Positions 1 through 36,215 of a stretch of DNA of 36,215 bases are shown here, piece by piece. Made by a program: the position numbers and the translations under genes. The notes under the pieces are model-generated. The model did no database searches and was not told where the DNA came from. It saw only the letters and a list, made by a program, of their open reading frames with translations. The DNA comes from Promethearchaeota archaeon (GTDB lineage Archaea > Asgardarchaeota > Lokiarchaeia > Sigyniarchaeales > SOKP01), in NCBI GenBank assembly GCA_016839765.1, contig JAEOTP010000039.1, positions 1-36,215 on the forward strand. Direction: 5' to 3'. How positions within the stretch are numbered: position 1 is the stretch's first letter; each line of letters opens with the position of its first letter.

Positions 1-881
1 AGGGTGAGATTTTGTATCCTTCAATCGAGTTTCCGGCCTCTATTCATATATTTAAAAGATTAGGGTTTCCTAATAGAAAAATAAATGATCAGAATCATTG
101 TTATGTCATTGAAGATTTTAAAAGTAGCCTTTCAGATAAAACTAAATATATAATACACAGTCATGTTCAATCACTTACTGGTTTTAGACAAAATCTTGAA
201 AAATTGGGAGAATTCTGTAAAAAATATGAACTTCTCAATATAAATAACGCTACACAATCCTTTTGCTCATTTGAAATCGATGTAAAAAAACAGAATATAG
301 ATATGCTTGTTAGTAATGCTTTAAAATGGGGCGCATGTGGTTATGGAGCTGGATTTTTATACATAGATAGTAAATTACTTAGTGACAAAGAAATTCCTTT
401 TTCAAGTTGGCTGAGTGTTGAAAATCCCTTTTCTCTTAATAATGAGAATATAGAAGTTATAAATAAAACAAAATATATGGATACTTTTGGAGGGTGTCCA
501 AATTTTGCAGCTCTTTTATCTTTAAAAGGTAGTTTGGATTTAATTAAAACTCAGATTGGAAAGGGTAACATAAAAACTGGGATTAAAAGAATTCAAGAAC
601 GAATCATTCATTTGACAAATATCTTTGTAGAAGAAATAAAAGAATTTAACTTAAAAATTATTACACCTTTAGATCCTGAATTTAGATCAGGTATAATTAC
701 TATCCAACATGATAGAGCGGAGGAAATATACAGCTCTTTTATTAAAAACAATATTTATGTCACTTTAAAGAGATATCCTAATTCAGAAAAAGACACTCTT
801 CTTAGGTTCGCATTTAATTACTATAATAATGAAGATGATATTAAAAAAGTAATAAAAACACTCAAATTATTAAAAATATGA
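1..881 (+). CDS. Class V aminotransferase-like PLP enzyme, 5' truncated by window edge
   Basis: The reading frame is already open at base 3 and reads GEILYPSIEFPAS before the first possible TTG at 12, so the gene begins outside the window and only the C-terminal ~290 residues are seen. The fold is recognised from the cysteine-desulfurase/class V pattern: an EFP segment, then a stretch ending in ATQS, then a Lys followed by GxxGYGxGFLYID, then the C-terminal small domain. The PLP lysine would be the K in NALKWG. Two usual features differ: the Asp of the D-x-x-Q motif is Asn (NATQ), and the His before the PLP lysine is Leu. This makes a standard cysteine desulfurase doubtful. It may be a divergent aminotransferase or lyase. 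Substrate unknown; fold assignment fairly sure. Confidence 0.75.
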   Translation, partial: GEILYPSIEFPASIHIFKRLGFPNRKINDQNHCYVIEDFKSSLSDKTKYIIHSHVQSLTGFRQNLEKLGEFCKKYELLNINNATQSFCSFEIDVKKQNIDMLVSNALKWGACGYGAGFLYIDSKLLSDKEIPFSSWLSVENPFSLNNENIEVINKTKYMDTFGGCPNFAALLSLKGSLDLIKTQIGKGNIKTGIKRIQERIIHLTNIFVEEIKEFNLKIITPLDPEFRSGIITIQHDRAEEIYSSFIKNNIYVTLKRYPNSEKDTLLRFAFNYYNNEDDIKKVIKTLKLLKI

Positions 882-985
882 AGATTTAAAACTGGAATAT
901 ACGGAATTCATTTTTTATTTAAACTTTACTTGAAGTTCATTATTATAATCTATAATTTGAATAATAATATTTTAATTGTAATATT

Positions 986-1016
986 AAATATCCAATAAGG
1001 ATATTTTTTATAAAAA
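986..1016 (+). promoter_or_regulatory. Inverted repeat plus TATA box upstream of the AOR gene
   Basis: A perfect 8-bp inverted repeat, AAATATCC / GGATATTT with the 5-nt spacer AATAA, lies at 986-1006. It runs straight into a TATA-like TTTTTATAAAAAC at 1004-1016. The TATA centre is about 22 nt from the ATG at 1033, so the transcript may be leaderless or have a very short leader. The repeat is where a regulator could block TBP/TFB binding. Seen directly; function inferred. Confidence 0.45.
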
Positions 1017-1032
1017 CACATGTGGTAATAAT

Positions 1033-2889
1033 ATGGAATTAGGGTATAGAGGAAATATCTTAAGAGTTAATCTTTCAAGTGATAAAATCTCAATTGAACG
1101 GCCAGATGAAATTTTTTATAGGAAGTATATAGGAGGGGAGGGATTTATTGCATATTATCTCCTTAAAGAAGTGCCTAAGGGTGTAAATCCCCTTAATTAC
1201 AAAAACAATTTAATTTTCGCTAATGGTCCTTTAACTGGAACTAGTATTCCTTGTACTGGAAGAAATAGTATAGGCGCAAAATCTCCATTGACTGGGGGGT
1301 TTGGAGAATCTGAAGTAGGTGGATATTGGGGAGCTGAGTTGAAGCATGCTGGATTTGATGCGGTGATAGTTGAAGGAAAAGCTAATAAACCAGTATATCT
1401 CTCCATCCAAGATGAAGAAATTGAGATTAGAGATGCCAGCCACTTATGGGGAAAATCTACTGGAGAGACACAAAAAGATATCATTCGAGAACTTGATGAT
1501 AAATATATCCGTGTAGCTTGCATTGGTGTTGCTGCTGAAAATTTAGTAAAATATGCTTGTATCATAAATGATTATAGAAATGCAGCAGGACGAACAGGAA
1601 TGGGAGCTGTTATGGGTTCAAAAAATTTAAAGGCGATAGCTGTTAGAGGACATAATAAACCAAAAGTAAATAATAAAGAAAAGTTACGGGCAATTTTAAA
1701 AGAGAGTTATGAAACATTTAAAGAATATAGCCAATTTTTTACTTTTGGAACTGGAGGAAATCGAATGGAAGAATTTGCATTATCAGGTAATCTTCCTACG
1801 AGAAATTTTAGGGATGGAGAATTTAAATACGCAAAAGAAATAGATCCTGCTATTATTAGTGAAAAAATTAATTTAGGAAGAGATACTTGTTATGCTTGCC
1901 CCATTCGATGCAAAAAAGTTGTAAACATTTCTAATCCAATTAATATTGATCCTTTATATGGGGGGCCAGAATATGAAACTATCGCTGCATTTGGTTCTAA
2001 TTGTGGTACAAATGATATAGTAGCAATATCCAAAGCAAATGAAATCTGTAATAAAACTTCATTAGATACAATTTCAGCAGGAGTAGCTATTAGTTTTGCA
2101 ATGGAATGTTATGAAAATAAAATATTAACTGACGAAGATACTAATGGATTAAAACTAAATTTTGGTAACAGTCAAGCTATGTTATCTTTATTGGAAAAGA
2201 TTGTAAATCGTGAAGGACTAGGTGATATTCTTGCTGAAGGTGTTAAAAAAGCTGCTGAAAAAATTGGAAAAAACTCCCAAAAGTTTGCAATTCATGTAAA
2301 AGGTCAAGAAGTTCCCATGCATGAACCACGTCTAAAGCAAGGAATGGGTATTGGTTATGCTCTATCACCAACTGGTGCTGAACATATGGCTAATCTACAT
2401 GATACAGCAATAGCTAACAAGGAGCGAATAAAAAACTTCGCTTCTTTTAATATATTCGACGCACTTACTTTAGATGACTTAAGTGCTAAAAAAGTCAAAT
2501 CAGTAATATCCTTTACTAATTGGCGTGTTGTTGAAAATTCACTCCTTTTCTGCTTCTTTAGTCCATATACAATGAACCAAGAAAATAATTTATTAAAAAC
2601 TGTTACGGGTTGGGATACATCTACTTGGGAATTAATGAAATATGGAGAGAGAATAACAACTATGGCTAGAGCTTTTAATATACGAGAAGGATTTAATAAA
2701 AATGATGATTGGTTACCAGAGAGGTTTTTTGAGCCGCATACAACAGGTGCATTAGCAGAAAAGCCAATAAATTCAGACAAATTTAAGAATGCAAGAGACA
2801 TTTATTACAAAATGATGGGATGGACAGAAGATGGTATACCAACTAAAATGAAGCTTGAAGAACTAGACATCGAATGGGTAAAAACCTAA
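1033..2889 (+). CDS. aor: Tungsten-dependent aldehyde:ferredoxin oxidoreductase family protein
   Basis: At 618 residues this is full length for the family. Such enzymes oxidise aldehydes to carboxylic acids, or run in reverse, with ferredoxin as electron partner and a tungsto-bispterin cofactor plus one [4Fe-4S] cluster. The N-terminal domain is classic: GYRGNILRVNL, then YIGGEGF, then NGPLTGT and a GAKSPLTGG stretch. Cluster ligands are C286, C289, C293 (CYACPIRC) and a late Cys at about 507 (LLFCFF). GPEYET at 311-316 is the usual motif after the cluster. The enzyme is cytosolic. The exact substrate cannot be told, and other AOR-family subtypes are possible. It stands alone and is convergent with the PEBP gene, 12 nt away. 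The start is ATG, close to a TATA box. Confidence 0.93.
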   Translation: MELGYRGNILRVNLSSDKISIERPDEIFYRKYIGGEGFIAYYLLKEVPKGVNPLNYKNNLIFANGPLTGTSIPCTGRNSIGAKSPLTGGFGESEVGGYWGAELKHAGFDAVIVEGKANKPVYLSIQDEEIEIRDASHLWGKSTGETQKDIIRELDDKYIRVACIGVAAENLVKYACIINDYRNAAGRTGMGAVMGSKNLKAIAVRGHNKPKVNNKEKLRAILKESYETFKEYSQFFTFGTGGNRMEEFALSGNLPTRNFRDGEFKYAKEIDPAIISEKINLGRDTCYACPIRCKKVVNISNPINIDPLYGGPEYETIAAFGSNCGTNDIVAISKANEICNKTSLDTISAGVAISFAMECYENKILTDEDTNGLKLNFGNSQAMLSLLEKIVNREGLGDILAEGVKKAAEKIGKNSQKFAIHVKGQEVPMHEPRLKQGMGIGYALSPTGAEHMANLHDTAIANKERIKNFASFNIFDALTLDDLSAKKVKSVISFTNWRVVENSLLFCFFSPYTMNQENNLLKTVTGWDTSTWELMKYGERITTMARAFNIREGFNKNDDWLPERFFEPHTTGALAEKPINSDKFKNARDIYYKMMGWTEDGIPTKMKLEELDIEWVKT

Positions 2890-2901
2890 TATATTTATCT
2901 C

Positions 2902-3330
2902 TTAAGCTTTATATAAGCCAATAATTTCAGCTGATTCTAATGTATGTTCTTTAACTTTACTTATAAAATTATTTTTGGTTATACCTTCTAGATTTTCAAT
3001 ATCCAGAGCATAAATTCTAAAGAAATATCTGTGGGTACCACTAGGGGGCGCTGGCCCACCATAACCAACTTTTCCATAGTCATTTTTAACTTCAATTCCA
3101 GGAACGGGGCCTCCTTGAGGAATCTCAGTTGTATTGGCAGATATATTATGCACTAACCAATGTATCCAATCCCCTACAGGTGCATCGGGGTCATTACATG
3201 AAATTGCAAAACTTTTTGTTCCACTTGGAATATTTTCCCATTTTAAATGAGGAGAAATATTCCCTCCACGATAAGAAAATTTTTTATCCATTAACTCATT
3301 GTGTTGAAAATCATCACTTAATAGTTTCAC
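2902..3330 (-). CDS. YbhB/YbcL-type phosphatidylethanolamine-binding (PEBP) family protein
   Basis: This 142-residue protein has the standard length and both signature blocks of the PEBP/Raf-kinase-inhibitor-like family: DPDAPVGDWIHWLVHNI (near 47-63), and GTHRYFFRIYAL near 103-114. Family members have an anion-binding pocket that binds phospholipid head groups or nucleotides. In archaea and bacteria the physiological role is mostly unknown. There is no signal peptide, so it should be cytosolic. The start is GTG at 3330, and a strong TATA-like box about 25 nt upstream suggests a leaderless transcript. It is transcribed divergently from the histidine kinase gene. No oddities in the domain. Confidence 0.9.
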   Translation of the reverse strand: MKLLSDDFQHNELMDKKFSYRGGNISPHLKWENIPSGTKSFAISCNDPDAPVGDWIHWLVHNISANTTEIPQGGPVPGIEVKNDYGKVGYGGPAPPSGTHRYFFRIYALDIENLEGITKNNFISKVKEHTLESAEIIGLYKA

Positions 3331-3348
3331 AAGACTAAATTATAACAA

Positions 3349-3361
3349 TTTTATATATAAC
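3349..3361 (-). promoter_or_regulatory. TATA box for the PEBP gene
   Basis: On the minus strand this reads GTTATATATAAAA. Its centre is about 25 nt upstream of the GTG start at 3330, so transcription would begin at or next to the start codon (leaderless mRNA). No Shine-Dalgarno sequence is needed or seen. Confidence 0.5.
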
Positions 3362-3425
3362 TATTACGATAAATCCAAAGATTATACTAATATATAAATA
3401 GACGTGCCTTTACTTCACTTATAGA

Positions 3426-3436
3426 GGTATATAAAA
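3426..3436 (+). promoter_or_regulatory. TATA box for the PAS histidine kinase
   Basis: GGTATATAAAA lies about 60 nt upstream of the ATG at 3491. A second TATA-like stretch, AATATATAAATAG, lies near 3388-3400. A Shine-Dalgarno-like AAAGGTTAG precedes the ATG by about 5 nt. Confidence 0.45.
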
Positions 3437-3490
3437 TCATATTTACAGAAGAGTAGTATAGCAAAACTTACGTTATCAAAGGTTAGCTTT

Positions 3491-6334
3491 ATGATCACTG
3501 ATGAGAAAGACATTGAAAATCTTGAAACGCAACTTCAGCTTTTTATGGATACAGTAGATGATTTAATATTCATTGTAGATACATCAGATGTACTTAGATT
3601 AGAGTATGTTAATAACTGCACTTTTTTATATAAATTAGGATATTCTTCTGTTGATTTAATAGGAGAACCATTTCTTAGTATTATACCTCCAGAGGATATT
3701 AAAAAGGCTATAAGAGTCCTAAAGAAAGGATCTGAATTCCCTGATCGTGTTCAAGAGATTAAGGTCAAAAATTCCAAAGGAGTGTTAGTATGGGTCGAAA
3801 TAAAGTCAAAAAAGTTTAAACTAGAAGACAATTCTAAGAAATATTTTGTAATTTTGAAGGATATTTCAAGAAGAAAAACTTTAGAAGATAAACTAAGAAT
3901 TAATGAAGAACGATTTAAAAAGATCACAGAAACGATTCCAGAGATAAGATTTTGGAAGCTCTTTAATCCAAAAAAGTATGAAGAAGCCCTCCAAAGCTCC
4001 TATGAAATGCTGGAAATGGTAATGGAAAACATCCCGCAATATATTTTTTGGAAAGACACAGATTTGAATTATCAAGGGTGTAACGAAAATTATGCTAAGC
4101 TAGTAGGAATTGATGATCCTGAGAATATAATTAATAAAAAAGATAAGGATCTTCCTTGGACTCCGAAAGAAATAATAGAAATTCAATTGCAAGAAAAAGA
4201 GATCATAAAATCTGAAAAACCTGAATTTCATATTATTAATTCTTGGATTTTAAAGGATGGAAAAGAAATTTGGTTAGATATAAATAGAATACCTTTATAT
4301 GATTCAGAAGGAAAGGTTGTTGGAATATTAGTTACATCTGAGGATGTTACTGAAAGAATTTTAGCAGAAAAATTAAAAGATTTAGCAGCAAAAAAATTAA
4401 AAGAATCGGAAGAAAAATATCGTTATCTAATTGAAAGTTCACCCTATTCAATTTTAGTTTTTAATATGAAAGGAAAGATAATCGATATTAATTCTACTAC
4501 TGAAAAACTATTTGGATATAAAAAGGAGGAGATAAAAGGAAGATCCTATGAAGAACTTCCACTATATCCTCCTGAAATTTTTTCTATTATGAATAAAAAA
4601 TTTCTAAAATTATACAAAGGAGAGGAAATTGAACCAACTGATCTTCAAGTCTATAGGAAAGATGGAAAGATGTCGTGGGTAAAGGCAGAATTTACATTGA
4701 TTAAATTACGAGGAGAAACTTGTTTCCAAGCAATCGCTCAAGATATAACAGATAAGAAAGAAACAGAAGCAAAATACCGTGATCTATTAGAAACATCTAC
4801 AGTAGGGATTTTAGAAATTGATTTGATAAATCGAAATATTTCATATATTAATCCAAAATTATTAGAAATCATAGAATATGAGACAATTGAAGCTGTAAAC
4901 CAAGATTTATTTGATAAAGTAATTCATCCTGATGATGTGAAAAAACTTTTTAGATCAACTGAGGATAGGGATTTAGAATTCAGAATTAAGACTAAAGATG
5001 ATAAAATAAAGTGGTTACAAGGAAAAAAAACCAACCAACATGATGAAAAAGGCAATTTAATAAGTTTCCGGCTATGGTTAGAGGATGTTTCAGAGAAAAA
5101 AATGTATGAAAAATTAATTTATGAATTAAATATAGACTTCCTTAGTTTTTCCACGGATATTCAACAAAATATAATCTCATTACTTAAAACATGTCATCAA
5201 TTAATCAATGGTAAATTGGCTATATACATTAACAAAAGCACTCATAAAAATGAAGAGCAGTACAGAGTCATTTCATCTTTAGGAGACATTTTTACATATA
5301 GTAAAAAAGAACTTGAAGAAAATCCTTTTATCCTTGAACTATTTAAAGAAGAACATGATTTTCCACAAACTTATTACAGTATAGATGAAGCTGATTATGT
5401 GAAAACAGATGAATTATTTAAAAAAAATAAAATTAAAGCATGTTATGGTAAATTAGTTAAATCTGGAGAAGCGTTTAGTGATGCTCTCTGTGTCTTATAT
5501 CAAAATAATCCAATACTTACTAATCAAGACAAATTAGTCTTGTTTTTAATTGGTGATGCCATTGAAATTGAAAAAAGAAGATGGGAGGTACAACAACACT
5601 TAGAAGAACAAATTAGGAAGCTAAGTGAAATAGATAAATTGAAAACGGATTTATTATCAAGAACATCGCATGAATTGAAAACCCCTTTAATTTCTATTAA
5701 GGGATTTACAGAACTTTTGTTAAACCTTCATAAAAGTAAACTAGATCCAGAAGTCCTTTCAATTCTAGAAGAAATTAAGGAAGGAAGTAAACGTCTTGAA
5801 AATTATGTTAACGCTATAGTAGAAAGCTCCCAATTAGATCAAGGATTATTAAAATTGAATCCTTCAAAAGAAGATTTATCAGCACTTATAAATTACTGTG
5901 TAGCTCAATTAAAAGGTACAGCAAAATTAAGAAAACAGAAAATTAATGTGAATATTGATGAAAATTTAGAAACAACTTTTGATAAGGAAAGAATTTATGA
6001 AGTAATTTCTAATCTATTGATAAATGCTATAAAATATACTCCAATAGGAGGCGACATTGAGGTTCAATCTGATGAAAAAGATGGTTATTATATAATCTCT
6101 ATAAAAGATAATGGAATAGGTATAACAGAGCGCGAAAAGAAACAACTATTTACTAAATTTGGTAAAATTGAACGATATGGACAAGGATGGGACGTAGGTA
6201 TCGAAGGAACGGGTTTAGGTTTATACATTTCAAAAGAAATCGTAGAATTACACGGTGGTAAAATATGGGCGGAATCTGAAGGCAGAAATAAAGGAAGTAC
6301 TTTTCATTTTTCACTCCCAATATTTAAGATTTAA
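3491..6334 (+). CDS. Soluble multi-PAS sensor histidine kinase
   Basis: This 947-residue protein is a sensor kinase with no membrane segment. Reading along it: four PAS-type repeats at about 12-128, 168-293, 305-424 and 430-537, each ending in a PAC-like D(I/V)(S/T) motif. A GAF-like stretch follows at ~550-692. The kinase core comes next: H box SHELKTP with the phospho-acceptor His727, N box NLLINAIKY near 841, G1 DNGIGI near 873 and G2 GTGLGLYIS near 906. No receiver domain is attached and no response regulator lies nearby, so the output partner is elsewhere. Archaeal kinases with many PAS domains often sense redox state or small ligands. No heme-binding or flavin motif could be fixed by eye. 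The start is ATG after an AAAGG-type ribosome site. Confidence 0.92.
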   Translation: MITDEKDIENLETQLQLFMDTVDDLIFIVDTSDVLRLEYVNNCTFLYKLGYSSVDLIGEPFLSIIPPEDIKKAIRVLKKGSEFPDRVQEIKVKNSKGVLVWVEIKSKKFKLEDNSKKYFVILKDISRRKTLEDKLRINEERFKKITETIPEIRFWKLFNPKKYEEALQSSYEMLEMVMENIPQYIFWKDTDLNYQGCNENYAKLVGIDDPENIINKKDKDLPWTPKEIIEIQLQEKEIIKSEKPEFHIINSWILKDGKEIWLDINRIPLYDSEGKVVGILVTSEDVTERILAEKLKDLAAKKLKESEEKYRYLIESSPYSILVFNMKGKIIDINSTTEKLFGYKKEEIKGRSYEELPLYPPEIFSIMNKKFLKLYKGEEIEPTDLQVYRKDGKMSWVKAEFTLIKLRGETCFQAIAQDITDKKETEAKYRDLLETSTVGILEIDLINRNISYINPKLLEIIEYETIEAVNQDLFDKVIHPDDVKKLFRSTEDRDLEFRIKTKDDKIKWLQGKKTNQHDEKGNLISFRLWLEDVSEKKMYEKLIYELNIDFLSFSTDIQQNIISLLKTCHQLINGKLAIYINKSTHKNEEQYRVISSLGDIFTYSKKELEENPFILELFKEEHDFPQTYYSIDEADYVKTDELFKKNKIKACYGKLVKSGEAFSDALCVLYQNNPILTNQDKLVLFLIGDAIEIEKRRWEVQQHLEEQIRKLSEIDKLKTDLLSRTSHELKTPLISIKGFTELLLNLHKSKLDPEVLSILEEIKEGSKRLENYVNAIVESSQLDQGLLKLNPSKEDLSALINYCVAQLKGTAKLRKQKINVNIDENLETTFDKERIYEVISNLLINAIKYTPIGGDIEVQSDEKDGYYIISIKDNGIGITEREKKQLFTKFGKIERYGQGWDVGIEGTGLGLYISKEIVELHGGKIWAESEGRNKGSTFHFSLPIFKI

Positions 6335-6384
6335 GTTTTAATTTTAGAATATTGAAAATCAAACTTAAGAAAAGATTTAATCTA

Positions 6385-7062
6385 TTACAAATTTTGGCCT
6401 ATTCCATAATAGATCATAAAACCAAAAAGAATAACGATTAATGAGATAACATCCCAGAGCAACTTAAACAGAGAATTTTGCCAAGTGTTTCGTAAAATTA
6501 AACCATAGAATATAAATACCATTCCTATACATCCAGATATAAAAAGCCTTAATTTTTTTTTAAGTATTTTATCTTTAAATACCTTCAATAATTTTAAGGA
6601 AAGAAAAATATTTGGGAATAAGATAAAAAATGTAAAAAATAAATAGACTATTATAAGAAAATTCCAACTATATAAAGGTATTCCATCAATAATTTTGATT
6701 CCCTCAGGAAAAATCAGTAATAAAAAAAGGATAACGGCATAAGAAATAATAATTAGAATCTGTAATTTAATTGTAAAATTTACATAAAGTAGGTTAATCA
6801 TAAATGTCACAAGAAAAACCATTCCAAATATCAATAAATAAGCAGCAATAAAATAAATAAAAAATCCAACATTTGATGTGCTAAGAGGTACAAATATTAT
6901 ATTAAACAAAAGACCAGTTGCTGGAATGATATAGAATAGGCTTAATGTGAAAGTGGATTTATTGAAGTTTCTTTTCAATAGTTTGAATGCTAAATAATAA
7001 AATAAGATTATAATAAACGAATTGGGAATTAAAACAAAAGAAAATCTCATCCAATCGATCAT
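6385..7062 (-). CDS. Seven-helix integral membrane protein, function unknown
   Basis: This 225-residue protein is almost entirely hydrophobic. Seven membrane segments are visible, at about 10-30, 36-60, 65-92, 98-118, 128-155, 170-190 and 198-222, with short Lys/Arg-rich loops such as FKDKILKKKLR between helices 5 and 6. The pattern resembles stand-alone 7TM sensor domains (HisKA_7TM type) more than a transporter, but no signature motif was recognised. It ends 50 nt from the 3' end of the soluble PAS kinase on the other strand, which is suggestive but not evidence of a link. Its own TATA box lies about 75 nt upstream. Confidence 0.7.
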   Translation of the reverse strand: MIDWMRFSFVLIPNSFIIILFYYLAFKLLKRNFNKSTFTLSLFYIIPATGLLFNIIFVPLSTSNVGFFIYFIAAYLLIFGMVFLVTFMINLLYVNFTIKLQILIIISYAVILFLLLIFPEGIKIIDGIPLYSWNFLIIVYLFFTFFILFPNIFLSLKLLKVFKDKILKKKLRLFISGCIGMVFIFYGLILRNTWQNSLFKLLWDVISLIVILFGFMIYYGIGQNL

Positions 7063-7131
7063 TGATTTAACATAAACTTCCCTAAATTTAACTTTTTTTA
7101 TTAATAATTAAACTAAATTATTTCTAAACAT

Positions 7132-7147
7132 CACTTTATATATAAAC
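7132..7147 (-). promoter_or_regulatory. TATA box for the 7TM protein gene
   Basis: On the minus strand this reads GTTTATATATAAAGTG. It predicts a transcript start near 7112 and a leader of about 50 nt before the ATG at 7062. Confidence 0.45.
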
Positions 7148-7235
7148 ACAATATCGAATTTGTAAATATAAATTATTAAGATATCTTAGCATATTCTCTT
7201 TGAGGAAATTTAAGTATTTAATAAAGAAATTTTTG

Positions 7236-8087
7236 TTATAAGCTAAAATCGAATAATTTCATATCAAAATAGTCATATGCAATCACGTTTGGTGCTAAAA
7301 TCATTTTTTTAATCTTTAAAATTCCTGAGAAAATAACTTCAATAGCAATATACGAGGCTGTAATCCGAACTATTGGCGCAAAAGACCTTAAAGTCAACTT
7401 TCCCGTAAGCATTCCTTCTACAGTATGTTTTTCTCTATCGAATCGATTCCTGATATTTGGAAAATTTAATAATGTTTTAAAAAATTGATTTTTTAGATTT
7501 TGTTCATTCTTATCTAATTTTTTCATTTCATTAATACTTAAATTATGAGTATCAAATCCGTAACATGTTTCATAATCAATATTATCAGGAGTAAACCACC
7601 AAGCCCAAAGATAAGGAATGCACCATGATTCTAACATTGGAATTCCTCTTTCAAGACAAGCTCTTGAGATAAGAATAGAGGCTAATGGATCATCTAAAAG
7701 CAGTGTTACAATTTCAACATCTTCAAGAATTTGGGAAATATTACTTGCATTCACTTCATAAAACTTTTTAATTTGTACATTTGGATTAATTTTTTTTATT
7801 AAATCTTCAATAACATCAACTTTATACTTTCCAAGATCATCTCGCGTGCAAGATTGTCTATTCAAATTAGATTCTTCAAATTTATCATTATCACATATTA
7901 CAATGTGTTCAAAACCAGATCTAACTAATTGTTCTGCTAATGGACCTCCCATCCCTCCAGTTCCAAAAATAGTAATAGATGTTTTTCTCAATTTTTCTTG
8001 CTCATCGATGGTTATTATTCCAATATTTCGATTTATATGATTCCAATAAGAATTTGACCAATATTTTAGTTTTTTATTATTAAACAA
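7236..8087 (-). CDS. E1-like/ThiF-family adenylyltransferase-type protein
   Basis: This 283-residue protein has a Rossmann fold of the ThiF/MoeB/E1 superfamily. The nucleotide loop GTGGMGG is at 42-48, the acidic DND at 66-68, NLNRQ at 74-78 and GKYKVDV at 86-92. These are the ATP-binding and adenylation residues that activate the C-terminus of a ubiquitin-like protein or peptide. The paired CxxC zinc motifs of MoeB/ThiF are missing. A Trp-rich stretch (SWCIPYLWAWWF, 154-165) sits where the crossover region would be. No ubiquitin-like or MoaD/ThiS partner is next to it. Instead two GNAT-type genes lie upstream on the same strand, 80 nt away. The start is TTG at 8087, preceded by AGGTTAA. Activation chemistry is likely; the substrate is unknown. 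Confidence 0.85.
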   Translation of the reverse strand: MFNNKKLKYWSNSYWNHINRNIGIITIDEQEKLRKTSITIFGTGGMGGPLAEQLVRSGFEHIVICDNDKFEESNLNRQSCTRDDLGKYKVDVIEDLIKKINPNVQIKKFYEVNASNISQILEDVEIVTLLLDDPLASILISRACLERGIPMLESWCIPYLWAWWFTPDNIDYETCYGFDTHNLSINEMKKLDKNEQNLKNQFFKTLLNFPNIRNRFDREKHTVEGMLTGKLTLRSFAPIVRITASYIAIEVIFSGILKIKKMILAPNVIAYDYFDMKLFDFSL

Positions 8088-8167
8088 ATTTATTAACCTA
8101 ATATGATAATTTATTTTATATTTATTGATAACTGTTTATTTTATTATAAGAAAATTTTGATTTATAG

Positions 8168-9199
8168 TCATTCTTCATTTAGAATATAATTTAAAATAAC
8201 ATGTGTCCTACAAACTTTACCACCAACATTTTTAGCGAATTTTTCACTTACTTTAAGATCTCCAGCTATAGGACCACCAGCATATCTTATCTTTTTCTCC
8301 CAAGCTTGAAGAGATGTTGCTCCATACATTAATAAACCTAATCTTTTTCCTCTATGTTCTGGTTTTACTGCTAGTGTAAGAGGTATGCATGAATCATAAT
8401 TCCCTTTTTCATCTTTTCTAAAAGGATTTGGTATGAAACATCCACAAGCCACAATTTCATTTGTTGGTTTATATCTAACAAAATAAATCATGAAATTATA
8501 GCCATAATCAAAAACATATTCAGCATAATTATCAAATAAATTAGGATCTCTAGGGGCAACTTGAGCAGATTCAGGTAAATTTTCAAATTGTATCTTTAAA
8601 AAGATTGGTTTTAATCTCATTAATTCATCAAAATCTTCAGGATTAAAATATTCATAATCACTGAAATCTAAATTTTTTATTTCCCATGGATTTATTTTTA
8701 AAAAGTGGCCTTCCCATGTATTTTGTATGTTATATATAGAAAACCCTTTTCTTATAAATATTCTCTGGTATATTGGAGGGTTTACTGGAGCTATTGGGAA
8801 TAAATTAGAAATGCTTTTTTTTTGCATAAATCCCCAACCAAAGATAATACCTGGGATATTAATTGGGCCCTTGATTATTTTAAAATGATTTATTTTTCCA
8901 AAAAGTATCAATTTATCAATAAGATAATTAATCTTTACTGGATTATGATTAATTACTCCGAAATATCCAAAGTATAAAATATCAGGAGTTTTATGGTAAA
9001 CCAATACGATTCCAGTAGGATTTCCGGCTTCTAAAAGTAGAATCGCTTTTGCGTGAAAAGTTTTAAAATCTCTTATCATATATTTATGAAATTCTGGCCA
9101 AATTGGTATATTTGTGCCAATATATAAATTTTTTAAAATATCATTTAAATCATCTAATATTCTTATAGTCAATTCATTTCTCAAGTGTATAAGAGACAT
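8168..9199 (-). CDS. GNAT-fold acyltransferase-like protein, probable tandem domain
   Basis: This 343-residue protein has a C-terminal GNAT domain with an acyl-CoA pyrophosphate loop (motif A) at 277-292: AVKPEHRGKRLGLLMY, with R283-G284-K285-R286-L287-G288. The N-terminal half (about 10-165) looks like a second, degenerate GNAT unit. It holds KGPINIPGIIFGWGF and NPPIYQR...GF, similar in style to the YghO-like group. The protein would transfer an acyl group from acyl-CoA (or another activated donor) to an amine, in the cytosol. It lies between the second GNAT gene (69 nt upstream) and the ThiF-like gene (80 nt downstream), which suggests one transcription unit acting on a common substrate. 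Substrate unknown. Confidence 0.8.
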   Translation of the reverse strand: MSLIHLRNELTIRILDDLNDILKNLYIGTNIPIWPEFHKYMIRDFKTFHAKAILLLEAGNPTGIVLVYHKTPDILYFGYFGVINHNPVKINYLIDKLILFGKINHFKIIKGPINIPGIIFGWGFMQKKSISNLFPIAPVNPPIYQRIFIRKGFSIYNIQNTWEGHFLKINPWEIKNLDFSDYEYFNPEDFDELMRLKPIFLKIQFENLPESAQVAPRDPNLFDNYAEYVFDYGYNFMIYFVRYKPTNEIVACGCFIPNPFRKDEKGNYDSCIPLTLAVKPEHRGKRLGLLMYGATSLQAWEKKIRYAGGPIAGDLKVSEKFAKNVGGKVCRTHVILNYILNEE

Positions 9200-9268
9200 T
9201 AATTATCTTCTTTTACATTATTTTTAAAAAAATACACTGCATTACTCTTCAGGAATAAAATTTTGTTA

Positions 9269-10528
9269 CTACTCAAATTTTATTAAAGAATCAAAATAAT
9301 CTCCGTCCATTGATGGTAATGAATTTAAATTATCTAAAAGTTCATTTGTTTCAGGAATTATTTTAATATTCTTATCTATAACTCCTTTAAAGTAATTAAA
9401 AACTATTTTATCTTCAAAGCGATCATTTTCTTTATTATATTTCCAAGAAGGAACATACCCTCTTGGTATAAAACCTGCATTATAAAATAATTTTTGATGA
9501 GAAGGTTTATAAGAAGAGACAAAACATTCGGAGTAATTAAAATCCATATCTTCAATTATTTCTTTTAATTTTTCTATGAATACATATAATTCTTCCAGAT
9601 CTTCAATATTATATTCAATTTTCTCAATATTCTTGCTGTAAGGGTTAAGAAAGAATTTAAAATAAGAATCTTTATTTTTTATGAAAAATCTTATTTTTTG
9701 AAAACCAAATTTATCTTCTTTTGTCTTTCTATCAACTATAACCTTGATATCTTTTATTTTGTTTCTATCAAGTGTAAGTTTAGGATTCTCAACGATAGGA
9801 AGCCCCAATTGATATCTCCTATTCGAATAGCTGTAACAATTTAATACTTGTCTAATAATCTTAGGTTTTTTATCAGATCGATATTCTTTTAACAGGTTTT
9901 TATTGAAGATAATGTGTAATATATCAGATTCAACTTTATTAAAGAAAATATCTTTATTTGGGAGAAAGGCAATTGGTTTCATGCCAATTAACGATGTAAA
10001 AAATTGGGAAATTGCTTCATTAGTACGCATTTCCCCGTACCATAACATGATTTTTTCTTTATATTTTCGCCATAAATATATTATACAACCAATAAACGCC
10101 TTGAAAATATCAATAGTTTTATGATACTGCTTTTTAATCATAAAACCATGAAGAAATGCTCTTTTTTCATTGAATTCCAAATCCGCGCCAAAGCAACCTA
10201 CAATTTCATTTGCTGGTGACTTAAATATAAACCATTCATAATCAGGATGGATAATCATATCTTTTATGGATTCAATATCTTCCAAGTGTTTATAAGGGTA
10301 CGTTCCTCTGTATATTTCTTTAAAAATATTAGCTATTTCTTCCGAATCTTCTGGTTTAGCTAATTCAACTATTGGACATATTTTTTCAGACTTATAGTAG
10401 AAATCTAATTCAAAATCAAGATTTAATATCTTCTTAAGATCTAAATTTGAGAGATATTGAAATTTATCTAAAAACTCATCAACATTAATGATTTCTTTTT
10501 TTTTGAGACTTATGCTATTTGATACCAA
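9269..10528 (-). CDS. GNAT-family protein with two acyltransferase-like halves
   Basis: This 419-residue protein has an N-terminal GNAT-like region at about 54-190: AKPEDSEEIANIFKEIY, then WFIFKSPANEIVGCFGADL and a HGFMIKKQYH strand. A second region at about 230-385 ends in SSYKPSHQKLFYNAGFIPRGYVPSW, a pattern common at the end of GNAT folds (Q-x-x-F-x-x-x-GF). A clear Q/RxxGxG/A loop is not visible in either half, so activity is uncertain. The gene is first in the group that continues to the other GNAT and the ThiF-like gene. The start is TTG at 10528, preceded by AAAGGAT a few bases upstream. No in-frame ATG exists until deep inside the domain. Confidence 0.72.
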   Translation of the reverse strand: MVSNSISLKKKEIINVDEFLDKFQYLSNLDLKKILNLDFELDFYYKSEKICPIVELAKPEDSEEIANIFKEIYRGTYPYKHLEDIESIKDMIIHPDYEWFIFKSPANEIVGCFGADLEFNEKRAFLHGFMIKKQYHKTIDIFKAFIGCIIYLWRKYKEKIMLWYGEMRTNEAISQFFTSLIGMKPIAFLPNKDIFFNKVESDILHIIFNKNLLKEYRSDKKPKIIRQVLNCYSYSNRRYQLGLPIVENPKLTLDRNKIKDIKVIVDRKTKEDKFGFQKIRFFIKNKDSYFKFFLNPYSKNIEKIEYNIEDLEELYVFIEKLKEIIEDMDFNYSECFVSSYKPSHQKLFYNAGFIPRGYVPSWKYNKENDRFEDKIVFNYFKGVIDKNIKIIPETNELLDNLNSLPSMDGDYFDSLIKFE

Positions 10529-10573
10529 ATTTATCCTTTTTTCCTAATTATTAGTAATATTTTTGTTTTTTTT

Positions 10574-10585
10574 CTTTTTATACTT
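10574..10585 (-). promoter_or_regulatory. TATA box for the GNAT-GNAT-ThiF group
   Basis: On the minus strand this reads AAGTATAAAAAG, about 50 nt before the TTG start at 10528. It predicts a transcript start near 10553. The spacers inside the group (69 and 80 nt) are long enough for further internal promoters. Confidence 0.4.
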
Positions 10586-10865
10586 AATCAAAACTATAGT
10601 AAAGAATTGTTATTTCAACTAGTTAAGATTACTATTTGTAAATATTTAAAATTTATTGTTTAAAATGAATGTTCGTGAAACTTTGACAATATTTTGAATT
10701 TCTTTTCGATCTTAATTTATTGCCCGAAAATCTAACTCATTTTCATAAATTTAATTTGAAAAATAGGAAAATCCTTTTTTCGTAATAACCATCATTATGC
10801 TTAATCAATTAAACCTCTCTCTATGGTCAGATAAAATGTTTTTAAATCATTAAATCTAGAAATCA
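10586..10865. other. Gene-free AT-rich stretch, no feature seen
   Basis: This is the middle of a ~405-nt gap (10529-10933) between the divergent GNAT and TPR genes. The promoters lie at its two ends. In between I see only A/T-rich sequence, with no open frame of note, no tRNA-like fold and no clear repeat. Confidence 0.5.
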
Positions 10866-10921
10866 TTTTTCGAAAAAGTTAAAATTATATAAAGGTCCAT
10901 TGATAATTAATATAAAAGGAC
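10866..10921 (+). promoter_or_regulatory. Palindrome and duplicated promoter element upstream of TPR gene
   Basis: A perfect 12-bp palindrome, TTTTTCGAAAAA, lies at 10866-10877. TATA-like TTATATAAAGG follows at 10885-10895. A near-copy of the element, ATATAAAAGGACCATT, starts near 10910 and matches ATATAAAGGTCCATT at 10887. The tandem arrangement may be a duplicated promoter or a repeated operator. The ATG of the TPR gene is at 10934. Confidence 0.4.
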
Positions 10922-10933
10922 CATTATATTCTA

Positions 10934-11332
10934 ATGAAAATGCAGTTTAATACTTTCGAATTAGAAAGCCCCCTTAACTACGTTAATGAGTTATTACTTA
11001 AAAAGGAAAATGGTAAAGCTATTAGATACCTCAATAAACTTTTAGATGAAAATCCTTCAAATTATCAAGCTTGGCTCTTACTAGGGATTGCTAAACGTCG
11101 ATTGGGGTATTTAAATGATGCAATTAACTGCTTTACTACAGTTACTGAGCTCAATTCTTCTTTACTTGAAGCGTGGGGTTTATTAACGATTACCTATTTA
11201 GAAAAAAATGAGAGAAGTTTAGCAGAGAAAACTCTCGCGAAAGCAAGTCAATTAAATCCAGAAGATGAGAAAATACAATTTTATCGTGAAAATTTAATTC
11301 GCCTTTATAAAAAGTTTGGTCCCTTTTTCTAG
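10934..11332 (+). CDS. Small TPR-repeat protein
   Basis: This 132-residue protein has about three tetratricopeptide helices-pairs. GKAIRYLNKLLDENPSNYQAWLLLG and then LNDAINCFTTVTELNSSLLEAWGLL show the W-LG-Y-A-F-A-P spacing, and a third copy, RSLAEKTLAKASQLNPEDEKI, follows. TPRs form a superhelical protein-binding groove, so this is a likely adaptor. There is no enzyme domain, signal peptide or membrane segment. It ends one base from the stop of the convergent 85-residue gene. The partner is unknown. Confidence 0.85.
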   Translation: MKMQFNTFELESPLNYVNELLLKKENGKAIRYLNKLLDENPSNYQAWLLLGIAKRRLGYLNDAINCFTTVTELNSSLLEAWGLLTITYLEKNERSLAEKTLAKASQLNPEDEKIQFYRENLIRLYKKFGPFF

Positions 11333-11333
11333 C

Positions 11334-11591
11334 TTAGTCTTGAAAAAATTCAGGATGGTTTCTTTCAATATTATTTAATGTTGAAACTAAGTGAAATAAC
11401 AATTTTTCATCCCGGTATTCATTAATAGTTTCAGAAAGTCTGTCCAAAATCTCATTTGCGAGCTTAATATCTTCTTTACTGTAGTTATGTGATTTATTCT
11501 TGAAAATTAACTCAAATTCCTCTTCAAACCATCTCAGTTTCTGCTTGAACTCTCTCTTAATATTTTTGTAATCGTCAAAATTTAAATTCAT
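11334..11591 (-). CDS. Small charged helical protein, unknown function
   Basis: This 85-residue protein is rich in Lys, Glu, Asp and aromatic residues and is predicted by eye to be nearly all helical. No family was recognised. A strong Shine-Dalgarno GAGGAG lies 4-5 nt before the ATG at 11591, which supports it as a real gene. It is convergent with the TPR gene with essentially no spacer. It has no Cys and no metal-binding or membrane motif. Confidence 0.65.
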   Translation of the reverse strand: MNLNFDDYKNIKREFKQKLRWFEEEFELIFKNKSHNYSKEDIKLANEILDRLSETINEYRDEKLLFHLVSTLNNIERNHPEFFQD

Positions 11592-11998
11592 ACGTCTCCT
11601 CTAAATACCTCGAAAGGCTATTAAAAAACATATTAATAGGCTAACAATATAATCAAATTTCTTTTATTTAAACCTATTCTGAGTATGGATTTTTCTAATT
11701 AGTAATATGAAAAAAGGGACTTTCATTTTGAAAAATCTAACCAATTTTACTAAACTATCCTTAACCCAAATCTGTTTTAGAAAAAGAATTCTGATAATAT
11801 AGTATATTGGGAGTAAGAATTTTTTTGTCGTTATATTTAATATTTAAGTTTTATTTAGTAACTTTTTCTTTATTCCTTAATTACCATTTTAAGAATTGGA
11901 CTCCGAATTTTTTAAGAAATGATTATTCATTTAAGTATATAAGAAAAAATATTCTAAAAAATCTAATGAATCGTACATGATTCTCTGAAAATGGTGCG
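11592..11998. other. Intergenic region between two divergent small genes
   Basis: About 400 nt of A/T-rich sequence. The only recognisable signal is GTATATAAG at 11935-11943, a TATA-like box that would start transcription near 11965 and serve the plus-strand gene at 11999. No other repeat, RNA fold or frame was seen. Confidence 0.5.
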
Positions 11999-12217
11999 GT
12001 GGTTTTTATAAAAGAAGGAAATGGTAATTTTGAAAAATTGGAAATTGTTAAAAAGTATTTTGGGCGGATATTTAATGTCTTATCTGAAGAGGTGCGGAAA
12101 AAGTTGTTAAAATTACAATTATCTGAAACCGAATTAAAAGAAATAAAAAAAGAATTAGCATTTTTACCCGAAGAAAAGCAAAAAGAATTTCTAAGAGAAT
12201 TAACGAGGAAAAAATGA
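11999..12217 (+). CDS. Small charged helical protein, unknown function
   Basis: This 72-residue frame starts with GTG, because an in-frame TGA at 11978 and the lack of ATG rule out other starts. The C-terminal two thirds look like two amphipathic helices rich in Lys/Glu/Leu (LSEEVRKKLLKLQLSETELK, then PEEKQKEFLRELTRKK), which reads as genuine coding sequence. The ribosome site is weak (GGTG, 2-3 nt from the start). Two T-runs at 12223-12242 make a good archaeal terminator just after the stop. Function not recognised. Confidence 0.5.
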   Translation: MVFIKEGNGNFEKLEIVKKYFGRIFNVLSEEVRKKLLKLQLSETELKEIKKELAFLPEEKQKEFLRELTRKK

Positions 12218-12222
12218 ATTAC

Positions 12223-12242
12223 TTTTTTTCTAATATTTTTTT
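12223..12242 (+). terminator. T-rich archaeal-type terminator
   Basis: Two runs of seven T are separated by six bases, starting 6 nt after the stop of the 72-residue gene. Archaeal RNA polymerase ends at such oligo-T stretches without needing a hairpin. Confidence 0.45.
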
Positions 12243-12318
12243 CAATTAAGGTATTTTTTCAATGTAGAATTATATTGAAAGAATAGAGTTACAAGAATTT
12301 TTCTAATTAAAGAAATAA

Positions 12319-12450
12319 CCTTATAAATAGAATAAATATAAGAATTAGTTCTATCAAATAATTTGATTATCAAACCTTAATGCTAAATTTTTTATTAAAA
12401 ATTTCTTTTCACTTCTTAAGATTATTATATAGAATTGTTTGATCAAACAA
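12319..12450 (+). promoter_or_regulatory. Promoter and palindromic operators upstream of the hdr-flx operon
   Basis: In the 305-nt gap before hdrC there are two TATA-like boxes, CCTTATAAATAG at 12319-12330 and TTATTATATAG at 12422-12432. A perfect 16-bp palindrome, TTGTTTGATCAAACAA, lies at 12435-12450, between the second TATA and its expected transcript start. Two overlapping 13-bp palindromes lie upstream: TCAAATAATTTGA (12354-12366) and TTTGATTATCAAA (12362-12374). The shared half-site is TTTGAT/ATCAAA. This looks like a repressor or activator site for the operon. Confidence 0.5.
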
Positions 12451-12522
12451 AAAAGTTATTTCTACACTTTTTTACAAATTTGCAAATTGATATCAGAATT
12501 ATTAACGATATTTGAGTAAATA

Positions 12523-13125
12523 ATGAGCGAAAATGTAAATAAATATATTAAACGTAAAGTTTACAAAAAAACGAGTTCAAGAATTGCTCAGAAGTTTGTG
12601 GACGCTGGACTTCAAGAAATAAGAGCATGTATTAATTGTGGAACTTGTACTGGTAGTTGTCCTTCTGGAAGACGTACAGCATATCGAACTCGTTCTGCAA
12701 TTCGTCGCGCATTAACAGGTGACGAATCAGTTTTAAAAGATATTGATATTTGGTTATGCTCAACTTGTTATTATTGCTATGAACGCTGTCCGAGAAATAT
12801 TCCTGTTACTGACATGATTATTAAACTTAGAAATATCGCGGTTGAAGAAGGGTATATTTTAGATTCACATTTCGTATTAGCTAATAATATTTTTTATGCT
12901 ACAGGGCATGGCGTCCCTGCAACAGGTGAAAATAATAAAAAGTGGAGGGATTTAAGGGAATCATATGGTTTACCGCCATTACCACCGACAGTTCATTCAT
13001 ATCCAGAAGCCGTTAAGGAGTGTCAAGAATTGATGAAAGCAGTGGGATTTAAAAAATTAATGGATAATGCGGCAAAATTAAAAGAAGAAAGAGCAAAAGC
13101 TGAGAAAAAAGATAAGGAGGAATAA
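12523..13125 (+). CDS. hdrC: Heterodisulfide reductase subunit C (HdrC)
   Basis: This 200-residue protein carries two [4Fe-4S] motifs: CINCGTCTGSCP (C36, C39, C42, C46), and CSTCYYCYERCP (C79, C82, C85, C89), each followed by Pro. HdrC passes electrons from the HdrA clusters to the HdrB active site. The length and spacing match HdrC. The C-terminal extension is Lys/Glu rich. It is the first gene of a seven-gene unit. Its stop lies one base before the hdrB ATG, and the hdrB Shine-Dalgarno GGAGG sits inside its last codons. Cytosolic. Confidence 0.95.
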   Translation: MSENVNKYIKRKVYKKTSSRIAQKFVDAGLQEIRACINCGTCTGSCPSGRRTAYRTRSAIRRALTGDESVLKDIDIWLCSTCYYCYERCPRNIPVTDMIIKLRNIAVEEGYILDSHFVLANNIFYATGHGVPATGENNKKWRDLRESYGLPPLPPTVHSYPEAVKECQELMKAVGFKKLMDNAAKLKEERAKAEKKDKEE

Positions 13126-13126
13126 T

Positions 13127-14077
13127 ATGAGTGAAGATTATAAATGGCATTATGGATTTTTTTTAGGATGTGTTATTCCTAATCGTTATCCTATGATTGA
13201 AGCTTCAATAAGAAGCGTTTTTGATCATCTTGGAGCGGAAATGTTAGATTTACCCGGTGCATCATGTTGTCCTGCTCCAGGTGTATTTAGAGCATTTCAT
13301 ATTCCAACTTGGCTTGTAATTGCTGCAAGAAACATTTCTATTGCCGAGGAAATTGGAGTAAATCCCATTACAGGTTGTAATGGTTGCTATGGGACTCTCA
13401 GGGACGCGTGGTATGAACTTGAGCATGAATATGAGTTAAAAAAAGAAGTTAATGAATATCTTGCTAAAATTGGACGTACATATAAGGGTAATCTCGAACC
13501 CAAACATGTTGTTCAAGCTTTATACCTTGATATGGGATTAGATCATTTAAAAGATTACATTAAATTTACCTTTTCAGATTTAAAAATAGCCGTGCATTAT
13601 GGTTGTCATATTGTAAAACCTAGTGATAAAAGACCGTGGGATGGCGAATATGAAGTTCCAAGATTTCTTGATGAAATTGTTGAATTAACTGGAGCTAAAA
13701 GCGTTGATTATAAAGATAAATATATGTGTTGTGGAGCTGGTGGAGCAGTCAGAACTGCTGTTAAAGAAGTCGCAGCTGATTTTACACGTGAAAAGTTGAT
13801 GAATATTAGAGAAGTAGGAGCGGATATAATAATAAACTGCTGTCCCTTCTGCCATCTTCAATTAGATCTAGGTCAAGTTGAGGTAAACAACTTCTACGCT
13901 GATATAATTGGGGAACCGTTTAATATTCCTGTAATATATATAACTCAACTTTTAGGAGTGGCATTTGGAATGGATCCTAATCTATTAGGTTTGATCAAGA
14001 ATCATGAATTAACAGGTGTATCACCGTTCATATCAATAGATCCTTTCCTAAACATAATAAAAAATCAATTAATTTAA
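13127..14077 (+). CDS. hdrB: Heterodisulfide reductase subunit B (HdrB)
   Basis: This 316-residue protein has two CCG domains, which hold the non-cubane iron-sulfur clusters that reduce the disulfide substrate. First domain: C15, C47-C48, C84 and C87 (GCNGC). Second domain: C160, C201-C202-G and C238-C239-x2-C242 (NCCPFC). Both cysteine sets are complete, so a catalytic HdrB is expected. In methanogens the substrate is CoM-S-S-CoB. Here no methanogenesis gene is near, so the acceptor is open. The ATG at 13127 has an ideal GGAGG ribosome site. Confidence 0.95.
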   Translation: MSEDYKWHYGFFLGCVIPNRYPMIEASIRSVFDHLGAEMLDLPGASCCPAPGVFRAFHIPTWLVIAARNISIAEEIGVNPITGCNGCYGTLRDAWYELEHEYELKKEVNEYLAKIGRTYKGNLEPKHVVQALYLDMGLDHLKDYIKFTFSDLKIAVHYGCHIVKPSDKRPWDGEYEVPRFLDEIVELTGAKSVDYKDKYMCCGAGGAVRTAVKEVAADFTREKLMNIREVGADIIINCCPFCHLQLDLGQVEVNNFYADIIGEPFNIPVIYITQLLGVAFGMDPNLLGLIKNHELTGVSPFISIDPFLNIIKNQLI

Positions 14078-14092
14078 TGGGTAAGGTAAAAA

Positions 14093-16114
14093 ATGACTGA
14101 AGCTAAAAAAGAATTGGAAAAAGTAAAAAAAGAAATTGTAGTCACTGGTAATGAAAAACCTCAAGTTGGTGTATACGTATGTGATTGTGGTATCAATATA
14201 GCTGGTGTTGTTTCAGTTCCAGATTTAGTAAAATATGCTGAAACATTACCTGATGTAGCTGTTGCTCGTGAATATAAATTCTTTTGTTCCGATACAGGTC
14301 AAAACATAATTAAAGAAGATATCCAGTCAGGTTTAATTAACAGGGTTGTTGTGGCAGCATGTTCTCCAAGAATGCATGAACCTACATTTAGATTAGTTTG
14401 TAAAGAAGCAGGATTGAATCAATTTTTATTTGAGCAAGCAAATATTAGAGAGCACTCTACATGGGTTCATATGAAGGACCCAGAAGGAGCATTTGAGGCT
14501 GCAAAAGATCTCATTAAAATGTCTGTCGCAAAAGCTAGAGAATTAAAGCCTTTAGAGGTTAAAACTGTTAGTATTGAACCTGCTTGTTTAATTATTGGTG
14601 GTGGAATTGCGGGAATGAATTCTGCCTTAGATTTAGCCACAGAAGGGTATAAAGTTTATTTAGTTGAAAGAACACCCACTATCGGGGGCCATATGGCGCA
14701 ATTAGATAAAACATTTCCTACAATGGATTGTAGTGCCTGTATATTAACTCCAAGAATGGTAGATGTAGCGCGGAACGAGAATATCGAGTTATTGACTTAT
14801 TCAGAAGTAGTAGAAGTAACCGGTTATGTGGGAAATTTTGAAGCAACAATCATGAAAAAACCTCATTATGTTGATCAAGAAGCATGTACAGGTTGCGGAG
14901 TATGTGTAGATTATTGTCCCGTGGTAACTGGCAATGAATTTGATCTTGGTTTAGCTACAAGAAAAGCAATATATATTCCATTTCCTCAGGCAGTTCCTGG
15001 AAAATACACAATAGATATGGATAATTGTATTAAATGTGGGATTTGTGCTAGAGAAGATGTTTGTGAACCGGATGCTATTAGGTATGATGAGGAACCAGAA
15101 TATATGAAAGTAAAGGTAGGAACTATAATCATTGCAACTGGCTGGGATTTATATGATCCTACAGGATTAAAACAATATGGCTATGGTAGATATCCTAATG
15201 TTATTGATGGACTTCAAATGGAACGTTTATTAAGTTCTACAGGTCCTTTAGATGGTAAGCCCACACGTCCATCAGATCTTAAAGCGCCCCATAGTATTGC
15301 CTTTCTGCAATGTGTGGGGAGCAGAAATTTTAGAGAAGGGGGTAATCAGTATTGTTCTAGGGTTTGTTGCATGTACGCTACGAAGCAAGCCAGACAATAT
15401 AAAGAGAAACATCCCGACGCTGATGTATATATATTCTATATGGATGTAAGAGCTTTTGGAAAAGGTTATGAAGAATTTTACGAATCAGCAGGCAAAAACT
15501 ATGGAATTAATTATATAAGAGGAAGAATTGCAGAGGTAAGTGAAGGTGAAGATCATAGTATTATTATCAGAGCCGAAGATACATTACTTCAAGAACCAAT
15601 GGAATTAAAAGTCGATATGTTTGTTCTTTCATGTGGTTTAGAGTCTAGAAGTGATGCAGGAGAGGTTGCCTCTTTAGTCAGAGTTCAAAGATCCTCTGAT
15701 GGTTTTTTTATGGAAGCTCATCCTAAATTAAGACCTGTAGATACTTTGACTGAAGGAATTTTCATAGCGGGTGTTGCGCAAGGTCCAAAAGACATTCCTG
15801 ATTCTGTTGCTCAAGCTAAAGGAGCAGCATCAAGCGCCGCGACATTAATGGCTAAAGGAGAAGTTGAAATGGAACCATTTTTTGCAGTAGTTCGTCCAGA
15901 CCGTTGTATTGGATGTGGTATGTGTGTTGAAAATTGTACTTATGGTGCTATAGAACTAATTGATGATAGACATTTTGGTAAAATTGCATCAATTAACCAA
16001 GCATTATGTAAAGGTTGTGGTGCTTGTTCCGGTAACTGTAGATGCTCTGCAATAGATATTTTCGGCTTCACTGGAGAACAAATATTTTCAATCATAATGG
16101 GGGGTGAACTTTAA
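14093..16114 (+). CDS. hdrA: Heterodisulfide reductase subunit A (HdrA), FAD and multi-[4Fe-4S]
   Basis: This 673-residue protein has the standard HdrA length. The N-terminal HdrA domain holds DCGINIAG and CSPRMHEP. The FAD Rossmann loop GGGIAG is near 169, followed by the TFPTMDCSACILTPRMV block at ~207-223. Four ferredoxin motifs are seen: C265/268/271/275, C312/315/318/324, C605/608/611/615 and C639/642/645/649. HdrA holds the bifurcating flavin, splitting electrons between ferredoxin and HdrB/C. It follows hdrB by 15 nt with a GGTAAGG-type site. The stop TAA at 16112 overlaps the presumed start of mvhD. Confidence 0.95.
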   Translation: MTEAKKELEKVKKEIVVTGNEKPQVGVYVCDCGINIAGVVSVPDLVKYAETLPDVAVAREYKFFCSDTGQNIIKEDIQSGLINRVVVAACSPRMHEPTFRLVCKEAGLNQFLFEQANIREHSTWVHMKDPEGAFEAAKDLIKMSVAKARELKPLEVKTVSIEPACLIIGGGIAGMNSALDLATEGYKVYLVERTPTIGGHMAQLDKTFPTMDCSACILTPRMVDVARNENIELLTYSEVVEVTGYVGNFEATIMKKPHYVDQEACTGCGVCVDYCPVVTGNEFDLGLATRKAIYIPFPQAVPGKYTIDMDNCIKCGICAREDVCEPDAIRYDEEPEYMKVKVGTIIIATGWDLYDPTGLKQYGYGRYPNVIDGLQMERLLSSTGPLDGKPTRPSDLKAPHSIAFLQCVGSRNFREGGNQYCSRVCCMYATKQARQYKEKHPDADVYIFYMDVRAFGKGYEEFYESAGKNYGINYIRGRIAEVSEGEDHSIIIRAEDTLLQEPMELKVDMFVLSCGLESRSDAGEVASLVRVQRSSDGFFMEAHPKLRPVDTLTEGIFIAGVAQGPKDIPDSVAQAKGAASSAATLMAKGEVEMEPFFAVVRPDRCIGCGMCVENCTYGAIELIDDRHFGKIASINQALCKGCGACSGNCRCSAIDIFGFTGEQIFSIIMGGEL

Positions 16115-16572
16115 TCAGCAAAATACAAACTCAGATAGAGAAATCAGAAAATAAAAAAGAATGGGAACCAAAAATAATTGCATTTTTATGTAATTGGTGC
16201 TCTTATGCCGGTGCTGATCTGGCAGGTGTGAGTCGAATTCAATATCCCTCAAATATTAGAATAGTAAGAGTTCCATGTTCGGGAAGAGTGAATCCTTTTT
16301 TTATAATTAAAAGTTTATTAAGAGGATGGGATGGCGTTGTTGTTTCGGGATGCCATCCAGGTGATTGCCATTATGTTAGTGGAAATTTAGTTGCAAGAAG
16401 ACGGTTCGCCATCTTACAAGATTTATTAAACCTTTTCGGGATAGAGCCCGATCGGGTTACATTCATGTGGTCTTCTGCATCTGAAGGCGATCGATTTGCG
16501 AATTTAATTAAAAAAGTAACAAAGAATATAAAAAGACTTGGACCAAATAAAAAATTTGAATCAACGTGGTGA
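16114..16572 (+). CDS. mvhD: MvhD/FlxD-type electron-transfer subunit, apparent ATC start
   Basis: This [2Fe-2S]-type MvhD domain protein links a dehydrogenase module to HdrA. The conserved core begins WEPKIIAFLCNWCSYAGADL and continues with PCSG and HPGDCHY. The frame opens at 16108, after a TGA at 16105, and has no ATG, GTG or TTG before the conserved CNWC motif. The first GTG (16228) would delete those cysteines. ATC at 16114 overlaps the hdrA stop in a TAATC arrangement that looks like a TAATG stop-start with one changed base. It is preceded by GGGGGGTGA, 6 nt away, close to ideal Shine-Dalgarno. I therefore place the start there, giving 152 residues. Product call strong; start inferred. 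Confidence 0.85.
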   Translation: MSKIQTQIEKSENKKEWEPKIIAFLCNWCSYAGADLAGVSRIQYPSNIRIVRVPCSGRVNPFFIIKSLLRGWDGVVVSGCHPGDCHYVSGNLVARRRFAILQDLLNLFGIEPDRVTFMWSSASEGDRFANLIKKVTKNIKRLGPNKKFESTW

Positions 16573-16577
16573 ATTTA

Positions 16578-17588
16578 ATGGTTATCGAAGATCAAAATAA
16601 AGATATTGAACAATTAATAAGAGATTTAGCTAGAAAGCTACTTAAAGAAAAAGAAGTTGATGTTATTTTGGGATATACAAAAGGTACCATTCCCTTAACT
16701 TCATTACCAATTGTAATAGATAAAGTTGAGGATGTAGATAAATTAATTTGGAATAATTTATGTTATATAAATTTAGCTAAATATTTGGTCCCTCGAATAC
16801 CGACACTTATGAATGAAGAAGGTCAAAAATTAAAAGTTGGAATCGTATCAAAAGGTTGTATCGGTAGGGCTCTAATTCATTTATCGGTTGAGCATCAAAT
16901 CGATCTTGAAAATATAAAAATAATTGGAATTCCCTGTAATGGAATTATAAATAGGAAAAAAATTGAAGATGAAATCGGAGAAAGGGAAATCTTTGAGATC
17001 TCAGTATCCGGTGATAATATCATAATAAAAGGAGAGGATCTCGAACAAACATTACCTTTTAACGAATATTTGAATGATTTGTGTAAAACATGCCAAGTTA
17101 AATCACCGCCAAGTATAGAAAATATATGCGTTGGTGAATGTCTAGAAAACCCTGTTATTGAGGATGATTTCTCAGATATGACAGAGTTTGATTCAAAAAC
17201 TCCTGAAGAAAAATGGGAATACATAAAAAATCTTTTAGATACTTGTACTCGATGTTATGCTTGCAGAGAAGTATGTCCTATGTGCTATTGTAATTTGTGT
17301 TTTGTCGATCAAAATCAACCCGTTTGGTTTGGAAAAACAACAGCTTATTCTGATATCTTCACATTTCATTTAATTCGAGCAATGCATATGGCGGGACGAT
17401 GTGTAGGTTGTGGTGCTTGTAGTAGTGTCTGTCCTATGGGAATTGATTTAAATTTAATAAATAGATCTTTAGAAAAAATTGCAAAAGAAAGGTTTAATTT
17501 TACATCTGGCATTGATCCAGAAGCCTTACCTCCTATGATGGCTTTTGATATGGAGGATGATCAAGAATTTATGATGGAGGAAGATTAA
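16578..17588 (+). CDS. flxC: FlxC-like iron-sulfur protein of the Hdr-associated dehydrogenase
   Basis: This 336-residue protein starts at ATG 16578, chosen over the in-frame GTG at 16566 because GGTGA at 16568-16572 is at ideal distance from the ATG and overlaps the mvhD stop. The N-terminal half resembles the FrhB/FdhB-type flavin/iron-sulfur domain (VSKGCIGRALIHL, then IIGIPCNGI). The C-terminal half has two ferredoxin motifs, C223/226/229/233 with extra cysteines just after (MCYCNLC), and C275/278/281/285 followed by PMG. By position between mvhD and flxB it fits FlxC. It passes electrons from FlxA/B toward MvhD and HdrA. The acidic C-terminus ends in MMEED. Confidence 0.8.
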   Translation: MVIEDQNKDIEQLIRDLARKLLKEKEVDVILGYTKGTIPLTSLPIVIDKVEDVDKLIWNNLCYINLAKYLVPRIPTLMNEEGQKLKVGIVSKGCIGRALIHLSVEHQIDLENIKIIGIPCNGIINRKKIEDEIGEREIFEISVSGDNIIIKGEDLEQTLPFNEYLNDLCKTCQVKSPPSIENICVGECLENPVIEDDFSDMTEFDSKTPEEKWEYIKNLLDTCTRCYACREVCPMCYCNLCFVDQNQPVWFGKTTAYSDIFTFHLIRAMHMAGRCVGCGACSSVCPMGIDLNLINRSLEKIAKERFNFTSGIDPEALPPMMAFDMEDDQEFMMEED

Positions 17589-17604
17589 AAAGGTGATTTA
17601 AAAA

Positions 17605-18663
17605 ATGGAACAAAAAGTATTAAAAAAAGATCAAATCGTAAAATTATATAATGATTTAGTTAAAGACTATAATTTTTATGCACCGATTAAAGAAAAGAGA
17701 AACATAATTTTTGGAAAAATCACAAATCCAGAAGATATAGTGCTAAATTATTATAATTCTAAGGTTCCACCTAAAGAAATATTATTTCCACAGACGGATA
17801 TTCTTTTTGAATATAAGATTAATGGTAAAGAGATTGAAATTGAAGAACCTAAAAAGTTAGATGAGAAAAATATTATTTTTGGAATAAGACCCTGCGACGC
17901 TCATAGTTTTATTTTATTAATGAATTTTTTCTCTCAAGGGGAATTCAAAGATGAAATAATTATGAATAGAAGAGAAAATACAACTCTGATAGGAATTGGT
18001 TGTAATACTCCAAAAAGCACTTGTTTCTGTACATCAATTGAAGGAAATCCATTTCAAAAGGAGGATATGGATATTTTTTTAGTTGATTTACAAGATAAAT
18101 ATCTCGTTGAGGGAATAAGTGATAAAGGTAAAAAGTTAATTAAAAGACTCTCGTGGCTTACTGATGCAACAAACGCAGATATAGAAATGGCTCAAGAATT
18201 AGGAAAAAAGGCAGAGGAAGCAATTGTAACAAAAATAGATTTAAAGAATATTGATAAAATTTTGGATCCAAATTTTGATCATCAAATATGGAAAGAAGTC
18301 AGTGAAATTTGTATAGGATGTGGAACATGTTCCTTTCTATGCCCAACATGTACTTGTTTTGATGTAATTGATGAAAACGTTCCAAATGAGAATCGTGGAA
18401 GAAGAGTTAGAATATGGGACACCTGTCAATCTTGCCTCTATACATTACATACTAGCGGTCATAATCCACGTAATAGCTGTATAGAAAGGGTTAGAAATAG
18501 GATATTACATAAATTTTGTTATTATCCCGAGAATTATGGTATGTTGGGATGTGTTGGATGTGGTCGATGTGTTCAATTATGCCCTGCTAATAATGATCTT
18601 AGAGCAATAATTGAAAAAATCAATAAAATTGAACAAAAAAAGGAGGAGAAAGTTACTGTCTAA
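17605..18663 (+). CDS. flxB: FlxB-like / sulfhydrogenase-beta-type iron-sulfur protein
   Basis: This 352-residue protein belongs to the HydB/AsrA family, whose members carry electrons between an NAD(P)H-flavin subunit and a partner enzyme. Marks are GIRPCDAHSF near 93-102, GIGCNTPKSTCFCTS near 130-144, and two ferredoxin motifs: C236/239/242/246 followed by PTCTCFD, and C316/319/322/326 followed by PAN. A CQSCLYTLHTSGHNPR block lies between them, as in the family. It sits 16 nt after flxC with an AAGGTGAT ribosome site, and its last codons overlap the start of flxA. Cytosolic. Confidence 0.88.
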   Translation: MEQKVLKKDQIVKLYNDLVKDYNFYAPIKEKRNIIFGKITNPEDIVLNYYNSKVPPKEILFPQTDILFEYKINGKEIEIEEPKKLDEKNIIFGIRPCDAHSFILLMNFFSQGEFKDEIIMNRRENTTLIGIGCNTPKSTCFCTSIEGNPFQKEDMDIFLVDLQDKYLVEGISDKGKKLIKRLSWLTDATNADIEMAQELGKKAEEAIVTKIDLKNIDKILDPNFDHQIWKEVSEICIGCGTCSFLCPTCTCFDVIDENVPNENRGRRVRIWDTCQSCLYTLHTSGHNPRNSCIERVRNRILHKFCYYPENYGMLGCVGCGRCVQLCPANNDLRAIIEKINKIEQKKEEKVTV

Positions 18664-19495
18664 TCCGTATATCCCGATGCTTACAACAGTCAAAGATATT
18701 ATTTCTGAGAATAAAGTAAATGATATAAAAACACTTGAATTAGTTTTCAAGAATGAGGAGGATTATAAAAGTTTTCAATATATACCAGGACAATTTGCGG
18801 AGATAAGTCTTATTGGAAAAGGAGAATGTCCTATAGGGATAGCCTCCTCTCCCACAGAAGTAGGTTCTATTATGTTTACTATAAAAAAGATGGGAACAGT
18901 GACTTCAGGGTTTCATAATTGTGAGGTGGGGGATACGGTTGGTTTAAGAGGACCTTGTGGAAATGGATGGCCAATAGAAGAAATGAAAGGTAAAAATATT
19001 GTTGTAATAGGAGGTGGTTTTGCATTTTCAACACTAAGATCACTAATTATTTATATATTAGACGATAAGCATCGCAAAGACTATAAAAATATAACTGTTG
19101 TTTATGGAAATCGTGATTCAGGAGAGGTACTATATCAGCCAGACTTAGAAGATTGGAAAAAAAGGGATGATATTAATGTGATACTAACTATTGATCGCGA
19201 AGAAGAGGGATGGACTGATAAAGTAGGATTTGTTGCTCCTGTTGTTAAGGAAGTCGCTCCATCTCCCGAGAATGCTATTGCTGTTGTATGTGGTCCTCCC
19301 ATAATGATTAAAACAACTATTGCCGTACTTGAAGAATTAAAATTTAAAGATGAGCAAATTTTAAATTCTTTAGAAATGAGGATGAAATGCGGAATTGGTA
19401 AATGTGGAAGATGTAATATTGGTAATAAATTTGTATGTGTTGATGGCCCAGTTTTTTCTCTGGCAGAACTTAAAGAAATGCCAAGTGAATATTAA
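18656..19495 (+). CDS. flxA: FlxA-like FAD/NAD(P)H-binding oxidoreductase, apparent CTG start
   Basis: This is the NAD(P)H-oxidising subunit, of the ferredoxin-NADP-reductase / sulfhydrogenase-gamma type. The FAD-binding IPGQFAEISLIG is followed by GIASSP, the NAD loop VVIGGGFAFSTL, VVCGPPIMIK and a C-terminal [2Fe-2S]-type set MKCGIGKCGRCNIG...FVCVDGP. Start choice: the conserved N-terminus of such proteins is (M)SNPYIPM. Here that is CTG-TCT-AAT-CCG at 18656, 9 nt after AGGAGG (18641-18646) and overlapping the flxB stop by 8 nt. An ATG at 18611 lies upstream of the ribosome site and gives a Lys-rich tail. The next ATG (18677) is 30 nt away from the site. I choose CTG, giving 279 residues. 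Convergent with the giant HdrA gene. Confidence 0.88.
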   Translation: MSNPYIPMLTTVKDIISENKVNDIKTLELVFKNEEDYKSFQYIPGQFAEISLIGKGECPIGIASSPTEVGSIMFTIKKMGTVTSGFHNCEVGDTVGLRGPCGNGWPIEEMKGKNIVVIGGGFAFSTLRSLIIYILDDKHRKDYKNITVVYGNRDSGEVLYQPDLEDWKKRDDINVILTIDREEEGWTDKVGFVAPVVKEVAPSPENAIAVVCGPPIMIKTTIAVLEELKFKDEQILNSLEMRMKCGIGKCGRCNIGNKFVCVDGPVFSLAELKEMPSEY

Positions 19496-19546
19496 ATTAA
19501 AAGAATATAATATTCCTTTATTTAAATTTTAAGTATTTATTTTAGC

Positions 19547-22500
19547 CTAATTAGTTCCAATTTTTGCTTTACTCACTTTACCTGGGATTTTCGATTCTCC
19601 AACCTTTTTGATTATTTCTGTAAATTCTGATATGCGTTCTGAGAATTGTTTCCCCTCACTCGCGGAAATTTGATGGATTTGAATTCTTTCTTCTTCAATT
19701 CCAATCATCTTTAATAATTTCTGAAGGTTCTCCAATCGAAGATATGCATTTTCATTCCCACTTATATAGTGACAATCTCCAAGGTGACACCCTGCTATAA
19801 ATACACCATCCGCTCCATCCAAAAATGCCTTTAAAATATAACTCTTAGACATACCTCCTGAGCACATGACTCTAATAATTCTTATATTTGGAGGATACTG
19901 ATATCTACTTACGCCTGCTAGATCGGCACCGGCGTATGAGCACCAATTACAGAGAAATGCGACTATTCTTGGTTCCCAAACCTTTTCTTCCGATTTAACT
20001 GCTTCAGCAATCATTGGTTTTATCTGATCATTTCCAAAATGACTCATAGATATAGCAGAAACCGGACATTCTGCGAAACAAGTTCCACATCCTTTACAAA
20101 GAGCCTTAATTACGTGAGCTTTCTTTATATCATTATTATATAAACCCATTTGTTTAGTAGTCTCGACTAACTCAATGGCGTTATAGGGGCAAATTTCGGC
20201 ACATTGACCACAACCTATACATTTTTCTTCATTAACATTGGAAGTTACACCCTCAGTCTCTAAAAATTCTTTTGATAATATTGTCATTGCTCTAGCTGCT
20301 GCAGACTTCGCTTGAGCTATACTTTCAATTATATTTGCCGGTGCTCGTGCAGTTCCACATAAAAAGATTCCATCTGTTGCGAAATCAGAAGGTCTCAACT
20401 TAACATGAGCTTCTAAGAAGAAATTATCCTCATTAAGAGGGACTTTAAGTAATTTAGCTAACTCACTATTTCCCTCAGGAGCTACAATTCCTGCACTTAA
20501 AACAACCAAATCCGTGTTAAGTTTAATTTCTCCTATATCTGACTTGTTTAGTATAAGTTGTAAGATATTATCTTTTGCAATAACTTTGGGTGGTTGTGTT
20601 TCATCAAATCTAATAAAGAGAATGCCCTTAGCTCTAGCGAGATTATAGTATTTCTCCTTAAAACCATAAGTCCTAATATCACGAAATAAAATGGTAATAT
20701 TAATATCTGGGTTAATCTCTTTTGCTTTTAACGCATTCTTTATTGCTTCTGCACAGCACATCCTACTGCAATAAGGATTTTCTTCGTTTCTAGAACCTAT
20801 ACATTGGATCATAACAATTGATTTCAGTTCCTTTATTTTTTTTTCCTCCATAAAAAGAATTTCTTCGAGTTTTGATTGAGTTATAATTCTCTCATCGTAA
20901 TTAAATAAGAACTCGTTATCTTTAGGAGTATATTCCTCTGTTCCTGTCGCTACAATAATAATTCCATGATTCAAATTCTCTGTTTCATTTTCTCTTTCAG
21001 AAATTATTTCTGTGGTAAAATTACCTAGATAGCCTGTTACGGAATTAATGTTAGCTTCGAGAAAAACATTAATGAATTCATGATTATTGACTCTTTCTAC
21101 TAAATTACTAATTAATTTTTGGACATCATTGTTTTCTAAAGTTTGAAAAATTTTATTTGAGAAACCACCCAACCTATTGCTTTTTTCAACTAAATATGTT
21201 GTATACCCCTGATCTGCTAAATTTAAAGCTGCTGTCATTCCAGCTACACCGCCTCCAATAACCAATCCTTTATTAATTACTTCTACTCTTTGCTCTTGTA
21301 AAGGAACTAAATTTCTTGCTTTTGCGACAGACATTCTAACCAAATCTTTAGCTTTCTGTGTAGCTTCTTCTGGTTCATGCATATGTACCCAGGAACATTG
21401 ATCCCTAATATTTGCTAAATCAAAAAGATATTTATTTAAACCTGCTTCTCTTATTGTTGCTTGGAATAACGGTTCATGCGTTCTAGGCGTGCAAGAAGCA
21501 ACGATTACTCTATTTAGGTTATGTTTCTTTATCTTTTCTTTAATAATCGTTTGGGTATCAGCTGAGCAAGTATATAAGTTTCTTTCAGCATATACTACAT
21601 CTGGTAATTTGCTTGCATATTCAACTACTTCAGGAACATCAACAACACCTCCGATATTAATTCCGCAATGGCAAACAAAAACTCCAATTCGAGGTGGTTC
21701 TCCACTAACATCGATTTCATCATAATATTTCTTTTCAGGAACTAAAGTATTTCTAACATCAGATAGAAGAACATTTACGGCTCCTGCGGTTGCACTAGCT
21801 TCAATAACAGTTTCTGGAATATCCTTGGGTTCTTTAAACGTTCCACATACATAAACACCTGGTCTTGAAGTCTCAATTGGATTAAAATTAGTTGTTTTAC
21901 AGAAGTCATATTCATTTAATCCAACATTTAATTTTTTTGCTAATGCTATAGCGTTTGGATTAGGTTGTAATCCTACAGATAAAATAACCATGTTAAAAAT
22001 TTCTTCAACAATTTCTCCTTCATCAGTTTCGTACCTAATTTTCAAGTCATTGGATTCGGCAATTTCTTTAATACTAGAAATTCTACTTCTAATATACCTT
22101 ATGCCATAATCACTTTTAGCTCGTTCAATGTATTTATCAAAATCTTTTCCGTATGCTCTTATATCCATGCTAAAAATGGTAAGTTCAAGAGTGTTTAAAT
22201 GTTCTTTAGCTATAACAGCTTCTTTTGTAGTATACATACAACACACTGAAGAGCAGTATTCATGATTTATTTTTTTATCTCGAGAACCAACGCATTGCAA
22301 AAATGCTATTTTTTTCGGATGTGTGTTATCCGAAGGACGAATTACTTCTCCCTTAAATGGGCCAGAAGCATTGAGAATACGTTCGAAACCTATACTTGAT
22401 ATAACATTTGGATATTCACCATATCCATAAATATTTCCTATTTTTGGTTCATATTCATCAGATCCAAGGGCTAATATTACAGCCCCAATATTGATAGAGA

Positions 22501-24493
22501 TTATTTCATCAGCTAAATTATGATCAATTGCGTTTGCTTGGCAAGTTCTCACACATTCGAAGCACTCGCAGCAAGATCCACAATTAAGACAGCGGTTTGC
22601 TTCTTTAATAGAAGAATCTTCATCCATAGTGCTAGCAACTTCATTAAAATTATATATCCGTTCTTCGGGTAAACATATTGAGAACTCACCTCTATCTTGA
22701 CACGCTATATTATCAATGTCTTGAATATCAGCAATAGTAACTACATCCTCTACTTTATAATCAGAGATGGTTTCTTTTAAATCGGAAATTTCTTCTCCTT
22801 TTAGATATTTCTCCATCACTATAGCTGCTTTATTTCCTGTCGCTATTGCTTCTATAGCAGAGGCAGCACCAGTGATGATCTCTCCTCCAGCGAAGACACC
22901 AGGGATATTAGTTTCAAAAGTTGTTTGGTCTGCTTCAATATAACCCCATTTATTAATATTTAATTTCTTCTGAGAAGCAGATTCTATTAATGAACAATCT
23001 GATTCTTGTCCTACTGAAATTATTAAAGTATCGATCTTCATCTTGAATTCAGAACCTTCAATTGCGATAGGTCTTCGCCTTCCAGATTCATCAGGTTTAC
23101 CAAGTTTCATTTGCACGCATTCAATTTCAGAAATCTTAACTCCCTTATCACTGGCATCTTTAGTGGGTACGGTTAAAAATTTAAATTCAATGCCCTCTTC
23201 TCTTGCTCTTTTTATTTCTTCCCTTGAAGCAGGCATTTCTTGTTCAGATCGTCTATAAATAATTATTACTTTTTTTGCACCTAATCTTATGGATGAGCGA
23301 GCAACATCCATTGCAACATCTCCTCCGCCAACTACTCCTATAATTTTATCTTTAAGATTAGGTACATTTCTTGATAAATTTAATTCTCTTAGAAAATCAA
23401 CACCATATAATACATCTTCAATATCTTCACATTGAAAATCCATTTTACGACTATTATGAAGGCCTATAGCTATAAAAATAGCTTTATAACCTTGGTTTTT
23501 TAAATCTTCTAAGGTTAAATCAGAACCTACAGGTGTATTGGTTTTTATTTCAACGCCCAGTTTCTTAATATATTCAATATCTCTTTCTAAGATTTCTGGT
23601 GGCAATCTATAATCAGGGATTCCCAGTCTTAGCATTCCACCCGCAACAGGTTCTTTTTCAAAAATTGTCACGGAATACCCACGTTTTGCAAGGTGATAAG
23701 CAACAGTAAGTCCCGTTGGACCTGAACCAATAATAGCAACTTTTTCTTCCTTTTTATCTTCTAAGAATGTGATTTCTTCTTCAAGATTATCCATAACATA
23801 ATCTGCTACAAATCTTTTTAAGCCACAAATATTAATAGGATCATCTATTTCCGCTCTATTACATTCTAATTCACAAAAATGAGGACAAATTCGTCCTATA
23901 ACAGAGGGAAGGGGACATCTCTCTCTAATTAAGTTCAAGGCTTCTTGATAACTTTTTTTGGAGATTAAAGCAACATATCCTTGGGCATTTACATGAGCAG
24001 GACAAGCATCCACGCAGGGAGGAGTTCCTCGTTTTTCTATTTGTACTTTAAATGGTACCGCCTGAGGGAACTGAAGATATATCGCTTTTCTATTATTCAA
24101 TTTCTGATTAAATTCATCAGGAATTTGAACAGGGCACTCTTGAATGCAATCCCCACAACCCGTACATTTATCTTCATAGATATATCTTGTTCTTTTATTA
24201 ATTGTAGCATTAAAATTACCTGCCTTACCTTCCAGATTTATGATATCTGCGTATGTAATCAATTCAATATTTGGATGTCTATCTACAGCAACGAGTTTTG
24301 GGGCTAAAATACACATAGAACAGTCATTTGTTGGGAAAGTTTTATCTAATTGAGCCATAACTCCTCCAATGGATGGTTCCTTCTCAACAAGATAAACCTT
24401 GAGACCAGCATCTGCTAAATCTAATGCTGCTTGACAACCCCCTATTCCTGCTCCAACAATCATTACAGCCCCAACTTTATTCTTTTCGCTCAA
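19547..24493 (-). CDS. Giant fusion: HdrA with nested NADPH dehydrogenase, second HdrA, and MvhD
   Basis: This 1648-residue chain begins with TTG after GGAGG, 7 nt upstream. Module 1, HdrA-like: FAD loop GAGIGG (14-19), TFPTNDCSMCILAPKLV (52-68), cluster C110/113/116/120. Inserted after FPQAVP (143-148) is a GltD/NfnB-like NADPH module, 155-634: cysteines 160, 164, 203, 207, 211; FAD loop GSGPTG (256-261); NADPH loop VVGGGDVAMD (388-397). HdrA sequence resumes at CLNCGSCCECFECVRTC (635-651) and runs to ~920. Module 2, 935-1410: CHCGINIGG, CTPRTHEP, GGGVAG, without the mid-domain ferredoxin. Then come two ferredoxin motifs (1425-1435, 1466-1476) and an MvhD domain (1505-1635). It likely joins NADPH oxidation to ferredoxin and HdrD reduction in one chain. 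Domain reading is strong; reaction direction is inferred. Confidence 0.92.
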   Translation of the reverse strand: MSEKNKVGAVMIVGAGIGGCQAALDLADAGLKVYLVEKEPSIGGVMAQLDKTFPTNDCSMCILAPKLVAVDRHPNIELITYADIINLEGKAGNFNATINKRTRYIYEDKCTGCGDCIQECPVQIPDEFNQKLNNRKAIYLQFPQAVPFKVQIEKRGTPPCVDACPAHVNAQGYVALISKKSYQEALNLIRERCPLPSVIGRICPHFCELECNRAEIDDPINICGLKRFVADYVMDNLEEEITFLEDKKEEKVAIIGSGPTGLTVAYHLAKRGYSVTIFEKEPVAGGMLRLGIPDYRLPPEILERDIEYIKKLGVEIKTNTPVGSDLTLEDLKNQGYKAIFIAIGLHNSRKMDFQCEDIEDVLYGVDFLRELNLSRNVPNLKDKIIGVVGGGDVAMDVARSSIRLGAKKVIIIYRRSEQEMPASREEIKRAREEGIEFKFLTVPTKDASDKGVKISEIECVQMKLGKPDESGRRRPIAIEGSEFKMKIDTLIISVGQESDCSLIESASQKKLNINKWGYIEADQTTFETNIPGVFAGGEIITGAASAIEAIATGNKAAIVMEKYLKGEEISDLKETISDYKVEDVVTIADIQDIDNIACQDRGEFSICLPEERIYNFNEVASTMDEDSSIKEANRCLNCGSCCECFECVRTCQANAIDHNLADEIISINIGAVILALGSDEYEPKIGNIYGYGEYPNVISSIGFERILNASGPFKGEVIRPSDNTHPKKIAFLQCVGSRDKKINHEYCSSVCCMYTTKEAVIAKEHLNTLELTIFSMDIRAYGKDFDKYIERAKSDYGIRYIRSRISSIKEIAESNDLKIRYETDEGEIVEEIFNMVILSVGLQPNPNAIALAKKLNVGLNEYDFCKTTNFNPIETSRPGVYVCGTFKEPKDIPETVIEASATAGAVNVLLSDVRNTLVPEKKYYDEIDVSGEPPRIGVFVCHCGINIGGVVDVPEVVEYASKLPDVVYAERNLYTCSADTQTIIKEKIKKHNLNRVIVASCTPRTHEPLFQATIREAGLNKYLFDLANIRDQCSWVHMHEPEEATQKAKDLVRMSVAKARNLVPLQEQRVEVINKGLVIGGGVAGMTAALNLADQGYTTYLVEKSNRLGGFSNKIFQTLENNDVQKLISNLVERVNNHEFINVFLEANINSVTGYLGNFTTEIISERENETENLNHGIIIVATGTEEYTPKDNEFLFNYDERIITQSKLEEILFMEEKKIKELKSIVMIQCIGSRNEENPYCSRMCCAEAIKNALKAKEINPDINITILFRDIRTYGFKEKYYNLARAKGILFIRFDETQPPKVIAKDNILQLILNKSDIGEIKLNTDLVVLSAGIVAPEGNSELAKLLKVPLNEDNFFLEAHVKLRPSDFATDGIFLCGTARAPANIIESIAQAKSAAARAMTILSKEFLETEGVTSNVNEEKCIGCGQCAEICPYNAIELVETTKQMGLYNNDIKKAHVIKALCKGCGTCFAECPVSAISMSHFGNDQIKPMIAEAVKSEEKVWEPRIVAFLCNWCSYAGADLAGVSRYQYPPNIRIIRVMCSGGMSKSYILKAFLDGADGVFIAGCHLGDCHYISGNENAYLRLENLQKLLKMIGIEEERIQIHQISASEGKQFSERISEFTEIIKKVGESKIPGKVSKAKIGTN

Positions 24494-24577
24494 TTATATT
24501 CCTCCATTATTGAAAATTTCTTATATTCATACATTTTAAAAAAGATTATATATCATTTTTATTACACCTTGTCGTTC

Positions 24578-25786
24578 CTAAACAAGGAAAAGTAGTTCTC
24601 CAATAAAGTTTGCCAAATCTTTAACTTTAATCTTATTTTTTAAATTTTTGTGTTCCTCATCTAAAGAGGGTTCATTAAGATAACAATCGAAATGGGTTAG
24701 GCACTTCGGACAAGGCACAATTAAATATTCTGCTCCTGTTTCTATTGCTTCATTTATACGATTTTGTCTAAAAGTACGAGTTGATTCATTACATCCCATA
24801 AAAGCCGAAACTCCACAACAATTCGCGTCATCTCTAATATTTTCCATTTCAATTAATTCAACTCCCGGAATTTTCTTAAGTAATTCCCTCGGAGCATCAT
24901 ATAATTTTCCTCCCATACGCCCTAATCGACATGCATCGTGATATGTAACTTTAATTTTAGTTTCTTGGGGAAATCTAACATTTTCAAGGATTTTTTCCTT
25001 TAGAAAAAACTCGGAGAAATGCATAATCTTAAAATTGAAATCTTTTATGACTTTAGGATAATCAAATTTCCATATTCTATATCCTTCAGCACATCCTAAG
25101 ATAATTGTTTTAACACCCGCGTCTCTGTAAAGTTTAACATTATATTCGGCAAGTTTTTTAAACGTATTATTATCCCCTTTACCCCATAAAACATCATGCC
25201 CACAACACTTTTCATTTAATACGACTGGTACTATATTTGCCTCGTTTAATAAACCAATAATAGTTTTTGGTATATTTATATAATTGATATCTGATTTATA
25301 AAAAATAGTGTCCATAATAGGTAAACAACCAATAAAAAATGCAATTTCACCAGAATCTGTTGTTTTTAAAGAAGAATTTTCTAAAAATTCTAATTTATTT
25401 GGATGCAATTTACCATCTGACATAATTTTTGAGATGAGCGGAAATATTTCATCATGGGTCTCACAATGAATGATTTTGTCTATTTGATTTTGATTATGGA
25501 TAGCGATTTTTCTCAATTCTAATATTAATTCTGGAAATCTAACACCAACCTTTTCTTGTGTCATGGGACAATAATTTGAACAAAGACCACAAGTAAGACA
25601 ATCCCATATATTATGTTTCTCTAAAACTTCATTTATTGGTGAAAAAAGTAAATCTACAATTAATTTTTGGGGATAGAAAACATCTATATGAGAAAGTGGA
25701 CATACATTAACACAGCGATTACAATTATAGCAATAATTAGCCATATCATTTATCTTTTTAATTATATCCCCTGAAATGTTGTTCAC
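24578..25786 (-). CDS. HdrD-type (HdrC-HdrB fused) iron-sulfur protein
   Basis: This 402-residue protein has an HdrC-like N-terminus with two ferredoxin motifs (C19/22/25/29 and C63/66/69/73) and an HdrB-like C-terminus with two CCG domains. The first CCG has C154, C194-C195 and C232 but lacks the final Cys (GCAEGY). The second is complete: C286, C323-C324, C359 and C362. This is the layout of HdrD, GlcF and related disulfide or hydroxyacid reductases. It lies 84 nt upstream of the giant HdrA gene on the same strand, so it is its likely catalytic partner. The start is GTG at 25786 with no good ribosome site; ATG at 25744 is an alternative just before the first cluster. Confidence 0.87.
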   Translation of the reverse strand: MNNISGDIIKKINDMANYCYNCNRCVNVCPLSHIDVFYPQKLIVDLLFSPINEVLEKHNIWDCLTCGLCSNYCPMTQEKVGVRFPELILELRKIAIHNQNQIDKIIHCETHDEIFPLISKIMSDGKLHPNKLEFLENSSLKTTDSGEIAFFIGCLPIMDTIFYKSDINYINIPKTIIGLLNEANIVPVVLNEKCCGHDVLWGKGDNNTFKKLAEYNVKLYRDAGVKTIILGCAEGYRIWKFDYPKVIKDFNFKIMHFSEFFLKEKILENVRFPQETKIKVTYHDACRLGRMGGKLYDAPRELLKKIPGVELIEMENIRDDANCCGVSAFMGCNESTRTFRQNRINEAIETGAEYLIVPCPKCLTHFDCYLNEPSLDEEHKNLKNKIKVKDLANFIGELLFLV

Positions 25787-25967
25787 CCGCTCGATATTAA
25801 TAATCTTTTTCTTAAACGTAGTTATTTTTCTAAGATAAAATTAATTAAATCAAATTCTGTATAAGATAAAATTTGCTCTATTTTTCTAATTTATGGTTTT
25901 CTTTAAAAAGAATTAGTATTAAAAATTAACTCATCACGAATATTTTTTATTTAAATTTATTGAGTTT

Positions 25968-25977
25968 AAAAAAAAAA
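25968..25977 (-). terminator. Oligo-T terminator after the GTPase gene
   Basis: A run of ten A on the plus strand is T10 on the minus strand, about 25 nt past the stop of the GTPase gene. It is a good archaeal terminator. It separates the GTPase transcript from the HdrD-giant HdrA pair downstream. Confidence 0.5.
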
Positions 25978-26002
25978 GAAACTGGCTTAAAACTAACGAC
26001 TT

Positions 26003-27253
26003 TTACTTCTTCTTTGTTCTTTTATTTTTCTTCTCAATCAATTCTTTTAATTCATCAAGAACTGCTGTCCTCGCCTTTCTAGCCTCCTTGCGTGAAACTA
26101 TTTTTGATGAACTGCTAGTTTTTTGAGAAGTTAATGGATTAGGTGAAGAATATTCTGGAGAGGGCATTGAAGAAGTTAATCCAGTAGTTTTTAAATCTTC
26201 ACCCTCAATTAGTCTAATTCTATTATTTAATTCATTATATTGATCCATTACAACTTCTGATAATCGAATTATTCCATTCAAAGTTGATTCTAAAATTGAT
26301 GCCATTCCTTCTAGTTTATAATCTGATAAGGTAGCAGTTTTTTCCATAGTTTCTTTAAGATATCGTGAAAACTTCGGTTCTTTTGCTAGCAATGAATAGA
26401 TAGAACTTAAATAGATCTCATAATCAAATTTTTTTCTATTTTTGAAAATGCTCTTAATTAAATCTTTTACAACTTCTATATTAAGTAATACTTCTGGATA
26501 ATCTTTTATGTCAGGATCATATTTATGTATAAAAACCAATATGTAAGGTTTTTCTTCAAGTTTTTCGATGTTCTCAATAATTTTCTCGAAATATTTAATA
26601 CTTTCATCAAATTTTTCTGGATCTTGAAGATCAATAACATAAATTATCAAATCGACTTTTAAAAAATATTTCTGAGGATCTTGAAGATAAATTTTTCTAT
26701 ATTCTTGTTGACCACCAAAATCCCATATTATTAATACTAAATCAGGAGTAATAATTTCCTGACGTTCAACTCCTTTTGTTGGATTTAACTTAGCTAAATC
26801 TTTTATTCCAATTTGGCCACCAAATTTCTTTAGTATTGTTGTCTTGCCAGCATTAGCTAACCCAACGACGATAACTTTTTGCTCTTTTTTTAGGTATGAG
26901 ATTGATTCTTCTTTTATTTTATAAATAACCTTACTTATAGTCACTGCTTTTTTTACTTTATCTTCGATTTCTAAATCCGTTTGCAGTATATGCTCAATTT
27001 TTTTCCTAGTTTTATTATCCTTATACAAAATTTCGAAAGGTTTTTCAGGATCCAAAGAAGTAAATTGGCCTATGCTATTAATTTTAAATAACCTACTTAT
27101 TAAATCTACATCAGCATCGCTTAAAAAGTTAAAATTAGAAATAGGAAAAGTTATAACATCTTCAATTGAATCTAATTTATCGAAATTTATTACTTTGGTT
27201 TTATCTAAAAACTTAGAAATTAACTTAATTTTTTCACTCTGCCCTTTTGGCAT
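26003..27253 (-). CDS. Arf/Rag-like small GTPase with long N- and C-terminal extensions
   Basis: This 416-residue protein has a central Ras-superfamily GTPase domain at ~125-300. G1 is GLANAGKTT (131-139), G2 Thr159 in PTKGVE, G3 WDFGGQQEYR (177-186), G4 HKYD (243-246) and G5 SSIYS (283-287). G1 and WDxGGQ are Arf-like, while HKxD and SSI are closer to Rag/Gtr. The N-terminal ~120 residues are a helical domain with a helix-hairpin-like repeat. After the G domain come a helical stretch (~300-350), a Ser/Pro linker (~357-385) and a very basic tail. GTPases of this kind, expanded in number, are a hallmark of Asgard archaea. No lipidation motif or roadblock domain was recognised. Role unknown; perhaps membrane or scaffold signalling. 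Confidence 0.88.
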   Translation of the reverse strand: MPKGQSEKIKLISKFLDKTKVINFDKLDSIEDVITFPISNFNFLSDADVDLISRLFKINSIGQFTSLDPEKPFEILYKDNKTRKKIEHILQTDLEIEDKVKKAVTISKVIYKIKEESISYLKKEQKVIVVGLANAGKTTILKKFGGQIGIKDLAKLNPTKGVERQEIITPDLVLIIWDFGGQQEYRKIYLQDPQKYFLKVDLIIYVIDLQDPEKFDESIKYFEKIIENIEKLEEKPYILVFIHKYDPDIKDYPEVLLNIEVVKDLIKSIFKNRKKFDYEIYLSSIYSLLAKEPKFSRYLKETMEKTATLSDYKLEGMASILESTLNGIIRLSEVVMDQYNELNNRIRLIEGEDLKTTGLTSSMPSPEYSSPNPLTSQKTSSSSKIVSRKEARKARTAVLDELKELIEKKNKRTKKK

Positions 27254-27483
27254 TTGTCTTCATTTTAGATATGTAATTTGGAGTTTTCTACTTAATTTTT
27301 ATTTCTTATTTAATAAATTTATTTTTATGTAATATAAAAGAATTGTTAAAAATTTTTTAGATGACTAAAAAACCATTATTTAATTTTTTCAAAAATTACG
27401 AATTTTTGTCATTATCTCATAAGATTAAATCTTAAATAATTAGAAAAAACTATTAGCATTAAGAAAAAAATGGAGTTTTTTAT

Positions 27484-27675
27484 TTGATTCCTAAAAAAAT
27501 TGTAGAAAGATTAGTTAAAACAGACGTTTATATTTATATTCGCCATATTGATAGAGAATTTGGTGGAGTTCTTGACTCAATTACTGATGATGATATAATT
27601 GTATTAAAGGATAAATACAATAACCTAATCTACATTCCATTAGAAATAATTGATGTTATTACTGAAAGACAATAG
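27484..27675 (+). CDS. Small Sm/SH3-like beta-barrel protein
   Basis: This 63-residue protein is rich in beta-prone residues. The layout, YIYIRHIDREFGGVLDSI then DDIIVLKDKYNNLIYIPLEII, matches a small Sm-like or SH3-like barrel (strand-turn-G-x-L...NxxYIPLxxI). Such proteins bind RNA or act as small oligomeric adaptors, but no RNA-binding signature is clear. The start is TTG at 27484 with GGAG 8 nt upstream. The ATG at 27470 is out of frame and stops after five codons. Its stop codon abuts the stop of the convergent YyaL gene. Real gene likely; function only a guess. Confidence 0.6.
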   Translation: MIPKKIVERLVKTDVYIYIRHIDREFGGVLDSITDDDIIVLKDKYNNLIYIPLEIIDVITERQ

Positions 27676-29751
27676 TTATTTTTCCCAATTAGAGTCTAGA
27701 TATTCAAGAATCTTATCAATTTCATGGCTTGGAGGTTTGCACGTTTTATCGATACAGACATATGCAGTAGCTTTATTATCTTTATCATCAAAGAACTGGA
27801 CAAAATTCGAAAATTTGTCGATATCTGGATTTTCTTGTTCCATTTTTCTTAGTAAAAGTACTTTATTTGGCAAATATTCATTTTCAACTGCTTCTAACAT
27901 ATTTAATGTATCTTTTGAATTTGAATTTCCTGCTATGACTAATGAATAAGTAGGGCCAACAGCAAAATCTGCAGCAACCATAAATTGTGTATATGCTAGT
28001 GGAGATGCTTCTAACTTCTCTGAAAAGACTCTGCTTAATATGTCTGCTTTCTCTTCTAATATATGATCTCCTGTAATATAACTTAGACGTAATAAATTTA
28101 ACATAGAAACTGAATTTCCTGATGGTATAGCTCCATCATATATTTCTTTTTGACGAGTTAAGAGTTCTTCATTAGATTCAGATGTAAAATAGAAACCGCC
28201 TATATGATCATCCCAAAAATGTTTTAATAGAAGTTCATTTAATTCTAATGCAATTTCTAAATACTTATTATTAAATGTTGCTTCAAACATTTCAAGTAAG
28301 CCCCAGATAAAAAAAGCATAATCCGTAAGAAAGCCTTCAATTTCAGCATTTCCCTCCCTGTATCGATGCAATAATATTCCATCTTCCTTTTTTAAATTAT
28401 TTATTATAAAATGAGTAGCGTTTTGCGCAATTTTAAGGTATTTTGGCTCTGAAAAAGCTTTTGCTCCTTTTACTAAAGCAGCAATCATTAATCCATTCCA
28501 ATCGGTTAATATTTTATCATCCTTATGGGGGTGTATTCTTTTCTCACGATATTTAAACAACTCTTGACGAATATTATCAAGCTTAAGATGCTGTTCTTCT
28601 TGTTCGATGTCTTGGATTTGATTTAAGTATAAAATATTTTTACCTGTTTTCCTTCCAGTTGCCTCTTCTAAATAATTGCCGGACTCGGTGATATTATATA
28701 TATTCATAATTAGCTCTACTTCTTTTTGTTCAAGAACTTTTTCAAGTTCGGCCCTTGACCAAACATAAAATTTTCCTTCTTCTCCTTCACTATCCGCATC
28801 CTCAGCAGAATAAAAACCACCTTTGGGAGAGACCATATCACGTATTATATATTCGAAAATTTCTTCGGCTGTTTTTTTATAAATTTTTTTTCTTGTTGCT
28901 TGAAATGCTTCAATATAGGCTATAGCAATTAGAGCTTGATCATATAGCATTTTTTCGAAATGTGGAACAAACCAATTTCTATCTGTAGAATATCTGTGAA
29001 TTCCAAAACCAATATGATCATAGATTCCTCCTTTTCTTATCTCTTGTAAAGTTTTTTCAACCATTTCTAATGCGTGTTGCTCTCCAGTGCGTTTCCAATA
29101 ACGTAGTAAAAACATTAAGTTATGGGGTGTGGGAAATTTAGGTCTATCACTAAATCCTCCTTTTTTAGAATCAAATTGTGATGAAAGTTGATTATATGTT
29201 TTCTTTAAAATTTTCTCATTAAATTTATCTCCAGGAGATTCTTGACTTAAATTTTGAAGAGAAAACGTGATTTTTTCAGCTGATTCTAATAACTCATCCT
29301 TATTATTAATCCATAGAGATTTAACTCTTTTAATTAAGTCTATAAGACCAATTCTTCCAAATTTTGACTCTTTAGGGAAATATGTACCTGCAAAAAAGGG
29401 TTTCTTGTCTGGTGTTAATAGAATTGTTAAGGGCCAACCTCCTGAACCTGTCATCATTTGACATACGGTCATATAGATTTTATCTATATCTGGACGCTCT
29501 TCTCTGTCAACCTTGATCGAAATGAATGTTTCGTTCATTAGATCGGCCACATCCTGGCTTTCAAAGCTTTCATGTGCCATAACATGGCACCAATGGCATG
29601 TTGAGTATCCTATTGATAAAAATATTGGTTTTTTTTCTTTTTTTGCTTTTTGAAAAGCCTCTTCTCCCCAAGGATACCAGTCTACTGGATTATTAACATG
29701 TTGAAGTAAATAGGGACTTTTTTCATTTATTAATTTATTCGATTTAATCAA
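27676..29751 (-). CDS. YyaL/DUF255 thioredoxin-domain protein
   Basis: This 691-residue protein matches the conserved family that includes bacterial YyaL and human SPATA20. The N-terminal thioredoxin-like domain has NPVDWYPWG, a CHWC active-site motif at C52-C55, [15 protein letters not shown] and GGWPLT. The C-terminal ~450 residues have the (alpha/alpha)6 barrel pattern of N-acylglucosamine-2-epimerase and cellobiose-epimerase-like proteins ([33 protein letters not shown]). The true activity is not established. A redox or sugar-related role is usually proposed. It is a full-length single gene with a TTG start preceded by AGGA. Cytosolic. Confidence 0.93.
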
Positions 29752-29896
29752 TTAATCCTTCACCTTGCTAAATAAACAAGAAAATGCATAAATATCAAGA
29801 TAATGCTTATAATTCATTAACTCTTGATTTAAAGAGATTTATTCTGAAAATAAATCTTAAAAAATTTTTAATAAGTTAGAATTTAAACTTAAAAAT

Positions 29897-30451
29897 CTAT
29901 TTATGAGTATCAATTGAAATAAATTCATCTATTTTTTTTCTTTCTGGTCTCTGATGTTCTATGCTTTTTTGCTTATCTAAAAGCAAATTGTTCAACTCTT
30001 TAGAATGTTTCCCAATAATTATTAATGTAATGAGCCTCATCTCTTCTGGAACTCCCAATACTCTTTTTACCGCTTCCTCATTAAATCCTGCAATTGGATG
30101 GGCAACTAAACCTAATTCAGTAGCTCTAAGTATAATAAATCCTGTTGCAATACCAGTATCAAAAAGATAATAATTTCTCTCTCTTATAATGCAATCTAAA
30201 TTTTTATCACTGTAAACTGCTATGATTAGTGAACTTAATTCAACCCACTTGTTTGTTTTTGTTAAAGTGCCATGAATAGATTTTAGCATTTCTTTATCTC
30301 TTACAAAAATGTATCTCCATGGCTGGTTATTAAAACAAGAGGGTGCTAATTGAGCTGATTTTGCTAATTCAGTTATGATCTCATCTGATATTTCTACAGA
30401 TTCAAGAGATCTATAAGCTCTCCTTAAATTAATAGCCTCTTTTACATTCAT
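29897..30451 (-). CDS. Nitroreductase-family FMN protein
   Basis: This 184-residue protein is the normal length for a compact nitroreductase. RRAYRSLE near the N-terminus, LAKSAQLAPSCFNNQPWRYIFV (FMN-binding, ~29-50), and the late DTGIATGFIILRATELGL and PEEMRLITLIIIGK stretches are the family marks. Such enzymes use NAD(P)H to reduce nitro-, quinone- or flavin-type substrates. Natural substrate unknown. It lies between the peroxiredoxin and the YyaL gene on the same strand, which may form a small redox-stress group, though spacers are 69 and 145 nt. The start is ATG with AGGA 4-5 nt before it. Confidence 0.88.
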   Translation of the reverse strand: MNVKEAINLRRAYRSLESVEISDEIITELAKSAQLAPSCFNNQPWRYIFVRDKEMLKSIHGTLTKTNKWVELSSLIIAVYSDKNLDCIIRERNYYLFDTGIATGFIILRATELGLVAHPIAGFNEEAVKRVLGVPEEMRLITLIIIGKHSKELNNLLLDKQKSIEHQRPERKKIDEFISIDTHK

Positions 30452-30520
30452 TTTTCCTACAATAACTTTTATTATATATGCATAAAAAAATTGGAATTTA
30501 AAAAATATTATAATTAAAAT

Positions 30521-31012
30521 TTAAGCTGTAGCTAATAATCCTTCCAAGATATTTTTTACCTCTTCAGGATGACCTTTAACACTAACTTTTGGCCAAGTGT
30601 GTGCGATTTTACCTTCAGGATCTATTAAAAATGTGCTTCTAATTACGCCCACATACGTTTTTCCTCTGAATTTTTTTAAACCCCAAGCTCCATACTTTTT
30701 AAGAATATCTTTATTTTCATCACTGAGTAATGTTACTTTCAGATTTTTATTTGCAATAAAATTAGCATGAGATTTTGGGCTATCAGGGCTAATTCCTATT
30801 ACTTCTGCATCAAGCTCTTGTAATTCAGGCAAAATATTTGTGAAACCTATAGCTTCGGTTGTGCATCCTGGAGTATTGTCTTTAGGATAGAAGTATATTA
30901 TGCGGTATTTACCTTCAAAATCTTTCAGACACACTTTGTTATTTTCTTTGTCTGGAAGACAAAATTCAGGAGCTAAATCACCAATTTTCAATTCTACTTT
31001 TTTATCTGCCAT
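30521..31012 (-). CDS. Peroxiredoxin of the BCP/PrxQ type
   Basis: This 163-residue thiol peroxidase of the AhpC/TSA fold has the peroxidatic Cys at C50 in the TPGCTTEA motif and the usual PDSPKSHANF block. It reduces hydroperoxides. The resolving Cys found five residues later in most PrxQ proteins is Ile here (TTEAIGF). The only other cysteines are at about 18 and 28. It must therefore act as a 1-Cys enzyme or use an unusual resolver. It is first in the group that runs to the nitroreductase. Start ATG; fits an anaerobe with some oxygen defence. Confidence 0.93.
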   Translation of the reverse strand: MADKKVELKIGDLAPEFCLPDKENNKVCLKDFEGKYRIIYFYPKDNTPGCTTEAIGFTNILPELQELDAEVIGISPDSPKSHANFIANKNLKVTLLSDENKDILKKYGAWGLKKFRGKTYVGVIRSTFLIDPEGKIAHTWPKVSVKGHPEEVKNILEGLLATA

Positions 31013-31243
31013 TTTATATCAACATTTTATTTCTTCGAAAATTTGTTTGATTTATTAAAATATTTAATTCATTAATTATGTCTATAAATTCAGAAATTTT
31101 AAGATTCATATTAATATCTATTAATGATTTCATCATTTCATTTAGAATTTTAATTTAATCGACCTTAGAATTTAATAAATTATAAAATAAAATAGTAAAT
31201 TAAATCATAATTAAATAAGAATAAAAAAAAGGTTGAAAAAATC

Positions 31244-31846
31244 ATGGAAAGGAAAAGTTTAGGTTTATTTTTAATAGCGTTAGGTATTATTTTTCTAATA
31301 ATTGCACTTATAACAATTTGGACTACAAGCATAAATTGGGATGCTTATTTGCTAATTTTTTCAATACCTTTAGTTATTTTCAGTATATTTACAATATTTT
31401 TTGGGCTTTATCTTATTTTAAAAGAAAAAATAAATCAAAAAGTAAAAGGTTTGCTTTTGATTATCGATGGAATTATTCCAATAATAATATCGATTTATGT
31501 TCTATTAGATGAAAGATTAATCTCCTTTGAATTTGTTAGAAATTTAGTAATATTCCCATTTTTCTTAGTTGGTATATTCTTAATGATTTACGGTTTTTTT
31601 TTAATGTTCTTGGAAGGAGCAATTTCTAAAGAATCAATAAAAATGAAGGTAAGTTGGATTTTAGGTTCAATTTCGACAGTTATTGGTCTTTTAATTGCTA
31701 TATTTTTTATAATTATCGTTATAAATTTCCCTGATCAACCAATAATCTTTTTAATTTCATTACCGTTAATTGGTGGTACTCTTGTTATTTTTGGAATTCA
31801 CCTTATTATTCAAGGATTAAATAAATCGATATCTATAAAAAAATAA
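31244..31846 (+). CDS. Small multi-pass membrane protein, unknown function
   Basis: This 200-residue protein has about six hydrophobic helices: 7-27, 36-58, 68-86, 98-120, 134-155 and 165-192. Short charged loops such as KEKINQKVKG and EGAISKESIKMK join them. No motif of a transporter or enzyme was recognised. AGGTTGA at good distance before the ATG supports translation. It is convergent with the old-yellow-enzyme gene, 56 nt away. The N-terminus (MERKSLGLFLIALGIIF) resembles many small archaeal membrane proteins of unknown role. Confidence 0.7.
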   Translation: MERKSLGLFLIALGIIFLIIALITIWTTSINWDAYLLIFSIPLVIFSIFTIFFGLYLILKEKINQKVKGLLLIIDGIIPIIISIYVLLDERLISFEFVRNLVIFPFFLVGIFLMIYGFFLMFLEGAISKESIKMKVSWILGSISTVIGLLIAIFFIIIVINFPDQPIIFLISLPLIGGTLVIFGIHLIIQGLNKSISIKK

Positions 31847-31902
31847 AAAGAAAAATAATTATTGAATATAAAAATTTGACGCGCGAGGTAATTAAATTAT
31901 CT

Positions 31903-33021
31903 TTAGCTTTCTAATTTTTTCTTTATCACACAATATACTTCCCTTCTCTCACCAATTCCAAAACAAGCATTGCAATTAGTACATAGTGAGGGGGAGAGAT
32001 CGCCGCTTTTCCATCGATCAGCTAAATCAGGTTCGTATATAAAAGGTCTACTCAATGATATAAAATCTGCAATTTTTTCTTCTAATAAATTATCTGCTGA
32101 TATAGGGTTTCTTATACCGCCCATAAGAATCAATGGACAATCTTTCATTATTGGCTTGAGCGCTTTAGCGTTTGGTAAATAGTAAGTTCCATCATCAGGT
32201 GAACTAAAATTTACGCTTGGAAATGATTTATTATTGGTTATCCTTAAACTTGTACGCCCAGAGGTGGGTTCAATAGCATCAAAACCTATTTCTACTAAAC
32301 GTTTAGCGATATCTACTCCCTCTTCTAAATCTAGACCCTTTCCCTTCCCTAAAAAATCTTGAGTAATTAGTTTAATTGTTATTGGAAATGCTTTTCCTAA
32401 ATTATCCCTGATCTGATTGTAAATATCAATAACAATTTTTAATCGGTTAAGAGTAGAACCCCCATATTCATCATTTCGTCTATTTGTAAATGGAGAAATA
32501 AAGTCACTCAATAAGTAAGCATGTCCTGCGTGCAATTGTATCATGTCATAACCACACTCATAAGCTCTGAAACCTGCCTCAGCAAATTTCCTTGTTATTT
32601 CTTTAATTTCTTCATTTTTCAATTCTCGACAAATTTTTTTTGTTAGGGGATCTCTAATTGGTGATGGACCAACGGTTTCTAATTTACGACTTATGGCATT
32701 ATTACCTGTATGCCCTATTTGAGCAGCCACCTTAACATCTGAATATTCGTGAATAGAATTTACTAATTTTTTTTGTCCAGGTATATACGAATCATCATAA
32801 ATTCTTGTCATGCGAGTGGTTTGAGCTCCTATTGGATCCACGGCAATATATCCAGTTATTATTAATCCGATACCTCCCTTTGCTAATTCATCATAGAATT
32901 CGATAAGCGAATCAGTTACATAACCATCCTCAGTTGCTCTTGATTCCCAAGTAGCTGAACGAACAAGCCGATTTTTAATATTTACTTCACCAATTTTACC
33001 TGGACTAAAAAGATATTTCAA
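31903..33021 (-). CDS. Old-yellow-enzyme-type NADH:flavin oxidoreductase
   Basis: This 372-residue TIM-barrel FMN protein is of the OYE / 2,4-dienoyl-CoA reductase N-terminal type. Marks are LFSPGKIGEVNIKNRLVRSAT at the N-terminus, AAQIGHTG, LHAGHAYLLSDFISPFTNRR (catalytic His and barrel core) and the NDEYGGS motif. At the C-terminus are four cysteines, C-x2-C-x2-C-x9-C (LCTNCNACFG...YC), which would hold a [4Fe-4S] cluster as in dienoyl-CoA reductase. The NAD(P)-binding C-terminal domain of the full-length enzymes is absent. It lies 25 nt after the DapA-Fae gene in the same direction, so probably one transcript. Start TTG at 33021 with a strong AGGAGGAG about 12 nt upstream. It would reduce an activated C=C bond; substrate unknown. 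Confidence 0.88.
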   Translation of the reverse strand: MKYLFSPGKIGEVNIKNRLVRSATWESRATEDGYVTDSLIEFYDELAKGGIGLIITGYIAVDPIGAQTTRMTRIYDDSYIPGQKKLVNSIHEYSDVKVAAQIGHTGNNAISRKLETVGPSPIRDPLTKKICRELKNEEIKEITRKFAEAGFRAYECGYDMIQLHAGHAYLLSDFISPFTNRRNDEYGGSTLNRLKIVIDIYNQIRDNLGKAFPITIKLITQDFLGKGKGLDLEEGVDIAKRLVEIGFDAIEPTSGRTSLRITNNKSFPSVNFSSPDDGTYYLPNAKALKPIMKDCPLILMGGIRNPISADNLLEEKIADFISLSRPFIYEPDLADRWKSGDLSPSLCTNCNACFGIGERREVYCVIKKKLES

Positions 33022-33046
33022 TTCTATAATAATCTCCTCCTAATTA

Positions 33047-34534
33047 TTATGGATCATTTCTAAATGGATGTCGTGCACTTTCTGCGTTCTCGATACCATC
33101 ATCTACAGAGGGTAAACCTTCCATTGCTTTTCGAATCGCATTGCGAGTTGCTTTATAATTATTAATAAATATTCTTTTTCTTGCGCTAGCACTTGGATGC
33201 ACAAACACATTTACGATTATCACAATATCATCTGCTAATTCTTTAGGAAGAATTCCATCTTCAACACATTGCATTACTGCCTTCGCTATTGCTGCTTGAG
33301 CAGGTCCATATGTTAAACTGGCATGCCGAAGTGATATTGGACGAACTGTAGGAATCATAATTGTAGGTGGTTTTACTTGCATATTAGGTTCAAGTATGAC
33401 TTGAAGTCCTTCCCGTCCTTCTTCTGGATTTGTTAAAGCTTGAGCATATGCATTTCCCACAGGACCATCTTTCCTACCAATTAGAAGATCAATATGTGCA
33501 AGTTCAACACGATTACCTACAAGCGATTCCCCTACTTTTAAATCAAAATCTGTGATTTTTTCTGGTGTAATTCCAACAGCATAGAATCGGCTTGTAAGTG
33601 GCTTTTCTCCAAATTCAAACTTTAATTCTGTCTTTTGAATTAAACCTAACTTTTCAAGCTCAACTCGTAACTCATCTTTTATTTCATAAGAAAGCGTATC
33701 ACCTAAAACAATTGGTTGTCGGGTTTTACCTACTGGAACTTTCATCATATTTAAACAAGATTTAACGCCTAGTGCTCCTGAATTTATTAAAAGTCTTGCT
33801 AATTTTTGAACTCGCTTTTGAAGTATCTGTGCTTCTTCTAAACGATTATTTTTTACATGTTCATATATTTCTAGCCAAATTTTAGGGAATACATTTGCAG
33901 AACCTAGAATGCATCCAGCGGCACCTCCCGCTAAGGCACCCAAGACATTCTCATCCCATCCAATCATGACTGAAATTTTATCACTAACTTTTTCTAATAA
34001 GGCAGAAAAATATTTATAATCTCCACTAGAATCTTTTATAGCTACAATATTTTCGATATCTACCAGATCTTCAACCACTGTCCATGGTAGCTCTACTCCA
34101 GTACAGACTGGAATATTATATAGCACAATAGGAATTTCTGTTTTTTCTGCTATTGTAAAATAGTGATCGTAAAGACCTTTAGCTTTAGGTTTTAAATAAT
34201 AAGGAGTAACAATTAATACAGCATCCGCTCCAATATCTGTTGCTGCTTTAGTTGCATCGACTACTAATTTAGTGCCAGTTTCTCCTGTACCTGCAATAAC
34301 AGGAACCCTGCCATTAGTTTCATCTACAACGATCTCTATTACTTTTAATCTTTCTTCAAAAGTCATATTAACAAATTCTCCGGTTGTTCCAGAAGGCACT
34401 AAACCTGTCACCCCTTGTTCAATTAGATGATTAACTAAATTCCTCAACATATCCTCATTAATTGACTCATCTTTATTGAAAGGTGTAACCATAGCTGGCA
34501 TAACTCCAGTTGGACGAAAATCAAACTTTCCCAT
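33047..34534 (-). CDS. DapA-family aldolase fused to formaldehyde-activating enzyme (Fae)
   Basis: This is a 495-residue fusion. Residues ~5-300 are a DapA/N-acetylneuraminate-lyase TIM barrel: GTTGE (49-53), Tyr139 in YNIP and the Schiff-base Lys167 in AIKDSSGD. The Arg that marks true dihydrodipicolinate synthase (YNxPxRT) is Cys144 here (YNIPVCTG), so another 2-oxoacid aldolase is likelier. Residues ~315-495 are a whole Fae domain: GESLVG, AHIDLLIG with catalytic-type His347, GPVGNAYAQAL, PTVRPISLRHASLTYGPAQ, and EGLPSVDD...RHPF. Fae joins formaldehyde to tetrahydromethanopterin, giving methylene-H4MPT. The fusion suggests that the barrel releases or uses formaldehyde, for example pyruvate + formaldehyde from 4-hydroxy-2-oxobutanoate. 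Domain call strong; reaction inferred. Start ATG. Confidence 0.93.
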   Translation of the reverse strand: MGKFDFRPTGVMPAMVTPFNKDESINEDMLRNLVNHLIEQGVTGLVPSGTTGEFVNMTFEERLKVIEIVVDETNGRVPVIAGTGETGTKLVVDATKAATDIGADAVLIVTPYYLKPKAKGLYDHYFTIAEKTEIPIVLYNIPVCTGVELPWTVVEDLVDIENIVAIKDSSGDYKYFSALLEKVSDKISVMIGWDENVLGALAGGAAGCILGSANVFPKIWLEIYEHVKNNRLEEAQILQKRVQKLARLLINSGALGVKSCLNMMKVPVGKTRQPIVLGDTLSYEIKDELRVELEKLGLIQKTELKFEFGEKPLTSRFYAVGITPEKITDFDLKVGESLVGNRVELAHIDLLIGRKDGPVGNAYAQALTNPEEGREGLQVILEPNMQVKPPTIMIPTVRPISLRHASLTYGPAQAAIAKAVMQCVEDGILPKELADDIVIIVNVFVHPSASARKRIFINNYKATRNAIRKAMEGLPSVDDGIENAESARHPFRNDP

Positions 34535-34555
34535 TTTATTTTTAGCCTCTTAATG

Positions 34556-35842
34556 TTATATTGATTTATGCAAATTATTTGCTGCAATAAAACTTAACCC
34601 TTTTTCAGTAAGAGCTTTAGCTGTGTGATTAACTGCTCTGTATCTATCAAGATGGTTTATACGTAGAAAATCCCATAATCCTGCTTTCATTAGTTCTTCT
34701 TTAGACAAAAAATATTCAAGAATATCTGTAGGGTGTTCTCTACTTTCCTCAACCTCTATATCTCCACCCTCGTGTTTAGCACTTATATTTTTAACTTTTT
34801 CTGCTAATTCTAATAATTCATCCCTCCGATCATAAGGTTGTCTTACTATACTCTTCCAAGTCTCGGTTATATGATGTTCTAATCTAACCACATCTTCAAA
34901 ATCAAAATTTTTACGAATATATGATGATAATTCAATAGTTTCATTATTAACCGAATTAGCAAGATTAAAGCCTATGAGAGGACTTGAGCCATCTTCGCGA
35001 GCAAACAATTTTGCAGTTAATAAAGTCCAAAGACAAGAATAGGGATTATCATTGCCCATATAAACACTAATCTTGAATTCGTTATTAATTCCTAATTTAT
35101 AAATGAAATATCCAAGTAAAACAGTGCCAGGATTTACGTTAAGCACTTGTTTTATTCCATAATTAGTATAGTAATAGAGAAATTCATCGATCCATTTTAA
35201 AGCAAAATCATTAGGTTGCCCCACACCACCAAAATATCCGGTTATGGTTTCAGGTCCACCTAAATGCACATTTACAGGAAGTCCATCTGGTCCTGGAGCA
35301 GTTCCTTTTGTATCTAATGTCTCAACCCACGTAGAGCCAATAATTTGCATTGCTGCAGCCATGGCAATTAAATCTCCATCTTTCTCCTGTTCCTTCATAT
35401 TTCTAACCCGAATAATCCTTCCAGGAACTAATTGTTGAGTATCAATGGCATCTTTAACAATTGCAATAAGAAATGGAAAATATTGACAGGCAGATAACTC
35501 TAAAGTAACTGCAAAATCCTCTCTGAATTTCATTTCTGATGCTTTCTCTCCAAGAATTTTCTTTCGATATTCAGGTATACTGATAAAAGCATTAATATCT
35601 CTCTGATTAATTAGCCATTCAAGATCTTTTATATAATTTGGATTTACTTTTTCTAGTTTTTGCATTAAATTTTCGACTTTACCAGCCTCTTCAGCTTTTC
35701 TATTGATTTCTTCTATACCACCATATTTATCTAGCAATTCTAAAAGATTAGTAATTAATGGATTACTCTCATCTAAAAGAAAAGCATTAACTGCCTTTAA
35801 GGCCTTATCTGAAATTTCAAGCTTTTTCCTCAAATCTTTCAT
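34556..35842 (-). CDS. Unrecognised 428-residue cytosolic protein, operon partner of DapA-Fae
   Basis: No family was recognised. It lacks signal peptide, membrane helices and nucleotide-binding loops. The first ~110 residues are helical and charged. The middle part looks like an enzyme barrel or lobed domain with conserved-looking glycine and polar blocks: NVHLGGPETITGYFGGVGQPND near 190-211, LNVNPGTVLLGYF, YMGNDNPYSCLW, GFNLANSVN, and RLEHHITETWKSIVRQP. A His/Asp/Glu-rich segment that could bind metal follows (KHEGGDIEVEESREHP). It is first in the unit; the DapA-Fae ATG comes 21 nt after its stop. A ribosome site AAAGGTAAT precedes the ATG. Genomic context makes an enzyme of C1 or aldehyde chemistry most likely. 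Confidence 0.75.
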   Translation of the reverse strand: MKDLRKKLEISDKALKAVNAFLLDESNPLITNLLELLDKYGGIEEINRKAEEAGKVENLMQKLEKVNPNYIKDLEWLINQRDINAFISIPEYRKKILGEKASEMKFREDFAVTLELSACQYFPFLIAIVKDAIDTQQLVPGRIIRVRNMKEQEKDGDLIAMAAAMQIIGSTWVETLDTKGTAPGPDGLPVNVHLGGPETITGYFGGVGQPNDFALKWIDEFLYYYTNYGIKQVLNVNPGTVLLGYFIYKLGINNEFKISVYMGNDNPYSCLWTLLTAKLFAREDGSSPLIGFNLANSVNNETIELSSYIRKNFDFEDVVRLEHHITETWKSIVRQPYDRRDELLELAEKVKNISAKHEGGDIEVEESREHPTDILEYFLSKEELMKAGLWDFLRINHLDRYRAVNHTAKALTEKGLSFIAANNLHKSI

Positions 35843-36045
35843 ATTTTATTATTACCTTTATGTTTTAACTACACTTAGAAATATTCTACCCATGGTATTC
35901 CCATGCATCTAATATTTCAAAAAGAGACCATAAATGTAATATTGGATTCACTTTATTTTAAATTTATTTGAAATCCATCAAAAGTTTTAATTACAATTCG
36001 AAATATCATAACTATATCAGAAATAGTAAGAGTAGATCCTTGAAA

Positions 36046-36215
36046 ATGTTCAAATATAAAGTATCAATTTTGGGAACCGGCTTTATAGGATTGTGTTCAG
36101 CGGCTTGTTTTGCGAATAAAGATATAAAAGTTTTAGCCTCAACCCATAATGAAAAAAAGGCAGCTATGATTAATGAGGGAAAAGCCCCCTTTTATGAAGC
36201 TGGTTTACAGGAAAT
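36046..36215 (+). CDS. UDP-glucose/GDP-mannose dehydrogenase family, 3' truncated
   Basis: Only the first 56 codons are in the window. They read MFKYKVSILGTGFIGLCSAACFANKDIKVLA, then NEKKAAMINEGKAPFYEAGLQE. The GTGFIG dinucleotide loop and the E-G-K-x-P-x-x-E-x-x-L pattern are typical of the N-terminus of UDP-sugar 6-dehydrogenases, which make UDP-uronic acids for surface glycans and protein glycosylation. It is divergent from the 428-residue gene, about 200 nt away. The gene runs off the window end, so catalytic residues are not visible. Confidence 0.88.
   Translation, partial: MFKYKVSILGTGFIGLCSAACFANKDIKVLASTHNEKKAAMINEGKAPFYEAGLQE

Follow-up and report, generated by a model that had tools for sequence, protein, structure and literature searches.

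The window (the whole 36,215-nucleotide stretch of archaeal DNA analysed here) encodes a 428-residue protein, hereafter c0, which may be the central enzyme in a metabolic module not yet described, with 4-hydroxy-2-oxobutanoate (HOB, 2-keto-3-deoxytetronate) as its link to general metabolism. We give this reading a probability of roughly 45%. HOB was chosen as the node because it is the one metabolite common to all three sets of partner genes found with c0: a DapA-Fae fusion, a PanB paralogue (PanB2), and an aminotransferase with homoserine dehydrogenase (HSDH) and aldehyde:ferredoxin oxidoreductase (AOR). It corresponds to pyruvate plus a one-carbon (C1) unit and is the 2-oxo acid of homoserine. 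To our knowledge, HOB has so far been met mainly in engineered bacteria.

As originally predicted, c0 stands in a row of three ORFs on one strand, with gaps of 21 nt (c0/DapA-Fae) and 25 nt (DapA-Fae/OYE). It is the first gene in transcription order, and 373 bases of the contig lie upstream of it. The features are as follows.

34556-35842, minus strand: c0, 428 aa, ATG start
33047-34534, minus strand: DapA-Fae fusion gene, 495 aa, ATG start
31903-33021, minus strand: OYE-like flavin oxidoreductase, 372 aa, TTG start, PF00724; judged to lie outside the conserved unit
33656-34513, minus strand: DapA-type (class I pyruvate aldolase) domain, fusion residues 8-293, PF00701 (E 8.7e-77)
33062-33535, minus strand: Fae domain, fusion residues 334-491, PF08714 (E 4.9e-56) and TIGR03126
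35210-35311, minus strand: near-invariant loop of c0 after barrel strand 3, residues 178-211, identified by conservation

The view that c0 belongs to no recognised family was upheld, and no well-known family with an unrelated role was matched. Searches of c0 against Pfam and NCBIfam returned zero matches above the curated cut-offs, as did searches of 26 members against Pfam, and a sequence search of the PDB with c0 as a single query and as a profile found no relative. Homologues were found in Asgard archaea, Thermoplasmata, Bathyarchaeota, Chloroflexota, one Bacillota MAG and one Polaromonas plasmid; the Polaromonas locus carries an ordinary DapA. An alignment of c0 with 26 homologues (62-79% identity to c0) contains approximately 110 invariant columns. 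The AlphaFold2 model (pLDDT 86.6, pTM 0.88) predicts a helical N-terminal domain (residues ~1-103) and a TIM barrel (residues ~107-420). The loop at residues 178-211, with the pattern TKGT..DG..N.HLGGPETITGYFGGVGQPN, is kept in all homologues and has a pLDDT below 50, as expected if ligand binding orders it; it is probably a substrate or cofactor loop.

Two AlphaFold2 models were compared with known structures using Foldseek and VIA-align, which revealed generic TIM-barrel similarity alone, with no Foldseek match to c0 below 1e-3. The U32 peptidase-like barrel 5d88 shares the TIM barrel (Foldseek probability 1.0 with the full model) and aligned with a VIA Z of 11.5-11.9 over ~190 residues, a score equalled by many unrelated TIM barrels. 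However, c0 has no significant sequence match to U32 peptidase-like barrels and no invariant cysteine. Two candidates from these comparisons were rejected. Glutamate mutase E (1cb7, Z 11.4) was among the matches of longest coverage in the first VIA list but was missing from the second, and no gene for a B12-binding subunit was seen near c0. Beta-keto-acid cleavage enzymes, which carry a zinc-binding HxH motif on strand 2, ranked highly, but this motif is RxR in c0.

The first partner of c0 is the fusion. In all 29 clustered loci holding DapA-Fae near c0 the two genes adjoin (27 same-strand, 2 divergent); these loci come from Lokiarchaea, Heimdall-type archaea and Bathyarchaeota, showing that the pair is kept together across phyla. 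Within the Loki family, traces of the fusion were detected in 36 of 37 genomes with c0 and in 3 of 24 genomes without it (p 3e-12, uncorrected for phylogeny). Thorarchaeota and Borrarchaeum carry c0 with the fusion at a separate site. c0 and DapA-Fae are thus a strongly conserved pair, beyond chance.

The third gene encodes a flavin barrel of the Oxidored_FMN family (PF00724, E 9.8e-55). A three-gene pathway including OYE had been proposed, and its position on the same strand, the 25-nt gap and a strong Shine-Dalgarno sequence (AGGAGGAGA) before it are in keeping with this. However, OYE lies beside c0/DapA-Fae in only 1 of 79 other loci (L019), from a relative that is 97% identical. Therefore, we judge OYE to be a lineage-specific neighbour and not part of the unit, and a pathway including it to be very improbable. 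The original prediction of a conserved gene unit accordingly stands for the c0/DapA-Fae pair and falls for OYE. The novel C1/aldehyde pathway that it foresaw is partly supported: the partner genes do point to C1/aldehyde metabolism, the pathway itself being read from gene context.

Both domains of the fusion are complete. The DapA domain scores 258 bits against PF00701 and 247 bits against TIGR00674 (cut-off 206), whilst the Fae domain scores 188 bits against TIGR03126 (cut-off 118) and retains the AHIDL motif with its histidine. In DapA proper (4-hydroxy-tetrahydrodipicolinate synthase, DHDPS), Arg138 binds the carboxylate of aspartate semialdehyde. At the position that we take, from the E. 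coli sequence, to be equivalent, all aligned fusion members have Cys, Leu or Val (YNIPVCTG), and the DapA domain of the fusion therefore appears to lack a DHDPS-like aldehyde site. The fusion thus shares with DapA a full aldolase domain of the family, but differs from it at Arg138 and in the attached Fae. Fae-HPS fusions (PF08714, NF009833) similarly join Fae to a formaldehyde-releasing or -using enzyme, although there the partner is hexulose-6-phosphate synthase rather than a DapA-type aldolase. The genome of the window also encodes other DapA-family genes and a separate Fae (432-aa frame). Our literature search turned up no account of HOB pathways in nature, of DapA fused to Fae or of an operon with HSDH and AOR in Asgard archaea.

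The second partner, PanB, neighbours c0 in 15 of 16 Chloroflexota c0 loci. This PanB2 scores 295 bits against the panB equivalog TIGR00222 (cut-off 207), as expected of a ketopantoate hydroxymethyltransferase, and keeps the D/D/K/E catalytic motifs. However, it is a second copy that forms its own group, and its pocket segment is altered from GIGAG..CDGQ to SLGSGPHAHGQ. A canonical, higher-scoring PanB was present elsewhere in all 11 PanB2 genomes tested. On these sequence features PanB2 would be a diverged, neofunctionalised PanB paralogue. PanB being the usual neighbour of c0 in Chloroflexota could place c0 in pantoate and CoA synthesis, with DapA-Fae replacing PanB elsewhere. This we regard as extremely improbable, given that a separate canonical PanB is kept both in those genomes and in the window's own genome, and that CoA synthesis has no step for HSDH or AOR.

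The third set, comprising aminotransferase, HSDH and AOR, accompanies c0 in 24 loci from Heimdall archaea and Thermoplasmata, and neither DapA-Fae nor any other Fae was found in those genomes. The partner sets of c0 are interchangeable and mutually exclusive between lineages.

Our preferred, still tentative, reading is that anaerobic archaea and bacteria use HOB as a natural central metabolite, with these three non-homologous exits serving c0 or its replacement, d0 (see below). In the literature on formaldehyde metabolism, pyruvate and formaldehyde give HOB as an aldol product, and HOB is transaminated to homoserine (PMC8879981). From the gene sets we infer both the shared node and a catabolic direction, in which c0 or d0 would produce HOB or, less likely, use it. 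Most likely c0 would make HOB from a precursor; no transporter or upstream enzyme common to all c0 lineages names that precursor. In Loki-type genomes, the DapA domain would then cleave HOB to give pyruvate and formaldehyde. Judging by its sequence, the attached Fae would hand the formaldehyde directly to tetrahydromethanopterin (H4MPT), so that the fusion would contain a toxic product. PanB2 may perform the equivalent step with tetrahydrofolate in Chloroflexota. For Heimdall archaea and Thermoplasmata, the proposed route begins with the transamination of HOB to homoserine, which HSDH would oxidise to aspartate semialdehyde; AOR in turn would oxidise the semialdehyde to aspartate. Against HOB, the aminotransferase of this last set could act on aspartate instead.

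The same node could also be run in reverse, with DapA-Fae or PanB2 joining pyruvate to a C1 unit to give HOB, which c0 would consume in a C1-assimilating biosynthesis; HSDH and the aminotransferase would offer an alternative source of HOB from aspartate semialdehyde. In its favour, aldol chemistry can proceed either way, and this is the direction taken by the synthetic homoserine cycle (PMC8879981). Moreover, H4MPT C1 enzymes such as the second Fae are present in Loki genomes. However, the reduction of a free carboxylate is energetically hard and the AOR of the Heimdall/Thermoplasmata set therefore favours oxidation. One Chloroflexota locus, which also holds a class III aminotransferase, has PurU (formyl-THF deformylase) beside c0 and PanB2, favouring C1 disposal. 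We consider the reverse direction unlikely, if credible.

Alternatively, c0 might release homoserine rather than HOB, from a sulfonium or lactone-type precursor, leaving general aminotransferases to form HOB where none is linked. HSDH and AOR beside c0 would indeed complete a route from homoserine to aspartate, but ~45 Loki and Chloroflexota loci have a C1 enzyme and no conserved aminotransferase, making this improbable.

A further line of evidence comes from d0, a 312-residue protein found beside DapA-Fae in 7 loci of Asgard archaea without c0. In Borrarchaeum-type genomes, d0 stands at precisely the chromosomal position that c0 holds elsewhere, flanked by the same genes. The two profiles align in register (hhalign, E 1e-4) and have in common Glu(b1), Arg(b2), Lys-x-Ser(b5) and Lys(b8). 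d0 is thus a distant relative able to replace c0. To frames of 420-450 aa that resemble U32 proteins, the d0 profile gave only weak partial matches.

Bacterial relatives of d0 (~35-42% identical) adjoin sugar ABC transporters and a galactonate/gluconate-dehydratase-like enzyme, with a UlaG-like hydrolase also nearby and no other aldolase near. These genes would equally fit a 2-keto-3-deoxy-acid aldolase, and c0 might then cleave, not make, such an acid. Together with the residues common to c0 and d0, they suggest an aldolase or dehydratase of 2-keto-3-deoxy sugar acids, the shared metabolite being a larger sugar acid and the C1 enzymes handling a by-product. However, HSDH and the aminotransferase are hard to place in such a scheme, PanB2 and Fae alike indicate a single carbon, and the sugar-linked and Asgard d0 groups differ at many otherwise invariant sites. 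We therefore find a sugar acid substrate rather unlikely.

If HOB is the node, the c0 module would be the naturally occurring equivalent of the synthetic homoserine cycle, based on a TIM-barrel enzyme with an undescribed reaction. That cycle, which employs a HOB aldolase and a HOB aminotransferase, likewise joins pyruvate with formaldehyde to form HOB and then converts this to homoserine, but was engineered from promiscuous E. coli enzymes in a literature that terms HOB non-native (PMC8879981), whereas the module consists of dedicated conserved genes, with a Fae fusion and c0 as an extra enzyme. Although c0 is highly conserved and found in numerous phyla of anaerobes, Asgard archaea among them, it lacks any annotation. 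Should the reading from gene context hold, it would open a C1/C4 pathway through HOB, provide dedicated HOB aldolases for synthetic methylotrophy and account for the fusion of a pyruvate aldolase with Fae in Asgard archaea.

The three genes that the original prediction had placed in one tight operon, with a possible C1/aldehyde pathway as its role, were re-derived with identical coordinates, strand and gaps. The window is a single contig, 36,215 bases long, of a 3.3-Mb assembly; the nearest relatives are Lokiarchaeota MAGs.

34556-35842, minus strand: c0, a 428-aa protein of unnamed family, first in order
33047-34534, minus strand: DapA-Fae, a 495-aa aldolase-Fae fusion with both domains complete, 21 nt after c0
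31903-33021, minus strand: OYE-like flavin oxidoreductase, 372 aa, 25 nt after DapA-Fae

A set of 80 named contigs plus 97 related genomes supplied the relatives of c0, and the genes surrounding each were called and clustered. The fusion was found near c0 in 29 loci, including the window, and was the adjacent gene in all 29. In 27 loci the pair shares a strand, mostly 6-28 nt apart, and in two, from Bathyarchaeota, it is divergent. Within the Loki family, a complete or partial fusion was present in 36 of 37 genomes with c0 and a partial trace in 3 of 24 without it (Fisher p 3e-12, uncorrected for shared ancestry, which the loci counted here, mostly from MAGs, have in common). Only the window and its close relative L019 (97% identity) have OYE beside the pair. 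The conserved unit is thus two of the three genes, c0 and DapA-Fae; OYE drops out of the predicted operon. Of the fusion, only C-terminal Fae remnants, 95% identical, persist in two Loki genomes without c0 (G053:C1:697593-698048 and G054:C1:362621-362968), which suggests joint loss of the pair. In Thorarchaeota and Borrarchaeum c0 is present and the fusion lies at an unlinked site. Four Thorarchaeota loci (L201, L202, L203, L205) carry two DapA-Fae genes in tandem, whose Fae domains have deletions relative to the Loki type, so H4MPT binding may be lost or altered. In most Thorarchaeota loci (L042, L046, L052, L054, L060, L061, L069, L074, L075, L081) the gene immediately before c0 encodes a small membrane protein, assigned as an ECF transporter S component from the one locus tested (L052, PF07155); this protein could bring in a substrate or cofactor for c0.

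The c0 sequence had no match in Pfam, NCBIfam or PDB sequences, and searching Pfam and PDB sequences with the whole family likewise gave none, which bears out its prediction as a protein without recognised family. AlphaFold2 on 26 c0 sequences (pLDDT 86.6) gave helices over residues 1-103 followed by an eight-stranded TIM barrel, and a further model, limited to the barrel, agreed. Loop 178-211 is highly conserved, yet is the least certain part of the model. Foldseek searches of the PDB with both models returned no match below 1e-3, and VIA-align gave Z of 11-12.7 to many unrelated TIM barrels. The predicted fold class is clear, with no particular relative singled out. An iron-sulfur enzyme is unlikely, because the family has no invariant Cys.

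Elsewhere, c0 keeps other company. In a 301-genome survey, a PanB-type gene lay alongside c0 in 15 of 16 Chloroflexota c0 loci; a Bacillota MAG carries one as well. This copy (PanB2) is a paralog: a higher-scoring canonical PanB occurs at another site in 11/11 PanB2-bearing Chloroflexota genomes tested. Twelve of 13 c0-linked copies formed one group in the tree (support 100/100), which the thirteenth joined weakly (86/58). Catalytic motifs are retained, and the consensus of a segment presumed to line the PanB pocket has gone from GIGAG..CDGQ to SLGSGPHAHGQ. Downstream of c0, one Chloroflexota locus also encodes formyl-THF deformylase (PurU) and an aminotransferase of class III. A c0 on a Polaromonas plasmid (51% identical) has TRAP, DapA, dehydrogenase and SDR genes nearby; this DapA keeps the DHDPS arginine (YNVPGRT), and the neighbours gave no unique fit.

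In Heimdall-type Asgard archaea and Thermoplasmata, a class I/II aminotransferase, homoserine dehydrogenase (428-435 bits, PRK06270 cut-off 373) and aldehyde:ferredoxin oxidoreductase (AOR) flank or follow c0, all three together in 24 clustered loci. The fusion was not found in the tested genomes of this type, and 14 fusion-less archaeal c0 genomes tested held no Fae of any kind. At the opposite end of the window lies a second AOR-family gene (1033-2889, plus strand, 618 aa), which clusters with the AOR accompanying c0 in Heimdall archaea.

Other genes of the window include a 1648-aa protein (19547-24493, minus strand) that ends in an FlpD domain after several HdrA-like flavin/ferredoxin domains, and which with the adjoining CCG-domain protein (24578-25786) would form a heterodisulfide-reductase-like complex. 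A 416-aa protein (26003-27253, minus strand) has about 120 residues of no known kind before a Gtr1/Arf-like small GTPase domain. Adjacent 343-aa and 419-aa proteins (8168-9199 and 9269-10528, minus strand) had no Pfam match and adjoin a ThiF-family protein.

In Asgard genomes with the fusion and without c0, a 312-aa protein (d0) adjoins the fusion in seven loci. In two Borrarchaeum-like genomes (L246, L247), d0 occupies the site of c0 in Borrarchaeum weybense (L029), near argininosuccinate synthase and lyase. The better-covered L246 matches L029 in order: argininosuccinate synthase, lyase, 180-aa protein, ABC ATPase, d0 or c0, class III aminotransferase; its genome (G647) encodes a Fae domain elsewhere in a fusion-sized 502-aa frame. 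Profile comparison aligned c0 and d0 in register (E 1e-4, probability 42-55%), with by-eye matches at strands 1 (LEISA/RIEIS), 5 (FKISVYMGNDNP/FKVSVFAGHGSP) and 8 (AKHEGG/FKIEPGP). The two are probably distant homologs and would be mutually replaceable. Bacterial d0 relatives have sugar-acid genes as neighbours, e.g. a galactonate-dehydratase-like enzyme. On an Enterobacter plasmid (L207), a d0-like 'U32 family peptidase' (11980-12918) belongs to what looks like a biosynthetic cluster, together with genes for an aminotransferase, a 2-hydroxyacid-dehydrogenase-like protein, an iron-containing redox enzyme and a nucleotidyltransferase.

Judged by gene neighbourhood, DapA-Fae, PanB2 and the aminotransferase, homoserine dehydrogenase and AOR set swap for one another as partners of c0. 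DapA enzymes interconvert 2-oxo acids with pyruvate and an aldehyde. The arginine that binds aspartate semialdehyde in DHDPS, at a position presumed from the E. coli DapA sequence and numbering, is lost from the fusion; as the fusion also carries Fae, the aldehyde would most simply be formaldehyde and the 2-oxo acid 4-hydroxy-2-oxobutanoate (HOB). PanB catalyses the same type of reaction with methylene-THF and a 2-oxo acid, and the third set acts on homoserine, whose 2-oxo acid is HOB. We therefore infer that HOB is the single metabolite that the three sets share.

In a review of formaldehyde metabolism, the conversion of pyruvate plus formaldehyde to HOB, and of HOB to homoserine, figures solely in a synthetic cycle assembled from promiscuous E. 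coli enzymes, and HOB is termed non-native (PMC8879981). Neither a natural HOB pathway nor the DapA-Fae fusion was found described in open-access full text. The enzyme parts are of known kinds; the c0 family and the gene arrangement are undescribed in the text searched.

As each C1 set consists of one enzyme, with no aminotransferase conserved beside it, c0 would most simply act on HOB itself. Oxidation of aldehydes is the usual role of AOR, and Fae and PurU remove C1 units, so production of HOB by c0 is favoured and its consumption, the reverse direction, is less likely. Given the sugar-acid genes beside bacterial d0 relatives, a reasonable first substrate class for c0 would be tetronate, a C4 sugar acid, or else a 2-keto-3-deoxy acid of larger size.

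Follow-up and report, generated by a model that had tools for sequence, protein, structure and literature searches.

Background

In archaea, an aldolase that releases or fixes formaldehyde is found on one polypeptide with the formaldehyde-activating enzyme (Fae) in the Fae-Hps proteins, which are linked to tetrahydromethanopterin (H4MPT), a C1 carrier of the methanogen type. Fae itself forms homo-oligomers in which the active site lies between subunits. In dihydrodipicolinate synthase (DHDPS, DapA), Arg138 (E. coli numbering) binds the carboxylate of aspartate semialdehyde. Formation of 4-hydroxy-2-oxobutanoate (HOB) from pyruvate and formaldehyde is a class II pyruvate aldolase activity that has been used in engineered pathways (PMC8879981, PMC7918591), and HOB is a non-native metabolite in E. 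coli, where it was used in engineered methylotrophy (PMC8879981). The synthetic homoserine cycle uses RhmA/YfaU of E. coli as HOB aldolases; these are promiscuous class II metal enzymes without a link to H4MPT.

Here we describe a gene in which a DapA-type aldolase is fused to Fae. Fae-Hps is a clear precedent in kind, being an aldolase joined to Fae. However, the domain order is inverted (Fae is N-terminal in Fae-Hps and C-terminal in the fusion) and the aldolase is of the Schiff-base DHDPS type instead of Hps, which belongs to another superfamily, so that sugar phosphate chemistry is not expected and the predicted metabolic role is different. With RhmA/YfaU the fusion would share the proposed reaction, pyruvate + formaldehyde <-> HOB, but it belongs to class I and has an enzyme for the C1 carrier built in.

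Results and discussion

Identification of the fusion gene

The window, the 36,215-bp stretch of DNA that was analysed, is one whole contig of a 3.3 Mb genome. The fusion gene, FUS, is located on the minus strand (33047-34534), starts with ATG and encodes a protein of 495 aa, as indicated by the ORF and by profile matches; the plus strand of this interval is full of stops, leaving a single ORF. The DHDPS-superfamily class I aldolase domain (33656-34513, aa 8-293) was recognised by profile, alignment and fold match, and the Pfam profile PF00701 was covered nearly full-length (E 8.7e-77). It is followed by a linker (33536-33655, aa 294-333), predicted with low confidence at aa 302-329, and by the Fae domain (33062-33535, aa 334-491), which likewise matched nearly the full length of its profile (PF08714, E 4.9e-56). 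The initial annotation, which gave no strand but described two complete domains in one frame, was thus confirmed, and so were the two catalytic residues that it named: in the alignments Lys167 (codon 34034-34036) is the Schiff-base lysine and His347 (codon 33494-33496, aligned to 1y5y) the conserved histidine of Fae. An assembly or binning artefact, such as a false join around position 33,600, would be conceivable with data that consist of MAGs only, but it can practically be dismissed, as dozens of assemblies, made independently of one another and covering different sites and families, contain the full-length protein intact.

Downstream of FUS lies a gene for an FMN oxidoreductase of the old yellow enzyme family (PF00724; 31903-33021, minus strand). 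This gene is probably not part of the FUS unit, since in most relatives it is not kept beside FUS.

Distribution of the fusion

A search of 228 Asgard genomes for the same two-domain order, as suggested in the initial annotation, gave matches at E<=1e-60 in 104 genomes, mostly end to end. These belong to nine families (f1, f2, f8, f11, f12, f20, f21, f25 and f27; the f-numbers are working family labels within this genome set), with identities down to about 40-55%, and many Lokiarchaeia assemblies contain the full-length fusion at 72-97% identity. In a tree of the DapA half, all fusion aldolases (27 rows) were on one side of a single branch with a support of 100/100, and the stand-alone DapA proteins were on the other side. 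The wide spread, together with the single-clade aldolase half, shows that the fusion is old and under selection and is not an assembly join.

No fusion was found in viral contigs. The two plasmid matches with 88% coverage were rejected; they extend from a dihydrodipicolinate synthase gene into the adjoining aminotransferase gene, with an identity of 25%, and do not represent a fusion. The initial annotation knew of no described DapA-type Fae fusion, and our literature search, which was incomplete, found no description of one either; the architecture may already be annotated in databases.

The aldolase half is distinct from the lysine enzyme

Lys167, Tyr139 (codon 34118-34120) and Thr51 were invariant in an alignment of 31 diverse fusions. 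In contrast, every fusion examined lacked the arginine at the DHDPS Arg138 position and had Cys, Val or Leu instead; in FUS this is Cys144 (codon 34103-34105). Accordingly, the motif reads YNIPVCT, YNIPQCT, YNIPQVT or YQLPALT in fusions as opposed to YNVPxRT in DHDPS. The GTTGE loop reads GTTGEF or GSTGEF in the fusions, against GTTGES in DHDPS, and the stand-alone dapA products of the same organisms show GTTGE[SAC] and YN[VI]xxRT. On contig C40 the window genome has a separate, canonical dapA that immediately precedes dapB, and lysA-like (diaminopimelate-decarboxylase-like) and dapF-like genes are nearby; dapA and dapB were confirmed, the other two were recognised by eye. The fusion is therefore not needed for lysine.

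The NCBIfam model TIGR00674 (dapA) scored 247 bits on FUS, above its cut-off of 206, which would be expected if the protein were a regular DHDPS and its Fae domain an accessory that may be inactive. We consider this highly improbable: the Arg138 position is replaced, the dapA beside dapB scores 339 with the same model, and the tandem copies described below keep complementary Fae motifs. The TIGR00674 model simply does not separate the fusion subgroup from DapA. On sequence grounds, the fusion is not the lysine DHDPS; it retains the fold and the Schiff-base lysine and tyrosine of that enzyme but forms its own clade, lies outside the lysine cluster and carries Fae. Its N-terminal half is best read as a pyruvate-type aldolase of class I (Schiff-base) that has ceased to be a DHDPS. 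A role as a replacement of PanB in ketopantoate formation was also considered and rejected as unneeded, the genome having a normal PanB.

The predicted structure of FUS (pLDDT 81) agrees with the DHDPS fold, its N-terminal domain giving a TM(target) of about 0.95 against DHDPS structures. DHDPS enzymes were also the closest solved structures in the fold search, including that of M. jannaschii (2yxg, 40% identity over the domain). A path between Lys167 and His347, which the initial annotation suggested looking for, cannot be shown by this model, because it is a monomer and both domain families act as oligomers.

The Fae half and its tandem copies

The Fae half passed the cut-off of the NCBIfam model TIGR03126 (188 bits against 118) and aligned end to end with M. 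extorquens Fae (1y5y/1y60; E 2.8e-32 against 1y5y), His347 coinciding with the histidine of the conserved AHIDL motif; the GPAQ and HPF motifs are conserved as well. The Fae-Hps model (NF009833/PRK13307) reached only 152 bits against 274 and matched over Fae only, no Hps domain being present.

In f8 and f12, two fusion genes are present in tandem, separated by a few bases. In all six tandem pairs examined (L080, L081, L086, L088, L095 and L096) the two Fae domains have decayed in a complementary manner. EPNxxVRP (or VKP) and YGPVQ are kept in the upstream copy, which has lost AHIDL, with its histidine, and HPF; in the five f8 pairs it has lost VFVHP too. The downstream copy has kept AHxDL, VFVHP and SARHPF and has lost the EPN and GPAQ segments. 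The lysine and tyrosine of the aldolase are kept in both copies. As the active site of Fae lies between subunits, such complementary loss is what would be expected if two proteins share one composite site, and it argues that the Fae half, which appears to be under selection to work, is probably active. The pairs thus offer a testable case of a homo-oligomer that has turned into an obligate heteromer.

Mch (methenyl-H4MPT cyclohydrolase) occurred in each of the 7 fusion genomes tested and in none of the 5 tested genomes that contain c1 (see below) but lack the fusion. The window genome also encodes a standard Fae-Hps fusion (G000:C51, L001), so the capture of formaldehyde for the pentose route is already covered. 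As judged from domain and gene content, the coupling of the fusion to C1 metabolism is well supported. As a single gene combines a pyruvate-type aldolase with Fae, C1 units are probably moved directly between an organic acid and the central C1 pathway in Lokiarchaeia and other Asgard archaea.

The partner gene c1 and its possible substitute c31

Immediately upstream of FUS, with a gap of 21 nt, lies c1 (34556-35842, minus strand), which encodes a 428-aa protein of no named family. Adjacent c1-FUS pairs were found in f1, f2 and f20; in all 45 the two genes share a strand and are -41 to +28 nt apart. The c1 gene is present in 126 of the 228 Asgard genomes, and its product is 63-72% identical across distant Asgard families (window c1; loci L143-L161 and L226). 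No match was obtained in Pfam, NCBIfam or PDB sequences. The predicted structure is TIM-barrel-like with moderate confidence (pLDDT 72.5) and the fold search gave mostly TIM-barrel matches, at E > 0.03, so that a TIM barrel is the probable fold. Apparent in-frame stops in c1 of f2 genomes were discarded; they look like end-of-gene effects, given that the c1 ORFs in these genomes measure 418-421 aa.

In f14, f15 and f18, families without the fusion, the genes after c1 encode an aminotransferase of class I, a homoserine dehydrogenase (over the cut-off of NF004912) and an AOR-family protein. Two f2 genomes likewise have homoserine dehydrogenase and/or AOR genes near c1. In f8, c1 is located away from the fusion, beside an ECF-transporter S component and near threonine synthase; a pair resembling the ECF and threonine synthase genes is present in the window genome too. 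Threonine synthase genes near c1 were located at L144:5715-7193 and L155:5647-7152, and the L144 copy carries a C-terminal PadR-like regulator domain (Pfam).

The surroundings of c1 also bear on the substrate of the aldolase. In G042, c1 adjoins a very divergent DapA-like protein without Fae. This would suit an aldolase half that cleaves another C1-carrying or longer 2-oxo acid (e.g. branched or hydroxylated), with Fae acting in detoxification and the link between c1 and homoserine being incidental. The substrates of the DHDPS superfamily are indeed diverse, and the NanA, KdgD, KDG aldolase and HpaI-like models of NCBIfam all matched FUS below their cut-offs. Nevertheless, different families repeatedly show c1 near genes for aminotransferase, homoserine dehydrogenase and threonine synthase, which makes this explanation unlikely.

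A bacterial relative of c1 with 51% identity was found on a Polaromonas plasmid, with a dapA-like gene and a TRAP-transporter cluster in its vicinity. Because the DapA-like protein encoded there retains the arginine, it is no precise analogue of the fusion.

In f11, f12, f21 and f25, the gene next to the fusion is not c1 but c31, which encodes a U32-like protein. In two f27 genomes (L153 and L162), c1 and c31 fill the same slot between conserved neighbours, which suggests displacement by an unrelated or remote substitute, and because of this they may be functional substitutes for each other. A profile comparison of c1 and c31 found no relationship. No clear pathway emerged from the genes around c31 relatives in bacteria.

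Proposed function

Genes for aminotransferase, homoserine dehydrogenase, threonine synthase, DapA-type aldolase and Fae recur together, which makes homoserine/HOB their likely meeting point. We tentatively favour, at a little less than even confidence, a bifunctional C1-transfer enzyme in which an HOB aldolase is coupled to H4MPT and works in the catabolic direction. The N-terminal half would catalyse HOB <-> pyruvate + HCHO and the C-terminal half HCHO + H4MPT <-> methylene-H4MPT. With both halves joined, the C1 unit would move between a 4-hydroxy-2-oxo acid, most likely HOB, and methylene-H4MPT, and formaldehyde would be kept low. The favoured route would run from homoserine or another source of HOB, via HOB, to pyruvate and methylene-H4MPT, and c1 would act on some compound at this homoserine/HOB node. 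HOB as the substrate, the direction, the channelling and the role of c1 are inferred. Catabolism is favoured because of the AOR genes beside c1 and the TRAP-transporter cluster in the bacterium. Organisms without H4MPT could instead oxidise homoserine to aspartate semialdehyde and aspartate by means of homoserine dehydrogenase and AOR.

Against HOB it must be said that the DapA family acts on many aldehydes, formaldehyde not being singled out by sequence alone, and that the link between c1 and homoserine rests on neighbourhood, c1 in f8 not being beside the fusion. Nor can the direction be read from sequence, and the homoserine kinase result given below speaks against this reading too. The link between 2-oxoacid and C1 metabolism that had been proposed for this gene holds in part: the two-domain fusion is real, it is not DHDPS proper, it co-occurs with the H4MPT gene Mch, its Fae appears to be under selection and the neighbours of c1 point to homoserine/HOB chemistry; the reaction assigned to the aldolase, its direction and a direct transfer between the two active sites stay tentative.

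In the reverse, biosynthetic direction, Fae would supply HCHO from methylene-H4MPT, the aldolase would add it to pyruvate to give HOB, and an aminotransferase would convert HOB to homoserine. Such a route, resembling the synthetic homoserine cycle that was constructed in E. coli, would be a bypass of homoserine dehydrogenase. Segments of the path from pyruvate and HCHO via HOB and homoserine to threonine function in engineered E. coli (PMC8879981). A homoserine dehydrogenase (PF00742) was detected in 20 of the 104 fusion genomes and in 81 of the 124 others, i.e. it was absent from 84 and 43, respectively (Fisher p about 1.5e-12, uncorrected for ancestry). This anticorrelation is confounded by ancestry; within f1 the difference was not significant (15/41 with and 15/26 without the fusion, p=0.13). 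The rarity of homoserine dehydrogenase in fusion genomes fits a catabolic route as well as a biosynthetic bypass, and 20 genomes hold both the fusion and the dehydrogenase, which speaks against the bypass.

Threonine synthase (thrC-like) was over cut-off in 18 of 28 genomes. Several fusion genomes (in f8, f11, f21 and f25, and G028) have it without homoserine dehydrogenase, and in f8 it lies near c1, all of which would suit biosynthesis. On the other hand, canonical homoserine kinase (thrB) was over cut-off in none of the 28 genomes, TIGR00191 giving only weak matches that were uninformative. In addition, the threonine synthase-like gene of the window genome is just under cut-off, threonine auxotrophy is conceivable, and the AOR genes at c1 loci and the bacterial TRAP-transporter cluster look catabolic. 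We regard the biosynthetic direction as a possible, if somewhat unlikely, alternative to the catabolic HOB aldolase.

A wider proposal is that Asgard archaea have a natural counterpart of the synthetic homoserine cycle. The fused HOB aldolase-Fae would replace homoserine dehydrogenase, the C1 unit of methylene-H4MPT would be added to or taken from pyruvate, c1 or c31 would be a new pathway enzyme, and in one lineage Fae would be heteromeric, its site split over two fusion proteins. Taken as a whole this is unlikely. More generally, a widespread and dedicated enzyme that unites a pyruvate-type aldolase with Fae would connect the metabolism of 2-oxo acids and amino acids naturally with the Wood-Ljungdahl C1 pool of archaea, in the closest archaeal relatives of eukaryotes, and it would provide synthetic biology with a coupled low-formaldehyde catalyst.

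Other genes in the window

Genes for a peroxiredoxin, a nitroreductase and a DUF255 thioredoxin-domain protein are located at 27676-31012, and these recur just past the fusion in many Lokiarchaeia loci. The window further contains an aldehyde ferredoxin oxidoreductase gene (AFOR_N + AFOR_C) at 1033-2889. A heterodisulfide-reductase-like electron-transfer cluster spans 12523-24493 and includes a protein of 1648 aa with several FAD/NAD-binding and Fe-S regions and a C-terminal FlpD domain.
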